From: a virus
Virus record (IMG/VR): IMGVR_UViG_3300025141_011978
Span: 1 to 51,221 of that record
DNA length: 51,221 bases
Strand: one strand, 5' to 3'
In this document: positions 1 to 51,221 of the stretch, piece after piece
Position numbering within the stretch: position 1 is the stretch's first letter
Layout: each line of letters begins with the position of its first letter
The notes under the pieces: generated by a model
Database searches by the model: none
Told to the model about the DNA's origin: nothing
What the model saw: the letters and a program-made list of their open reading frames with translations, nothing else
Program-made: the position numbers and the translations under genes

Positions 1-3000
1 AATAAAACGTCTTTCATTATCAATAATAATATTATTATCACTTAATTCTAAAGATCCTCCTGTTCTAATACTAAATTGTATTCTATCATATTCATCCATG
101 TCATATAATAATGAATGACCAAGTGCACTATTTGATATATTTATAGAATAATCTTTTAAATTACTTATATTAGAATCTTTAATTTTTGGATTAGCCGAAC
201 CAGAAGGCCAATTTTCATTTAATCTGAAATGATAAATAAGATTAGTTTGTGAATCAGTAGAACTATTACCCACAACACTTTTCTTATCATATATATGTTG
301 TTTAAATTTAGATGCACTTAATGGATACTGCCAAGTTCTAAATTCTGCAATTGAACCTGTATATGTTTCACCAATAACTAAATTACTTCCACTATCGACA
401 TGTCTACTACCAGTTCCTATCCAGTTTGCAGCACCTGAAACGTAGCTTATACCACCAAGAGACATTGAAACTATTTGTAAAGTTTTTATTTTATCATTAG
501 ATTGTTCACCAACGGCAAGTTGATATGAATGACTTGTAAGTAAATTAACACCCGAACCAGAAGGACCAGAAGTTCGTTGTAGTAAAACATTCCAAAATCT
601 TTGATTTTTAAACTCATGATAATCAGTGGACATTGAAACTCTATTACCAACAACTCCTAACGATTCTGACCCCTGTAGTGTATTATTTAATCTAAATTGT
701 AATCTTGATTTTATGCTAGTACTAGCAGATGGTTCTAATATAATATCCCATAATGAACCAGATGAAAGACTTCCACTACTATGTAATATAGTTTGTGTGT
801 TAGTTCCTTTTACTGGTTTAAATACAAATTCAACAGCGTCCGCGGTTACACTATCTCTTCTCCATTCTGTTCCAATTTTTCTATTCGGAGAATCAATAAT
901 ATAAGAAACCAGTTTATCTTTTTTGGTTGTAAAAGATTGATTTCCAGAAGTTCCTCCCAGTCCATCTAAATTATTTGAAACATCATCTGATAATGTAGAG
1001 GTGTCGGATGATTCCATGGAAGCCCCATGTTCTCTTAACTTTAATATATCAGCTGGAAATCCATATGAATTTAATAACGCTCTAATACTATTCTTAGTTC
1101 CTTTTGTTTTATGCATATAATTGATATTATTAATAATATTTCTCCAAATATTATTTTTAATAACATTAGCGCTATTTACATCAGATATAGAAGATCCATA
1201 ATATTTACTAAGATTTCCATCTTCCTTTTTACCAAATGGAATCATAAATTGCCAATTATATTGATTAGCTAATACTGGAAGTAAATTATCTGGAACTGAA
1301 TTTATTTTATCATATTCTTTTTTAAAAAATAAATTATAATTGTCAGTATAATTCTTAATTATATCAAAATGTTCTCCCATCAAATTAACAAATTTTCTAA
1401 AAGTAACATTATCCATTTTAGTATCATTTTGTAAAAATTCAGGTAAGCTATTTATCAAACTATGTGGATTATCTCTATCATAAGATGATGCAGAAGCATA
1501 TTGATCGCCATACCAACTTTTAAAATCTGATGAACCTGTCGCTTTTATTTCTGCAAATGGATTAAAATTAGACGGATTATATTTCGTTATTTTTATATCT
1601 GTTAAATAAGATGAAGTAACATTAGTACTATAATCAGTATTTATATAAATTCTAAATAATTCACCAGATGGTATAACAGAACCTGTAATTGGTACTCCAC
1701 TTGATGTAACTGTTGTTGCTAAATTAGAATATCTGCTACCAAATGTAACAGCATGAGAACCGGTTTTATCGGACATATTAAATATATCTATTTCACTTGA
1801 ACCTTTAGTAAAATCAGTTATACTTCCAGGTGCACCAATAATTGGATTAGTAGAATGTGGTGTCCAATAAGATGAAGATGCATGATAAATATATCTTTGC
1901 CATGAACCAGATTTAATATTTGGTGTTAAAACAGAACTTGAATATAAAGTATCAAATGGTAATTTTGGTATATTTTCTTCTTGATAATTTTCCCAAACTA
2001 TATTACCGTTGGCACTCTCATCACCTTTCATTAAAAATGATAGATAAAATGAACCACTCCAATTATAAAATGGTTTATCTTCTACTTTATATTTATCTTT
2101 AAATAATTCAATTTGACCATTGCCTGTAATTGAACCAGAAGCCAAATGAACTAAACTAAAACCACTATTATTTAAAAGTTTTTTTTCTGTTTTTAATGGA
2201 GTATTATCAATATAATTTTTTCCAATATTTATATTATATTTAAATCCTAAAGTATCACCCTGATAATAAAGACTATTTTCATAAGAAGTAAAAGAATTTT
2301 TTTCATTTTGTATTTTTGTAAATAAAGTTTCTCTCAAATTATTAGCGTTAGTACTACTCGTTAATTGTAATGATTGAGAAACTTGAACTAAATAACTTTC
2401 AATTGTAGATACTTTTTTCTTAAAATTTTCAATTTTAGAAACAGCAGAACCAAAATGAATATGATTTTCAAAATTACTATAATCTACTTTTAAATTAATA
2501 TCACTTCCAGATCTAGAAAATAATTCTCCTATAATTGTTTTATCGGCATGAGCAAATGAAGAAGTTATATCATTATAACTTTGATATTCCAATTTTTGAA
2601 TATCAGAATTGCCAACTTCATCTTTCATCCCCTCATCATAATCTAAACCACGTAATGTTGGTTTAGGTATAGATTTTGGAATATAATAAACTTCTTGTTC
2701 TTGTGTAGTTAGTACTTGTCTTTCAATTGAAATAGAATCTAATTTTACAACTGATGATGGTAATGGATCAATAAGTTTAATTACTAATGAAGGAATAATA
2801 TCAGAAGTTAAATTTATAAGATCAATATCATCTACTGTTATATTAACAATAGAAATATACTGATTATCTTTTGTTGTTAAAACGGTATTTTCAAATCCAG
2901 AGGGTGTGCCTATAATATCTTTTAAATATGCAACTACTAATCTAATTATAGCCGGATTAGGACCTATCGAACTAAAACTAGATAAACTTGATGGAATATA

Positions 3001-3141
3001 CTTATTATCTATAGTTCCTTCATCAAATATACTATTAATAGTTCCTAATATATAATGAGCATTGTTATCAATATCTACAGAATTTAATGTTACTCTAAGT
3101 TCTTTTCTTGATGGTGATATTTCTTTTATTAAAAATTTCAT
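1..3141 (-). CDS. large tail/baseplate-associated structural protein (3' end outside window)
   Basis: Open from an ATG at 3141 to the left edge with no stop, so at least 1047 residues are present and the C-terminus is missing. The ATG directly follows the TAG of the upstream gene (TAGATG). The middle holds a segment reading PEFLQNDTKMDNVTFRKFV, followed by NYMHKTKGTKNSIRALLNSY, which resembles the conserved stretch of P2 gpI-like tail proteins. The later part (GSIAEFRTWQYPLSASKF) looks like a LamG/concanavalin-like beta domain. Ser/Gly/Thr-rich linkers are frequent. Its place downstream of the fibre and baseplate genes fits a fibre-attachment or baseplate-peripheral role. Function is inferred; exact T4 counterpart not assigned. 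Confidence 0.8.
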   Translation of the reverse strand, partial: MKFLIKEISPSRKELRVTLNSVDIDNNAHYILGTINSIFDEGTIDNKYIPSSLSSFSSIGPNPAIIRLVVAYLKDIIGTPSGFENTVLTTKDNQYISIVNITVDDIDLINLTSDIIPSLVIKLIDPLPSSVVKLDSISIERQVLTTQEQEVYYIPKSIPKPTLRGLDYDEGMKDEVGNSDIQKLEYQSYNDITSSFAHADKTIIGELFSRSGSDINLKVDYSNFENHIHFGSAVSKIENFKKKVSTIESYLVQVSQSLQLTSSTNANNLRETLFTKIQNEKNSFTSYENSLYYQGDTLGFKYNINIGKNYIDNTPLKTEKKLLNNSGFSLVHLASGSITGNGQIELFKDKYKVEDKPFYNWSGSFYLSFLMKGDESANGNIVWENYQEENIPKLPFDTLYSSSVLTPNIKSGSWQRYIYHASSSYWTPHSTNPIIGAPGSITDFTKGSSEIDIFNMSDKTGSHAVTFGSRYSNLATTVTSSGVPITGSVIPSGELFRIYINTDYSTNVTSSYLTDIKITKYNPSNFNPFAEIKATGSSDFKSWYGDQYASASSYDRDNPHSLINSLPEFLQNDTKMDNVTFRKFVNLMGEHFDIIKNYTDNYNLFFKKEYDKINSVPDNLLPVLANQYNWQFMIPFGKKEDGNLSKYYGSSISDVNSANVIKNNIWRNIINNINYMHKTKGTKNSIRALLNSYGFPADILKLREHGASMESSDTSTLSDDVSNNLDGLGGTSGNQSFTTKKDKLVSYIIDSPNRKIGTEWRRDSVTADAVEFVFKPVKGTNTQTILHSSGSLSSGSLWDIILEPSASTSIKSRLQFRLNNTLQGSESLGVVGNRVSMSTDYHEFKNQRFWNVLLQRTSGPSGSGVNLLTSHSYQLAVGEQSNDKIKTLQIVSMSLGGISYVSGAANWIGTGSRHVDSGSNLVIGETYTGSIAEFRTWQYPLSASKFKQHIYDKKSVVGNSSTDSQTNLIYHFRLNENWPSGSANPKIKDSNISNLKDYSINISNSALGHSLLYDMDEYDRIQFSIRTGGSLELSDNNIIIDNERRFI

Positions 3142-4239
3142 CTAATTTTCCAATTTCAATTTATTAATATAATTATCTAAAGATATATTAAAATTTTCTA
3201 CCTTTTCAAATCTTAAATCTGTAAAATATCTTCTTCCAAATGGACTTGAAGATTGATATTCTATATCTGTTCCTAAATTAATATTAATACTACCCAAAGT
3301 AGCATTTTCATTTGTATAAACTTTTGCAAATAATTTATACCAAGTTATTCCACCTGCAACTTTTATTAATACTACTCTACTCTTCTCTGCTATATCAGAA
3401 TCTTCATTATCAACCCAACTACCAGCTAAATCTGTAGTTTGTTGTATTGGAAGAGCGTCTGTACCAGCATTACTAAAAGAAACTATATTTTTTACACCAT
3501 TAAAATTATTAGACCACCCAACCCAACAACTAAATACATAATAACTACTATGCTCTACACCAGTAACTCTCATTTTATATATATTATTTCCCACTCCATC
3601 TTGTTCTAAAACAAATTTTCCATATCCAGGATTATCTAACATAATAAAATTATTTCTACCAACAGACCTATCTAAATCTCCAGTTTGTGTTGCTTCCAAT
3701 CCAGCAAAAAAGTTTCCATTTTCTATTAAATTATTTAAATTTAAATTAAGAAAACTTCCTAAGCTTGATTTTATATTTCTTAAAAAATAAATTCTTAATT
3801 TATATTTTGATTTTCCCAATTTTAATAATTTAAAAATTTCATTTGGTTTAATATAAATTTTTCCTCTATCATCTTTAAAAATATCAAACTGATTTTTATA
3901 TTGAATTTCTAGATTATCTGGATTAAATGGTATACTATTATCGCCAACTGGAACCGGTCTTAAATTAGTAACTGAATTATTAGTATGTTCTTTTTCCGTA
4001 CAAAATCCCATACTTGGACTTTCAGGATGGTAATGATAAGGTCCAATATAATAATCATCAACTTCTGGATACATTAATAACAATCTATTTGAAAAAAAAG
4101 TATTTAAAGCTGTATCGGAATTTTCATTAAAAACTTCTACTTTAATATAATCACCACTAGATTCATTAAAAGTACTATCTGTTTGTCCAGTACTAACCAA
4201 GTCTAAAATCTCTTCACTATATAACTCTATATATGACAT
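3142..4239 (-). CDS. virion-associated hypothetical protein
   Basis: 365 residues. The ATG follows the upstream stop by one base, and its own TAG abuts the next ATG, so it is tightly coupled in the structural operon. No family is recognised. The composition is Asn/Ser/Tyr-rich with many predicted beta strands; the second half (NGNFFAGLEATQTGDLDRSV, later VFSCWVGWSNNFN) resembles a carbohydrate-binding jelly-roll of the kind found in fibre or receptor-binding proteins. It could equally be a fibre adaptor. Position among tail genes is the main evidence. Confidence 0.7.
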   Translation of the reverse strand: MSYIELYSEEILDLVSTGQTDSTFNESSGDYIKVEVFNENSDTALNTFFSNRLLLMYPEVDDYYIGPYHYHPESPSMGFCTEKEHTNNSVTNLRPVPVGDNSIPFNPDNLEIQYKNQFDIFKDDRGKIYIKPNEIFKLLKLGKSKYKLRIYFLRNIKSSLGSFLNLNLNNLIENGNFFAGLEATQTGDLDRSVGRNNFIMLDNPGYGKFVLEQDGVGNNIYKMRVTGVEHSSYYVFSCWVGWSNNFNGVKNIVSFSNAGTDALPIQQTTDLAGSWVDNEDSDIAEKSRVVLIKVAGGITWYKLFAKVYTNENATLGSININLGTDIEYQSSSPFGRRYFTDLRFEKVENFNISLDNYINKLKLEN

Positions 4240-4240
4240 A

Positions 4241-5728
4241 TTATCTTCTTCTCCTTGTTGCTTTTCTACCTTTTGGTGCTTGTATTATTCTTCTACCTTT
4301 GCTATATCCACCACCTGACATTTTTTGTGTTTTTCTTCCATGTCTCATTCTTCTTGGTATTGGTCTTGTTCTTCCACCTTTTGAAAATCTATCAAATTCC
4401 CCCTCGTCCCTAAAAACAGGTGGTAATTCAGATGATTCTTCCTCTGCCAGAGGACCCGTTGATTCTCCCCGTGGATATCGTATTTCATCCTTAAATGGTA
4501 CATTATCGTCTCCCATAGAATCTCGATATCTAGGTGGTTTATCGGCACCATTATCAACAACAGTATCTCTAATAATATCTTTAGCAGGTGGAACAATAGT
4601 CTCTGTAATATATTCAGTAATAACTTCTTCTGGTTCTTCTGGTGTTACCTGAATTTGTGGTATTATATCTACATCTCCAGTAATAACTTCTGGACCATCT
4701 TCTGTTTCCACCCCAGCAGTTATAAGTTTTTTAAATTCTTCGATTTCTATTTTTAGAAGCTCTATCTCATTATCTTTAGTAATAATATCAGCATCTAGAT
4801 TATCAATTTCATCCATAAAGCTTATTACTTGATTAACAGACCATTCAGGAATTTCACCATCATCCATAGCTACACGAGCTTCTTTAAGTAAATAAGTCAT
4901 TGTTCTATATCCAAACAATCCACTCTCTGTTCTAGCATCGGCTGAACTAACATTAGCTAGTGAACCGGCTGGTATCTGATCCTTTATTCTATCAAATTCT
5001 TCAAAAAACTTTTCAATTCTATATTCCATGGGTATTACCGAACCACCATATTCATTAAAAAAATCATCAGTTCTGTGTCTATAAAGGGGAATGCGTTTTT
5101 TAGCTTTATTATATTCTTCAAGAAATTGTGTAAAAGTAATTGGATTTAATTCTGAAATTTCCCCGTCAACATATTCTAATAATTTCGACCTACTTATATT
5201 AGGAGGTGATTTTGAAAATCCCATAAACTGAGAAACATTATCTTTAAGGTTTACATCATCAATATTAAAGGTACCTAATATTTTATTAATATTAAGATCT
5301 CTATCTGGTAAATGTAATATAAAATCAGGAGGAGGTAATGCACCTACTTGATCTTCACCACCATCACTTACTGATAATGTAGTTTCAATAGTTAAAGTTA
5401 GTTGTTCAGGTGGAGCAAAATCTAACCAATTAAGAATGGTATCATCCATCGCTCTATCATCTGCATTAGCTTCTACATCACTTTCATATACAACCATTAC
5501 ATCCGAGCTAGATTTACCAGTTACTAGTAAACCATCTTTGTAGGTTTTTTGTAATGACTGAATACCACCCCCACCATCAATTTGTGAAAGTTTTTCAATC
5601 AATAAAGCTGATATTTTATCATAAACTGCTTCTTTATATTCCTGAATATTTTCAGGTTTCCATCTTTCAAAATTTTCTGGATTTTGATTTGGATGTTCAT
5701 AAGCATTATTGCTATTTATATCAGACAT
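4241..5728 (-). CDS. acidic structural protein with highly basic C-terminal tail
   Basis: 495 residues, not recognised. The first 310 residues are acidic. A predicted coiled coil (DNEIELLKIEIEEFKKLI) follows, then a Pro/Glu/Thr-rich linker, and the last about 45 residues are Arg/Lys-rich, ending KGRKATRRRR. The charge reversal suggests that the tail binds nucleic acid or an acidic partner surface. It lies in the tail operon, one base after the upstream stop. A linker or scaffold role is possible; nothing in the sequence fixes it. Confidence 0.7.
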   Translation of the reverse strand: MSDINSNNAYEHPNQNPENFERWKPENIQEYKEAVYDKISALLIEKLSQIDGGGGIQSLQKTYKDGLLVTGKSSSDVMVVYESDVEANADDRAMDDTILNWLDFAPPEQLTLTIETTLSVSDGGEDQVGALPPPDFILHLPDRDLNINKILGTFNIDDVNLKDNVSQFMGFSKSPPNISRSKLLEYVDGEISELNPITFTQFLEEYNKAKKRIPLYRHRTDDFFNEYGGSVIPMEYRIEKFFEEFDRIKDQIPAGSLANVSSADARTESGLFGYRTMTYLLKEARVAMDDGEIPEWSVNQVISFMDEIDNLDADIITKDNEIELLKIEIEEFKKLITAGVETEDGPEVITGDVDIIPQIQVTPEEPEEVITEYITETIVPPAKDIIRDTVVDNGADKPPRYRDSMGDDNVPFKDEIRYPRGESTGPLAEEESSELPPVFRDEGEFDRFSKGGRTRPIPRRMRHGRKTQKMSGGGYSKGRRIIQAPKGRKATRRRR

Positions 5729-5729
5729 C

Positions 5730-6830
5730 TTATATTACCTTAAACTCTTCATCATTATCATAAATTATCTCTTGTCCATCATTATATTTTAATTTGAATA
5801 ACACTTTATAATATCTCCCAGGTTCAAATGTATTTAACCACTGATCAAAATACATTGAAGTTGAATCACAACTCATTGATGTATGTGCACTAAATGGAAC
5901 TTTTGGTGTATCTGTTACAATATCTATAATTGAATAAGAACCACTTCCTTCTGGTATATAAAAAGAAGATGTAAGCATTGATTCTGTAAATGTTTTTTGT
6001 ACATATTTTTTTCTACAACCTATTCTAAATCTAACCTTTTCTGTTTCTCTATATTTTGGTTGTAATCCTTTTATAAATATATGATTTTCTAATTCTCCAC
6101 TCATTGTTAAAGCAGTTAAACTACCAGTATTTGAACCCGTTACAGGTTTGTGGTCATCCCACCTAACTTCTAATTTTGGTGCATATATTGTATGTGTGTT
6201 TCTTGAAAAGAATTTTAAATTATATGGGTTACTATCTGTTTCAGCACTACCACTGAACTTTAACAAAAATCCATAATTAGATATTACACCACTTCCACCC
6301 AAATGATTATTCACAATATCGGTCACATCCATTTCAACATCAGGTGATTGATTTATAAATGATTGAGATGCTTGATATCCACTACCAGTCATCCATACAC
6401 CACCACCAGTGCCTAAACTACCAGAATCTGAATTTGAGTCAGCTAATGACCAAGCAGATCCAGAATCATAATCTATCCAAGTAACTCCTTTTTTTGTTTT
6501 TGGATTATGATTTAATTTTCCAACTCCTTCTTCCCAAGATTGAGATATAGGATATGCAGATATTGAGTAAGATTTATCTAATTCTTTTTGTCCTTTTACT
6601 TCATATAATCTTAAATAAAATTTTGGACTTGTTATATCTCCGTTTACAATAGAACTTGATATATCTGAATAATTAAATTGCATAAGTATTCTTGACGCGG
6701 CTTCTGCAGAAGTTGAAAAACTTCCACTAAATATTTTACGAAGTTCAAGTATTTCATCCGAACCAAAGTTTTTCTTTTGAAATTCAGTTGTTATATAGGC
6801 ATCTTTGCTTGGAAATATAAAATAATGCAT
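5730..6830 (-). CDS. tail fibre/appendage protein, short paralogue
   Basis: 366 residues. The N-terminus MHYFIFPSKDAYITT and the flow NFGSDEILELRKIF, SRILMQFNYSDIS and PKFYLRLYEVK match the next gene upstream (6831-8777) segment by segment, as do the C-terminal parts (KYRETEKVRFRIGCRKKYV; YNDGQEIIYDNDEEF). The two are tandem paralogues; this one lacks the LamG insertion. N-terminal beta-sandwich domains of this sort occur in virion proteins of marine T4-like phages. Its ATG abuts the upstream TAG. Likely a short fibre or baseplate decoration. Confidence 0.75.
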   Translation of the reverse strand: MHYFIFPSKDAYITTEFQKKNFGSDEILELRKIFSGSFSTSAEAASRILMQFNYSDISSSIVNGDITSPKFYLRLYEVKGQKELDKSYSISAYPISQSWEEGVGKLNHNPKTKKGVTWIDYDSGSAWSLADSNSDSGSLGTGGGVWMTGSGYQASQSFINQSPDVEMDVTDIVNNHLGGSGVISNYGFLLKFSGSAETDSNPYNLKFFSRNTHTIYAPKLEVRWDDHKPVTGSNTGSLTALTMSGELENHIFIKGLQPKYRETEKVRFRIGCRKKYVQKTFTESMLTSSFYIPEGSGSYSIIDIVTDTPKVPFSAHTSMSCDSTSMYFDQWLNTFEPGRYYKVLFKLKYNDGQEIIYDNDEEFKVI

Positions 6831-8777
6831 CTAACTTACCACCTTAAAATTAAAATTGTCATCAAAAATTCTGTATCTTCCATCATCTAATTGTAACCTT
6901 AATATAATTCTATATAATCTATTTGTTATAAACCCATTTAAATTTAATTTAAAATAATCCGATGTAGTATCTTGACTTAATTTAGAATTATCACCAAATG
7001 GAATAAGTATTGCTCCTGTTTCTACATCTATTATTGAATACCAACCTTTATTAAATCTTATATTTGCATCATATATTGTTGATGATTTCTTTGTTGTAAA
7101 AACTCGCTTGGTTTGATATCTTTCTCTGACTTCTACTCTGAACTTCGGTGTTTCTGTCTCTCTATAGGTTTCTCTTAAATTTCTCATAAAAGCATAAAAA
7201 TCTTTTGTACCTGTGCCGACACTAATACCAAAAGAACCCGAATCGGGAGAATCAGTTGAACCTGATATCCAAGTTGGACTATTTTTTATTGAACCAGTAT
7301 TATTGTTGGTACTTGAATCTGCTAAATCAGTTCCACTTCCTTCATTAAACTTCCAATAACCTACAAGATTACTTTCATTAGATAAATCATGTGGAACTCC
7401 ACCATTATATAAAGTGTTAACTTCAGTTGATGATAATTGTTTATCGAAAATTGATACACCATTAAGTCTTATACCGGCTGGGGTGCTAGAAGCACCATTT
7501 TGCGTATATGCACCAAATAATATTTTAGCCGTTCCGTCATCTAAACTATCTCCACTTGGGAGTGCTGTAGTCGCTGTAGCACCAAGTTCCCCATTTATAT
7601 ATAATTTTGTTTTTTCACCAAATTTAAATGTTCCAACTAAATGATACCATAAACCAGCATTTGAACCCGTACTAACGGAGAGTGGTGTACCACTGTTTGC
7701 ATGATAATTAGTATTCCAATGTGTACTTCCACTTGCTATTGTAAAAGCTGGTGTATCATTATTTAGAGCAGTCAAGTACCATTCATATTGTTTATCAGAT
7801 GCGTAGTTATCCCATTTAGATACAAAATATCTATATCCAGTCGATGATGTTATTTGACTCCAACAAGCTACAGTTCCTTCTGTTGATATAAGTTGTTTAT
7901 CAACGACTTCAACATATTTATCAGGATCTACATTATGAGTTCCAAAATCAATTGAATATTTATTTGGACTATCAATATCTACGTCATCCCACCTAACTTC
8001 AATCTTTGGTGAATATATAGAATTTGCATTTGATGAGAAAAAGTTTATATCACCTGTATAATCAGATGAATCTTCTTGACTTTGACTTGTAGAATTCATA
8101 CTAGAATCATTACTGTCCCATTTAATAATAAATCCTTCATTTTGTCTTGTGCCATCTAACCATTTATTTACAATATCCGTTACATTCATATTAACATCTG
8201 GAGATTCATATGAAAATGATTGTGACACTACAGCTGCTATATCATTTCCGCCAGGCATGTTAATACCACCCTCATCATACCAAACACCACCACCTGCTTT
8301 TCTACTACCAGTATCTAAATGTAGATGTAATGAATCAAGTGGTTTTGATGCAGAGGCCATAGAAAATTCAGTTGAACCTATACCACCAACAGTCCATAAA
8401 GTATTATCAAAACTCTCATCACCTCTTTTCCAACTCACACCATCTCTATTATTAGGATCTTGTGTTATGTATCCAGTTCCGTCATCCCAACTCGATGACA
8501 TCGCGTACGCATTTAATTGATATGATGGAGAAAGTTCAGATGTTTTTTGTTCATACAATCTTAAATAATAACTTGGATTTGTTATGTCCCCCGATGATAG
8601 TGATTTGGATATATCAGTTAAATCAAACTTTAAAAGAATACGAGATACACCATTTAACGTGTTACCATCAATATCTTTTTTAAGGACAAGAGTATCATCA
8701 CCACCGAAATTCTTTTCATCATTGGTATTGAGTTCGTATATATATGCATCCTTTGAAGGATATATAAAATGATACAC
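6831..8777 (-). CDS. tail fibre/appendage protein with LamG-like domain, long paralogue
   Basis: 648 residues with a GTG start preceded by AGGGGAT. The N-terminal about 270 residues and C-terminal about 110 match the 366-residue neighbour. Between them, at about residues 280-490, sits a concanavalin/LamG-type domain: YSIDFGTHNVDPDKYVEV, WYHLVGTFKFGEKTKLYING, GYWKFNEGSGTDLADSS. LamG-like domains commonly bind sugars, so this paralogue is a good candidate for glycan contact during adsorption. The duplication plus domain insertion is seen in the sequence; the adhesion role is inferred. Confidence 0.8.
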   Translation of the reverse strand: MYHFIYPSKDAYIYELNTNDEKNFGGDDTLVLKKDIDGNTLNGVSRILLKFDLTDISKSLSSGDITNPSYYLRLYEQKTSELSPSYQLNAYAMSSSWDDGTGYITQDPNNRDGVSWKRGDESFDNTLWTVGGIGSTEFSMASASKPLDSLHLHLDTGSRKAGGGVWYDEGGINMPGGNDIAAVVSQSFSYESPDVNMNVTDIVNKWLDGTRQNEGFIIKWDSNDSSMNSTSQSQEDSSDYTGDINFFSSNANSIYSPKIEVRWDDVDIDSPNKYSIDFGTHNVDPDKYVEVVDKQLISTEGTVACWSQITSSTGYRYFVSKWDNYASDKQYEWYLTALNNDTPAFTIASGSTHWNTNYHANSGTPLSVSTGSNAGLWYHLVGTFKFGEKTKLYINGELGATATTALPSGDSLDDGTAKILFGAYTQNGASSTPAGIRLNGVSIFDKQLSSTEVNTLYNGGVPHDLSNESNLVGYWKFNEGSGTDLADSSTNNNTGSIKNSPTWISGSTDSPDSGSFGISVGTGTKDFYAFMRNLRETYRETETPKFRVEVRERYQTKRVFTTKKSSTIYDANIRFNKGWYSIIDVETGAILIPFGDNSKLSQDTTSDYFKLNLNGFITNRLYRIILRLQLDDGRYRIFDDNFNFKVVS

Positions 8778-8780
8778 TTG

Positions 8781-11417
8781 TTATCCCCTATCTTTTTTCA
8801 ATTCATCTATTTGTTTTTGTAAATCAATTATATATAATGTAAGTTCCTCAACTTTTTCAAGAAGTTTCATATCTCTATCAGCCATAGTTAATTGTGACCA
8901 ATCATCGTTATCTGCGGATGGTACTCCGGGTAAATGTTTATATTCAGTAATATGTTGTTCAACTTCCGGTAAGGTTTTCAATATATATTGTGGTTCAAAT
9001 ACATAATCTGGAATTGTTGCACCATCATCATAAAATTGAGCCGAATATATATTTCCACTTGCACTTATGTCTCCACTTGCGGTTATGTGAGTATCTACAA
9101 ATAAGCCAGGAGAAGTGTTATAAATCTTTACTTTTCTATCGTCAGCAATTTCAAATATAGTACTACCATCTTCATTTAAGTTTACACCAGTTTTACCTTC
9201 TAATGTTAATGCACCAGCTGAAGTTTTCCAAAGAGAAGTGTTATTTGCAGTTATAGCCAATCCACTATTTACAGTTGTAATTGAAGAAACATCTCCACTA
9301 TCTCTAGCATCAATTACAATAGATGAACCTTTTAAAGCACCACTTGCACTTATGTTTCCACTTGCGGTTATGTGGCCAGTTACATCAATACCAGCATTTT
9401 CTACTACTAATTGTGGTGCACTATGTTCATTACCTCCATCTCCTTGACCAGTTCTTAAATCATAACCGACACCTATTTTAATTTTAGTAAGAGTATTTAC
9501 AGCGTTTATAGAAAATGCTTCATAATTACTTGTACTATATCTAATACCACCACCAAAAGTAGCATCTGATGGACTTCCAAACCACAGTGGCCTGTCATTA
9601 GCGACAGTCATAGCACCATGTGTTTTATAAAGACCATTAGCCGCATTATTACCAAATCTAGCTGTAGCAAACGAAGCAGTTGTTGATGATGAACCACTTA
9701 TGTTTCCACTTGCGGTTATGTGGCCTTGACCTGATAGTGTAACTGATTTATTAGCACTTCCACTTATTGTTACAGAACCAGAGATGAAATTAGTACCTCT
9801 GTTATTTAAATTAACCCAAGTTTTAGAATCTAATCCTGTTATTACAAACTCTCTGTGATAACCAGAAGAATGAGCCCAAAGATAAAAAGTAGATTGTCCT
9901 GTATTTGTTGAAGAAAAGACAGTTACATCACCACCTGTTGTAGATGGTCTAATATGTAAACTACCACCAGTAGCACCAGTACCAATATTTACGCTATCAC
10001 TTGTAGTTCCACTTAATTTAAGTTGTGGGGCATCGACAGTACCTATGAGATCAAGTTTACTACTAATTATTGTTCCACTCGCACTTATGTTTCCACTTGC
10101 GGTTATGTGGCTATTAAATGCAGAACCACTAGAATATATTTTAAGTACTTCAGTATTACCACCAACTTTAAAGTCAAGATAATCACCATTATTTGTATAT
10201 AATATATACCCAACATCATTATCATCAGAGTCACCAAATAGTATTCCTTCTGGACTAGAATTGGGTGATAATAATTGGATAAAATTATTATTATTATTTT
10301 CTAAACAAAATCCTGAATATGAATTAGCTTGAACATCACCAGCATTACCTTTTCTTATATGAAGTAAAATATTAGTATCCGGTGCAGTATCACTACCTAA
10401 TACCATATTTTTACCAAAATATGTTTGTGAACCACTTATATTTCCACTCGCGGTTATATGACCACTAAATGTATTTGATACTATAGAAGTATTACCAATA
10501 GTAACTGTGTTAGAACCCTTACCTTTTGAACCACTACCAATTACAATTTCGTTATCAACAGAACCACGACTTGAAGATGCATAAGTTCCTATATATATAC
10601 TTCCTGTTATGTTATGGGTTAAATCAACTACTAAGTTACCAGCATACTTTCCAACAAAAATACTATCATTTGCAAATGCATTTGTTTGAGAACCACCATT
10701 TATTCCTGCTTCCGCTCCTAAATATACATTATCGTCACCCTGTACACCAGCCCCGGCGTTACGTCCAACACCAATATTATAACTTCCCATTGAAGGTCCA
10801 CCATAAAGAGCCCTATAACCCAAAGCGGCATTATAAGTACCTGTACTTACATCACCTTGTCCCATCGCTTGATGTCCGACAGCGGCATTACCAGCACCAG
10901 TATTTTTATACACAGCCGCACTTCCAATAGCCGTAACATCTGCCCCCACCTCACCTACCTCATTCCCAAATACGGTAGAAGTATTAGAACCCACACCTTG
11001 ATTATACTTATCAAGTTGAAGTATGTTAAACGAACCAGTATTAGCTTGTGCAATTCCACTTGAACTTATATTTCCACTTGCGGTTATACTCCCCACAAAT
11101 TTATGTGTATCATTGTCTGAATCACCAAATACAGTTGAACCACTTGCCTGTGCAATAGACATTGATGTAACAGAAGATGAAACTATATATTGTTGTGCAT
11201 GAACTGAACCATCGGTATATATATCCCCACTCGAACTTATAATACCAATTATATTTATATTACCATCACCGGGTAAATATACCCCCGTACCAGAACCACT
11301 TAAATCTGCTATTTCACCAGATGATGATACTTGTAGTATTTGTTTATATACCGTCTTTAATGGTTTATTTCCTATATCTGCCGATGGGTTGAGTTTCCAT
11401 GATTTTATTCTTGCCAT
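8781..11417 (-). CDS. long repeat tail fibre with C-terminal chaperone/trimerisation-like domain
   Basis: 878 residues, ATG preceded by ACGGAG. At least six repeats of the type HITASGNISASG are spread along the shaft, alternating with Gly/Ser/Asn-rich beta-helical-looking stretches such as NTGAGNAAVGHQAMG. The C-terminus (DYVFEPQYILKTLPEVEQ, then HLPGVPSA and a coiled coil ending VEELTLYIIDLQKQ) is a domain widespread at the end of fibre-like proteins in Bacteroidota and their phages, related in layout to intramolecular-chaperone tails. This is probably the main long fibre. Receptor unknown. Confidence 0.85.
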   Translation of the reverse strand: MARIKSWKLNPSADIGNKPLKTVYKQILQVSSSGEIADLSGSGTGVYLPGDGNINIIGIISSSGDIYTDGSVHAQQYIVSSSVTSMSIAQASGSTVFGDSDNDTHKFVGSITASGNISSSGIAQANTGSFNILQLDKYNQGVGSNTSTVFGNEVGEVGADVTAIGSAAVYKNTGAGNAAVGHQAMGQGDVSTGTYNAALGYRALYGGPSMGSYNIGVGRNAGAGVQGDDNVYLGAEAGINGGSQTNAFANDSIFVGKYAGNLVVDLTHNITGSIYIGTYASSSRGSVDNEIVIGSGSKGKGSNTVTIGNTSIVSNTFSGHITASGNISGSQTYFGKNMVLGSDTAPDTNILLHIRKGNAGDVQANSYSGFCLENNNNNFIQLLSPNSSPEGILFGDSDDNDVGYILYTNNGDYLDFKVGGNTEVLKIYSSGSAFNSHITASGNISASGTIISSKLDLIGTVDAPQLKLSGTTSDSVNIGTGATGGSLHIRPSTTGGDVTVFSSTNTGQSTFYLWAHSSGYHREFVITGLDSKTWVNLNNRGTNFISGSVTISGSANKSVTLSGQGHITASGNISGSSSTTASFATARFGNNAANGLYKTHGAMTVANDRPLWFGSPSDATFGGGIRYSTSNYEAFSINAVNTLTKIKIGVGYDLRTGQGDGGNEHSAPQLVVENAGIDVTGHITASGNISASGALKGSSIVIDARDSGDVSSITTVNSGLAITANNTSLWKTSAGALTLEGKTGVNLNEDGSTIFEIADDRKVKIYNTSPGLFVDTHITASGDISASGNIYSAQFYDDGATIPDYVFEPQYILKTLPEVEQHITEYKHLPGVPSADNDDWSQLTMADRDMKLLEKVEELTLYIIDLQKQIDELKKDRG

Positions 11418-11430
11418 TTATAATTCTCCG

Positions 11431-13629
11431 TTATCTAACTATCCCTCTTATATTTTTATTTGGATTTTTTAATTCAAACACTGACGGTTCATATGCTGGT
11501 AATATAACACCATTACCAGCCACATTATCTGTACCATAAAATTCACTAAAATCATAATAATATCCATAACCAACATTAGTACCTGAAGTTGATGTGGTAT
11601 TATCAGAACTTATCAATGTAGTATATAATCCAGGTGTAAAAACTGCTGCTTCAGCACCACTTGCTCCTGCCTGTGCATTATAATCTTTATCTTGTGTTAT
11701 TGTTACATAATTTACAGCCCTAACACCATCTACATCCATCAATATCTGACTTACATCATTTGTATATAATATTTGTTTGAATTGCATTTTATCTACTGTA
11801 AAATAATTTTTTACTGCTTGAATACACCTGGCCTTTACATCTTCTTTATTTTCATATTGTTGTGCTACAACATCAAATACTACACCAAAATTAATTACAT
11901 AACCGTCATAAAATGATACTTGATCTGTTATCATTCTATATTGATTTAAATATTGTTTAAGATTTTGTTTAACTATATTTGGTGTATTGATTAAATTTTT
12001 ATTATTATCATAAGATAATAAATATAAATCTACTGTATATAATCTATCATCCTGTGATACATTGGAATGTGCCATTTCTAATGTTTCATATAACATTTCA
12101 AAATCTTCTTTATTTAAACCACCACTCTTATCAGCATCCAACTTTAATTTTATATCATTAATTATTCCAACTTTACCACCAGCTGATAAACCTGGATCGA
12201 ACATCTGATAATTCAAATCTATAACTTCTTTTAATCTGTCAACCAAATCAGCTATCTTCTGTCTCTGAGCTGTTCTAACTGCTCCCGATCTTACTGAATA
12301 AACTTTTGCCATATTTCCAAACTTAGCTGGCATAGTTAATGTTCTAGCTTCAAAATCTGATTTTGTTACACATCTATTTTGAGTAGAAAAATGTCCCATT
12401 GTTCTATGTCTAATTTCTTCTAAAGTTTCTCCGGATGAACCACCAGCAGCTGGTCCTTCGTTTGTTACAGTTATATTACCAATAGTCCCAGACCCAATTA
12501 TATCAGAATCACTAATATTAATCAAAATACCAGATGGTATATTAGCACCAATACCACCTCCTATTCTATATGTAACAGTTAAAGTTGTATGTGCTGGTGC
12601 TTGTCCGAGAGTTCCATATGCATCCCCCAAAAGTGGGTCAATTTCAGATTCTAAGCTTTCTTCCCCACCTGGCAAGTTTATTCCTTGTTGTTCTACTGCT
12701 AAAAATGTAGAATCAAATGTGTTACCATTTTTTAATACACCATTACCAAACATTAAAGATGTTTTATTATTCTCATCAACTTCAACTGTAAATCTTCTAC
12801 CGGTTTTTATATATTCTAAAGAATAAGGCACTGGTATAGAAATAGTAGAATCACCACTTAAATTACTATACGATGTACTTCTATTACTATCAGAACTATA
12901 ATGTTTTTCAATTGGAATCTTATCTTGAGCTAAAGTTGCAACTTCATACCAAATATTATTATTAATATCAGTAACTTTTAATACTTCAATAATATTTGTT
13001 TCTGGTAAAGTTAATTTTAAAAACTTATTTGGTTCTCCTACATTAAAAGTAGTTGTTGTTGTTTCACCACTTATAGCTTTTACTTTTCGTGTAAATATAT
13101 GTTCATTAGGCACTCCTGTAGAACTATCTATGCTTGAAACCTCTGGTGCTGTATCTGCTGATGAACTTACTTTAAAATCTACTATATCTAATGTTTCAAA
13201 TATTATATCTGAATCTATAGAAGATGCTATTTTCATCCCTTTATCAATTGTTACGGCGCTGCTATAATCTGGAGAACCATCAGCATTAGATGTAGTAACC
13301 GTATCTTTTACAGTTAAATTAACGTAAGCTGGTGTTATAGCTTTGGTTTTATATCCATATGATTTTGCTAAAGTAATTAAATTTTTTCTATCTTCACTTA
13401 GAGGTAATAACATTTCTCTATATTGTTGGTCAACATAAAAATTTAATACATCACCAACATACGCAGACAGTTCAATTAACATCATACCAGGAGATGTTTC
13501 ATTAAAATCTTTATATGTATTAGGAAAATACGATTTAGTATAATTTATTAAAGATCTTTTTAAATCATTGAAATCTTTCCCCACATAATTAATATTGCTA
13601 TTTTTTAATTCATTTTTACCGTAAGGCAT
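11431..13629 (-). CDS. gp6: baseplate wedge protein, T4 gp6-like (baseplate J family)
   Basis: 732 residues. The N-terminus (NYVGKDFNDLKRSLINYTKS, then FNETSPGMMLIELSAYVGDV) is the classic start of gp6-type wedge proteins of T4-like marine phages, and the middle (RHRTMGHFSTQNRCVTKSDF) is the conserved baseplate-J core. In T4, gp6 dimers form the inner ring of the baseplate around the hub. It lies directly downstream of the gp25-like gene, separated by 2 nt, the usual myovirus order. Confidence 0.93.
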   Translation of the reverse strand: MPYGKNELKNSNINYVGKDFNDLKRSLINYTKSYFPNTYKDFNETSPGMMLIELSAYVGDVLNFYVDQQYREMLLPLSEDRKNLITLAKSYGYKTKAITPAYVNLTVKDTVTTSNADGSPDYSSAVTIDKGMKIASSIDSDIIFETLDIVDFKVSSSADTAPEVSSIDSSTGVPNEHIFTRKVKAISGETTTTTFNVGEPNKFLKLTLPETNIIEVLKVTDINNNIWYEVATLAQDKIPIEKHYSSDSNRSTSYSNLSGDSTISIPVPYSLEYIKTGRRFTVEVDENNKTSLMFGNGVLKNGNTFDSTFLAVEQQGINLPGGEESLESEIDPLLGDAYGTLGQAPAHTTLTVTYRIGGGIGANIPSGILINISDSDIIGSGTIGNITVTNEGPAAGGSSGETLEEIRHRTMGHFSTQNRCVTKSDFEARTLTMPAKFGNMAKVYSVRSGAVRTAQRQKIADLVDRLKEVIDLNYQMFDPGLSAGGKVGIINDIKLKLDADKSGGLNKEDFEMLYETLEMAHSNVSQDDRLYTVDLYLLSYDNNKNLINTPNIVKQNLKQYLNQYRMITDQVSFYDGYVINFGVVFDVVAQQYENKEDVKARCIQAVKNYFTVDKMQFKQILYTNDVSQILMDVDGVRAVNYVTITQDKDYNAQAGASGAEAAVFTPGLYTTLISSDNTTSTSGTNVGYGYYYDFSEFYGTDNVAGNGVILPAYEPSVFELKNPNKNIRGIVR

Positions 13630-13631
13630 TT

Positions 13632-14078
13632 TTATTCTCCTCCAACAGTCATTGTGACCGATTCAGTAGATGTTGGATCTTGTTTTAAACTAAAATCTAC
13701 TGATATTTCCATTGTACTTCTACCAACATCACTATTATTATCTGACATTTTAACTCTTATATCATTAAGTTGAACAAATGGCAACCAAAAATTCATACTT
13801 TCAACTATAGTATCTTGAACTTGAACAACTAAATCTTCTGAAAATGGTTCAAATAAATATTTTTTAATACTAACTCCTAAATTTGGCTGCATTACTCTCT
13901 CACCAATTTCTGTGCTACAAAGATTTAATACATTTTGTTTTACAGCTTCAAGAGTTGTTTTGGTTGATGCATCATACCCATTATCAAATGTCATAGGTAA
14001 TTTAAGTCCAAGAGCCACCGATTCATCTTGATCAAACACATTGGGAGTTTTTAGTCTACTTTTATCTACTATCGCCAT
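13632..14078 (-). CDS. gp25: baseplate wedge protein, gp25/GPW family
   Basis: 148 residues, close to the family's usual length. The core GLKLPMTFDNGY, TEIGERVMQPNLGVSIKKYL and FEPFSEDLVVQVQDTIVESM matches GPW/gp25, the sheath-initiator wedge protein with a lysozyme-like fold but no catalytic role. The ERxMxPxxG motif is clear. It starts 3 nt after the upstream gene and precedes the gp6-like gene, as in other contractile-tail phages. Confidence 0.93.
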   Translation of the reverse strand: MAIVDKSRLKTPNVFDQDESVALGLKLPMTFDNGYDASTKTTLEAVKQNVLNLCSTEIGERVMQPNLGVSIKKYLFEPFSEDLVVQVQDTIVESMNFWLPFVQLNDIRVKMSDNNSDVGRSTMEISVDFSLKQDPTSTESVTMTVGGE

Positions 14079-14081
14079 TTT

Positions 14082-14471
14082 TTATCCACCCATTTTCTGT
14101 TGTTTCTTTTTATCTACCGCTTTCATTAATTTTCTGTAATCTTTTTTTAAAAAATCCGGTGACTGTCCTTCAACAGATACACCACCATTTTGTGGTTGAT
14201 TATCACCCATTAAATCTTTATAAGCACCACCCATTATTTCACCCATTCTATCAGATGTATATTCTGTTCCACCCATTGTTTCCCAATCCTCGGTTTGAGT
14301 TTCATTTAATACCTCATTCAAAATTGGGTTCTTTGAATAAGATTGTTTCTGTTTTGGTTTAGGTTTTTGTACAGTTTGTTTTTTAACCCCACCAAGAACT
14401 TCTTTTAAACCCATACGGATTTCTTCTCTTACTACTTCTCTTATTACCATTTTAAGTTGACTCATTTTCAT
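14082..14471 (-). CDS. small basic hypothetical protein of the baseplate operon
   Basis: 129 residues, ATG preceded by AGGAG at 9 nt. An amphipathic N-terminal helix (MKMSQLKMVIREVVREEIRM) is followed by a low-complexity Lys/Gln/Gly-rich region and a basic C-terminus (KKDYRKLMKAVDKKKQQK). Similar short proteins starting with a helix of this sort sit among virion genes of marine T4-like phages, where they may be capsid or baseplate accessory proteins. No function is assignable here. Confidence 0.65.
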   Translation of the reverse strand: MKMSQLKMVIREVVREEIRMGLKEVLGGVKKQTVQKPKPKQKQSYSKNPILNEVLNETQTEDWETMGGTEYTSDRMGEIMGGAYKDLMGDNQPQNGGVSVEGQSPDFLKKDYRKLMKAVDKKKQQKMGG

Positions 14472-14489
14472 AACTATGTTCTCCTATTG

Positions 14490-15497
14490 TTAAATATCTG
14501 ATCCATAAAATCCTTTTCTTTTACCTTTTCTTGCAACCGCCTTTTCAATAGTAATATCTCTATTTGGGTGTTTTAAACTAGTAATAATTAATTCACTACC
14601 ATCACTCCAATAACAATTTGGGGGTAAACATTCTTCATAACTAAGATTTTCACATTCCGGGCCAGATAAACAAACCCCATCTACTGGCCCACCCAAACTA
14701 TTTAACTCATATTCAACATCCATACATTCATATGAATTAGATATACCTTCAAATTCACATTCATTCAGTTGTGCCATTAAATTCAATCTTTTTTCTCTAT
14801 CACCATCTTTTGTTTCCTTCAATTTATCGGTATAATCTTCTGATGTTGTTGCACCCGCCCAATCACCTGCTGTTTTTAAAGAATCTAATATCGCTTCGTT
14901 TTTTAAATTAGATTGTTGTGCTCGAAAAGATTCTATAAGTCCCACAACCAAATCTATAAATTTCAATAAAGATAATAACAAAAGTATAATAGACAATATA
15001 GCAAATGGTATTTTACCTATCTTATCCTGCAACATCTCACATGCCTGTTTTATAGCATTTGCTGTAGTTATATGCATTGTAAACGCCACTCCAGCACCAA
15101 GCCCAACAGTGACAGCTGGTATCAAAGCAATTATAGAAGCGGCTAAAAATGCAACTTTAATAAGTTTAATAACTATAGATATATCTGATATAAAGCTTTT
15201 TAAGTCGTCTATAGTAGCTTTAATTTTCTCACCAAACTTATTTAATCTATCAATCATAGATATAATCTCTGGAGGAATTGTCTGTTTAGCGGCAACTCCA
15301 GACATAACAGCAATTAACAAAACACCAACTAGTATTTTAATCTGTTTAGCATGTTTATCGGCTTCCTTTTTTATTATATCGTTAGCTTGCTTAGCAGGAT
15401 CACCAACTCCAGGTATTGAAGGTCCTAGTGGTTTTGCACTGCCTGCAGATTTTATTTCTAAAGCACTAATTTCAGCATCTGATATTATTTCAGCCAT
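14490..15497 (-). CDS. membrane-segment-containing tail protein with Cys-rich C-terminus
   Basis: 335 residues, ATG preceded by AAAGGA. Hydrophobic segments lie near residues 53-70, 109-140 and 164-188 (IPFAILSIILLLLSLL), which is unusual for a baseplate-region protein. The C-terminal third has about nine cysteines in a short stretch (NECEFEGISNSYECMD; CLPPNCYWSDG). Placed between the hub-like and gp25-like genes, it may be a hub component or membrane-contacting tip protein. No family recognised. Confidence 0.7.
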   Translation of the reverse strand: MAEIISDAEISALEIKSAGSAKPLGPSIPGVGDPAKQANDIIKKEADKHAKQIKILVGVLLIAVMSGVAAKQTIPPEIISMIDRLNKFGEKIKATIDDLKSFISDISIVIKLIKVAFLAASIIALIPAVTVGLGAGVAFTMHITTANAIKQACEMLQDKIGKIPFAILSIILLLLSLLKFIDLVVGLIESFRAQQSNLKNEAILDSLKTAGDWAGATTSEDYTDKLKETKDGDREKRLNLMAQLNECEFEGISNSYECMDVEYELNSLGGPVDGVCLSGPECENLSYEECLPPNCYWSDGSELIITSLKHPNRDITIEKAVARKGKRKGFYGSDI

Positions 15498-15530
15498 ATA
15501 TTGTCCTTTATTATATAAATTATACCTCTC

Positions 15531-16976
15531 CTATTTTTTTATAAATACTTTATCACTTAATATTAAATTTGATATTCCTTGTGGATAATCACCCCTAAGA
15601 GGAACTGGAAGAGGTTCCATGCCAAGTTCATTATCTATTGAATCTATTACTTCTCTCATTGTAGTTAATGACCCACCAGGTAAAGATCTATTTTCTATAG
15701 CCTTCGATGTTATATAACACATTTCTTTCATTAATTGAAACATCTTACTCAACTGGGTAACTAATGCGTCTCCAAGAACAGCTTTATGCATGGTATCATC
15801 CAATATAGGATTTCCCAATAATATTTTTTGTCTACCATCTATATATAATTTTTCACACTCAATAGCAAATAGACCATCGGTTCGTGTTCTTACTTCCCCA
15901 ACAGCTTCTGTTAAAATATTTTTACTTGTAGAAAATGTCATAGTACTACCACACCCCATGTGAATATGATTATAAGCTGATAAAAACATATTTTCTTTTC
16001 TAGCATTAAATGTTATTCTATCGGATGATAAAAAGAATTGATTACTATTATAATTATATATATCATCAGATGCATTTGTTACGCTAGAAACATTTGGTGG
16101 TAGACCTCTACCCAATGGTTTTGCAAAAGTTGATGTTATACTCCGTTTAGCTTTAGATTTCCCTTTACTATTAGCAAATTCTTCATCCGCTAATGTAAAA
16201 TTATAAGCAAATGAAGTTTGATCATCACCATGAATATTAAAATGATCTCTTATACTTCCGTTTTCTAATATAGCTAAAATTGTTCCATCTAAACTTGTTT
16301 CTACAGGATTACCAGGTGCTCTTCCATTGGATATAATAATATATGGATGTATATTTCTACTTCCTATTCTAATACTATTACCGTGTCTACCTTCTAATAC
16401 TAAATCTCCATGAATTGCGTTTGATATAAATGGCATATCAGACTTTTTATCCTGTGATATTTTCCATTCTACTGGACTATCTAGTTTAGGATTTAATAAT
16501 TTTTGTAATCTTGAAAACTCTTCTTTTACAAATAATTTACTTTCAATAGAACCCTCACTATATACTACATCTTTAATAGAATTTTTAACTTGATTATTTT
16601 TAAAATTATCTGCATTAAAGTTAGGTAATCCGTTTGTATTTAATGGTCCTAAATAATATTGTACTCCACCTATTGTACATAAAACTACAGGATCACCGGG
16701 AGCCGGTGCTTCTTGAACACCCCTCAACAATGGATAATATCTAAATTCTTCACCAGCCAATGATGGTTTTCTAATACCCTTATCACCAAAATGTGGCATA
16801 GCTATAATACTTCCAAGTCGGCTTAAATCTCCTTCACAACTAATAGAATCTTCACCAGTAGTAACTTTAACAACAATTCCAGGTACAAATTGTATATAAA
16901 CAGGTAACTTTTTCTTTGTACCTAAAACAGAAGTTTGATCATATATACCGGGCATTGTTGTAAATGTAGAACCCAT
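15531..16976 (-). CDS. gp5: baseplate hub/central spike protein, gp5-like without lysozyme domain
   Basis: 481 residues. The N-terminal region (PVYIQFVPGIVVKVTTG, then GSIIAMPHFGDKGI and PGDPVVLCTIGGVQYYLGPL) has the OB-fold pattern of gp5-like hub proteins of T4-like marine phages. The middle (LEGRHGNSIRIGSRN, then IISNGRAP) is typical of the same proteins. T4 gp5 carries an internal lysozyme; none is visible here, as in many cyanophage homologues. It heads the hub-gp25-gp6 cluster. Assignment is by family resemblance. Confidence 0.82.
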   Translation of the reverse strand: MGSTFTTMPGIYDQTSVLGTKKKLPVYIQFVPGIVVKVTTGEDSISCEGDLSRLGSIIAMPHFGDKGIRKPSLAGEEFRYYPLLRGVQEAPAPGDPVVLCTIGGVQYYLGPLNTNGLPNFNADNFKNNQVKNSIKDVVYSEGSIESKLFVKEEFSRLQKLLNPKLDSPVEWKISQDKKSDMPFISNAIHGDLVLEGRHGNSIRIGSRNIHPYIIISNGRAPGNPVETSLDGTILAILENGSIRDHFNIHGDDQTSFAYNFTLADEEFANSKGKSKAKRSITSTFAKPLGRGLPPNVSSVTNASDDIYNYNSNQFFLSSDRITFNARKENMFLSAYNHIHMGCGSTMTFSTSKNILTEAVGEVRTRTDGLFAIECEKLYIDGRQKILLGNPILDDTMHKAVLGDALVTQLSKMFQLMKEMCYITSKAIENRSLPGGSLTTMREVIDSIDNELGMEPLPVPLRGDYPQGISNLILSDKVFIKK

Positions 16977-16979
16977 ATC

Positions 16980-17378
16980 TTAATTATCCCCTATATTTTT
17001 TGATTGTTCTTTAAGTGCATCTAATCTATCACTTTCTCTCTGAATATCATTTACATCTTCTTGAAGAGCTGATATTAAATCTTCTTTTTCAGCATCCGAT
17101 AATAAGAATGATTCTTCATCTCCACCAGATGATCTGGCTATAATTCTCTGTATTACTCCGGCTAGTTTAACAAGATGTTCATCATTCTTTACAGCTACAT
17201 CCATATACTCTTTTATAATTGGTGCAACCAATACAACATCATCTATTGTTGTAATAAATCCATGTATTTCAGATATTAATAAATCAATCTGTTTTTTTCT
17301 ATCTGTTGTATTCTTATAAATATCTTTGGTTAAATCTTGAAACGATTTACCCTCAAATATATCATCATTTGATTTCAC
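16980..17378 (-). CDS. coiled-coil hypothetical protein, first gene of the baseplate operon
   Basis: 132 residues with a GTG start preceded by AGGAG. Mostly helical and charged; the C-terminal third (EDVNDIQRESDRLDALKEQ) is a predicted coiled coil. No family recognised. An ATATTTATA promoter motif lies 40 nt upstream, so this is likely the first gene of the late baseplate transcript. Its position resembles small tail or baseplate accessory genes in other myoviruses, but this is inference only. Confidence 0.7.
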   Translation of the reverse strand: MKSNDDIFEGKSFQDLTKDIYKNTTDRKKQIDLLISEIHGFITTIDDVVLVAPIIKEYMDVAVKNDEHLVKLAGVIQRIIARSSGGDEESFLLSDAEKEDLISALQEDVNDIQRESDRLDALKEQSKNIGDN

Positions 17379-17417
17379 TTTATTCTCCTAATATGGTTAT
17401 AGATATAACTAATCATA

Positions 17418-17426
17418 TATAAATAT
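17418..17426 (-). promoter_or_regulatory. putative late promoter motif (ATATTTATA)
   Basis: On the coding strand TTATATTTATATATGA precedes the baseplate operon start by about 40 nt and lies just downstream of the sigma gene's terminator. The flanks match the site at 41624 over about 35 nt (ACAAAT, then the core, then TTATATCTA). The sequence is direct; the promoter role is inferred from repeated occurrence upstream of minus-strand genes. Confidence 0.55.
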
Positions 17427-17452
17427 AAAATTTGTCAAAATGTAGATGAAAT

Positions 17453-17479
17453 AAAAAAACCCCTTATTTAAAAGGGGTT
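17453..17479 (-). terminator. rho-independent terminator after the sigma gene
   Basis: On the minus strand AACCCCTT, a 6-nt loop, then AAGGGGTT is followed by seven T. It lies 33 nt past the stop of the sigma gene and just before the promoter motif of the baseplate operon, so it separates the two transcripts. Confidence 0.88.
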
Positions 17480-17511
17480 AATATTATTATCTATAGAAAT
17501 AAAATTACAAA

Positions 17512-18327
17512 TTAGCTAAAAAATTTATTTTTTTTATCATTAATAATACCTTTACGTTCAAACTGATTCACTAGATATTGATATTCTTTTTTTAGAACAT
17601 TAACAACTTTTGTAATATAAGATGTTTCTATATTAGTCATTTCCCTAATAAGAATATATAATGCCTTCTTATTAAAATTCTCAATCTCATCTCTACGTTT
17701 CAATAATTCAATTATTGCATAAGCTACATCAATATCTCTTTTATTTCTAAATAAATTATTAATATTTTTATCAAAATACTTTATTATTTCATTTGTAAAG
17801 TCCGATAGATATTTTTCTTTATTATCACCAACCGGTTTAGAATTTAAAATATCCACCCCAGTTGTAACACAATATCTTTTATAGTTAGCATTATTATGTA
17901 ATATCAAATAATTTTTTGCTACTACTGAAAAATAACTGAATGCTTTTGAACCTTTTGTATGATCATATTTATGTATATTTAATACAAGAAAAGAAACTGT
18001 TTCCATCTTAACATCTTCATATACATCATCAAAATATGTAAACTTAAATGTATTAATTATATTTTCACAAAGTTTATCGAAAGCATAATGTATTTCTTCT
18101 TGATATATTTTATTTCGTTCCGCTTGATTTTCATCTGGATCTAAAGCATTGTATCTTACAATAGCATCTTGAACATCCTGATCAAAATACATTTTTTTAC
18201 CCTTCTTTTTCTTCGGTGCTTTTGGTAATGAAGGGTGTGTGTCTGATGGTTTTACTTTAAATTTTCTATCCTTCTTATTCGGCACTACTACTATTCTCCT
18301 CGATTTGTTCGTTTTCAAAGATTCCAT
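17512..18327 (-). CDS. gp55: late-transcription sigma factor, T4 gp55-like
   Basis: 271 residues, ATG preceded by AGGAG. After a basic N-terminus comes MYFDQDVQDAIVRYN, then the sigma-region-2-like block HKYDHTKGSKAFSYFSVVAK and NYLILHNNANYKRY, characteristic of gp55-type late sigma factors of T4-like marine phages. T4 gp55 directs host RNA polymerase to TATAAATA late promoters; the ATATTTATA motifs in this window are the obvious candidate targets. The gene is closed by its own terminator and overlaps the upstream gene by 53 nt. Confidence 0.87.
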   Translation of the reverse strand: MESLKTNKSRRIVVVPNKKDRKFKVKPSDTHPSLPKAPKKKKGKKMYFDQDVQDAIVRYNALDPDENQAERNKIYQEEIHYAFDKLCENIINTFKFTYFDDVYEDVKMETVSFLVLNIHKYDHTKGSKAFSYFSVVAKNYLILHNNANYKRYCVTTGVDILNSKPVGDNKEKYLSDFTNEIIKYFDKNINNLFRNKRDIDVAYAIIELLKRRDEIENFNKKALYILIREMTNIETSYITKVVNVLKKEYQYLVNQFERKGIINDKKNKFFS

Positions 18328-18562
18328 TTAATAACTCCTGTAATTCTTTTAATTGTTGAAAGAAAAATCCAGTTTCATCATCAGCTTCATAATGTCCTTT
18401 AGCATCAACATGTTTCATTTTAGTTGTTGCAAATTCAATTGTTTTTTGAAACTCTATAATTAAACCTTCATATTGATTTATCCTTCTTAATGAAAAATAT
18501 AATAATGTAGATGCACCCACACTAAATAAAAAGAATAATATCGTTAATATCCACCACCACAT
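18275..18562 (-). CDS. small single-pass membrane protein
   Basis: 95 residues with an N-terminal membrane helix (WWWILTILFFLFSVGASTLL) followed by an acidic, partly coiled-coil cytoplasmic tail. Its last 53 nt overlap the start of the sigma gene, which suggests translational coupling. No family recognised. Confidence 0.72.
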   Translation of the reverse strand: MWWWILTILFFLFSVGASTLLYFSLRRINQYEGLIIEFQKTIEFATTKMKHVDAKGHYEADDETGFFFQQLKELQELLNGIFENEQIEENSSSAE

Positions 18563-18572
18563 AACTTATCTC

Positions 18573-19313
18573 CTATGCTGGAAACAATTCATCAAATTTT
18601 GATTTGAGATTGTCTACTTTTTTATCATCTTGTTTGTCAAACTCTCTTGTAACTTTTTCTATCTTTTTCTGTTTCTCCATATTACCTTGAATATAATGTT
18701 GTTTTTCTGCTACTGTTGACATCCAATCACCGAAATGTACAATATAATGTAAAATATTTCTGCTATCACTAGACCTTCTATAATAATCTTCATTACCCTT
18801 ATCGAACATTCCATCTGACATTTTTATAGCTTTCCAAACCTCAGTAGATACTTTGATATTAAAATGTTGTAATAACCAAAGAGCTCTGTCAGTTACACTC
18901 ATGGTTTCCATATCAGAATTATGAGTATACCACTCTTGTAACTTATTGCGTCTCCACTCATCTGTTTGGTATTTATAATATGGATCATTTAAATCACCTA
19001 GTTTACCTAAATCATGAAACATAGCAGCTAGTACTACATCTTTTTCTGTAGCAGTTACCTCAACGCCTAACCCGATAAAATGTTCCCGGGTTTGTAAAGA
19101 AGTTTCAATAACTCTTAAAGTATGATCTAACCAACCACCCACAAAACAATTATGATAAGTTGGTCTACCTGAAGCCGGAGCTTCAATTATTCTATCTTCA
19201 AAGTGGTTGAATAAATTTATTATATTTTTAAGATCATCACCTTTGAAATTATCTTCTATTATTTTCTGTAATTTATCCCAATTAGATTTTATCTGTTCTG
19301 GTTTATTATTCAT
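18573..19313 (-). CDS. HD-domain phosphohydrolase
   Basis: 246 residues. Metal-binding HD residues are visible: H54 and H64 (HNCF; GGWLDHTL), H100-D101 (AAMFHDLGKLGD), and D196 (HFGDWMST). HD proteins hydrolyse phosphoesters of nucleotides or nucleic acids. The spacing is that of single-domain HD proteins found in T4-like marine phages; the substrate cannot be told. It overlaps the methylase gene by 8 nt, so the two are probably co-translated. Confidence 0.85.
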   Translation of the reverse strand: MNNKPEQIKSNWDKLQKIIEDNFKGDDLKNIINLFNHFEDRIIEAPASGRPTYHNCFVGGWLDHTLRVIETSLQTREHFIGLGVEVTATEKDVVLAAMFHDLGKLGDLNDPYYKYQTDEWRRNKLQEWYTHNSDMETMSVTDRALWLLQHFNIKVSTEVWKAIKMSDGMFDKGNEDYYRRSSDSRNILHYIVHFGDWMSTVAEKQHYIQGNMEKQKKIEKVTREFDKQDDKKVDNLKSKFDELFPA

Positions 19314-20253
19314 TGTTAAAAAACTCTCCTATTAATTTATTTTCTTGTTCTAATTCTTCTTGTTCTTCTGGTACTAATTCTTCCTGTATTTTATAATTCA
19401 TTATTAATAATTCCCTACCTTTAGCTCTTGAACCTTCTTTTGGAGTTCCAGCTTGTTTTGTAAATTCTTTTTCTTCCCATTCAAACTCATTTTTAGACAA
19501 CCACTCCTGTAATAAATCAAAGTCATAATAAGATAGTCCAAATTTACCTTTTATATTTTTTAATTGCAAACATAACTTCTCATGGTCATCTCTATCAAAA
19601 TCGTGTTTAGAATAATAATTTTCAGTTTTCCAATATGGTGGATCAACATAAAAGTAAGATGTGGGTGAATCATATTTTTTTATTACATCAGAATAATCCA
19701 TGTTTTCTACAAAATTTATTTTTTCAAGCTTTTTTTGAAACTTATCATATTTTTCAGTTGTAAGTTTTTCTCTGAATGTTATAAATTTTGGTTTATACTT
19801 TCCTTTAAAATCCATATACTTTGATTTTTCCGGCTGAGACCCTGAAAATATTTGAGTTAATACAAAAGCATATTTCATAGCTACTTCTTTACTATTTTTA
19901 TCTGTAATTAAAAAACCATCAGCGAATATTTCTTTCTGATATGAATTGAATGTATCAATAAAATTTTGTACTTCTTCTGGAGTATTAGCGGTTTTATATG
20001 GTTGACAATCTTGATCTTTTAATAATTCCCCAAATTCTTCATAGTTACTACCCCTAACATTATTAAATAAATTTGTATTTAACTGATTGAAATCATTATA
20101 CACAACCTTTTTGAGATTTGGATATTTATCTTCCATACAAAAATATACCCAAAACATACCACCAAACGGCTCTACATATGTTTCAATATCATCTGGAATA
20201 TAATCTCTTATCCATTTTCCTATTATAGATTTACCACCTATATAACTTATCAC
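19306..20253 (-). CDS. DNA adenine methyltransferase (D12/Dam class)
   Basis: 315 residues with a GTG start preceded by AAGGAAA. The AdoMet motif reads MISYIGGKS with EPFGGMFWVYF (residues 28-38), and the catalytic motif IV DPPYW lies at residues 204-208. This class methylates adenine N6 in short sites. In phages such enzymes usually protect DNA from host restriction or alter regulatory sites. The C-terminus is a Glu-rich tail (EELVPEEQEELEQENK). Target sequence unknown; no cognate restriction gene is visible nearby. Confidence 0.92.
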   Translation of the reverse strand: MISYIGGKSIIGKWIRDYIPDDIETYVEPFGGMFWVYFCMEDKYPNLKKVVYNDFNQLNTNLFNNVRGSNYEEFGELLKDQDCQPYKTANTPEEVQNFIDTFNSYQKEIFADGFLITDKNSKEVAMKYAFVLTQIFSGSQPEKSKYMDFKGKYKPKFITFREKLTTEKYDKFQKKLEKINFVENMDYSDVIKKYDSPTSYFYVDPPYWKTENYYSKHDFDRDDHEKLCLQLKNIKGKFGLSYYDFDLLQEWLSKNEFEWEEKEFTKQAGTPKEGSRAKGRELLIMNYKIQEELVPEEQEELEQENKLIGEFFNNE

Positions 20254-20307
20254 TCTTTTATTTCCTTATTTTTTAATTTGTTACAATTTTTTTTTATTGT
20301 TTATATA

Positions 20308-20338
20308 TATTGCTTACTAGTTATAACTGTAAGCAATA
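20308..20338 (-). other. perfect 10-bp inverted repeat in the intergenic gap before the methylase
   Basis: TATTGCTTAC and GTAAGCAATA flank an 11-nt spacer that itself contains AGTTATAACT, so the element can extend into a longer stem. Neither strand has a T-run directly after it, so it is not an ordinary terminator. It may be an RNase III site, a translation block, or an operator. Confidence 0.5.
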
Positions 20339-20351
20339 AAGCAACTGATCA

Positions 20352-20693
20352 TTATATTAACTGTAATAGCATTATAATAACTGCTAATCCCAGTGATAAT
20401 CCCGATTTTAATGTAATACCTTCCCCTAATACTAACCAAGTAATAATTGGAAAAGTTATCATCCCAGTTGCAAACCCCAATAATCTAATCGGCCATAATT
20501 CACCAAATCCTAAATATCCATATGTAGTAGCTTTATAAAACGCGTAACTAATTGGTATTCCCATTAAACATACCATCCAAACATTTTCTTTCCACCAATC
20601 CCATTTTAACTGACCATTTAATTGAAACCACACAAATAAATTAGCTACAAACAATATACACATTGTTATTAAAATTTCTTTATTAAATATCAC
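20352..20693 (-). CDS. four-helix small membrane protein (EmrE/DMT-like)
   Basis: 113 residues, GTG start directly after the upstream TAG. Four hydrophobic helices are clear, for example LITMCILFVANLFVWFQL and FPIITWLVLGEGITLKSG. Size and topology match the small multidrug-resistance/DMT group of membrane proteins, and the phrase GFGELWPIRLLGFATG suggests a transporter-like fold. A holin-like role cannot be excluded. No substrate evident. Confidence 0.7.
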   Translation of the reverse strand: MIFNKEILITMCILFVANLFVWFQLNGQLKWDWWKENVWMVCLMGIPISYAFYKATTYGYLGFGELWPIRLLGFATGMITFPIITWLVLGEGITLKSGLSLGLAVIIMLLQLI

Positions 20694-20912
20694 CTATAAT
20701 GTTTTCCTATAATGTCTCTTCTGTGCTTTAGAAGGTTTGTTAGTTTTTACCTTCTTTTCTACTGTTTCTTTTGGTTTATCTAAATCACGAACCTCTTTCT
20801 TCCATTCTTCTTTTGGTGCGTAATTAGCATCCCCATTATGATACAACTCTGATGCTTTCTCATCGGTAGTACGAAAGATTCGTTTACCGTCTGTACTTCT
20901 CATCGTTTTCAT
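20694..20912 (-). CDS. small basic hypothetical protein
   Basis: 72 residues. The start at 20912 is chosen because AGGAG lies 9 nt upstream; a longer reading to 21038 would overlap the previous gene by 107 nt. The protein is Lys/Arg/Asp-rich (FRTTDEKASELYHNG; KTNKPSKAQKRHYRKTL) with no recognised domain. Located between the 3D-domain protein and the membrane protein, in the same run. Confidence 0.65.
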   Translation of the reverse strand: MKTMRSTDGKRIFRTTDEKASELYHNGDANYAPKEEWKKEVRDLDKPKETVEKKVKTNKPSKAQKRHYRKTL

Positions 20913-20931
20913 TCCCGCTCTCCTATTTTTT

Positions 20932-21447
20932 TTAATTTTCATGTTGATGTAATGTAACTTGGTCGTATTTGAAATATCTGTATAGTGTAATATTTTCAAA
21001 TTTAAACCACTTGTTTCCTGATGTCCGTAGAATATCAACTCTGTTAATAAACTTTGGACTCATTGTATCTTTAACTTGATATACCCCATCATATCCATCA
21101 GTTCCTTTTAACATTATATAATCACCATAATTAAAAGGGCCGCCCCATCTAGCTATTAAATCTCTTGATAGAGCTACATATCTATATTCAGAAGCTCTAT
21201 TAGGATTTATTACTGTTCCATCTGCTGTTTCATTGGGAGTTGAGTCTGTTTGGCTCTTGGCAGGATTATACATCGTTACAGTAACATCAAATTCTAATGT
21301 ACCCCAAGTAGATTGTGAATTATAACTCATTTGTTCTTGAAGATCAAATAATTCGTCACGAGTGTCATCAAGCATATTATCAAAATAACTAGTTATTATT
21401 AATAATGCTAAAATGTTAACTGCTATTGCATGATGTATTTTTATCAT
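20932..21447 (-). CDS. 3D-domain (double-psi beta-barrel) protein, membrane anchored
   Basis: 171 residues with an N-terminal signal anchor (IAVNILALLIITSYF, residues 8-22). From residue 55 it matches the 3D domain: VTMYNPAKSQTDSTP, SRDLIARWGGPFNYGDYI and VYQVKDTMSPKFINRVDIL, including the Asp residues that name the family. 3D/RlpA-like domains occur in peptidoglycan-active enzymes such as lytic transglycosylases. A cell-wall role at entry or lysis is likely. The first gene after promoter 21480. Confidence 0.75.
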   Translation of the reverse strand: MIKIHHAIAVNILALLIITSYFDNMLDDTRDELFDLQEQMSYNSQSTWGTLEFDVTVTMYNPAKSQTDSTPNETADGTVINPNRASEYRYVALSRDLIARWGGPFNYGDYIMLKGTDGYDGVYQVKDTMSPKFINRVDILRTSGNKWFKFENITLYRYFKYDQVTLHQHEN

Positions 21448-21479
21448 TTTTTATCTCCATTGTATTATAGTAACACTAT

Positions 21480-21508
21480 AATATACAACTTCTTTGATAT
21501 GCAATCAA
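21480..21508 (-). promoter_or_regulatory. host-type promoter for the 21447 operon, with a dyad over the -35
   Basis: Coding strand TTGATT, 17 bp, TATATT, about 32 nt before the 3D-domain gene start. The -35 lies inside the dyad CTTTGAT-TGCAT-ATCAAAG, which could be an operator or, read rightward with its following T-run, a terminator for antisense transcripts. Confidence 0.55.
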
Positions 21509-21523
21509 AGTGTTTTTTTATTT

Positions 21524-22402
21524 TTATTGTTTTAGTTTATAATAATGTTCACCATGACTCTTTTGAACATCATAAGATCCATCCACATTAGCTTCTATTT
21601 CTTCATCATGTATCCACATAGATATTGTTTTTTCAGCTGAAACATCATCCATAATATTAAACCCATCATGGTATCTTTTAAGAAGTCTTTTTACCATAGG
21701 ATGTCTTACAATATCTTTTTCTTTAAATTGAGCCAACCCAACACCGGTTACACCAGCAAATCTTTTAATAGCATCTTCTAAACCACTTTTTCTATTTCTT
21801 AAATCAGATTGTTCTAAGTCACCAGTGACTATATATTTACTATCTTGACCTATACGAGTAACAAACATTTTAATTTGTTCTGGTGTTGCGTTTTGTGCTT
21901 CATCGAGAATTACAAATTTATTAGAAAGTGTGATACCTCTCATAAATGCTAACGGCATTACTTCAACAATACCACCTTCTTTTAACATTCGTAATCTTTG
22001 TTTACCGATAATCTGTTCCATGTTATAATAAAATGACATCATCCAAGGTGCTGTTTTTTCTTCTATATCACCTGGTAAGTGTCCTATCTTTTCACCATCC
22101 GCTTCTACCAATGGTTTAACAATAATGATTCCATCTATTTTAGAATCCTTATTACCTAACTCTCTTAAAGCTCTATGAACCGATAAGTATGTCTTACCAC
22201 ACCCAGCGGGACCTATACAGAATGTTACATCTTTTTTAGTAATGGTATTGTAAAATCTCTTTTGTGCTGGAGTCTTAAATTCCATTTCATCAAAATTTAA
22301 CTGTTTTAAGTCCTTTAATGCTTGTCGTTTATTATGTATTGCGTGATTATTTAGTTGTGAGATTGTAACCTTTTTGTTTTGAGAACTTCTAGTCTTACTC
22401 AT
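21524..22402 (-). CDS. phoH: PhoH-like ATPase
   Basis: 292 residues, ATG preceded by AGGAGG. Walker A GPAGCGKT at residues 64-71, Walker B FVILDEAQNA at about 163-172, and VTGDLEQSDLR complete the PhoH P-loop fold. PhoH is one of the most common marker genes of marine phages; it is thought to act on RNA or in phosphate-stress physiology, but the phage role is unsettled. An ATATTTATA motif is 34 nt upstream. Confidence 0.95.
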   Translation of the reverse strand: MSKTRSSQNKKVTISQLNNHAIHNKRQALKDLKQLNFDEMEFKTPAQKRFYNTITKKDVTFCIGPAGCGKTYLSVHRALRELGNKDSKIDGIIIVKPLVEADGEKIGHLPGDIEEKTAPWMMSFYYNMEQIIGKQRLRMLKEGGIVEVMPLAFMRGITLSNKFVILDEAQNATPEQIKMFVTRIGQDSKYIVTGDLEQSDLRNRKSGLEDAIKRFAGVTGVGLAQFKEKDIVRHPMVKRLLKRYHDGFNIMDDVSAEKTISMWIHDEEIEANVDGSYDVQKSHGEHYYKLKQ

Positions 22403-22435
22403 TTAGTATATCCTCCTGTTAACCTATGTGTTTAT

Positions 22436-22444
22436 TATAAATAT
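22436..22444 (-). promoter_or_regulatory. putative late promoter motif before phoH
   Basis: Coding strand GATATTTATAATAAAC, between the upstream terminator (22477-22514) and the phoH ribosome-binding site. Same core as the other ATATTTATA sites. Confidence 0.5.
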
Positions 22445-22476
22445 CATATATATTAACATTTCGTAACCAAATAATT

Positions 22477-22514
22477 AAAAAATAGGTCTGATACCGAAAT
22501 ACCAGACCCATTTT
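22477..22514 (-). terminator. rho-independent terminator after the small membrane-protein gene
   Basis: Minus strand GGTCTG and CAGACC with flanking pairs form a stem of about 11 bp, one G-T wobble included, followed by TATTTTTT. It ends the porin-like/membrane-protein transcript 25 nt after the stop. Confidence 0.85.
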
Positions 22515-22538
22515 TATGTTATGTGTGATTTACATCAC

Positions 22539-22769
22539 TTATGACTTGTTGTATAAACCAACAAGAATAAGCATTGCAATCAATCCTGCAAATCCGTTAC
22601 TACCGAATTGTCCAACCAGTGAAACAAGGTTGCCGACAACTGATACGCCGAATAGAGGAGTGCCGAGTATGATTTCACCCAATACGCTAAGGCCTACGAA
22701 GCCTGCTAACATATTTGTCAAACCACTAACCCAATCACCTACTATAGCAAAAGCTGCTTTTGTATTCAT
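22539..22769 (-). CDS. small hydrophobic membrane protein
   Basis: 76 residues, ATG after AGGAGAT. Almost entirely hydrophobic, with probably two or three helices (WVSGLTNMLAGFVGLSVLGE; GFAGLIAMLILVGLY) and very rich in Gly. Holin-like size and composition, but there is no lysin gene next to it. It follows the porin-like gene and shares its terminator. Unrecognised family. Confidence 0.75.
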   Translation of the reverse strand: MNTKAAFAIVGDWVSGLTNMLAGFVGLSVLGEIILGTPLFGVSVVGNLVSLVGQFGSNGFAGLIAMLILVGLYNKS

Positions 22770-22802
22770 TTTAAATCTCCTAGATTTAGTGTTTTATGTT
22801 TA

Positions 22803-23573
22803 TTAGAAAGAATAACTTGCTCTGATTACTGTATCACCATCACCCGAAAGTTCAGACGATACCTTAAAGTTATCAGACGCGTTATACCCAACTCCATATG
22901 ACACTTCACCATCGGAATTATATCCAACAAGTGCAGAAGCGCCTTTTGCAAAATCTGGTGACCAATCACTGCGAAGCCAATAAGCTCCATCATTTGCTAA
23001 GTCGTATTCAAAAGATGAATTAAAAGGAATACCTAATACGGTACCACTTTTAGAAACATCAACTAGTTGAGCATCGTCACTATTTACAGATAATCCTATT
23101 GTAGAATTTATCCCAAACGCTGATATACCATAGGAAGCTCTTGCCGCCCAATAGTTATCATCACCATAAAATGCATTCGCTCCTACCCCATAAGCAGATG
23201 TTGAAACACCAACACCATTACTTACATTATGGTCTCTTGGAGCAGATGCCCATGTAGTGCCTGAAGGCCTGTGTGACCCCCACGCAATACCATATGGTTC
23301 TGCTTGACTACCAAATGTTGCTGTAATTGCATCTGAAATTGCCCAGTTATACTTGGCTTCTTCAACATTCACATTACCATCTGATAGATTTGTACTCAAT
23401 TCCCAGCCATCACCGGAAATATTTAGTCCTGTGTATGGACTTGAAAATGCAGTCGCATCTCCAAATGTAACATCTGAACTAAACTCACCACTTACAGATT
23501 GTGCATTGGTAATCCCAAGGATACCACTCACGAGAGCTGCTGTGATGATTAGGTTTCTTATACTATTCTTCAT
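22803..23573 (-). CDS. secreted porin-like outer-membrane beta-barrel protein
   Basis: 256 residues, ATG preceded by ACGGAGG. A signal peptide (NLIITAALVSGILGITNA, cleavage near residue 25) is followed by alternating beta strands rich in Gly/Ser/aromatics and a C-terminal strand VIRASYSF ending in Phe, the classic assembly signal for outer-membrane barrels. A barrel of about 230 residues suggests 10-14 strands. Phage-borne porins are known in lambdoid phages, where they can change host receptors. Here the role (superinfection block or nutrient uptake) is inference. Confidence 0.82.
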   Translation of the reverse strand: MKNSIRNLIITAALVSGILGITNAQSVSGEFSSDVTFGDATAFSSPYTGLNISGDGWELSTNLSDGNVNVEEAKYNWAISDAITATFGSQAEPYGIAWGSHRPSGTTWASAPRDHNVSNGVGVSTSAYGVGANAFYGDDNYWAARASYGISAFGINSTIGLSVNSDDAQLVDVSKSGTVLGIPFNSSFEYDLANDGAYWLRSDWSPDFAKGASALVGYNSDGEVSYGVGYNASDNFKVSSELSGDGDTVIRASYSF

Positions 23574-23763
23574 TCGTTTTCCTCCGTTATTTTAACGATT
23601 TTACTATTTACTATATACAATATTTTTAGGCAAAATATCCACCTACTAATAACATTATGTATTAACCTGAGTCTTACCGAGACTGAATGCCTCTTTTGAT
23701 ATATGTCTTTAAGTATCGCATATAATAATTTATTTATAACCTATTTTCTGTATATAAATATGA
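23574..23763 (-). promoter_or_regulatory. long 5' leader of the porin-like gene with promoter motif and hairpin
   Basis: The late-type motif CATATTTATATACAG lies at 23753-23761, leaving a leader of about 170 nt. The leader contains the hairpin AGTCT-CGGTA-AGACT near 23670-23690 and a possible 15-codon upstream ORF without a clear ribosome-binding site. Long leaders are common on outer-membrane protein mRNAs. Confidence 0.45.
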
Positions 23764-23801
23764 CTTAAATCACAAAAACATACAATTTTTTTACTTTTTT
23801 G

Positions 23802-23874
23802 AAGCGGGTATGGGAGTCGAACCCAATATCTTCAGCTTATGAGGCTGACGTTTAAACCGTTTCACTCACCCGCA
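23802..23874 (-). tRNA. tRNA-Met-like gene (CAT anticodon), atypical
   Basis: Minus strand: acceptor arms GCGGGT and ACCCGC, anticodon arm TCAGC-CTCATAA-GCTGA, T-loop TTCGACT with TGGG/CCCA, and no encoded CCA. The D stem pairs poorly and positions 1-72 and 49-65 are mismatched. The anticodon stem lacks the three G-C pairs of initiator tRNA, so it would be elongator Met or Ile2 (CAU). It is either real but divergent, or decaying. Confidence 0.65.
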
Positions 23875-23876
23875 AT

Positions 23877-23921
23877 TTTTCCGTACTATATGGAAATTTC
23901 CGTATTTTCCGTACTATGTGG
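23877..23921 (-). repeat. direct repeat between tRNA and tmRNA
   Basis: TTTCCGTACTATATGG and TTTCCGTACTATGTGG (plus-strand reading, one mismatch) lie at about 23877-23892 and 23906-23921. The second copy covers the tmRNA 3' end. A partial third copy, TTTCCGTATT, lies between them. Confidence 0.6.
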
Positions 23922-24235
23922 AGATGGGGGGAGTCGAACCCCCGTCTTGACAGCAATGCCATAAAGTCATTCACAAGTTTAGTTGGTTTCTATTCCTACC
24001 AACAAAGTCAACTTTTCTTAATTCATTCTTTTAGCATCGCGATTAAGTGTTGTTATCCCTACGATCGGTCTTCCGATTTCGTCACCACTTTATCCCCTAT
24101 CAGAAGTCAGGGAGTGATGGTAGCCACGTCTATGCGTATGCTACGTTGTAGTTTGTATAATTGCCGATTAAACAATTGTACTAGTTTACTTGCACTCTAT
24201 GTCAAAAATCTACCAATCGAAACCATGGCATCCCC
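23917..24235 (-). ncRNA. ssrA: transfer-messenger RNA (tmRNA)
   Basis: Both ends are diagnostic: 5' GGGGATGCCATGGTTTCGA and 3' GGGGGTTCGACTCCC then CATCTCC, pairing as a 7-bp acceptor with one G-T pair. A tag reading frame at 24130-24165 gives GNYTNYNVAYA then TAG, with TAATC just before the Gly resume codon. One-piece form, about 317 nt; no encoded CCA. tmRNA with SmpB rescues stalled ribosomes and tags nascent peptides. No smpB is seen in the window, so it would use the host protein. Confidence 0.92.
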
Positions 24236-24253
24236 ATATTTCAATAAGAATAT

Positions 24254-24283
24254 AACTTACAACTATTTTAGTATATAAGTCAA
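24254..24283 (-). promoter_or_regulatory. host-type promoter of the tmRNA
   Basis: Coding strand TTGACT, 18 bp, TAAGTT, about 12-19 nt before the tmRNA 5' end. It shares the GCTTGACTTATA block with promoters at 46137, 47606 and 48000. Confidence 0.6.
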
Positions 24284-24291
24284 GCTTTTTT

Positions 24292-24474
24292 TTATCTTAA
24301 TCCGTTTCCACCTCTGCGACGACCTTTGTTTCCTTTACTCCTTCGTTTTCTGTAAAGTTTATCACTATCATCATCGTTTATTGTGATGGTTGGTGTCGGT
24401 TTAGTTTCTGAATGACTATCTCTAGCCAAGAGAAATGTTCCAAATACGAACATTATTAGAATATATTTAACCAT
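24292..24474 (-). CDS. small secreted basic peptide
   Basis: 60 residues, ATG preceded by GGGGGAAG. A signal peptide (MVKYILIMFVFGTFLLA) is followed by an acidic stretch and a strongly basic tail (RKRRSKGNKGRRRGGNGLR). No family recognised. It abuts the stop of the upstream gene. Confidence 0.6.
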   Translation of the reverse strand: MVKYILIMFVFGTFLLARDSHSETKPTPTITINDDDSDKLYRKRRSKGNKGRRRGGNGLR

Positions 24475-24864
24475 TTAAGCTTCCCCCACTTGTCCTGGTG
24501 TTATTTTATTTTTATGTTTTTTAAGTTCATCTTCAAACTCTTTTAAATCTGAATGTCTTTCAAGGATATCATCTATTAATTCTTTCATAGCGGTGGTTCT
24601 ATCTATTCTTTTTTCATTATCTGGTAGAGGTGGTAAACCTATACCTATTTCCAAATCTTCAGGATTTAATTCTTCTATCTGAAAATCTTTTAAGAACTCT
24701 ACTACTGTATTACCCTGCTTTACTAATTTGACTATTAACTCTCTATTATCCATATACATATCTTCAATATGTGTTAATCTTGCATCTATATCTTGAATAA
24801 TTTCAACAATTGATATTTTATCTTTTTTATCATTTTTAGTTTCAATAGTTTTTTTAGTAGCCAT
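24475..24864 (-). CDS. charged helical hypothetical protein
   Basis: 129 residues from the ATG at 24864, chosen because AGAGG lies 8 nt upstream and because the longer reading from 24912 has no ribosome-binding site and would run through a promoter motif. The protein is helical and acidic (EIIQDIDARLTHIEDMYMD; LIDDILERHSDLKEF). No domain recognised. Confidence 0.7.
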   Translation of the reverse strand: MATKKTIETKNDKKDKISIVEIIQDIDARLTHIEDMYMDNRELIVKLVKQGNTVVEFLKDFQIEELNPEDLEIGIGLPPLPDNEKRIDRTTAMKELIDDILERHSDLKEFEDELKKHKNKITPGQVGEA

Positions 24865-24891
24865 ATTAAATATCCTCTTTATCTTCTCTAT

Positions 24892-24900
24892 TATAAATAT
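24892..24900 (-). promoter_or_regulatory. putative late promoter motif
   Basis: Coding strand CTTTATATTTATAATAGAG, overlapping the region just after the IMPDH-like stop and 28 nt before the ATG at 24864. Confidence 0.45.
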
Positions 24901-24908
24901 AAAGAAAT

Positions 24909-25922
24909 TCATAAAAGATGGGGTTTAGCTTCAATTACTCCGGCATTGGTGACTTTAATCAATTCACATTTGGAATGGAACTCTTCAAGGTTATTTGCTC
25001 CAACATAACTCATTGAAGATTTAAGTCCGTCTATAACATCCGAAATTATCCGTTTAACCTTACCTTTATATGGAACGGTAGTTGAGTATCCCTCAACATT
25101 GTTTCTTTCCCCTCTATCTAATTTTGATTCAACTGAAGCACTACCTCTATACTTCTTCTGTAATACTTCATTGGGCCATTGACCTTGTTTGGTAATTGAA
25201 CCTGGTGATTCTTTAGTTCCACTTAATAGTGAACCTAACATTACCGTGTCCGCACCGGCACCAAGTCCTTTACATACATCACCAGTGTTCCTAATACCAC
25301 CATCAGCCATACAAGGAACATTGTAATCATCTGCAACAGAAACGCAATCACGAATGGAACTAACCATAGGTACTCCCACACCAGTTTGGATACGAGTACT
25401 ACAAAGGCTCCCACCACCAATACCAATCCTAAGACCATCAGCCCCCCACTCACAAAGGTCTCTTGCACTTTCTCTAGTGGAAATGTTTCCCACCAAGAGG
25501 TCAACTTTTCCGTTAACTTCATTTTTTATTCTCCTAATTGCTTCTTTAACTAATTTATGATGGCCATGCGCTACATCCATACATAATATTTTACAACCAC
25601 TCTGAACTAATTCTTGAGCTCGTTCTATAAAATCTCCAGTAATACCTATTGCGGCAGATGAAGGTCCAAGTGTAACTCTACCTACATTGTCTGCCTGTTC
25701 GTGTATTCCCATAAATCTATGTATGATACCTAACCCACCCAACTCATTCATTTCTTGAGCCATAGAAAATTCTGTAACAGTATCCATTGGAGATGATACA
25801 ATAGGTATTCTCAATTCCCAATTCTTTGTTACATAGGTGGATATACTACAATCTGCTCGGTGTGTTACTTCGGAATACTTTGGTAATATCTGAACATCAT
25901 CGTATGTTAGATATTCTTTCAT
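24909..25922 (-). CDS. IMP dehydrogenase/GMP reductase family protein lacking CBS domains
   Basis: 337 residues from the ATG at 25922, which shares bases with the deformylase stop (TAATG). The TIM-barrel hallmarks are present: LTYDDVQILPKYSEVTHR, PIVSSPMDTVTE, the Cys loop GIGGGSLCSTRIQTGVG, ADGGIRNTGDV and C-terminal SSMSYVGA. These look more like GuaB (IMP to XMP) than GuaC. The regulatory CBS pair is absent, giving a minimal enzyme. It would steer purines toward guanine nucleotides during infection. GMP reductase activity remains possible. Confidence 0.88.
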   Translation of the reverse strand: MKEYLTYDDVQILPKYSEVTHRADCSISTYVTKNWELRIPIVSSPMDTVTEFSMAQEMNELGGLGIIHRFMGIHEQADNVGRVTLGPSSAAIGITGDFIERAQELVQSGCKILCMDVAHGHHKLVKEAIRRIKNEVNGKVDLLVGNISTRESARDLCEWGADGLRIGIGGGSLCSTRIQTGVGVPMVSSIRDCVSVADDYNVPCMADGGIRNTGDVCKGLGAGADTVMLGSLLSGTKESPGSITKQGQWPNEVLQKKYRGSASVESKLDRGERNNVEGYSTTVPYKGKVKRIISDVIDGLKSSMSYVGANNLEEFHSKCELIKVTNAGVIEAKPHLL

Positions 25923-26500
25923 TAGGCAGGAGCCATCTCCCAATCACCACTTTCTACAAGAGGTTGAGCCTTCTTCCATTTAAGTTCTTTGGTTTCTTTA
26001 CCATCTGTGATTGTAACTCTTTCATTACGACCAATCTTTTCGGGTACACGAACTGGTTGTGCTATTACAGCTCTATCAAACATTGTAATACCATCTAAGT
26101 GATCTATCTCGTGTTGAACACAAGCACATTCAAAAGCATCATTAATATCTTTACTATCTGCTGAAAATACCATTTTACCTTCATGATTATCTGTTTCAAC
26201 TGTAACTGATATGTGTCTTCCAGTTCTAACATATTTTTTAGGGAAAGATAAACATCCTTCAGAAAACATAAATTGTTCTTCGGATCGTTCTACTATTCTT
26301 GGATTAATTAAAACTAGAGGTTCTTTAACATTAATAACACAAACTCGTTTGTTGATACCAATCTGATTTGCTGCTAATCCAATACCATTTTCAGATTCGG
26401 TTAGTTCTTTGAGTAGTTGTGCTCCAATCTCTTCACCTTCTTTTATTGTTTTAACTTCTTCACATAATATTTTTAGTTTTGTTTCTTCAGTTATTATCAT
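25922..26500 (-). CDS. def: peptide deformylase
   Basis: 192 residues. All three family motifs are visible: GIGLAANQIG, EGCLSFP and the metal site HEIDH. The enzyme removes formyl from N-terminal Met. Phage deformylases are known from cyanophages and other marine phages. The C-terminus (KKAQPLVESGDWEMAPA) extends past the usual end. It overlaps the thioredoxin stop by ATGA and the IMPDH-like start by TAATG, so the three are translationally coupled. Confidence 0.95.
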   Translation of the reverse strand: MIITEETKLKILCEEVKTIKEGEEIGAQLLKELTESENGIGLAANQIGINKRVCVINVKEPLVLINPRIVERSEEQFMFSEGCLSFPKKYVRTGRHISVTVETDNHEGKMVFSADSKDINDAFECACVQHEIDHLDGITMFDRAVIAQPVRVPEKIGRNERVTITDGKETKELKWKKAQPLVESGDWEMAPA

Positions 26501-26949
26501 TTATCAATTACCTTTTTTATTTTATCCATTAATGTATTAAATGTGCTTACTGCATCATCAAGCTTTTTATCTTTTTTAACTTCTTTACCTAAAAGTTTTT
26601 CATCTATTAATTCTTTTAACATACCCATAGGTGGTGCTCCTGGACTTATTATCGGTTTACCTTCTTTTGGAATAAACAATAAAGTTGGTAAACTCATAAC
26701 TCCAAATGCAGCGGCTAATTCCATTTCATCCTCAGTATTAACTTTATAGATATCAACTTCACCATCATATTCTGTATACAGTTCTTCTAATATAGGTTCT
26801 AATACTCTACAAGGCCCACACCAAGTAGCATAGAAATCTATCAATACAGGTTTCTTTCCAAGAAATTTTAATTCACCTTCATTTTCATCTACTTTTTTAA
26901 GATCATATACATTCTCATTAAAGTATTTTGTTGTAACATTTTTTACCAT
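26497..26949 (-). CDS. trxA: thioredoxin
   Basis: 150 residues from the ATG at 26949, with AGAGG upstream. The active site is WCGPC in LIDFYATWCGPCRVLEP, and the cis-Pro loop is SLPTLLFIPKEGKP. A basic, helical extension of about 30 residues follows the fold. Thioredoxin reduces disulfides and can serve as a polymerase processivity factor or support ribonucleotide reductase. The N-terminus has no signal, so it is cytoplasmic. Confidence 0.93.
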   Translation of the reverse strand: MVKNVTTKYFNENVYDLKKVDENEGELKFLGKKPVLIDFYATWCGPCRVLEPILEELYTEYDGEVDIYKVNTEDEMELAAAFGVMSLPTLLFIPKEGKPIISPGAPPMGMLKELIDEKLLGKEVKKDKKLDDAVSTFNTLMDKIKKVIDK

Positions 26950-26950
26950 T

Positions 26951-27181
26951 TTATAATCCTCTCTTAACTGGAATATCTTCTTGAGTTGGTTTACATCCAC
27001 AATTCTTTATGAACTCTTTCATATTAGGATCATTTACAGCTGCTTCATAATTGGTAAAAGTAACTATATGATGATCACACATATGTTGAACAAGTGCTTC
27101 TGCTATCACCTTACGAGCTGCTACACTGTGTAAGTTAGCATCTGTATAATTTTCTAGTACATGCATAAAATCGTCTATCAT
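26951..27181 (-). CDS. small helical hypothetical protein
   Basis: 76 residues from the ATG at 27181, which overlaps the upstream stop as ATGA and has GGGGGG before it. His- and Cys-bearing (HMCDHHIV; FIKNCGCKPTQED), so metal binding is possible. Its end, RGL then TAA, is the ribosome-binding site of the thioredoxin gene. Unrecognised. Confidence 0.65.
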   Translation of the reverse strand: MIDDFMHVLENYTDANLHSVAARKVIAEALVQHMCDHHIVTFTNYEAAVNDPNMKEFIKNCGCKPTQEDIPVKRGL

Positions 27182-27597
27182 TTTTTTGCCCCCCGTTTGG
27201 CCTTTTTTCGTTTCTTCCATTTGTTTAATTCTTTATATAATTTTTCATCCGCTGTTAACTTCTTCCTTTTCTTTAGTGGTTTCACTTTAGTAGGTTTAAG
27301 AGTACCCTTTAATTCAGGTTGTTCTTTACCTTTGTGAAATACATTACCATCTTTATCAACAAACTCTGCCATCCAATGCCACCCAGCAGGACGACCTGTT
27401 TTCTTTTGTTTCTTCCAAGATGGATAGAAATCTTCTAACGTCATTTGAGATGTAGTAATTCTTGTAACACATCTAGAACAAGTAACGGCAACAGCATCTT
27501 CGCTGGTCTGAATATATTCAGATTGACAATGTTTACACTGCATATATCGCTTTCCGTCTTCGTAGAAACTTATATATTCTTTGTTCTTTTTTACCAT
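27178..27597 (-). CDS. zinc-ribbon protein with basic C-terminus
   Basis: 139 residues. Two CxxC knuckles, CKHC and CSRC, 19 residues apart, form a zinc ribbon near the N-terminus. A conserved-looking block (GRPAGWHWMAEFVD) and a Lys-rich tail (LNKWKKRKKAKRGAKK) follow. Nucleic-acid binding is likely. It heads the run that ends with the IMPDH-like gene, behind promoter 27616. Confidence 0.75.
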   Translation of the reverse strand: MVKKNKEYISFYEDGKRYMQCKHCQSEYIQTSEDAVAVTCSRCVTRITTSQMTLEDFYPSWKKQKKTGRPAGWHWMAEFVDKDGNVFHKGKEQPELKGTLKPTKVKPLKKRKKLTADEKLYKELNKWKKRKKAKRGAKK

Positions 27598-27615
27598 ATA
27601 TGTATCTCACTTTAT

Positions 27616-27645
27616 AATATACTACATTATATACATATATACCAA
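27616..27645 (-). promoter_or_regulatory. host-type promoter of the zinc-ribbon/thioredoxin/def/IMPDH run
   Basis: Coding strand TTGGTA, 18 bp, TATATT, 19 nt before the zinc-ribbon gene start. Same spacing and the same GCTTG lead-in as the TTGACT promoters. Confidence 0.55.
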
Positions 27646-27658
27646 GCTTTATTTTTTA

Positions 27659-27907
27659 TTAATTTATTTTTTGGGGAGAATAAAACCGTTTTCCTATTTT
27701 AGATTTATCTACAAACATACCACCAAGTGTACTGTCATAATAAACATAATGATAATGATCTACTTTACAATATTTTGGGCATTGATATTTCTTATAAACA
27801 GTTACAATTCTGTTTTCATAGTAGTATTCTTTTGGTTTTGTCTTTTCATTAACAAGTCCAATTAAAATTGCTACTCCTAATACTATTAATGTTTCTGTTA
27901 TACCCAA
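27659..27907 (-). CDS. small membrane-anchored protein
   Basis: 82 residues, apparently with a TTG start at 27907 overlapping the upstream gene by 10 nt; the start is uncertain. An N-terminal helix (ITETLIVLGVAILIGLV) is followed by a Tyr/Lys-rich tail with CPKYC. No family recognised. Confidence 0.6.
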   Translation of the reverse strand: MGITETLIVLGVAILIGLVNEKTKPKEYYYENRIVTVYKKYQCPKYCKVDHYHYVYYDSTLGGMFVDKSKIGKRFYSPQKIN

Positions 27908-28230
27908 CCTTCATTCTCTACCCCCGCTGTTTTTCTTGGTGCCTTTACATGTATTGTATTTTCTTTTAATCTCTTTTTAACTAAATGAAAATTTCTTAAC
28001 AACTGGCAACCTAATCTTATCTTAGATGTACTTTGTAAATCAAAAAAACCGCTCTGTGGTAGAACGGCATCCATATATCTACATAATTGTTGGCGACTCA
28101 TTCTATGTAAATCACCATCTATACCTACACCTAATATTTCACTGTCATCTGGATACTCCACATACTTTTCAATCGAAATATAAATATACCCGAACATATC
28201 CAGGATGAATCTTAATAAACGCTGTCTCAT
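27898..28230 (-). CDS. hypothetical protein
   Basis: 110 residues from the ATG at 28230, which has AGGG 8 nt upstream; starts at 28236 or 28197 are also possible. It overlaps the upstream gene by 62 nt. The central part (HRMSRQQLCRYMDAVLPQSG) and basic C-terminal half look like a small nucleic-acid-associated or regulatory protein, but nothing is recognised. Confidence 0.55.
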   Translation of the reverse strand: MRQRLLRFILDMFGYIYISIEKYVEYPDDSEILGVGIDGDLHRMSRQQLCRYMDAVLPQSGFFDLQSTSKIRLGCQLLRNFHLVKKRLKENTIHVKAPRKTAGVENEGWV

Positions 28231-28630
28231 TTCCATGACCCTTCTTCTCCCATAACTTGTCAATCAGATAAGCTGAACCTACACCGATTGCATTATACAC
28301 AATATCATTCTTGGAAAACCCATCACCACCCCAAGAACCATATTGTTCCCAAGGTACAAATGCATCTATCCCTTCTTTTAATAACCCCAACCCTACTGTA
28401 GTTTTTATTGCATGTGTTGGTGTCATTCCTTTACTTGTAAATAAATAGTATAAACCAAAACTTCCTACACCATGAACTTGTTTATCTTCGGTTGGTTGAA
28501 GAGTATCTTCTGCCCATCTCCATTTACCAATTTCGGGTTCCTGTCCAAAAGAAAACGCAATTACTGTTCCTGCAATAATACATCCCATTATAACTACGAG
28601 TAACCATTCTCCTATCTTTTTGAGTTTCAT
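28169..28630 (-). CDS. YfiM/DUF2279-like membrane or periplasmic protein
   Basis: 153 residues, ATG preceded by AAGGA. The N-terminal helix (WLLVVIMGCIIAGTVIAFSF) may be a signal anchor. The rest follows the YfiM-like pattern: DKQVHGVGSFGLYYL, GLGLLKEGIDAFVPW, FSKNDIVYNAIGVGSAYLID. Such proteins are small envelope proteins of unknown function found in bacteria and many phages. Confidence 0.7.
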   Translation of the reverse strand: MKLKKIGEWLLVVIMGCIIAGTVIAFSFGQEPEIGKWRWAEDTLQPTEDKQVHGVGSFGLYYLFTSKGMTPTHAIKTTVGLGLLKEGIDAFVPWEQYGSWGGDGFSKNDIVYNAIGVGSAYLIDKLWEKKGHGNETAFIKIHPGYVRVYLYFD

Positions 28631-28649
28631 TGTTCATTCCTTGCCCCCG

Positions 28650-28802
28650 CTAGTTATCATTCTTTTTTTTAATTATATTCGCTTCAACTACTGGAAGATG
28701 TGTACGAAGTATCTCTTCCAACACTCGTACTTGTTTCTTTAACTCCTGATTTTCTCTCAGAGTTTTAGTGTATAAGTATAGCCAATCTACTTCGCTCTTC
28801 AT
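28650..28802 (-). CDS. 50-residue coiled-coil protein (found by hand translation)
   Basis: ATG 2 nt after the protease stop, ending in TAG, with the next gene 19 nt beyond. The translation MKSEVDWLYLYTKTL then RENQELKKQVRVLEEILR is an uninterrupted helix with heptad pattern; the end is basic. No separate ribosome-binding site is needed if it is coupled to the protease stop. It fills an otherwise empty gap in a tightly packed operon. Confidence 0.65.
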   Translation of the reverse strand: MKSEVDWLYLYTKTLRENQELKKQVRVLEEILRTHLPVVEANIIKKKNDN

Positions 28803-28804
28803 CA

Positions 28805-29644
28805 CTATTCATCATCTTCATCTTTATCTTTATCTTCGGGCTTCTGTTTTGCTTTACGAGCCTTTTTACATTCATCTATTGAAATTGAATCATCATAAAT
28901 AAACTGATAATCATTATCTTCAAGCAATTGATAAACTCTATCAATAGGAATAAAATATCCCATGTGAGTTATAGCATCTGCTGAGAATCCCATAGGTTGA
29001 ATTGATATTCTTGATGGTATTCCAATGTATTCATATTTCTTACGATTGGATGACCAACGATATACCGCGCCACCAGAGTTACCAAAGATAGTAGGAGCTG
29101 ATGACATCCAATATTTGTAATGGTCAATCTCATCATCCATATATGTAATCATCCCATTGGATGCTACAGGCGGGTGACCTAATGATGCACCTACTGCAAA
29201 ACAATCATCAAAGATATGTACATTCTCTATATCATTAAGTGGAAACATATTAGCTACCCAATCTGCTTTGTTCTCTGTATCTCTCATTCGTAGTAATGCC
29301 CAATCTTGACCACCATCCACTTCTGAGTAAGCAACTATATCTGCTTCTACTGCGAATGAACCTACTGTGTGAGAATAGTTGTTATACTTAAAGTACTCAA
29401 CATATACAGTATCTAATATTTCCTTATCGACTTTGCGTTTAAGAACTGGATCCCATCTCTTCTCAATGTGAACACTGTCATCAATGACGTGTTGATTTGT
29501 AATGATGTAAGTATAAACCTCATCCTTATATTCTTCTGAATATACTACAGTACCGCTACCACCAGCTTTTTTAGTTCTGACTCTAACGGTTGGATAAAAC
29601 ATTTGTTCGTGCTGTTGTATTATTTGCTTACTTGCTTTTGCCAT
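28805..29644 (-). CDS. trypsin-like serine protease (S1/DegP-type fold), cytoplasmic
   Basis: 279 residues, ATG preceded by GGGAGG. The catalytic triad is visible: H52 (IITNQHVIDD), D114 (GGQDWALLRM) and S190 (FGNSGGAVYR). No signal peptide and no PDZ domain; the C-terminus is a charged Lys/Asp/Glu tail (KPEDKDKDEDDE). It may cleave host or virion proteins; the usual T4 prohead protease family is different. Substrates unknown. Confidence 0.88.
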   Translation of the reverse strand: MAKASKQIIQQHEQMFYPTVRVRTKKAGGSGTVVYSEEYKDEVYTYIITNQHVIDDSVHIEKRWDPVLKRKVDKEILDTVYVEYFKYNNYSHTVGSFAVEADIVAYSEVDGGQDWALLRMRDTENKADWVANMFPLNDIENVHIFDDCFAVGASLGHPPVASNGMITYMDDEIDHYKYWMSSAPTIFGNSGGAVYRWSSNRKKYEYIGIPSRISIQPMGFSADAITHMGYFIPIDRVYQLLEDNDYQFIYDDSISIDECKKARKAKQKPEDKDKDEDDE

Positions 29645-29662
29645 TGTACTAACCTCCCGTTG

Positions 29663-30055
29663 TTATTTTTTTTTAATTTCCGTACTACCTTGACTTCTGA
29701 GATAGTCTTCTAAGTTTTTAAACTCTTCATCCAATGCATCCAAGAATGGATCTTTTGGTGTATGAGCTACCCAATCACCACCATTTGGAAATGCTATATA
29801 AATTACTTCACCAGTTTCCAAATCTTTTACTACTATGTAGATATACATACCATCTGAAAATGCCTGTCCTTTTGTCATATCTAATTTTACAATTTTACCA
29901 CTATCCGGTTCAAACGATGAAACCTTATACCATATATTAGTAGTCTCTTCACATACACACTCTGGTGTTGTCACTTGTGAGAAGACCAAACCAATATAAA
30001 ATAAAAGTAAACCTATTGTAGACTTTTTTAAAACTGAATACAGATTTATCTTCAC
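29663..30055 (-). CDS. secreted hypothetical protein
   Basis: 130 residues, GTG start preceded by GGAG. A signal peptide (SVLKKSTIGLLLFYIGLVFS) precedes a small domain with a CVC motif near the mature N-terminus and a beta-rich core (DGMYIYIVVKDLETGEVIYI). Probably periplasmic. First gene of the protease operon, behind an ATATTTATA motif that nearly touches its ribosome-binding site. Confidence 0.68.
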   Translation of the reverse strand: MKINLYSVLKKSTIGLLLFYIGLVFSQVTTPECVCEETTNIWYKVSSFEPDSGKIVKLDMTKGQAFSDGMYIYIVVKDLETGEVIYIAFPNGGDWVAHTPKDPFLDALDEEFKNLEDYLRSQGSTEIKKK

Positions 30056-30070
30056 TTGTCTTCTCCTATA

Positions 30071-30079
30071 TATAAATAT
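30071..30079 (-). promoter_or_regulatory. putative late promoter motif
   Basis: Coding strand TATATATTTATATATAGGAG; the motif runs straight into the ribosome-binding site of the gene starting at 30055, so the leader would be very short. Confidence 0.5.
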
Positions 30080-30090
30080 ATAATTTATGT

Positions 30091-30218
30091 AAAAAATAAC
30101 TCCCGAAAATCTACTGTTAAGTTGAAGCCGCGGGAATAACTTCTATTTAACGATTCTCGGGAGTATTATATTTTCCTACCCAAATCTTATGTTGTAAGAA
30201 TTCCCTTATTCCGGCTTC
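30091..30218 (-). ncRNA. nested hairpin RNA ending in a terminator-like stem, with an alternative pairing
   Basis: Minus strand: ACTCCCGA (30157-30164) pairs with TCGGGAGT (30099-30106), inside it GTTAA with TTAAC, and inside that GAAG with CTTC, followed by TATTTTTT. Upstream, GAAGCCGGAATAA (30206-30218) is complementary, with a 3-nt bulge, to the inner arm at 30124-30139. The two folds exclude each other, as in an attenuator. No coding sequence is seen here. Confidence 0.55.
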
Positions 30219-30220
30219 TC

Positions 30221-30233
30221 TATAAATAAATAT
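30221..30233 (-). promoter_or_regulatory. putative late promoter motif before the nested RNA
   Basis: Coding strand GTATATTTATTTATAGAG, a slightly extended version of the core. It would start transcription just ahead of the structured RNA. Confidence 0.4.
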
Positions 30234-30285
30234 ACATCATATTTAGAAAACGATAATAATATATTATAGATGTGAGTAGAAACAC

Positions 30286-30321
30286 AAAAAGGTTATATGT
30301 ATATCAATATATATAACCTTT
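30286..30321 (-). terminator. terminator of the dnaK transcript
   Basis: Minus strand AAAGGTTATAT, 12-nt loop, ATATAACCTTT running into TTTTT. Lies about 100 nt past the dnaK stop. Confidence 0.8.
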
Positions 30322-30328
30322 GTGATGT

Positions 30329-30417
30329 GGGTAATATTTTTACCCAATGTAACCTATTTTATTTTGATGAGCAGTGTTACATCAAAATTTATGATAGTGA
30401 TTGAGATTGAATCTCAA
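30329..30417 (-). other. three hairpins in the dnaK 3' untranslated region
   Basis: In transcription order: TTGAGAT/ATCTCAA (30401-30417), ATTTTGATG/CATCAAAAT with a 10-nt loop (30361-30388), and GGGTAA/TTACCC (30329-30345). None has its own T-run. Together with the terminator they make four stems in 130 nt and may stabilise the dnaK mRNA. Confidence 0.6.
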
Positions 30418-30423
30418 TTACAT

Positions 30424-32289
30424 TTAGACTTCCTCGAACTCTGCTTCTTCAACATCACCCGTATCGGATTGTGGTTCTTGTGGTTCGTTAGTCTGGTACA
30501 TCTTCTGACTTATTTCCATCATGACATTATTTAATTCGTCTAATCTATCCTTGATAGTTTGAATATCTGTACCTTTGTTATCTTCTTCAAGATTAGAAAC
30601 TACATCCTCAATGGATTGTTTTTCTTCACTTGAAATCTTACCACCGAACTCACCTTCGAGTTGTTCTCGTGTTTGGTGAATGATTTGGTCTGCCTGATTA
30701 TGAGTATTAACTTGTTCAAGTTTTTCTTCATCTTCCTTAGCATGAGCCTCAGCATCAGTTCTCATTTTATCAATATCATCTTGACTTAAACCACTTGAAG
30801 CTTCAATCCTAATTGATTGTTCTTTACCAGTAGTCTTATCTTTAGCTGATACATTTAATATACCATTAGCATCAATATCAAATGTTACTTCGATTTGTGG
30901 TTGACCTTTTGGTGCGGGTGAGATTCCATCCAAGTGAAACTTACCAAGAGATTTATTTCCATCCACAATTTTACGTTCACCCTGTAGTACGTGTATCTCT
31001 ACCGAGGGTTGGTTGTTAGCTGCTGTTGAAAAGATTTGAGATTTCTTTGCAGGTATTGTAGTGTTAGCTGTAATTATTGGTGTAGCAACTCTTCCCATTG
31101 TTTCAATTCCTAATGTGAGAGGTGTCACATCAAGCAGTAACACATCATCTACATCACCACTCAATACACCACCCTGAATAGCAGCGCCCATAGATACTAC
31201 CTCATCTGGATTTACATTCTTGTTAGGGTCTTTTCCAAATACATATCTTACCATCTCTGATACTTTTGGGATACGAGTTGAACCACCAACAAGAATTATC
31301 TCATCAATCTCAGTTGGTTTCTTATTAGCATCATTCAAAGCTTTTTTACAAGGTTCAATAGTTCTCTTCAAAAGTTTATCTATAAGAGTTTCAAACTTAG
31401 CCCTTGTTAACGATAAGTTAAGATGTTGAGGACCATTACTATCCGCAGTAATAAAAGGTAAGTTAATGTTAGTACTCTTAGCTGAAGATAATTCACATTT
31501 AGCTTTCTCACCTTCTTCTCTTAACCTCTGTAATGCCATTGGGTCTTTACTTAAATCAATTCCATTTGATTTCTTAAACTCTGATACCATCCAATCAATA
31601 AGTGCTTGGTCAACATCATCACCACCCAGATGTGTATCACCATTAGTCGATAGAACCTCAAAGACACCATCACCCAATTCTAAAATGGAAACATCAAATG
31701 TTCCACCACCGAAATCATATACTGCTATAACTTTACTCTCGTCTTTTTTATCAAGACCATACGCAAGTGCCGCGGCCGTTGGTTCGTTGATTATTCGTTT
31801 TACATTTAATCCAGCTATTGCTCCAGCATCTTTAGTAGCTTGTCTCTGTGAGTCATTGAAGTAAGCAGGTACTGTAATCACAGCATCTGTTACCTCACTA
31901 CCAAGATATGCTTCAGCATCTTTTTTAATTTTCTGTAATACGAATGCTCCAAATTCAGGTGGGGTATAATCCTTACCACCCAAAGAAATCTTTACTTCAC
32001 CCTTACTACCTTGTATTATTTTGTAAGGTACTTCTTTTATTTCATTTGATACCTCACTAAACTTTCTACCCATAAATCTCTTTGATGAGAATACTGTATT
32101 TTCCGGATTGGTTACTGCTTGTCTTTTTGCAGGCTCACCAACTAATTTCTCATCACCCTTTGCAAATGCGATAACTGAAGGGGTGGTTCTACTACCCTCA
32201 CTATTCGTGATGACAGTAGCTTCACCACCTTCGATTACGGAGACACATGAGTTTGTTGTTCCTAAATCTATTCCAATTGTTTTTGCCAT
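30424..32289 (-). CDS. dnaK: molecular chaperone DnaK (Hsp70), full length
   Basis: 621 residues, ATG preceded by AGGAG. The nucleotide-binding domain is complete: [75 protein letters not shown]. The substrate domain ([28 protein letters not shown]) and helical lid follow, ending EEAEFEEV. It is not a fragment. No dnaJ or grpE is visible, so it would depend on host cochaperones. Likely acquired from a bacterium; a role in virion assembly or replication is inference. Confidence 0.97.
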
Positions 32290-32323
32290 TTCTAACTCCT
32301 GTTAATTTTGATTAATTATTTAC

Positions 32324-32351
32324 ACTATATATATTACAATAACCATACCAA
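32324..32351 (-). promoter_or_regulatory. possible host-type promoter of dnaK
   Basis: Coding strand TTGGTA, 16 bp, TATAGT, about 35 nt before the dnaK ATG. No inverted repeat of CIRCE type is visible. Confidence 0.4.
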
Positions 32352-32353
32352 AC

Positions 32354-32920
32354 CTATTTTCCGAAGCAAACATACATTAAGTCTGACAATCTGTCAATAG
32401 TAATATATTTTTTCTGACTTTTTGTATTCCAAGTCTGACGATAACAGATAGGAACACCATTGTTAATAGATTGTTTTTTAAATCTACTGAGCTTCCTTGG
32501 GGAATCATCTACCAACACATCTACATCAACTGACCATTTCTTATGAGTGTAATGTATTTCATCAAAAACAAATCCCCATCTCTGTAACCATTGGGTTGTG
32601 AGGTCTCTACAATTTTCTCTTTGAGCGGAAACTAAAATAAGTTCGTGTCCGTGATTCTTTGCCCACTCTTTTAGAACTGGCCAATCTGTTAATGAGGTTT
32701 CAATAACATTAGCTTCAGGACCAAATAGTTCCTCAAAGTATTCATCAAAAACATATTTTTCAGTTTCCCCATCAGTCCAAAATGGAAGCCACTCTTCCCA
32801 GTCCCAACTAGTAGGGATACCAATCTTATCAGCGTGTTCTGGGTAAACTTCTTTTATTTTATTTATAAGGTCAGGAATAAAATCTCTTAATACTCCATCG
32901 CAATCTATTCCTATTCTCAT
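32354..32920 (-). CDS. HAD-superfamily nucleotidase (5'(3')-deoxyribonucleotidase-like)
   Basis: 188 residues, ATG preceded by AAAGG. HAD motif I is RIGIDCDGVLRDF (D6, D8), motif II ELILVSAQ, and motif III plus the acidic pair is KKWSVDVDVLVDDSPRKL. The cap and length fit the NT5C/deoxyribonucleotidase type that dephosphorylates nucleoside monophosphates, but phosphatase substrate cannot be read from sequence. It lies immediately downstream of the structured RNA at 32945. Confidence 0.85.
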   Translation of the reverse strand: MRIGIDCDGVLRDFIPDLINKIKEVYPEHADKIGIPTSWDWEEWLPFWTDGETEKYVFDEYFEELFGPEANVIETSLTDWPVLKEWAKNHGHELILVSAQRENCRDLTTQWLQRWGFVFDEIHYTHKKWSVDVDVLVDDSPRKLSRFKKQSINNGVPICYRQTWNTKSQKKYITIDRLSDLMYVCFGK

Positions 32921-32944
32921 TTGTAACCTTTATTTAATTGTGAG

Positions 32945-33026
32945 GAGAGTGCCCGGAGGGACTGGTGGTTGAGCAGTTAATCTAGTCCGAAGACTCCAGA
33001 CAACCCCAAGTATGCGGGCGACTCTC
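32945..33026 (-). ncRNA. unassigned structured RNA between the vWA and HAD genes
   Basis: Minus strand: GAGAGT-C-GCCC at the 5' end pairs with GGGC-ACTCTC at the 3' end (10 bp with one bulge). Inside lie a cUUCGg tetraloop hairpin (AGTC-TTCG-GACT, 32984-32995) and complementary blocks GGTTG/CAACC and CTGG/CCAG that cross, hinting at a pseudoknot or a switch. It is more GC-rich than its surroundings. It is not a tRNA: no T-loop or anticodon arm fits. It could be a riboswitch or leader of the HAD gene. Confidence 0.6.
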
Positions 33027-33030
33027 TATT

Positions 33031-35208
33031 TTATTTTTCCAAGAATTTTTTGTTCATTGTTTTTGCAACTTCCATCATATTGGTAGCGTTGATGAAAGAA
33101 GCATCATTACCATACATATTTTTGAAAGCTCTATTTTCATCATCATAATCATGTTTACCACTAATAAAGTAACTCAATACATTAATACCTTTAGCTCTCA
33201 TATTGTTAACCATCTTCGCCGTATGTCTTTCAGCACTTTCACCAGAATAATTAATTTCAGAGTTACCATAGTAAGGTTGACCATCGGAGTAATTTACAAA
33301 GTAACTATCCTGATTATTATTACCAGGAATTAATTCTTTTTCAATAGCTTCGAAACACAAACCTTCTGGTGTAGTTCCATCAACATCAAGTGCGGTAAAA
33401 AGAGTTTTAACTTTAGTTAACTTATCAGTTCTTGAATCATACACAACCATAATCATTGGAACATCATTATAATGACGACCGTGTGTAGCTCTGATTGAAA
33501 CAACCACATCAATGTTACCAGCCATATCACAAGCTTTAATCATTGCAACTGCTGATGTCATAGCTTTGTTCCATTTGTCACCAGACATTGAACCAGAAGC
33601 ATCAACTGAAATATGAAGATAAGCTTTGTTAAATCTTTCAACAAAGGTTTGACTAAACACATTAGAATTTCCAAAACCTAATTCAGACAACAATCTCTTA
33701 TCAATCTTACCAGAATCTTTCCGAGAATATTTAAGAGAAGATTCTTCACCTCTAACTTGAAGTTTTCTTCCTAACATAGTTCCTAATCTTAAACCTTCTT
33801 CAACAAAGTTGTAAGAACTTCCGTAACGATTTGTATCATTATAATTTTTTTGTCTCCAAGAAGTAGCACAACCAAAGATATTAGAATCAATTAAACCTTG
33901 AGTAAGTTTCCGAACAACCAAACACTTTGTTCCTTTACCAAAAGAATTATAATCCCAACGATTAGTTTGGATACCATCACCAACATTCTCATAAGAAGCA
34001 CCACTCTCTTCAATCGCTTTAACAGAGTTATTATCTTTTTTAGAAAGTTTGGTTTTATTAATATTACCATCAACAAAATCTTTTTGTTTTTCAAAAGCTT
34101 TTCTTAATTGTTCTTTTTGTCTATCTGAAAGTTCAACAGGAGTAGAACCATCATCATTAGAAGAACCATTACCACCCATCCCAACAGGAGCCTCAACAGA
34201 TTTTCCACCACCTGAACCAGAACCATCACTACTATCTTCACCATTTTCAACTGAATCAAGAAGTGAATCAAATTCTTCATCACTCAAAGTGTTATCATCA
34301 GAACCACCATTACCACCACCATCAGAATTACCATCATCACCTTCACCATCAAGACCACTCATACCATCAGTATTAGTATCTGAATTTCCTTCAACTTTAA
34401 CTTTATCAATTGAATTAAGAACAACTCTACTAACTTCAAGTGCCACATTAAGAGCCATTCTCGTATCTTCTAACCGAGATATATTCCACAATTCAACTAA
34501 ATTATAAATTTCTTTAAGACCTTTAAGAGAACCTAACTGTCTATTTTTATTATGAAGGTTAATTATTCTAAACATATAAGAATCAATATCTTCAATTCTC
34601 ATTTCAGAACTCAATAAACCTTTATCTACATTCTTTGAATAAAAATACTTATTATACATTGAATGATAATAACCTTTATAACCAGGAGAAGATTTAAATG
34701 TATCAGTATCAATTCTCCTATCTTCAACATAATTCAGAACTGATTTAACCATCTGAATAACATTATTTCTAGAAACATTTTTGTTATCACCTATAACATA
34801 AAGTTCTTCAGGTATTTCCATTTCTAATTGTTTAAGAAGATTAAAATCAGAAAGTGATATATGAGAACCTTCGTGAAGAGCCAAACCAACAGCTACATCA
34901 AAATTCTTCTCATTAAGGTTAGAACCTATAACAACTTTCTTACCATCAGTAAAAGATTCATCATTATTATTAAATGTAACTGGTATATTCTTACCAGTAA
35001 CAATATTAACAAAGTTACCTATGGCTCTTTTATAACCTGATAAAGCAACTATATCTTTACCCTTTGGTTTATCTTCATCAATACCTAAAAATGAATCAAC
35101 ATCATTATCAGAAGAAGTATCCCAAAAGGAAGAAAATGATTTAGTCTTATTTTTAGAAGGGCCAGAACGGAAAGTAAAACCCTTATAATCATTTGAATTA
35201 AAACTCAT
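33031..35208 (-). CDS. CobT-like protein: HExxH metallopeptidase-like region plus von Willebrand A domain
   Basis: 725 residues from the ATG at 35208, chosen because AAAGGAAAA precedes it. Residues 110-118 contain HEGSH in ALHEGSHISL, a zinc-protease-like motif. A long acidic Gly/Ser/Asp linker (about 278-365) leads to a C-terminal vWA domain with the MIDAS motif DASGS at 536-540. This layout resembles CobT and related vWA partners of MoxR/CobS AAA+ ATPases. A CobS-like ATPase is encoded at 46347-47552 behind a related promoter. Target of the pair unknown. Confidence 0.85.
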   Translation of the reverse strand: MSFNSNDYKGFTFRSGPSKNKTKSFSSFWDTSSDNDVDSFLGIDEDKPKGKDIVALSGYKRAIGNFVNIVTGKNIPVTFNNNDESFTDGKKVVIGSNLNEKNFDVAVGLALHEGSHISLSDFNLLKQLEMEIPEELYVIGDNKNVSRNNVIQMVKSVLNYVEDRRIDTDTFKSSPGYKGYYHSMYNKYFYSKNVDKGLLSSEMRIEDIDSYMFRIINLHNKNRQLGSLKGLKEIYNLVELWNISRLEDTRMALNVALEVSRVVLNSIDKVKVEGNSDTNTDGMSGLDGEGDDGNSDGGGNGGSDDNTLSDEEFDSLLDSVENGEDSSDGSGSGGGKSVEAPVGMGGNGSSNDDGSTPVELSDRQKEQLRKAFEKQKDFVDGNINKTKLSKKDNNSVKAIEESGASYENVGDGIQTNRWDYNSFGKGTKCLVVRKLTQGLIDSNIFGCATSWRQKNYNDTNRYGSSYNFVEEGLRLGTMLGRKLQVRGEESSLKYSRKDSGKIDKRLLSELGFGNSNVFSQTFVERFNKAYLHISVDASGSMSGDKWNKAMTSAVAMIKACDMAGNIDVVVSIRATHGRHYNDVPMIMVVYDSRTDKLTKVKTLFTALDVDGTTPEGLCFEAIEKELIPGNNNQDSYFVNYSDGQPYYGNSEINYSGESAERHTAKMVNNMRAKGINVLSYFISGKHDYDDENRAFKNMYGNDASFINATNMMEVAKTMNKKFLEK

Positions 35209-35251
35209 AAATTTTCCTTTTCTATTATTTATCTCTTTTATCATCTATGTA

Positions 35252-35335
35252 AATATACGGCGAATATCTAATTAAAGTCAAGCACTTTCGTAAATTAAAT
35301 TGTAACAGTATGTAACAATTAAAGTATTACTTTAA
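35252..35335 (-). promoter_or_regulatory. regulated promoter module of the vWA gene (copy A)
   Basis: Coding strand, 5' to 3': palindrome TTAAAGTAATACTTTAA (35319-35335), direct repeat TGTTACA x2 with 10-bp period (35301-35317), -35 TTGACT (35276-35281), 18 bp ending in CGCCG, -10 TATATT (35252-35257). The same layout recurs at 48000-48085. The leader to the ATG is about 40 nt. Confidence 0.7.
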
Positions 35336-35341
35336 GTATTT

Positions 35342-35503
35342 TTAAGATATTATTTCCAAATCATAATAAGGATCAATTATTAATGCACCTGTTTTATCAT
35401 CTCTCCAAGTTACATAATCATTATTAATGGATGTGACCACACCCGTACATTGATACTTCGGTCAGGTACTATTTATATCTCTAACTGTATCTCCAATTTG
35501 AAT
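35342..35503 (-). pseudogene. small gene interrupted by an in-frame TGA (or read through)
   Basis: A ribosome-binding site AAGGAGG follows the big Cys-rich gene, but no ATG is in frame; an ATT would be the start. The frame reads IQIGDTVRDINST, then TGA (35462-35464), then PKYQCTGVVTSINNDYVTWR and on to a TAA at 35342. Protein-like sequence continues in the same frame on both sides of the TGA, and it resembles a short SH3/KOW-like domain. TGA-C is a leaky stop context. Either a decayed gene, a sequencing error, or readthrough. Confidence 0.55.
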
Positions 35504-35515
35504 TTGTCCTCCTTT

Positions 35516-38500
35516 TTACATTTTTGGGATTATTCCACCTTCTTGCATGGTCGAGTTACAACTTTGTGTCATTATACCCCATAAACAATAAGCTGAAAGA
35601 AGATGTTCATCCCATTGAATGATTGTTGTGATACCTTCAATGGTTTCAGTTTGATCTACCTGAAAACAAGTTTGTATACCATCACAATCAGTTTCCGTGT
35701 CACAAGGGCCCGCTTCACATGCCTCAGCATAGTGGTTTGCACAACATGCATCACACTCATTTTCTTCACCACCACATGTTCCACATATATCATATTTTCC
35801 TTCTTGTGGTACATCCTGGATGGTAGGTACCATATAACATTCCTCATCACAACCTACAAATCCATATTCGAAACATTCTGCGGGCTCAGTTGGACAATTT
35901 GATACATCACAAACCACGGAGTCATCCCAACATATATATTCAGCACCTGGTCCACCACATACACCACAGTCATCTAATACTGCACAACCAAAACAATCAT
36001 CATTACAATCTCTGAGAGTTGAGGATGTGTCAAACTCCCATAGGCCACATAGACGACAATCGTCTATATTATTATTTCCTCCACATTCTCCTAAACAATC
36101 TTCAACCCAACAGTCACCATCGGCATAAGTTTCCCCTGAAGTTACAAGGTAGTTACAAGCTATTGATTCTGTACAACAAGTTGAATTATCACCATCACAT
36201 ACTCCACATTCATCTTTTATCACACAAAGTAATGCATTACATAAATTTTGATTTTGTGGTGAACAATCACCATCACCAGATCCAGAAATGTCCGGACAGA
36301 CTATATAAGGTTCACAATTATTAGTACCACACGCACTAAGACCACATTCCGTACAAGTATGATAAGTACCATCACCAGCACATGTAGCTAATTCATTATA
36401 ATTGTCACTACCGATGTCACACGCATCATTACCAGCTGGAAGACATTCATCATCACAATCACATATTCCATCATTATCAGTATCAATACATTTTCCTTCG
36501 GGTTGACATTGGGGGATATTACAAGCATCCATCTGGTAAGTGCATTGAAATTCTAGATCACCTTCAATATTGGCACAATACTCTTCACCTAAAATTGTAC
36601 AATAATCACCAGTTTCTGTACCAATTGCACAAGTTACTGGTCCTTCTTCATCACAACCACAACCTTGATCAGTTGCTGTAGAACCGCAAACATTATCACA
36701 ACCAGATGGTCCAGCCTCACCACAACCACATCCAAGTTCTTCATCCTCGTCACAACAACCATTAACTAACCCAGTATCAATACAAGCGCAATCACACCAT
36801 TCTACTCCAGCTTCATCTGTACTACAAGTCTCTGCGTCAATATTACCAAAACAATCACCACAATCATCCATATCTGAATTAGGTATATGTTCAGTATTAC
36901 CTTCAGAACAAACATCACAGTCATCTAATACAGCTTCACCATTACAAACACCATTACAATCTACTTCAAGTGATTGACTTCTACATTCATAACTTGCATT
37001 GTCCATTGTACAACAATCACCATTACAATCTACTATATTGGTATCCTCTAAATATCCATCTACATATTCACAATCTGCACATTCACCGTAATTACACGCA
37101 GCTATAACATCACATATTGTAGCTGATCCACCACATTCCCCTAAACAATCTAATACACCACATCCAAGTCCATCACAACCGGTTGGAGTTCCACAATCAA
37201 AGTCATCTAGTTCTCCACAAGTAGCTGGTGGATATTCACAATCATATCCACAACCACCATTATCGCAATTAGTATCTGGGGAAGTTCCTCCACCACCGCA
37301 ATTATTTTTATAATTTATAGTCTCACCACCACAGACACCATCACAATCCCAAGAATGTGCAGCACATTCACAAAATCCAGAAACATTACAATCAGGTAAA
37401 TGGTCGTCTGTACCATCTGATGCTGGATATAACTCACTACAATTACCAGTACCACAATAATCTATAGTCTCATCACACTGATCAGTTGCTCCACCACATT
37501 CTGGATCACCAACAGCTGCACAATCCCAAAGGGCTACAGCTTCATTGTCACCACAAACTCCACATTCATCTTCTACTGATAAACCACCACATATTCCTGC
37601 ACAGTCTACACCATCATCACTACTACAATAACAAGAATTATCGATTGGATTACAATTAGGAGTTGGTTCAGAACAATTAGGATTATTATCACCACTACAA
37701 TTTACATCTTCCATACATTCACCACCGGCGTCAACGCCTGAAGCAGTACATCCTTCTCCTAGGCAACCACCTGCATCGCTATTATCGAGGAAATGACAAG
37801 TAAATACTGGTTCCTCACCACCCACACATGTATAATATCCGTCAAAGTAATAAACATCATCTTCACAATAAGAATCACAATCTGGTTGATTACAACCACA
37901 ATTTTGATTATTTGGATCTGCAACACAATCACCACAGTCATCAACACTTCCATAACCATCGAGACATGAATAGAAGGTATTATAGGTTTCACCTGATGGT
38001 AAAGTACTACAACATGATGCTTCACCAGGACCGCCACAATGTCCAGCTTCTGACCAAGTGAAGTTTGATATGTCATTACCACCACATACACCACATTGAT
38101 CTATCACATCATCACCACCACAAATACCAGCACAGTCAGGTTCCTCATATGAGCAGCATTCAGCGTTCAACGAACAATATGTACAATCACTTATATAACT
38201 TTCACCACAACCACAACCATCTGGATCTGTATCATTACAACACCCACTAAAATCCCCACCTGAATCTGGTAATGGGCAATCACCAGTTGAGCAATATCCT
38301 CCATTACAAGTACATTCAGCAGATGAGCTTGCATATCCATAAGTTCCACAACAATCAGAATTACTACCTTCACATGAACCACAAAAATTGGTGGATGTAC
38401 ATCCAGAGACACTTGATGTATCACAAGTATCAGCAGTTCCACACATTCCATGATTAGAACAAGGATTATAATTTTCTATTGAATCACAACCAGCTTCACC

Positions 38501-39565
38501 AAAACAACCATAAGCAGTTCCACACATTCCATGATTAGAACAAGAATTATAATTTTCTATTGAATCACAACCACCATCACCATCAGCACCACTAAAACAG
38601 TCAGTACTCGTTCCACCACAATTTTCACAAGAAACTGATGGAGCTGAACAATCACTAGAACCACAAACTGTACCACCACAATAATTAGTTTCTTCGTCTG
38701 AACAAGCATAATCTGGAGCTGAACAATCACTAGAACCACAAACTGTACCACCACAATAATTAGTTTCTTCTTCGTCTGAACAAACATAATCTGGAGCTGA
38801 ACAACCACCACCCTCACAATCAGTTGGTTCACCACATTCACCACAATCAGCTGGTGTATCACATTCAGTATCGAAAGCTACACAACCACCACCACAACCA
38901 GCATCACAAGTGAGGATAAAAGCATTACCACCACATTCTCCGGCACAATCTGTATTATTAGTTTCACAGTCACATTCACCGAAGAAATCCCCATCGACAT
39001 CATAATCGTTATCAACCCAATTATCTTCAACAATGTCTGGACAAAATACCTGAGAATCCGTTGGACATCCGAACCCATCGCCATCGTTATCAGAGTAATA
39101 GGTAGTCAAATAAAGACAACATTCATTTCCACCAGGACCATCACCATCTTCATTACAGTCTGTATTACAACCATCTGTACAAGTATTACACGCACTATCA
39201 TCAGTACAACCATATACTGGGATGACATAATTAAAACTTACTTGTATAACTTCTGATAAGCCCCATGGCAAAGCCGCGAATTGTGGAGATACCCAATCAC
39301 CAGTACTCGTTACTACACCAGTTATTGTTTCACCTGGAAATTCAGCTGGTGTTAATTCGATTAAAAAATCATATCCAACTGGATCAGAATCTACCTCTAA
39401 TAGTATATTAATTAATGTAGCAGTCCCGTCGCCATTATCCGTATAACTTATACCACCATTTTCAGGATAATTAATTGTTGCTCCTTGATAAGTAAGGGAA
39501 ATTGAATCTTCAGGAGTAACCGAATGGTTAAATGAATATGTTAAACTTAAATTTAAAAGTGCCAT
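35516..39565 (-). CDS. giant Cys-rich repeat protein (surface/adhesin-like)
   Basis: 1349 residues from the ATG at 39565, which overlaps the previous stop (TAATG). After an N-terminal beta domain of about 120 residues (SLTYSFNHSVTPEDSISLTY), the rest is dominated by Cys/Gly/Asp repeats such as DCAGICGGDDVIDQCGVCGG and DECGVCDGDNSTCC, plus calcium-binding-type DNDGDGFGCP and DTDNDGICDCDDE. Such repeats are typical of large secreted proteins of Marinimicrobia and related FCB bacteria. No signal peptide. Probably a virion appendage folding outside the cell. Confidence 0.85.
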   Translation of the reverse strand: MALLNLSLTYSFNHSVTPEDSISLTYQGATINYPENGGISYTDNGDGTATLINILLEVDSDPVGYDFLIELTPAEFPGETITGVVTSTGDWVSPQFAALPWGLSEVIQVSFNYVIPVYGCTDDSACNTCTDGCNTDCNEDGDGPGGNECCLYLTTYYSDNDGDGFGCPTDSQVFCPDIVEDNWVDNDYDVDGDFFGECDCETNNTDCAGECGGNAFILTCDAGCGGGCVAFDTECDTPADCGECGEPTDCEGGGCSAPDYVCSDEEETNYCGGTVCGSSDCSAPDYACSDEETNYCGGTVCGSSDCSAPSVSCENCGGTSTDCFSGADGDGGCDSIENYNSCSNHGMCGTAYGCFGEAGCDSIENYNPCSNHGMCGTADTCDTSSVSGCTSTNFCGSCEGSNSDCCGTYGYASSSAECTCNGGYCSTGDCPLPDSGGDFSGCCNDTDPDGCGCGESYISDCTYCSLNAECCSYEEPDCAGICGGDDVIDQCGVCGGNDISNFTWSEAGHCGGPGEASCCSTLPSGETYNTFYSCLDGYGSVDDCGDCVADPNNQNCGCNQPDCDSYCEDDVYYFDGYYTCVGGEEPVFTCHFLDNSDAGGCLGEGCTASGVDAGGECMEDVNCSGDNNPNCSEPTPNCNPIDNSCYCSSDDGVDCAGICGGLSVEDECGVCGDNEAVALWDCAAVGDPECGGATDQCDETIDYCGTGNCSELYPASDGTDDHLPDCNVSGFCECAAHSWDCDGVCGGETINYKNNCGGGGTSPDTNCDNGGCGYDCEYPPATCGELDDFDCGTPTGCDGLGCGVLDCLGECGGSATICDVIAACNYGECADCEYVDGYLEDTNIVDCNGDCCTMDNASYECRSQSLEVDCNGVCNGEAVLDDCDVCSEGNTEHIPNSDMDDCGDCFGNIDAETCSTDEAGVEWCDCACIDTGLVNGCCDEDEELGCGCGEAGPSGCDNVCGSTATDQGCGCDEEGPVTCAIGTETGDYCTILGEEYCANIEGDLEFQCTYQMDACNIPQCQPEGKCIDTDNDGICDCDDECLPAGNDACDIGSDNYNELATCAGDGTYHTCTECGLSACGTNNCEPYIVCPDISGSGDGDCSPQNQNLCNALLCVIKDECGVCDGDNSTCCTESIACNYLVTSGETYADGDCWVEDCLGECGGNNNIDDCRLCGLWEFDTSSTLRDCNDDCFGCAVLDDCGVCGGPGAEYICWDDSVVCDVSNCPTEPAECFEYGFVGCDEECYMVPTIQDVPQEGKYDICGTCGGEENECDACCANHYAEACEAGPCDTETDCDGIQTCFQVDQTETIEGITTIIQWDEHLLSAYCLWGIMTQSCNSTMQEGGIIPKM

Positions 39566-40269
39566 TATGTTCCCCCATTCCAAGTTAATGTCTTATCACT
39601 ACCCATACTAGAAATACCTACTATCATACCTTTAACTATAGATGTTATATCACCCGATGCATTAAACCAGCTTCCACCCACCCTCATAGCATAACCAACC
39701 ATTTGTGAGGACAGCATTGTAATAATATGAGACCCATCATCAATTTCCCCACCAATTGATTGATCTAATATATCAGTAAAGCTTGTACCATCATGAAATT
39801 CATCAGCATATGGATAAGAAACAAATCCCCAAGCAGCTGCTTGTGTCTGTACAGTACCATCCCAACCACCAACAACAGTAAACGAAGGATAAGTTACAGA
39901 AGGACATGTACTTGGATCCATACATACATCACTACCAGAACAAATTCCATCACATTCAGTACAATTATTATCACAACAACTTCCCTCACTATCACAACAA
40001 ACACCACAATCAGCAGGACATGTAATTGGATCTATATAATTCTCTGGTAAACATGTCTCACCACCTGGACAAATCCCATCACATTGAGTACAATCACTAT
40101 CACAACAACCGTCAGCAATATCACAACATACACCGGTATAATCACGACCACCGGATGTACGTGTATCGTAATTTGGTCTTTCCTTTTGTGGAAGAATATC
40201 ATTCATTAAACTCTGCAATTCTTCAACAGACATATTCTGTAATTCTTTATCTGAATGCTTTTTAGCCAT
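39565..40269 (-). CDS. Cys-rich protein with short helical N-terminus
   Basis: 234 residues, ATG preceded by GGAG. The N-terminus MAKKHSDKELQNMSVEELQS is a helical motif shared with the next gene upstream. A Cys-rich block follows with two near-copies: CCDSDCTQCDGICPGGETC and CCDNNCTECDGICSGSDVC. The C-terminal half is a beta domain (SFTVVGGWDGTVQTQAAAWG). It overlaps both neighbours. Probably part of the same surface structure as the giant protein. Confidence 0.78.
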   Translation of the reverse strand: MAKKHSDKELQNMSVEELQSLMNDILPQKERPNYDTRTSGGRDYTGVCCDIADGCCDSDCTQCDGICPGGETCLPENYIDPITCPADCGVCCDSEGSCCDNNCTECDGICSGSDVCMDPSTCPSVTYPSFTVVGGWDGTVQTQAAAWGFVSYPYADEFHDGTSFTDILDQSIGGEIDDGSHIITMLSSQMVGYAMRVGGSWFNASGDITSIVKGMIVGISSMGSDKTLTWNGGT

Positions 40270-41098
40270 TATTCTCCAATCTTTTTATTTCATCTATAAG
40301 TTGTTGTTTGGAAAGTTTTGTTGGAACAGGTGTTGTTCTTCCACCCTTTTTAGATGAAGTATAATCACAACCATAACCAAAACCATCAACACAAGTTCCA
40401 CAAACATTATAATATAAACAACTTCCATCATCTTCCGTTGCGATATCATCATAGTTACATGCGGTTTCATCCATACATCCAGAAACATATTCAGTTGGAC
40501 AGACAAGGGGTGTTGAATCACCATGAATATGATTAATAATAACTAATAAATCAAGAACATTTAATGCACCATCACCGTTTACATCACCACATGGATGATA
40601 TCCCGAACCATCACCCAATATTATATTAATTAATATAACTATATCAAGAACATCTATGGCACCATCACCATTTGGATCACCACATTGACCTTCCGGACAA
40701 TGGTCTGTATTACCTGGCTCATTATTATGGGTGTACCCACCTTCATGAAATTTTCTTTTAATATTAATACAGGGTTCATTATTACTTAAATAACCATTTA
40801 GTCTATCTAACATTTGTTCCAAAGACAATCCACTTAAACTCTGTAACATCTGTCTTTCTTCTGAGCAATTTCCTTGTGGTATTGGTTTGGGTTTTATTTC
40901 AGGGGGTCTTGGTTTTGATATTAAATCTTTTTTTAGATTTTGTAGTTGTTCAATAGACATAGAATGGAGTTGACTGTCGAGAAGTTTTGGTTGTGATGGA
41001 ACAGGTGTTGTTCCTTTACTCTGTTCTAACTCATCTTTTATTCTTTGTAGTTCTTTAACAGATTTATTTCGTAACTCATTATCTAAATATTTAGCCAT
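40262..41098 (-). CDS. dockerin-bearing protein with helical N-terminal repeats
   Basis: 278 residues. Two copies of a short helix (LRNKSVKELQRIKDEL; LHSMSIEQLQNLKKDL) open the protein. A type I dockerin-like pair follows at about residues 137-196: GDPNGDGAIDVLDIVILINI and GDVNGDGALNVLDLLVIINH, each a calcium-loop/helix. A Cys motif (CNYDDIATEDDGSC) and a C-terminal helix (SKQQLIDEIKRLENNG) complete it. Dockerins bind cohesins; no cohesin is evident in the window. Confidence 0.82.
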   Translation of the reverse strand: MAKYLDNELRNKSVKELQRIKDELEQSKGTTPVPSQPKLLDSQLHSMSIEQLQNLKKDLISKPRPPEIKPKPIPQGNCSEERQMLQSLSGLSLEQMLDRLNGYLSNNEPCINIKRKFHEGGYTHNNEPGNTDHCPEGQCGDPNGDGAIDVLDIVILINIILGDGSGYHPCGDVNGDGALNVLDLLVIINHIHGDSTPLVCPTEYVSGCMDETACNYDDIATEDDGSCLYYNVCGTCVDGFGYGCDYTSSKKGGRTTPVPTKLSKQQLIDEIKRLENNG

Positions 41099-41102
41099 TG
41101 TT

Positions 41103-41558
41103 CTATTTCTGTAACTTTTTTATATCGTTAATAAGTTGTCGTTTCAAGTTTTCTTCTCTACTTGTTGCAACTGGTTTTGTAAATCCACCTCCTTGGAGTT
41201 TTCCACCTTTTCTTCCCAATGGTGGGCCTGTAGGAGCTCCTACAGAAGTTGCCATGTGTGAGTGACTTGCGGTTGATTTCATTGGCATCTGACTTTCCAA
41301 TGATGAAACTTTACTTTCCAATGTCAAAACTTTTTGTATTAATTCATTTACTTCATCTATTATTTTATTTATCTTACCAGTAGGGGCGTGTGTTTCTATC
41401 AAAAGTTCTCTTAGATTATTATAATTCATTATCTTTTCTTTTGTTGTATCTTTTTCAAGTGGTTTCATTGGATTAGGTGTGAATACTTTGGTCTTTTCAT
41501 ATAACCAATTCCATATATTATTAAATGGACCACCTGTTGGTAGTTTATTTATTGCCAT
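41103..41558 (-). CDS. helical protein at the head of the Cys/dockerin module
   Basis: 151 residues. A coiled coil (ELIQKVLTLESKVSSLESQM) lies in the middle, followed by a Gly/Pro-rich linker. The C-terminus NLKRQLINDIKKLQK matches the C-terminal helix of the dockerin protein. The first gene after the motif at 41624. May be an attachment or oligomerisation adaptor for the Cys-rich proteins. Confidence 0.7.
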   Translation of the reverse strand: MAINKLPTGGPFNNIWNWLYEKTKVFTPNPMKPLEKDTTKEKIMNYNNLRELLIETHAPTGKINKIIDEVNELIQKVLTLESKVSSLESQMPMKSTASHSHMATSVGAPTGPPLGRKGGKLQGGGFTKPVATSREENLKRQLINDIKKLQK

Positions 41559-41623
41559 AATTTTTTCCTATACTAATTGAAAATCTTTCATCCCCCTAAC
41601 GATGTTAGATATAATTACTCATA

Positions 41624-41632
41624 TATAAATAT
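41624..41632 (-). promoter_or_regulatory. putative late promoter motif for the Cys/dockerin module
   Basis: Coding strand CTATATTTATATATGAG. Motif and flanks match the baseplate-operon site at 17418 closely, which suggests that this module is expressed with virion genes. Confidence 0.55.
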
Positions 41633-41655
41633 AGCATTTGTAGAAATAGAGAGAA

Positions 41656-41681
41656 ATAAAAAACCTCACAATAGTGAGGTT
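41656..41681 (-). terminator. rho-independent terminator
   Basis: Minus strand AACCTCAC-TATT-GTGAGGTT followed by TTTT, 9 nt after the stop of the gene at 41691. It separates that gene from the Cys/dockerin module. Confidence 0.88.
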
Positions 41682-41690
41682 TAATATTAG

Positions 41691-42260
41691 TTATTTTTTG
41701 GGTGTTTGACTGTTACCCGGTGGTTTCTTTAAACCAGCCTTTTTAAGAGATTCAGCTAAAGATTTAACTTCGTCTCCTTTCTTACGACTTCTGTATTCAT
41801 CGTAGTATAACTCAAACTTTTCTTTTGGTGTAAGTTCGTGATCTATTCGCAACTCTTGTAAGAACTTCTTTAACTCATATTGTTTTGATTTGTCTCTATA
41901 GTTAGACTTCTTATATTCTTTATCCCAACCATCTATAAATGAATCAAATTGTTTTATAAGTTTCTTCCATTCTGCTTCAGACATATCTTCGGGGAAGTCC
42001 ATACGAATATCTTTACGGAATGATTCTATATCATCCCATCTATCTTTTAAGTCATCCGTAGATAGTCTGTCTTTCTCATCTGGATCTTCTAAATCAAAAC
42101 CATCCAAACCATTCATTAGTTCACTTATGAGATAGTTACAGAAATTGATTCTATGTAAATCATCGGCTGTATTAGTTTTAGCAGCCTCGAATTGAATTTC
42201 ATCAATAAATTCAATTAGATTTTTTACTATATCATCTGGTATGATTTTATACTTCATCAT
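41691..42260 (-). CDS. charged helical hypothetical protein
   Basis: 189 residues, ATG preceded by CGGAG; a second ATG follows directly. Rich in Asp, Glu and Lys and almost wholly helical (EWKKLIKQFDSFIDGWDKEY). No domain recognised. A motif at 42296 precedes it and a terminator follows, so it may be a single-gene transcript. Confidence 0.72.
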   Translation of the reverse strand: MMKYKIIPDDIVKNLIEFIDEIQFEAAKTNTADDLHRINFCNYLISELMNGLDGFDLEDPDEKDRLSTDDLKDRWDDIESFRKDIRMDFPEDMSEAEWKKLIKQFDSFIDGWDKEYKKSNYRDKSKQYELKKFLQELRIDHELTPKEKFELYYDEYRSRKKGDEVKSLAESLKKAGLKKPPGNSQTPKK

Positions 42261-42295
42261 TACTCCGTTTCTCCCACAGTTTGTTATGTCTTTAC

Positions 42296-42304
42296 TATAA
42301 ATAT
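42296..42304 (-). promoter_or_regulatory. putative late promoter motif
   Basis: Coding strand GATATATTTATAGTAAAG, about 36 nt before the ATG at 42260. The region also holds the partial dyad ATCGTTTA/TTAACGAT. Confidence 0.45.
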
Positions 42305-42308
42305 ATCG

Positions 42309-42509
42309 TTAATTGAATAAACGATATAAAATAATTAATTGTAATATAATAGTTGATATAGCTAACATTGTTCTAGTAAACTCCATTATGTGGTTATATC
42401 GATTTAAGAATCTTTCAACTTTATTTCTTTTCTTTGGATATGGTGTTAAAACTTCCAAACCATTTTCATTACAACAATCCTTATCGTGTTTCCACTTTAG
42501 TTCTTTCAT
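42309..42509 (-). CDS. small membrane protein
   Basis: 66 residues, ATG preceded by GGAG. A basic N-terminal half with paired Cys (KDCCNENG) and a C-terminal membrane helix (TMLAISTIILQLIILYRLF). Overlaps the coiled-coil gene by 29 nt. Confidence 0.65.
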   Translation of the reverse strand: MKELKWKHDKDCCNENGLEVLTPYPKKRNKVERFLNRYNHIMEFTRTMLAISTIILQLIILYRLFN

Positions 42510-42765
42510 CTACTATTTCTCCTATCCGCTTATTTCTATTACAGAAATATAATTCTGTTTCTAACTCTTTTACCTTATCTTGTAATTCAGTTATCTCTAA
42601 TGCAAACCCATTTCGTTCAATTCGTATCTTATCCCAATACTTATCTTTAACCTCATTACATTCTCTGGCATACTTTAGTTGTCCTTCTAATCGAGTTACT
42701 TGTGATGTTAATATAGTTATATTTCTCTCGAACTGAAGTTTGCCATTACCGTGATAATCACTCAT
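42481..42765 (-). CDS. coiled-coil protein
   Basis: 94 residues. Heptad-rich from about residue 15 (TSQVTRLEGQLKYAREC; LEITELQDKVKELETEL). Overlaps its upstream neighbour by 8 nt. No family recognised. Confidence 0.68.
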   Translation of the reverse strand: MSDYHGNGKLQFERNITILTSQVTRLEGQLKYARECNEVKDKYWDKIRIERNGFALEITELQDKVKELETELYFCNRNKRIGEIVDERTKVETR

Positions 42766-43075
42766 TTATTTTCTCCAATACTCTATCCATTTTTCTTATC
42801 TTAATTACTTCCTCTATAATTTCTACTTCGCTATCATCAATTTCGGGGGGATATAAATATCCTATCTCCAAATCTCTATCTAACTTATCTATATACGATT
42901 GCCAATCAACTGTAGATTCCACCACATCTATTTCAATGTCGTGTGTATGTAATGGCCAGTATATTATCTGTAGTATATATGGGTCATATAAATATAATCC
43001 TATACTTACATACCATAATGTAAATAAGGAACTGAACCATTTAAATAAGAATATCTTATCGTGTTCCTTTAGCAT
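42758..43075 (-). CDS. membrane-anchored hypothetical protein
   Basis: 105 residues from the ATG at 43075, chosen because GGAG lies 9 nt upstream and the longer reading overlaps its neighbour heavily. Hydrophobic N-terminal part (FLFKWFSSLFTLWYVSIGLY) and an acidic C-terminal tail (EIDDSEVEIIEEVIKI). Confidence 0.62.
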   Translation of the reverse strand: MLKEHDKIFLFKWFSSLFTLWYVSIGLYLYDPYILQIIYWPLHTHDIEIDVVESTVDWQSYIDKLDRDLEIGYLYPPEIDDSEVEIIEEVIKIRKMDRVLEKINE

Positions 43076-43241
43076 AATACTTTGCTCCAACCAATCCCAA
43101 TATTGTAAGTACATCTTCAGCCACATCTTCTACCTCTTTAAGACTATTCAATGTGTTACCTTCATTGTGTTTCTTTATTAATGTTTCTACAACTTTATAC
43201 TTTGTGTATCTGTGTATCTCTTCCAACTGATGTTCAGTCAT
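43056..43241 (-). CDS. small hypothetical protein
   Basis: 61 residues; the ATG overlaps the upstream stop (ATGA). Helical, charged N-terminal half (EIHRYTKYKVVETLIKKH), mildly hydrophobic end (VLTILGLVGAKYY). Unrecognised. Confidence 0.62.
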   Translation of the reverse strand: MTEHQLEEIHRYTKYKVVETLIKKHNEGNTLNSLKEVEDVAEDVLTILGLVGAKYYAKGTR

Positions 43242-43402
43242 TTTGTTTTACTCCTATAAAAGACCCACACTCCAATGTTAAGTGCACCTATTGCAAAATT
43301 GAATAGTGAGTCGTTGTTTACATAAAAATATAAGTTCTGTAATCCAAAACCTAAATTAATCCATAGTACATATTTTAACCATTGTTTCTTCTCTTGTGTC
43401 AT
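43238..43402 (-). CDS. 54-residue membrane protein (found by hand translation)
   Basis: Translation MTQEKKQWLKYVLWINLGF then LQNLYFYVNNDSLFNFAIGA and LNIGVWVFYRSKTK gives two hydrophobic helices. The stop overlaps the next ATG as ATGA, which supports it as a real coupled gene. It fills the gap between the Smr-domain gene and the 61-residue protein. Confidence 0.68.
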   Translation of the reverse strand: MTQEKKQWLKYVLWINLGFGLQNLYFYVNNDSLFNFAIGALNIGVWVFYRSKTK

Positions 43403-43410
43403 TTCTCTTA

Positions 43411-43626
43411 TCACTCCGTTCTCCCCGCGAGTATTGTGTATTCTCCCCAGTTAGCCCATCGTTCAAGTGCTATCTTATGTTTATGACAAAATGTTTCTAA
43501 CTTACCTCTCATGTAAGTAGAATTGCCTGTTATTACTTTAAGGGGTGGTTCATTTAGAAGAATGAAATTCTCTAATAACCTTTCAACCTCTTCATGTCTT
43601 ACTCCGTGTAAGTCTAACTCTTTCAT
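43411..43626 (-). CDS. Smr-domain protein
   Basis: 71 residues, a stand-alone Smr domain: LDLHGVRHEEVERLLENF contains the LDxHG signature and LKVITGNSTY the second motif (usually TGxG). Smr domains are nucleic-acid endonucleases or bind branched or collided-ribosome substrates. The ATATTTATA motif sits so close to the ATG that the mRNA may have almost no leader. Confidence 0.8.
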   Translation of the reverse strand: MKELDLHGVRHEEVERLLENFILLNEPPLKVITGNSTYMRGKLETFCHKHKIALERWANWGEYTILAGRTE

Positions 43627-43627
43627 A

Positions 43628-43636
43628 TATAAATAT
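43628..43636 (-). promoter_or_regulatory. putative late promoter motif abutting the Smr gene
   Basis: Coding strand GATATATTTATATATGAAAG, in which the final ATG is the Smr start. A start of transcription 5-8 nt after the core would give a leaderless or nearly leaderless mRNA. Confidence 0.4.
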
Positions 43637-43638
43637 AT

Positions 43639-44883
43639 CTATACTCCTAATATAAATGTTATTAATGTCACAATATCTAAAATGTTTAATACACCATCTT
43701 CGTTTACATCGGCTTCTGTAATATATGAACCATCAAGTATATAATTTATAACCATAACAATATCTATAACATCTACAGAACCATCTCCGTTGATGTCACC
43801 ATATAGTGTAAGGTAATCCAACCCATACTTCTGTGCTCTAAATGTATTACTACTACCATAGTGTTCCCATACAATCTCTTTGTCGTATGTAACTTCAAAC
43901 ATATATCCATCTGAAGATACTGTAACAAATGTATTCCCATTTGGTAATCTAAATGCTCCACTTTGTTTGGGTGCATAGAAGTCATCTCTAAATGTCCATA
44001 TAGGTTCAGTAGGTCCCCAAGCTTCTCCATCCTCTATATAGTAATCGTCTGGTGGTCTAAACTCTATAACTTCTGATGTATCATTTTCCATTCCTATTCT
44101 ACTATTGTTATTGAATAGAATTATATTCTCCCCACCTGGATATCCTACAGGTATCTCATTAACTCCGTGTTGAGCCTCTAACATCTTATCGTTATCATCT
44201 CCTCTTCCGTAGTTCTCTGGGTTTCCCCATCTGTATAATATATCTCCATCACCCCAATTATAAGCTATAACATATATCTCACACCAATTGCGTGAGGATA
44301 GTAATATCTCATCAAACTCATTTAGACTAACAGCATTAAAGTGATTCCAATCGTTTGTATGATAATCGGCATCTTCATAGAATGTATATGGATTATCTAA
44401 TTCTCCCATATGTTCTGATACTTTCCATACCCATACCAAATTAGCTCCATACATACCATCAGGTTCTATCTCTAATACAACATCAGGCATAAACCCATCT
44501 ATGTCTTCTTTAGCAATAGCAAGTATAGTTCCGTTTGGTGTAGGTTGTATGTCGTGATGTAACTGATATTCCCAATCACATACCCAATCCCACAATATAG
44601 TTCCATCCCAATCGTAGTGTATTATTCTACCACCAGAAGCTGATGTAGGATCTATTATAGGTTCTCTTTGTTTACAAGGATATATAAGTGTACTATCGGG
44701 TTGTAAGTAAGCCATCGATGCAACCTGACAATCTGCATACCATTCATTAATAACATTCTCATCGTTGTCAATAAGATATGTAGTATAGTCAGGATCACCA
44801 GTATATAGTGTATACCCCTCAAACACATTAGGTGTGAGAAAACCAAAAAGTATAATGATATGTGTTAAAAATTTTATTTTCAT
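43639..44883 (-). CDS. secreted arylsulfotransferase-like beta-propeller with C-terminal dockerin
   Basis: 414 residues. A signal peptide (FLTHIIILFGFLTPNVFEG) precedes a propeller resembling the arylsulfotransferase (ASST) family: WEYQLHHDIQPTPNGTILAI, DWNHFNAVSLNEFDEILLSS, EAQHGVNEIP and GAFRLPNGNTFVTVSSDG; the repeated central His residues fit the family. The last about 55 residues are a dockerin pair, GDINGDGSVDVIDIVMVINY and ADVNEDGVLNILDIVTLITF. It would act in the periplasm or outside. Its ATG is 9 nt after the tRNA-Pro 3' end with no ribosome-binding site. Confidence 0.8.
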   Translation of the reverse strand: MKIKFLTHIIILFGFLTPNVFEGYTLYTGDPDYTTYLIDNDENVINEWYADCQVASMAYLQPDSTLIYPCKQREPIIDPTSASGGRIIHYDWDGTILWDWVCDWEYQLHHDIQPTPNGTILAIAKEDIDGFMPDVVLEIEPDGMYGANLVWVWKVSEHMGELDNPYTFYEDADYHTNDWNHFNAVSLNEFDEILLSSRNWCEIYVIAYNWGDGDILYRWGNPENYGRGDDNDKMLEAQHGVNEIPVGYPGGENIILFNNNSRIGMENDTSEVIEFRPPDDYYIEDGEAWGPTEPIWTFRDDFYAPKQSGAFRLPNGNTFVTVSSDGYMFEVTYDKEIVWEHYGSSNTFRAQKYGLDYLTLYGDINGDGSVDVIDIVMVINYILDGSYITEADVNEDGVLNILDIVTLITFILGV

Positions 44884-44892
44884 ATAGCCGTG

Positions 44893-44968
44893 TCGAGATG
44901 GGAGGATTTGAACCTACGACCCCTTGCTCCCAAAGCAAGTGCGTTAAACCGGACTACGCTACATCTCG
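44893..44968 (-). tRNA. tRNA-Pro (TGG)
   Basis: Minus strand: acceptor CGAGATG/CATCTCG, anticodon arm CTTGC-TTTGGGA-GCAAG with anticodon TGG, T-loop TTCAAAT; one T-stem mismatch; discriminator A, CCA not encoded. Its 5' 15 nt overlap the stop end of the homing endonuclease gene. Confidence 0.9.
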
Positions 44969-45469
44969 TTTTTTATTAGATATAAATCTACCTTTATTAT
45001 CTTTTAATATAACAGTATTTCTTTTACCTGTAAATCCCCTTGGATTATCTTTATGGGATTTCTTCATACGTTCAGAATGTTGTTTCCTTCTTTCTTCAGA
45101 CCAATTTCGCATAAAATGATTATTACCTTTCAATGCTTCAGATATCTTCTTTTTAGTTTCCTTACTAGGAGGTCCATGTTTAAATGCTCTATCCTTTAAC
45201 GCTTTAGATATCTTCTCTTTATGTTCTTTGGATTTAGATTTACCCTTATTATTTTTTCCACCTATACGAGAGGTTTCTATAAATAACTCTGGATTTACCA
45301 TTTGCTCACTAAGTGATAACCAAGCAACCTTGTCCTCAAGAAATCCCCATTCTTTCCAATACTCTTTATGCATTTGTGCATGTTTAGATACTGTAACAAA
45401 AATGGTTTTATTAGTTCTTACTCTTTTCCCATTATGGCATTCTATAATATGATGTCTATGTTTAATCAT
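44954..45469 (-). CDS. HNH homing endonuclease with NUMOD3 motifs, nested between tRNAs
   Basis: 171 residues. The N-terminal HNH core (MIKHRHHIIECHNG, KTIFVTVSKHAQMHKEYW, KVAWLSLSEQM) is the phage homing type. Two NUMOD3 DNA-binding motifs follow: SKEHKEKISKALK and PSKETKKKISEALKGNN. The frame starts 8 nt after tRNA-Arg and its stop TAG lies inside the 5' part of tRNA-Pro, so the element sits precisely in the tRNA cluster. It probably spreads by cutting tRNA-cluster alleles lacking it. Confidence 0.85.
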   Translation of the reverse strand: MIKHRHHIIECHNGKRVRTNKTIFVTVSKHAQMHKEYWKEWGFLEDKVAWLSLSEQMVNPELFIETSRIGGKNNKGKSKSKEHKEKISKALKDRAFKHGPPSKETKKKISEALKGNNHFMRNWSEERRKQHSERMKKSHKDNPRGFTGKRNTVILKDNKGRFISNKKRDVA

Positions 45470-45476
45470 ATTGTTG

Positions 45477-45548
45477 TACCCTTAACAGGACTCGAACCTG
45501 TACGAAGGGAGTAGAAATCCCTAATGCTATCCATTACATTATAAGGGC
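45477..45548 (-). tRNA. tRNA-Arg (TCT)
   Basis: Minus strand: acceptor GCCCTTA/TAAGGGT, anticodon arm AGGGA-TTTCTAC-TCCCT with anticodon TCT, T arm ACAGG-TTCGAGT-CCTGT; CCA not encoded. AGA, its codon, is common in this AT-rich genome. Confidence 0.92.
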
Positions 45549-45555
45549 AAAATTG

Positions 45556-45628
45556 AGTACAGAGAGAGAATCGAACTCTCGAAATATGGATTTGCAGTCC
45601 ATCCTATTAACCATTCTAGCACCTGTAC
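45556..45628 (-). tRNA. tRNA-Cys (GCA)
   Basis: Minus strand: acceptor GTACAGG/TCTGTAC, anticodon arm ATGGA-CTGCAAA-TCCAT with anticodon GCA, T arm GAGAG-TTCGATT-CTCTC, discriminator T as expected for Cys. A phage-supplied Cys tRNA fits the phage's extremely Cys-rich 1349-residue protein. Confidence 0.92.
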
Positions 45629-45630
45629 AT

Positions 45631-45789
45631 TTAATCATCAAAATCAATCCAAGTAACTATCTCACCTAATATAACAACAAACGCTCCAACAGGTGCTGTA
45701 ATATATACCCACATTAACGAACCTATTACTCTTAATAGTAACCCATAGGTATGTTGGTCTTTCTTTGATAGTATTTTAGAAAACCACAT
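45631..45789 (-). CDS. 52-residue membrane protein (found by hand translation)
   Basis: Translation MWFSKILSKKDQHTYGLLLR then VIGSLMWVYITAPVGAFVVI and LGEIVTWIDFDD, with one long hydrophobic segment. Its ATG overlaps the upstream 51-codon gene by 14 nt with GGATGG before it; its stop is 2 nt before tRNA-Cys. Confidence 0.62.
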   Translation of the reverse strand: MWFSKILSKKDQHTYGLLLRVIGSLMWVYITAPVGAFVVILGEIVTWIDFDD

Positions 45790-45931
45790 TAGTCCATCCT
45801 AATACAGCCATTAACCATCCTATATTCTTATAATCAGCAAAATTCCAATATCCACTTCTGTATAATCCTAATCCATAATTAATCCAACATAACGCCAAAG
45901 TTATACATTCTATTGTATATACCCATTCCAT
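45776..45931 (-). CDS. 51-residue membrane protein (found by hand translation)
   Basis: ATG preceded by GGAG at 10 nt. Translation MEWVYTIECITLALCWINYG then LGLYRSGYWNFADYKNIGWL and MAVLGWTNVVF, with hydrophobic N- and C-terminal segments around a polar middle. Unrecognised. Confidence 0.62.
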   Translation of the reverse strand: MEWVYTIECITLALCWINYGLGLYRSGYWNFADYKNIGWLMAVLGWTNVVF

Positions 45932-45944
45932 CTATTTATTTCTC

Positions 45945-46130
45945 CTATCTTTTAACTCCGTGTAATCCCCTTGTTTTACTATTAGGACTCCTTCGGAGTA
46001 ATTCAACGAAACATCTTTTTGTTAACTCCCTATTAGGGTTATCTCTCAAGTGAGGGGGAACGCTTAAGTCACCTTGGGTTGTTAGCCATAGGTTGACGAG
46101 CTGTTTTCTATTTAAGTCTTTTAAGTTCAT
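45945..46130 (-). CDS. small basic protein, possibly leaderless
   Basis: 61 residues, MNLKDLNRKQLVNLWLTTQ to a basic C-terminus (RRSPNSKTRGLHGVKR). No family recognised. The -10 of promoter 46137 ends only 7 nt before the ATG, so the transcript would start at or near the start codon. Confidence 0.6.
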   Translation of the reverse strand: MNLKDLNRKQLVNLWLTTQGDLSVPPHLRDNPNRELTKRCFVELLRRSPNSKTRGLHGVKR

Positions 46131-46136
46131 AGTTAT

Positions 46137-46166
46137 AATTTAATACATTATAGGTATATAAGTCAA
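46137..46166 (-). promoter_or_regulatory. host-type promoter of the 61-residue gene
   Basis: Coding strand TTGACT, 18 bp, TAAATT. Shares the GCTTGACTTATA block with the tmRNA and CobS-like promoters. Confidence 0.6.
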
Positions 46167-46225
46167 GCTATATTAATTGTCTATAGCGAAAAAATTACCC
46201 TCAAAATGTATGTCGGTCAGACGCC

Positions 46226-46242
46226 TTAAAGTAATACTTTAA
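46226..46242 (-). promoter_or_regulatory. TTAAAGTA-type palindrome (third copy)
   Basis: TTAAAGTAATACTTTAA, symmetric about its centre, 60 nt upstream of the -35 at 46161-46166. The same palindrome occurs at 35319 and 48070 but here without the TGTTACA repeats. Likely a protein-binding site. Confidence 0.6.
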
Positions 46243-46266
46243 GTGAAAGTGAAAAACCAAATGAAG

Positions 46267-46299
46267 ATGTGATTTAAATACCCCTTTTATGTCACAAAA
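46267..46299 (-). repeat. 33-bp element, inverted copy at 48347-48379
   Basis: Minus strand starts TTTTGTGACATA and ends ATCACAT. It matches the plus strand of 48347-48379 at 27 of 33 positions. Each copy has TGTGA and TCACA arms. Confidence 0.6.
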
Positions 46300-46337
46300 A
46301 TATGGGGGCAGGTAGAAAGGAATAAAAACCCACCCCC
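46296..46337 (-). terminator. terminator after the CobS-like gene
   Basis: Minus strand GGGGG with CCCCC plus an inner GGT/ACC across a 2x2 mismatch, then ATATTTTTG. About 10 nt past the stop. Weaker than the other terminators. Confidence 0.6.
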
Positions 46338-46346
46338 TATGAGAAA

Positions 46347-47552
46347 TTAAGCCGCTGTCGCTTCTTCTACTTCTTCTTCATTAAAAAGGTCATCCGAAGA
46401 ACCGTCATCACAGAATTTTTGTACAATTTGTTTTACGAATGTTCTCTCACTATCTACTCCACCAGCGTCATCATATTGAGGATAGATACTAACCTCAGCC
46501 GCTTCTACTAATGAGAACCCATCATATAGTAACCCAGACAATTCAACCGTTGTTCTCGTACTAATACCACTACCTACTCTTGCGGTATCTGATTTAGATT
46601 CAACACGAGTTAGGTTGGCGATTTTTGCTACATTACTTAATACTACTGAATCAACATGAGGGAACATATAAGTCAAAAGTTCATTTTCCTCTGATTCACT
46701 TAATACATCCATCTCTACTATAGTGAACCTATCCATTAGAGCCTTATCCATAACTCTAGTAGAAGTATATTCATTACCGATATTTGCTGTCGCAATAAAT
46801 GTAACTCCATCGGCGACCTTAATAGTAGCCTGTCCATCTTGTTCATCTAACCGAAGATATCTTTGACCATAATCTAAAACAGTCATTAAGATATTCCACG
46901 CATCTGGATGTGCTCTTGAAAGTTCATCTAATAGTATAACCGCGTTTGGTGTCTGAATAGCCTTAACAAATACTGACTCACTAAAATAGGTTCCAGAGTT
47001 TTTCTCGAAATGGACATTACCAATAAGAGTAGCTCTCGGATCTTGAGTCGCACCCAAGTTAAAGTAGAAGTCAGGTCTATCTAAACTATTAACTAACGCC
47101 TTCGCCGCCATAGTCTTACCACAACCAGCGGGTCCAGTCATCATAATATTTTTACCCCTAACGCCAGAACGTATAAGGTATTTCCACTTCAATTCATTCA
47201 TCATCAACCCTTTAGGTTTTAACGAGTATGAGTTGTGTATAAACGCTAGTACTTCAGCGTGATCGGTAGGTACTTCAATATCAGAAGAAACCTCGTTAGA
47301 AGACGAATTTAGAACCGAAGAATTTTCTAGTTCATTCATCACCTTATCAGTAACTCTCCTCCACGCAAATCCACTCTTACCATTAGTAGAAGGGAAACGC
47401 CCTATTAAGTAGTCACCATTATACGCATTCTTTCGACAACCTGAAGTGATCTCGGAAGTGTACTTAGTACCATCAGAAGACCACGCGTTATATCGATTGC
47501 CTGATTTCTCTATCTTACAAACGACATCTGGTAGTAATATTTGTTTAGCCAT
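46347..47552 (-). CDS. cobS: CobS-like/MoxR-family AAA+ ATPase
   Basis: 401 residues, ATG preceded by AAAGGAG. Walker A GPAGCGKT at 140-147, Walker B VILLDELSRAH at about 205-215, sensor region FIATANIGNEYTSTR and Arg-finger area KALMDRFTIVEMD. The segment GATQDPRATLIGNV is typical of CobS-type proteins, which are frequent in T4-like marine phages. The N-terminal about 95 residues are a separate small domain. The CobT-like vWA gene at 33031-35208 is the natural partner. Cobalt chelation is not established in phages; a remodelling role is as likely. Confidence 0.88.
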   Translation of the reverse strand: MAKQILLPDVVCKIEKSGNRYNAWSSDGTKYTSEITSGCRKNAYNGDYLIGRFPSTNGKSGFAWRRVTDKVMNELENSSVLNSSSNEVSSDIEVPTDHAEVLAFIHNSYSLKPKGLMMNELKWKYLIRSGVRGKNIMMTGPAGCGKTMAAKALVNSLDRPDFYFNLGATQDPRATLIGNVHFEKNSGTYFSESVFVKAIQTPNAVILLDELSRAHPDAWNILMTVLDYGQRYLRLDEQDGQATIKVADGVTFIATANIGNEYTSTRVMDKALMDRFTIVEMDVLSESEENELLTYMFPHVDSVVLSNVAKIANLTRVESKSDTARVGSGISTRTTVELSGLLYDGFSLVEAAEVSIYPQYDDAGGVDSERTFVKQIVQKFCDDGSSDDLFNEEEVEEATAA

Positions 47553-47605
47553 TATTTAAAGCTCCTTTTTGATTATTGTTTAATTTCTTTCTCATCTTAC
47601 TCTAT

Positions 47606-47635
47606 AATATAAGCCTTTTTTACGACATAAGTCAA
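47606..47635 (-). promoter_or_regulatory. host-type promoter of the CobS-like gene
   Basis: Coding strand TTGACT, 18 bp, TATATT, with the conserved GCTTGACTTAT block, about 50 nt before the ATG. Confidence 0.68.
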
Positions 47636-47645
47636 GCTTTATTTT

Positions 47646-47687
47646 AAAAAAAGTGGTGGTTTTTATTTAGACCGTTCTAAAACCACC
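47646..47687 (-). terminator. terminator overlapping the end of the 76-residue gene
   Basis: Minus strand GGTGGTTTT and AAAACCACC with a 15-nt loop, then ACTTTTTTT. The gene's stop codon TAA (47667-47669) lies in the loop, so the last codons double as the stem. Confidence 0.82.
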
Positions 47688-47897
47688 AAAAAGAAACCGC
47701 TGTTTTAGTTTGTGATTAATGTGGTAAACTAACTCGCTATCAAGTAAAACACACAATCTTCTACAGGGGATCTCATCATCTTTGTCTGACCACTTTGGTG
47801 TCATTCCGTCTGCCTTCCGCTTCTTAGGATTTACCACAGGCTTCCCTTGTATTGATATCATTTCAAAAAACTTTATTTCTTGTGGAGTTTCATACAC
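47667..47897 (-). CDS. small basic hypothetical protein
   Basis: 76 residues, ATG after GGAGGG. Basic, with two Cys (CRRLCVLLD); ends KQRFLFGGFRTV within its terminator. It follows promoter module B at 48000 after a leader of about 100 nt and precedes the CobS-like gene. Unrecognised. Confidence 0.62.
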   Translation of the reverse strand: MYETPQEIKFFEMISIQGKPVVNPKKRKADGMTPKWSDKDDEIPCRRLCVLLDSELVYHINHKLKQRFLFGGFRTV

Positions 47898-47999
47898 CCT
47901 CCGGAACTTTTTACGCTAGTCTGTCAATTCAGAACTCCCAACGTGCCCTTCGTAGGGGAAAAATCAATCCATTATTTTATCTCTCTCATCATCTACTTA

Positions 48000-48085
48000 A
48001 ATATACGGCGATTTTACGATATAAGTCAAGCGTTTTATTCAATTAAATTGTAACAAGATGTAACAGTCGTTAAAGTATTACTTTA
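48000..48085 (-). promoter_or_regulatory. regulated promoter module (copy B)
   Basis: Coding strand: palindrome (48070-48085), TGTTACA x2 with 10-bp period (48049-48065), TTTAATT, -35 TTGACT (48024-48029), 18 bp ending CGCCG, -10 TATATT (48000-48005). Same order and nearly the same spacing as at 35252-35335. Downstream similarity continues for about 30 nt (TAGATGATnAnAGAG). Confidence 0.7.
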
Positions 48086-48129
48086 TGTCATAACGCCTGA
48101 CGATAAGTGTGAAAGTGTGAATCCCTCAT

Positions 48130-48159
48130 AATTTACGGCGAATTTGCTATATGATACAA
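48130..48159 (-). promoter_or_regulatory. second, upstream promoter
   Basis: Coding strand TTGTAT, 18 bp ending TTCGCCG, TAAATT. The CGCCG next to the -10 is shared with modules A and B. It would transcribe through module B. Confidence 0.5.
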
Positions 48160-48228
48160 GCTTTATTTATAGAGAAGGATAAGAAAAATATTCTAACTAA
48201 ATGCGTTTAAGTAGTTGATCCAAGAAAT

Positions 48229-48245
48229 ACTTGTATTATACAAGT
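48229..48245. other. perfect palindrome ACTTGTA-TTA-TACAAGT
   Basis: 7-bp arms and 3-nt spacer, directly beyond the sRNA terminator. No T-run follows on either strand. Operator-like. Confidence 0.45.
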
Positions 48246-48258
48246 AATATTGTCAGGC

Positions 48259-48298
48259 AAAAAAATGGGGATCTCGAAAAGGAGTAAACGAGATCCCC
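48259..48298 (-). terminator. strong rho-independent terminator
   Basis: Minus strand GGGGATCTCG, 12-nt loop, CGAGATCCCC, then ATTTTTTT. It lies about 280 nt past the nearest upstream stop codon, so it probably ends a non-coding transcript. Confidence 0.9.
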
Positions 48299-48346
48299 TT
48301 GCAAACGCGATTAGAAAGGAAAGAAAGAACCGCGTTTTAAAGTTAG

Positions 48347-48379
48347 TTTTGTGACATATTTAGGGTATTTTCATCACAT
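48347..48379 (+). repeat. 33-bp element, inverted copy of 46267-46299
   Basis: Plus strand starts TTTTGTGACATA and ends ATCACAT; 27 of 33 identical with the minus strand of the other copy, 2.05 kb away. Confidence 0.6.
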
Positions 48380-48494
48380 TTGATAGGTTGTATGTTACAA
48401 CTATTCAGGTGAGTGTCAGGCACGCCAGCCAAAAAAAATTCTTTCAGACACATACACCCTTTATTAAATCAGGTCTAAGTAATAGTACGTTTTT

Positions 48495-48522
48495 AGTATA
48501 TTTTATAGTCATATTATGTAAA
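48495..48522 (-). promoter_or_regulatory. possible promoter of the small RNA
   Basis: Coding strand TTTACA, 16 bp, TATACT. Spacing is one or two short of optimal. Confidence 0.4.
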
Positions 48523-48578
48523 TTCTCCACTCTTCACCACTTTAACCCACTACAATCCATTATTGAGTATGTCATATT

Positions 48579-49022
48579 TTATTGAGTCTTATCCAATGAT
48601 TTTAATGGAGGTTTTCGCAGTTTAGACTCCTTTACCTGTCGAGGAGCTCGTTGAGTTTGTCGAGGAGCTCGTTGAGTTTTTTGTGGTACTTTAACTTTTC
48701 GCGTTTCTTTTGGTGGAATAGTTTTTTCAGGCAAATCTTCCTTATAATCAGGGTCTTCTTTTGGTGAAACTTCTTCAAATCTAGGCACTACTACTACTTC
48801 TTCTTCTATAAGGGGTATTCCTATGTTAGATTTTTTCAGATTATTAACCTTATCATATAAGTTATCTATTGATTCTTTAATATTTGTTATCCCATCTGGA
48901 TTGTTCATTAATCCTATTATAATACTATATAGTCTATTGTTAGTTCTAGTTATGTCTTCAATAAGAGATATCATATTTAATAAATTATCTCTATTTTTAG
49001 CAACTGTTTTATCATGTATCAT
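48579..49022 (-). CDS. helical protein with basic Pro-rich C-terminus
   Basis: 147 residues, ATG preceded by GGAG. Helical N-terminal half (LLNMISLIEDITRTNNRLYS), then an acidic linker and a basic tail containing the tandem repeat KTQRAPRQTQRAPRQ. No domain recognised; the tail could bind nucleic acid. Confidence 0.68.
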   Translation of the reverse strand: MIHDKTVAKNRDNLLNMISLIEDITRTNNRLYSIIIGLMNNPDGITNIKESIDNLYDKVNNLKKSNIGIPLIEEEVVVVPRFEEVSPKEDPDYKEDLPEKTIPPKETRKVKVPQKTQRAPRQTQRAPRQVKESKLRKPPLKSLDKTQ

Positions 49023-49035
49023 TTTTTACTTTCTC

Positions 49036-49317
49036 CTAATTTGGTAGGTCTTCTTTGTCTATTTTATTCATTTCTTTCTTCATATGTTGTATAAACTCAT
49101 TTGTATTACAATCAAGGTCCATCATCATTTGTCTCATCATCATACCATCGGCTACAGCCTTTGTTCTTGTTATGAATTGTATCATAAACATTACTACAAA
49201 CATCAATCCTAACTTTGGCCATGTTAGATGTTCACCCATTATATACCCAACGACAAAATATAATAAACATTGAAATATTGTTAAATTAATTCTACTACCT
49301 AAAAAGTTTGTTATCAT
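49036..49317 (-). CDS. small membrane protein
   Basis: 93 residues from the ATG at 49317, which overlaps the HNH gene's stop as ATGA and has AGGA before it. Two membrane helices (IFQCLLYFVVGYIMG; LGLMFVVMFMIQFI), then a Met-rich stretch (DGMMMRQMMMDL) and a charged tail. Confidence 0.68.
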   Translation of the reverse strand: MITNFLGSRINLTIFQCLLYFVVGYIMGEHLTWPKLGLMFVVMFMIQFITRTKAVADGMMMRQMMMDLDCNTNEFIQHMKKEMNKIDKEDLPN

Positions 49318-49640
49318 TTTTTTCCTAAATATTCCCATAATAACTCCGGTTTTTCAAGTGCTTCGTATTTGTATTTTCTATGGAATGCGTTGTGACACTT
49401 CCAACACAATACCACTCCGTTTGATCTGTCATATCTATCTTTCGGGAATTTCTCCCAACTCTTGATGTGATGTGCGTGGAGAGCTCGTGTTGTTTTAAGT
49501 CTTTTGTCGCATTTCTCACAAACATACCACTTACGAAGTCCTCTCTTTGCTCTGTTTAATTCGAATACACTCTTTCGCCATGATTTGTATCGTACTTCCG
49601 ACTTTGATGATTTCCATCTATTTCCCTTTTTGAATTTCAA
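49314..49640 (-). CDS. HNH endonuclease
   Basis: 108 residues, apparently a TTG start at 49640 (no better in-frame start seen). A zinc-bound HNH core: CEKCDKRL, the catalytic LHAHHIKSWEKFP, NGVVLCWKCHNAFHRKY. Stand-alone HNH enzymes in phages act in homing or in DNA packaging with terminase; no terminase is in the window, so homing or a general nuclease role is more likely. Confidence 0.83.
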   Translation of the reverse strand: MKFKKGNRWKSSKSEVRYKSWRKSVFELNRAKRGLRKWYVCEKCDKRLKTTRALHAHHIKSWEKFPKDRYDRSNGVVLCWKCHNAFHRKYKYEALEKPELLWEYLGKK

Positions 49641-49974
49641 TTTGATAATTTACCAAGTAACCGCAATCACCACACCAATGTGGTTTACATTTATGGTCAC
49701 TATAAACGCGTTCGTGATCTTCACAATATTCCTTTGTTTGTAACTGATGATATGTATCTTGAAACATTAACATATCGCGTTTTTCATTTGATAATATGTC
49801 TTGTCCGCATGTTTTACAAATCTTTGTTAAATATTTATTTTTACGAGCCTTACGAGAGCGTTTCTTCGGTTTGATGATTTCCTCTTCTATTTCATCGTTT
49901 ATGATGGTTTCTTCTTCGATGTCATCGGATGGAGGGGGGCTCAATATCTTCCCCTCAAAATTTTTTTTACACAT
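49618..49974 (-). CDS. zinc-ribbon protein
   Basis: 118 residues. Acidic N-terminal third, a basic patch (KPKKRSRKARKNK), then metal ligands CKTCG, CEDH and CKPHWCGDCG. Probably a nucleic-acid or protein-binding zinc finger. Overlaps the HNH gene by 23 nt. Confidence 0.7.
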   Translation of the reverse strand: MCKKNFEGKILSPPPSDDIEEETIINDEIEEEIIKPKKRSRKARKNKYLTKICKTCGQDILSNEKRDMLMFQDTYHQLQTKEYCEDHERVYSDHKCKPHWCGDCGYLVNYQIEIQKGK

Positions 49975-49975
49975 A

Positions 49976-50344
49976 TTATAAACTTCTCACTTTATCTGTT
50001 TCTTTTAACTCATCACCCAATTCTATAAGTCTATCTCTCAGTTCAGCATTTTCCATTTCTAATGATAATACTCTATCTTCCATATTATCTCCCATCACAT
50101 CACTGTGTATTTCATCAATAACTTCTTTGTCGAGACACCATAACATTCTTTGTAGTTGTTCCCTTAATTCAGTTATACTGTCAGCCTCTAATTGTAAATC
50201 TATAGTGTGTGCCATAGGTTTACCAGTTTCATCATCATAGTATGCTTCTTGAATACTAAGCCATTCATCACCATCTTCTGATGTTCTACGAACTACTCTA
50301 TAATCCCACTCTTTACTCATATCTTTACTCATATCTTTACTCAT
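49976..50344 (-). CDS. hypothetical protein with 12-nt tandem repeat at its start
   Basis: 122 residues from the ATG at 50344 (AGAGG upstream). The first codons are three tandem copies of a 12-nt unit giving MSKDMSKDMSKE. The core is a small beta domain (YRVVRRTSEDGDEWLSIQEA) followed by a coiled coil (SLEMENAELRDRLIELGDEL). Any of the three ATGs could serve as start. Confidence 0.68.
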   Translation of the reverse strand: MSKDMSKDMSKEWDYRVVRRTSEDGDEWLSIQEAYYDDETGKPMAHTIDLQLEADSITELREQLQRMLWCLDKEVIDEIHSDVMGDNMEDRVLSLEMENAELRDRLIELGDELKETDKVRSL

Positions 50345-50345
50345 T

Positions 50346-50510
50346 TTATAATCCTCTTTCATCTTTTTTATTTAATTCACCTAATAGTTCTCTGTATATT
50401 ACCATAGCTATTAGTTCCCTGTTACTCTCTACTCCCAAATCAGCATCTTCAAATTCATCTAATATACCTTTAATTTTATCAACAATAGAACCTGTCATTG
50501 CAATACCCAT
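50346..50510 (-). CDS. 54-residue helical protein (found by hand translation)
   Basis: Starts on the stop of the gene upstream (TAATG) and ends one base before the next ATG. Translation MGIAMTGSIVDKIKGILDEF then EDADLGVESNRELIAMVIYR and ELLGELNKKDERGL is helical and acidic. Coupling at both ends supports it. Confidence 0.68.
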   Translation of the reverse strand: MGIAMTGSIVDKIKGILDEFEDADLGVESNRELIAMVIYRELLGELNKKDERGL

Positions 50511-50671
50511 TATAAACCTCGCTCATCCAAACCAAAAAATTCCTCTAGCTCTGCTATTGTCATTTCAGCTATTTTCTTTTTTGTATCTAACTTAAAAAAA
50601 TCAGCATCTTCCCAATATTTTAGGACTCTGACAACTTTTAATTCGGCTTTCATTCTTTCTTGTTTATTCAT
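50510..50671 (-). CDS. 53-residue helical protein
   Basis: Start at 50671, where the ATG overlaps the stop of a 34-codon gene (ATGA). Translation MNKQERMKAELKVVRVLKYW then ADFFKLDTKKKIAEMT and IAELEEFFGLDERGL. The DERGL ending matches the next gene and is formed by the shared ribosome-binding-site sequence. Confidence 0.66.
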   Translation of the reverse strand: MNKQERMKAELKVVRVLKYWEDADFFKLDTKKKIAEMTIAELEEFFGLDERGL

Positions 50672-50772
50672 CGTGCGAAAAATATAAACATACCTAACAT
50701 TATAAGTTTGTCTAATATCCATAACGCAATTAAGATTGTTAACTTTCTATCTACATTTAGTTTCATAACCAT
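50668..50772 (-). CDS. 34-residue single-pass membrane peptide (found by hand translation)
   Basis: ATG preceded by AAAAAGGAAA. Translation MVMKLNVDRKLTILIALWIL then DKLIMLGMFIFFAR is one membrane helix with a basic start. Its TGA overlaps the next ATG. Confidence 0.6.
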   Translation of the reverse strand: MVMKLNVDRKLTILIALWILDKLIMLGMFIFFAR

Positions 50773-50875
50773 TTTCCTTTTTAATATCATACTACCTTTC
50801 GGCGGTCTATTTCTATTCGTTTATTTTTAAGATTGATTGCTGTTAGACCAATCGTATGATAATTTTCCCGCTACT

Positions 50876-51085
50876 TTATGGAATTACATTAGTTGCAACT
50901 GGACCTCGGTCACTTGTTCCAACCGTATATGTAACTGTTTGTTCTTCTGTAAGTGTTTTGAATCCTTCCATTAGAATTCCACTCATGTGTACAAATAAAT
51001 CTGACCCACCATCTGATGGAGTTATAAATCCGTAACCTTTTTTGTTATCGAACCATTTTACTGTACCTTGTCTTGTATCTGCCAT
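50876..51085 (-). CDS. cspA: cold-shock domain protein
   Basis: 69 residues, the usual length. RNA-binding motifs RNP1 KGYGFITP and RNP2 DLFVHMS are intact, with the family start GTVKWFDNKKGYGF. AGAGGT precedes the ATG. Cold-shock proteins melt RNA structure and bind single strands; a phage copy could support translation of structured phage mRNAs. Confidence 0.95.
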   Translation of the reverse strand: MADTRQGTVKWFDNKKGYGFITPSDGGSDLFVHMSGILMEGFKTLTEEQTVTYTVGTSDRGPVATNVIP

Positions 51086-51221
51086 GTTACTTTACCTCTT
51101 TGTTTCTTGTTAATCGGTAGTATTCAGTTAATCACCTACTAATCTCTCTTCAAACTTTGCAGTAACCCCAATGATACTTTCAGTTTGATTAACCTATCCT
51201 ACCCGTCTTGTTGTTTGACTA
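51086..51221. other. right edge, nothing firm
   Basis: A short minus-strand open stretch ends in TAA at 51128 (VTAKFEERLVGD) but has an in-frame TAG at 51194 and no ordinary start codon. It may be a C-terminal remnant or chance. No promoter is clear. Confidence 0.2.

Follow-up and report, generated by a model that had tools for sequence, protein, structure and literature searches.

The 82-nt element at positions 32945-33026 of the window (the whole 51,221-nt stretch of viral DNA that was analysed) is a genuine, uncatalogued small structured RNA common to at least 13 related marine bacterial viruses. These viruses probably make it as an independent small RNA, and not as a switch for the nucleotidase gene that adjoins it in the window. 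With it, marine phages gain a well-supported uncatalogued RNA family whose invariant core is small enough for bench tests. The window is a 51-kb viral record with T4-like features, namely a baseplate wedge protein and, in related contigs, gp23-type capsid genes.

Fold and composition of the element

As all neighbouring genes point in the minus direction, we took the minus strand as the sense strand of the RNA, which then reads GAGAGUCGCCCGCAUACUUGGGGUUGUCUGGAGUCUUCGGACUAGAUUAACUGCUCAACCACCAGUCCCUCCGGGCACUCUC. The GC content of the element is 57% compared with 33% for the whole window, a level that only 0.014% of 82-nt stretches reach. Its fold is better than that of shuffled sequences, with z-scores of -2.6 on the plus strand (3/200 shuffles were as good) and -2.7 on the minus strand (0/200). 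No tRNA was found at the element by ARAGORN or Rfam, and no Rfam 15 family matches it on either strand (cmscan of 32880-33080, E≤10); the sole match in this interval is a chance match to JPX_2 outside the element. The known self-cleaving ribozyme classes of Rfam likewise gave no match. The layouts of integron attC sites and of twister, hammerhead and HDV ribozymes were compared by eye and were rejected, the defining letters or topology being missing.

The RNA is closed by a helix, P1, of 11 bp with one bulged base on the 5′ strand (GAGAGU-c-GCCCG, 33015..33026, pairing with CGGGC-ACUCUC, 32945..32955; all features of the RNA are on the minus strand). An internal loop and a short helix follow (CAU ACU U, 33008..33014, opposite C AGU CCCUC, 32956..32964), and then the apical helix P2, in which GGUUG (33001..33005) pairs with CAACC (32967..32971). 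A single-stranded 3′ tail, CUCACAAUUAAAUAAAGGUUACA (32922..32944), leads away from the closing helix and, in the window virus, also includes the ribosome-binding region of the nucleotidase gene.

A preliminary description, made from the letters of the window, had proposed a compact structured RNA with a 10-bp closing stem, a GC content well above the surroundings and no fit to tRNA. These points are borne out, the stem being one pair longer and bulged. Its cUUCGg hairpin fared less well: the sequence is present on the minus strand, but the hairpin is absent from the single-sequence minimum-energy fold and a fold that includes it is 0.6 kcal/mol worse, so that it is at best a trait of the window copy. 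Two crossing complementary blocks, GGTTG/CAACC and CTGG/CCAG, had been taken as a pseudoknot. Both complementarities exist, but the first is nested, forming part of the apical helix that covaries, and its pairing is conserved, and the second is complete only in the window copy (in 0/12 other members), the AG of CCAG being engaged in the conserved ACU/AGU helix. The pseudoknot is thus unsupported. Another candidate pseudoknot, between an apical UAAC and a GGUUA of the tail, was dropped by inspection, as L020 has no GGUUA and L142 no UAAC.

Homologues and conserved structure

The preliminary description had suggested an Rfam scan and a covariance search, naming a lack of covarying homologues and of a stable fold as what would count against a structured RNA. 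The scan is given above, as is the comparison with shuffles. For the search, relatives were gathered through the flanking genes of the element. Searched with a covariance model built from the window copy alone, a related contig yielded a diverged copy (E 2e-7) with compensatory changes in both helices, and a two-sequence model found five further distinct sequences among ∼80 relatives. Two pattern scans and a ten-row model raised the total to 13 distinct sequences, the window copy and 12 homologues from related marine phage contigs. The window virus and IMGVR_UViG_3300025131_008477, identical across the 10.2 kb compared, were counted once, and so were L121, L122 and L133, which have the same RNA.

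The foot of the closing helix, GAGA/UCUC, is the same in all 13 copies (on the 3′ strand CUCUC is invariant), while the five inner pairs covary freely and the position of the bulge shifts between 5 and 7. Beyond P1 lie the internal loop CAU/CCCUC, the short helix ACU/AGU (one U-G), a mismatch and an apical part that varies. CAUACU is invariant on the 5′ side (13/13) and C.GUCCCUC on the 3′ side (13/13, with the A in 12/13), and the P2 region covaries in the members in which it can be aligned. Directly 3′ of the closing helix, CUCA is unpaired and invariant (13/13), and most members continue into a tail resembling CUCACAAUUAAAUAGGUUAYA (CUCAC..AAAUA.GGUUA). Part of this invariance is selected, since five of the 13 members came from pattern scans that require the motif letters. 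The eight members found by models alone still agree on GAGA, CAUACU, GUCCCUC and on CUCA, which is covered by no model.

In a 9-row model-fitted alignment 97.5% of the paired cells are standard pairs vs. 28–48% in controls in which the pairing partners were slid by 1–3 columns, and two-sided changes are seen at 10/19 pairs. The 13-row model-fitted alignment gave 97.4% vs. 26–49%, with two-sided changes at 6/15 pairs. A sequence-only MAFFT alignment analysed with RNAalifold also recovers the closing helix and the short inner helix, with 8/16 pairs compensated, and each of the 13 copies folds better than its shuffles (z -2.4 to -6.1). What the preliminary description had named as counting against a structured RNA therefore does not hold. 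Judged from these sequences, the element is an RNA family of T4-like marine phages that no described Rfam family matches; structured phage RNAs without known function are already recognised as a kind.

So far all known members of the family come from viral contigs related to the window. Scanning IMG/VR for the exact pseudoknot-arm pattern returned the same virus and two chance matches in unrelated sequence, and the additional matches from core-pattern scans of viral and genome collections do not fold. Blastn against a phage collection gave nothing relevant to the element. No convincing copy was seen in five cyanophages (two with manA), Mel-JY01, immuto, RM378 and one huge phage, nor in 45 bacterial genomes of one order; the latter search shows little, as it had no positive control.

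Genomic context and transcription

In 11 of the 13 members the RNA lies 147–622 nt upstream of a gene for a MoxR/CobS-like AAA ATPase, on the same strand and within a noncoding-RNA locus. In the window it is instead found between a VWA-type (CobT-like) gene (33031..35244, minus strand), the stop codon of which lies 4 nt before the RNA, and an NT5C (HAD) 5′-nucleotidase gene (32354..32920, minus strand; Pfam PF06941, E 2e-10). The VWA-type ORF has homologues in many viral contigs; its product has no Pfam match at E≤0.001 (TROVE or other), and the VWA/CobT naming is therefore by inspection. At 35516-39583 (minus strand) the window encodes a protein of 1355 aa in which cysteine-rich repeats are numerous, and the gene at 40262-41098 has a dockerin match.

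The VWA-nucleotidase position, with the RNA 3–4 nt past the VWA stop, is seen only in the window and the L121 sister lineage, and the two cases probably represent one evolutionary event. Other relatives have the VWA gene with no RNA at that place. With 11/13 copies at the MoxR locus and other VWA-nucleotidase relatives devoid of the RNA, it is not a nucleotidase leader by descent. The preliminary description had suggested either a nucleotide-sensing riboswitch or leader controlling the HAD nucleotidase, or a processed sRNA. The riboswitch would fit the two lineages in which the RNA is directly upstream of NT5C and in which, in the window, the tail includes the ribosome-binding region of that gene, but this holds for 2/13 copies, the most conserved part of the RNA is outside the ribosome-binding region, and one copy (in L172, see below) has its own promoter, judging by sequence. 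We regard the riboswitch as mostly refuted by context and as scarcely credible; the processed sRNA was the better half of the suggestion.

A phage-type promoter, TTGACT-N18-TATATT, is located before the VWA gene of the window (35252..35281, minus strand; it agrees at 12/12 positions with the promoter class seen at the RNA loci of the relatives) and is the likely source of a transcript running through VWA, RNA and nucleotidase. This promoter region occurs twice in the window (35228-35317 and 47976-48065; 90 nt at 80% identity). It includes TGTTACA repeats as well as TTGACT-N18-TATATT, and both this promoter class and the TGTTACA repeats recur in related phages. At ∼47690-48000 (minus strand) a stretch of some 300 nt, bounded by a promoter and a terminator, holds no clear ORF and no good Rfam match, and is probably a further noncoding RNA.

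In L172 a 12/12 phage promoter ends 7 nt before the RNA, transcription is predicted to begin with the RNA's own first base, and a GC-rich hairpin with a U-rich stretch lies downstream. Starting 7 nt after a perfect phage promoter, the RNA looks stand-alone in this virus. In the 12 other members it comes after other RNAs or coding sequence on the same strand. GC-rich hairpins with loops like UUACUCCUUUCU are usually present 3′ of the RNA, ending in a U-run in many loci, and in most MoxR loci a promoter-like site of the TTGACT-N18-TATATT class follows the hairpins and precedes the ATPase gene. The window itself has hairpins at 48337-48303, 48298-48267 and 46337-46304 (minus strand) that flank its MoxR gene; their loops, ..UUCCUUUCU or ..ACUCCUUUU, are complementary to Shine-Dalgarno sequences, and similar loops occur 3′ of the RNA in most relatives.

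We also considered that the RNA might regulate the MoxR-VWA pair, or serve the MoxR/CobS-like ATPase gene as a leader or attenuator. Every copy has one of the two genes beside it: 11/13 precede MoxR and share its strand, and 2/13 come directly after its presumed partner VWA. In most, hairpins or a terminator separate the RNA from MoxR. This reading is nevertheless very doubtful in view of MoxR's own promoter-like site in most loci, of distances ranging from 147 to 622 nt, and of the two VWA cases being probably a single event. A link of the RNA to the MoxR/VWA pair is one that we infer from these positions.

What precedes the RNA differs from virus to virus. A manA-like RNA is directly upstream in four contigs (L020, L123, L142, L167). 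The manA-like RNAs at L020 1271-1484, L123 687-896 and L137 1501-1710 score 35–50 bits, below the Rfam cut-off, and that of L167, upstream of position 415, was recognised by sequence; each is directly upstream of the structured RNA, which links manA RNA to a constant downstream partner. A tRNA-like cloverleaf, a further RNA with no assignment, occupies the upstream position in L120 (just before 1501), L169 (just before 1641) and L131 (just after 8231, minus strand). It has a 7-bp acceptor and arms of 5, 7 and 6 bp, shows compensatory changes, and ends 2–5 nt before the structured RNA; in L120 and L169 a 3-nt loop replaces the anticodon loop. L129 has tRNA-like pieces (∼6000-6092) in which the D arm resembles a second T arm, giving two GGUUCGA-type hairpins, and for which ARAGORN makes no call. 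In the window, Rfam finds a phage-borne tmRNA at 23916-24235 and a tRNA match at 23802-23874 that ARAGORN does not call (both minus strand). The noncoding-RNA locus of these phages thus places differing structured RNAs, manA-like or tRNA-like, before one constant RNA.

A proposed recognition core, and known counterparts of the RNA

An invariant loop and foot around a varying apex suggest that the element is recognised by some protein or other RNA and is not a generic hairpin. On our reading, the RNA closes a noncoding-RNA transcription unit in most relatives and is followed by hairpins, with a terminator among them in many copies; the ATPase gene comes next, usually under its own promoter. In L172 the RNA appears to be transcribed alone from the phage promoter, and in the window lineage the unit sits between the VWA and nucleotidase genes. 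Once released or transcribed as a small RNA, it could present a recognition core of three parts: the CAU/CCCUC loop, the bulged helix P1 (GAGA/CUCUC at its unvarying foot) and the tail that exposes CUCA(C). The apical part would be free to vary. A phage or host protein might recognise this core to give a small RNA-protein particle; alternatively, the CU-rich foot and tail may be offered for pairing with other RNAs. That the RNA has a protein-binding core and acts in trans is the reading that we prefer, a proposal drawn from sequence whose chances we put at about even. A bolder reading seems unlikely to us: a new phage RNA class of marine T4-like phages with a dedicated protein partner or catalysis of its own (an RNA-protein particle or a new self-cleaving ribozyme), kept beside a chaperone-like MoxR/VWA pair.

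With same-strand RNA or coding sequence upstream in 12/13 members, an element acting in cis at transcript 3′ ends is equally possible from the arrangement. In this chief rival the RNA would be an exonuclease barrier, a self-cleaving ribozyme or a processing site of the RNase III type. It would fix the 3′ terminus of whichever mRNA or noncoding RNA precedes it and would, in the window, split the VWA and nucleotidase messages. This rival would account for the RNA being 3–6 nt after a stop codon in four members (the window, L121, L119 and L124, the last two with a small ORF ending 5–6 nt before the RNA), and for its place after other structured RNAs in most of the remaining ones, with hairpins or a terminator 3′ of it. 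Phage RNase III sites, among them the T7 R sites, are intercistronic hairpins with an internal loop between helices and so resemble the closing helix and loop described here, but they need no invariant internal loop and foot, which in this RNA persist in diverged copies. Moreover, no Rfam ribozyme matches, and in L172, where the promoter is predicted to start transcription at the RNA's first base, no upstream transcript would be left for processing. All in all we rate a cis-acting role as possible but tentative.

The Ro-binding Y RNA and YrlA offer a likeness: a conserved bulged helix made from both ends and a variable loop, and a VWA-type gene that adjoins the RNA in the window. They differ in that this RNA has no Rfam match and the VWA-type protein no match to TROVE or any other Pfam family.

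Yfr1 is a cyanobacterial small RNA in which an ultraconserved undecanucleotide, ACUCCUCACAC, is unpaired, with a hairpin on its 5′ side and a terminator hairpin on its 3′ side (PMC2190773). The RNA described here also has a 5′ hairpin, a conserved CUCCUCAC segment and a terminator hairpin, and the window segment CUCUCCUCACA has CUCCUCACA in common with the undecanucleotide. A Yfr1-type antisense RNA would pair its CU-rich CUCUCCUCAC, which the closing helix hides in part, as a seed with GUGAGGAG targets resembling Shine-Dalgarno sequences, and the invariance of CUCA in 13/13 copies in spite of its being unpaired would agree with this. However, in place of the full undecanucleotide the window carries CUCUCCUCACAAU, a 9-nt common string that is partly paired, and Yfr1 has no internal-loop core. 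There is no match to the Rfam model of Yfr1, and in a target search of the window one plausible Shine-Dalgarno target only, GGAGGAGAA at 13642, stands out. The seed is further weakened by half of the segment being paired in P1 and by uncertain hosts, which probably differ: the closest capsid proteins (about 52% identity) are from an uncultured huge phage, Flavobacterium phage immuto and Microcystis phage Mel-JY01, pointing to Flavobacterium and other hosts and not clearly to cyanobacteria, and psbA was looked for and not found. As the resemblance was also spotted after the fact, we consider such a mode of action improbable.

HDV-like theta ribozymes are small structured RNAs found near tRNA-like genes in gut phages (PMC10879173). 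This RNA is likewise small, structured and near tRNA-like genes in phages; in contrast, it forms one nested rod with no supported pseudoknot and matches no Rfam ribozyme.

The manA RNA (RF01745) is separate in structure and sequence. The RNA described here sits 3′ of the manA-like element, and a search of five cyanophages, two of them manA carriers, did not find it. Both are structured RNAs of unknown function from marine phages, and in four contigs a manA-like RNA precedes this one. As a constant partner, the RNA offers a way of approaching manA RNA, long without an explanation, and the roles of such phage RNAs.

Follow-up and report, generated by a model that had tools for sequence, protein, structure and literature searches.

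The window, by which we mean the whole stretch of DNA that was analysed, is a linear virus record of 51 kb. It derives from an uncultured marine phage that is AT-rich and T4-like and carries tRNAs and a tmRNA. Two promoter modules lie on its minus strand (Table 1). Module 1 (35335 to 35230) consists of the palindrome TTAAAGTAATACTTTAA, the direct repeat TGTTACA-TAC-TGTTACA, ATTTAATT, TTGACT, an 18-nt spacer ending with CGCCG, TATATT and TACATAGATGATAAAAGAG. Module 2 (48086 to 47980) consists of ATAAAGTAATACTTTAA, TGTTACA-TCT-TGTTACA, ATTTAATT, TTGACT, again 18 nt ending with CGCCG, TATATT and TAAGTAGATGATGAGAGAG. Every part named in the preliminary description was thus present in both modules and in the same order, and the two can be aligned with 80% identity over 90 nt. 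Both carry TTGACT-N18-TATATT, in agreement with sigma70-type promoters, whose TTGACA-like and TATAAT-like hexamers are spaced 16-18 nt apart. The exact repeat TGTTACA-N3-TGTTACA occurs in the window in these two modules only, whereas a first-order Markov model of the window predicts 0.0019 occurrences. As for the CGCCG adjoining the -10 box, to which the preliminary description had also drawn attention, it is indeed shared by both modules, but it is not specific to them: another copy lies at 48130-48140, and among the promoters of this group of phages CG is the dinucleotide that most often precedes TATATT/TATAAT (15 of 43). CGCCG was therefore rejected as a module-specific element.

Table 1. 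Promoter modules, associated genes and other features of the window (positions are those of the window)
Feature	Position	Strand	Remarks
NT5C-like 5'-nucleotidase gene	32354..32920	-	Pfam NT5C 2.2e-10; next in unit behind module 1
Structured RNA element	32936..33034	-	overlaps end of CobT-like ORF, just before NT5C gene, downstream of module 1
CobT-like VWA-domain gene	33031..35244	-	737 aa as listed; 725 aa from ATGAGTTTTAA, the start favoured in relatives
Sigma70-type promoter, module 1	35252..35281	-	-35 TTGACT 35281-35276, N18, -10 TATATT 35257-35252
Direct repeat TGTTACA-TAC-TGTTACA, module 1	35301..35317	-	about -71 to -55, class B register; conserved in relatives
17-bp palindrome TTAAAGTAATACTTTAA, module 1	35319..35335	-	directly upstream of repeat; second putative operator
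Third palindrome copy	46226..46242	-	promoter TTGACT(46166)-N18-TAAATT follows about 60 nt downstream; without repeat
CobS-like AAA+ (MoxR/AAA_5) ATPase gene	46347..47552	-	401 aa; AAA_5 7.9e-19; phrog_249 4.3e-28
Own promoter of CobS-like gene, TTGACT-N18-TATATT	47606..47635	-	without repeat
76-aa ORF, GTG start	47667..47897	-	first gene behind module 2; no family match
Sigma70-type promoter TTGACT-N18-TATATT, module 2	48000..48029	-	-35 from 48029
Direct repeat TGTTACA-TCT-TGTTACA, module 2	48049..48065	-	class B register
Palindrome ATAAAGTAATACTTTAA, module 2	48070..48086	-	upstream of repeat; first base differs from module 1 copy

The gene behind module 1 had been described as a vWA gene, and this identification holds. 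Its product possesses the invariant MIDAS residues D548, S550, S552, T625 and D654, and a CobT_C match was obtained for six of eight VWA orthologues (best 9.5e-4), the window protein itself scoring below the curated cut-off. Foldseek retrieved VWA folds, the top match (E 2.4e-5) being the NorQ-NorD VWA complex, which likewise pairs an AAA+ with a VWA protein; the underlying AlphaFold model is of low confidence (mean 55) and is usable as support only. No match was obtained when PDB sequences were searched with a profile of the protein. With a MIDAS-bearing VWA fold and similarity to CobT_C, we call the protein CobT-like. The CobS-like protein has conserved GPAGCGKT and LLDE motifs, i.e. the Walker A and B signatures of AAA+ ATPases. 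Based on the MoxR/VWA and CobS/CobT paradigm, the two proteins may work together; cobaltochelatase (corrin metallation in cobalamin synthesis) provides only the name for the phage pair. The genes are adjacent in jumbo phage LR756508 and about 13 kb apart in Microcystis phage Mel-JY01, as in the window.

The preliminary description placed the genes at 47.9-47.5 kb under the control of module 2. This applies to the 76-aa ORF, but the CobS-like gene is preceded by a repeat-free promoter of its own. In relatives, a repeat promoter is situated directly at the CobS-like gene, often with another one 400-700 nt upstream. The presence of the repeat ahead of CobS-like genes is all-or-none, with zero mismatches at 7 of 47 loci and at least three at the remainder, within a scan of 300 nt upstream (two more loci, L085 and L117, have the repeat just outside this range). 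A repeat scan using the CobS-like alignment yielded no new useful loci.

The palindrome TTAAAGTAWTACTTTAA is found directly upstream of both window repeats, with one base changed in module 2. A third copy, previously noticed at 46226, was confirmed, and it is kept at the orthologous promoter of a relative (L183). The palindrome might represent a second operator beside some of the repeat promoters.

We then considered the scale at which the modules recur. A scan of IMG/VR for the repeat followed by TTTAATT returned 34 stretches, the majority of which precede promoter-like sequence. Whole records of seven close relatives contain 7, 7, 7, 6, 6, 5 and 5 exact repeats, and in G006, G021, G015 and G037 the 7, 6, 6 and 7 copies compare with 0.003-0.008 expected; a reversed-pattern control gave no match in any of 50 records. 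When the gap between TGTTACA copies was tabulated for six genomes pooled, a gap of 3 was observed 35 times and all other gaps from 0 to 14 only twice in total. The copies of close relatives are mostly confined to one 20-kb region. The seven copies of G006, a contig of 168 kb that is collinear with the window, are all located at 22-41 kb, equivalent to about 33-51 kb in the window. Recurrence extends to the genes that come first behind the sites: CobT-like VWA genes (10 cases), CobS-like AAA+ genes (8), small ORFs (6) and HAD phosphatases (5). Across many phages, the repeat retains its 10-bp period and a constant spacing to the promoter, with the same genes behind it. The module is thus conserved in related phages, and the lack of conservation that would have refuted the preliminary description did not occur. 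The relatives, with their five to seven copies, rule out the view of a mere duplicate, and the arrangement, as read from these sequences, appears to be a regulon rather than a duplication.

As for the origin of the pair in the window, recent copying had been proposed as an alternative to selection. Modules 1 and 2 are identical at 84 of 104 positions, and the window vWA promoter matches its orthologues at 86 of 102 (G048) and 84 of 97 (G013). The pair is thus no more alike than orthologous promoters, and on these identities recent copying is not indicated and was discarded. However, module 2 has its leader, TAGATGATGAGAGAGA, in common with that of the vWA gene in G003, which makes an old duplication possible.

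The repeat is also present outside this lineage. An unrelated, siphophage-like group of freshwater phages carries the same repeat and the same ATTTAATT, with the -35 box at offset 19 in 18 of 19 cases; its nearest annotated relatives are an uncultured Caudoviricetes from Manatee Spring and Methylophilales phage Venkman. When named phages were searched by Blastn with the bare motif, the matches were mostly weak and unspecific. Those to Lactococcus 936-group phages reached 83-86% over some 40 nt, with E values of 5e-4 to 0.07.

The position of the repeat relative to the promoter is strictly limited. Among 56 sites, a perfect -10 hexamer (TATATT or TATAAT) follows the second repeat copy after 32-33 nt in 20 cases and after 42-43 nt in 19, while any other offset occurs at most three times. 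This defines two registers one helical turn apart, with the -35 box 9 or 19 nt downstream of the repeat. Counting the -10 box as -12 to -7, the repeats extend from about -61 to -45 in register A and from about -71 to -55 in register B. The -35 boxes differ as well: two or more mismatches to TTGACA/T are present in 15/20 sites of register A, where TTG is retained, versus 6/19 of register B, where 9/19 are perfect. Both window modules belong to register B and have a perfect TTGACT. Across sites, a ATTTAATT-like sequence follows the repeat, and the spacer between the half-sites is almost always WWY (C at the second position in 4/56). In 5/60 sites, an inverted third half-site, TGTAACA, lies 4 nt upstream of the repeat.

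Two readings without a dedicated regulator can be weighed against this geometry. One is that the AT-rich region serves as an UP element contacted by the alpha subunit of RNA polymerase, as ATTTAATT and the AT-rich flanks upstream of the -35 box might indicate. UP elements are A/T tracts, however, and here the G and C of both TGTTACA copies are kept at a gap of exactly 3, with other gaps nearly absent (2 versus 35), which makes this reading highly improbable. The other takes the repeats for iterons, or for a different signal of replication or partition, located near promoters by chance. Short direct repeats with one-turn spacing near palindromes would be in accord with it, but the sites are scattered single pairs rather than an array, and most of them lie on the coding strand, 60-100 nt ahead of a start codon, at fixed offsets to the -10 box; we give this possibility hardly any credence. 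OmpR-family sites, on the other hand, consist of direct half-sites 10-11 bp apart upstream of the -35 box, and the phage repeats (gap 3, period 10) conform to this. The earlier suggestion that direct repeats one helical turn apart upstream of a -35 box are of the response-regulator type is supported by the period, the fixed promoter distance and the conservation.

Sites of this exactness and conservation, with recurrent target genes, suggest that the paired TGTTACA is an OmpR-type binding site by which the phages have a set of their genes activated in response to a signal of the infected cell. We consider it fairly probable that each module is a phage promoter at which a host response regulator of the OmpR family occupies an upstream activator site, and we infer that the binding protein is of this family, host-derived and activating. 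The existence of close relatives whose CobS-like gene is 74-80% identical and which can nevertheless be without the repeat speaks against this explanation. The preliminary description had left the choice between a phage and a host regulator undecided. No OmpR-type DNA-binding domain (Trans_reg_C) was detected in 29 phage records, and this favours a host regulator rather than proving it.

Instead, a small phage-encoded DNA-binding protein of non-OmpR type could bind the TGTTACA repeats and activate a set of middle genes, in the manner of T4 MotA. The sites are exact, all-or-none in one clade and mostly restricted to one genome region, as would be expected of a phage-owned regulon, and the extended 25-mer was absent from all 84,980 species genomes scanned. 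Yet in addition to the lack of Trans_reg_C, no transcription factor appeared among the 25 Pfam and 25 PHROG families listed for 50 small proteins of G006. Moreover, the same repeat with the same spacing is found in the unrelated siphophage-like group, which a shared host factor would fit better, and we regard a phage-encoded activator as unlikely. T4 middle promoters are similarly a phage promoter class with host sigma70 -10 boxes, an upstream activator site and a defined gene set. They differ in that the MotA box is a single site replacing the -35 box, whereas in the window's phages a tandem repeat lies upstream of the -35 box and no phage activator was found.

Among host regulators, cyanobacterial RpaB deserves particular attention. 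This OmpR-type protein binds HLR1, KTTACAWW-N2-KTTACAWW with a 10-bp period, and activates from -66 to -45 (PMC13421787). If the phage sites were true HLR1 elements, the phages would infect cyanobacteria and read their light or redox state. Module 1 matches HLR1 at every position (GTTACATA-CT-GTTACAAT) and module 2 at all but one, where a W is C; the shared pattern is that of two GTTACAWW half-sites 10 bp apart. Register A falls inside the activating zone, and Microcystis is the host of one of the two closest cultured relatives. Nevertheless, the window sites, at about -71 to -55 if TATATT is the -10 box, lie one helical turn further out and outside this zone. The phage sites also differ from HLR1 as near-perfect TGTTACA pairs with a fixed ATTTAATT flank, a combination absent from the cellular genomes scanned. 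Signs of a photosynthetic host are missing: none of 50 records contains psbA and none of 43 an hli-type protein, which renders a cyanobacterial host doubtful. Furthermore, Microcystis phage Mel-JY01 has no repeat site, and a Methylophilales phage is among the nearest annotated relatives of the second group. Finally, GTTACA is also read by a proteobacterial OmpR relative, Bordetella RisA, being its ChIP consensus, found in 391 of 430 peaks with several copies per site (PMC11019879); the likeness to OmpR/RisA-type sites concerns this half-site. Because of the missing psbA and hli genes and of RisA, we do not take RpaB as the regulator despite the HLR1 match, and consider its involvement rather improbable. 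A literature search found no paper dealing with RpaB, HLR1 and cyanophage together.

Other attempts to trace the host were less specific. By TerL and tail sheath, the closest cultured relatives are Flavobacterium phage immuto and Mel-JY01, about equally close and both distant. A Bacteroidota host seems unlikely, since Shine-Dalgarno sequences precede 50-64% of ORFs in the window, G006 and G021 compared with 4% in immuto, and since the promoters are of the TTGACT/TATAAT type. Perfect TGTTACAWWYTGTTACA was encountered in 10/242 genomes of Cyanobacteriia, 7/229 of Gammaproteobacteria and 3/247 of Bacteroidia, each count including one genome chosen for having the site. Those examined displayed no clear promoter at the phage spacing, and given this and the rarity of TGTTACAWWYTGTTACA, no matching host regulon was found; nor did the cellular-genome scans single out any host group. 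Together with the absence of the 25-mer from the species genomes, this weighs against the host-regulator explanation. We nevertheless favour a host OmpR-family regulator and name none, because Trans_reg_C was not found in 29 phage records, GTTACA is read in two bacterial lineages, psbA and hli are missing, and an unrelated phage group has the same site.

A precedent for host regulators of the OmpR/PhoB family switching phage genes is offered by the Pho boxes of cyanophage genes (pstS of P-SSM2; S-PM2d) read by host PhoB, with a gel shift available for S-PM2d (PMC10976474). Pho boxes are PyTTAAPyPyT/A repeats (PMC10976474), to which the TGTTACA half-sites do not correspond, and the window's group has many exact sites and a gene set that includes the AAA+/VWA pair. 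Predicted phage Pho boxes are unreliable without binding tests (PMC10976474), a caution that applies equally to the sites predicted here.

In the mechanism that we propose, a dimer of the host OmpR-family regulator would bind the two half-sites of TGTTACA-WWY-TGTTACA on one face of the helix and recruit host RNA polymerase to the sigma70-type phage promoter downstream. In register A, the regulator would be close to the -35 box and rescue poor -35 sequences; in register B, that of the window, it would be placed one helical turn further out, by the AT-rich ATTTAATT, and add to a good -35 box. Two to seven such promoters would couple the CobS-like AAA+ ATPase, its CobT-like VWA partner and a few small genes to one host signal, with short structured RNAs probably under the same control. 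It may be, and we put this forward tentatively, that one lineage of large marine phages owns a regulon of up to seven promoters dependent on one host two-component regulator, that this regulon drives two structured RNAs not described before as well as the CobS/CobT-like AAA+/VWA machine, and that a second, unrelated lineage arrived at the same architecture. Control of single phage genes by host response regulators is already known from PhoB in cyanophages. Here, a whole gene set would depend on one regulator site, kept with zero mismatches while the genes diverge, so that sensing of the host signalling state would be central to these phages. The CobS/CobT-like pair, common in phages but unexplained, would be tied into one regulatory unit, and the repeat provides an exact, readily testable DNA element.

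The structured RNAs near the repeat promoters represent an extra lead. The first (Table 1) is composed of a GAGA-stem, CATACTT, a variable hairpin, CAGTCCCTC, a stem and CTCTC. In an alignment of 12 versions, 98% of cells are paired and five adjacent pairs underwent compensatory change; paired cells, both-side changes and the covariation score exceeded those of all 500 shuffles and of every slid version. No credible Rfam match was obtained. A single copy of the element is present in each of 12 records out of 36, and almost all of the 12 also possess the repeat (G023 and G024 have the element and no exact repeat). In relatives it is mostly located between a distal promoter and the CobS-like gene, and in G006 it is preceded by a manA-RNA-like match (34.7 bits, below the gathering score, E 3e-7). 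The second element, with the core ACAACGGACAAGGCTTNGG, has no Rfam match and was not found in the window. It lies just upstream of repeat promoters in relatives, with compensatory changes in 10 of 11 stem pairs, and its core is present in 94 viral stretches.

Upstream of the repeat promoters (those preceded by TGTTACA-N3-TGTTACA), a structured RNA with the core ACAACGGACAAGGCTTNGG...GAGTGGTTGACCA was found immediately adjacent in related phages. Its stem comprises 11 bp with ten covarying pairs, and the core is present in 94 viral stretches. In the window itself, another RNA, CATACTT...CAGTCCCTC, shows compensatory change at five adjacent pairs in an alignment of 12 sequences and occurs once per phage record. 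Neither RNA had a match in Rfam. Directly behind a repeat promoter of the collinear contig G006 lies a sub-gathering match to manA RNA (RF01745). By eye, sequences resembling this match were also seen in the related contigs G003 and G015.

The spacing between TGTTACAATTTGTTACAATTTAATT and TTGACA in an unrelated phage group (locus L017 and 18 similar loci) equals that in the window. The 17-bp palindrome TTAAAGTAWTACTTTAA, located at window positions 35319, 46226 and 48070 and at loci L180-L184 of other phage records, is conserved in several phages, upstream of promoters both with and without the repeat. Upstream of module 2, the repeat promoter at 48000-48085 of the window, a further promoter-like sequence has CGCCG adjoining its -10 and lacks the repeat. 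The segment containing module 2 and the CobS-like gene is enclosed by inverted repeat arms, which are possibly the borders of a moved cassette.

Features detected in the window and in related phages
Feature	Location	Strand	Remarks
Promoter-like sequence, upstream of module 2	window 48127-48170	-	
Inverted repeat arms, 36 nt	window 46267-46302, 48344-48379		81% complementary
manA-RNA-like match, RF01745	L162 (G006) 6561-6770		34.7 bits (E 3e-7), short of the gathering score
RNA CATACTT...CAGTCCCTC	window 32936-33034	-	compensatory changes
RNA with core ACAACGGACAAGGCTTNGG...GAGTGGTTGACCA	L007 5832-5914; L009 5816-5918; L117 10987-11104; others		
Phage gene combining an arylsulfotransferase-like domain with a dockerin type I domain	window 43639-44883	-	
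Hsp70/DnaK, full-length, phage-borne	window 30424-32289	-	Pfam 1.8e-263
tmRNA-like gene	window 23916-24235	-	RF00023, 89.9 bits

Among the other genes of the window, the tmRNA-like gene is adjoined by a tRNA, and an ORF neighbouring the arylsulfotransferase-like gene contains repeats (40517-40688) resembling the dockerin-coding part of the latter.
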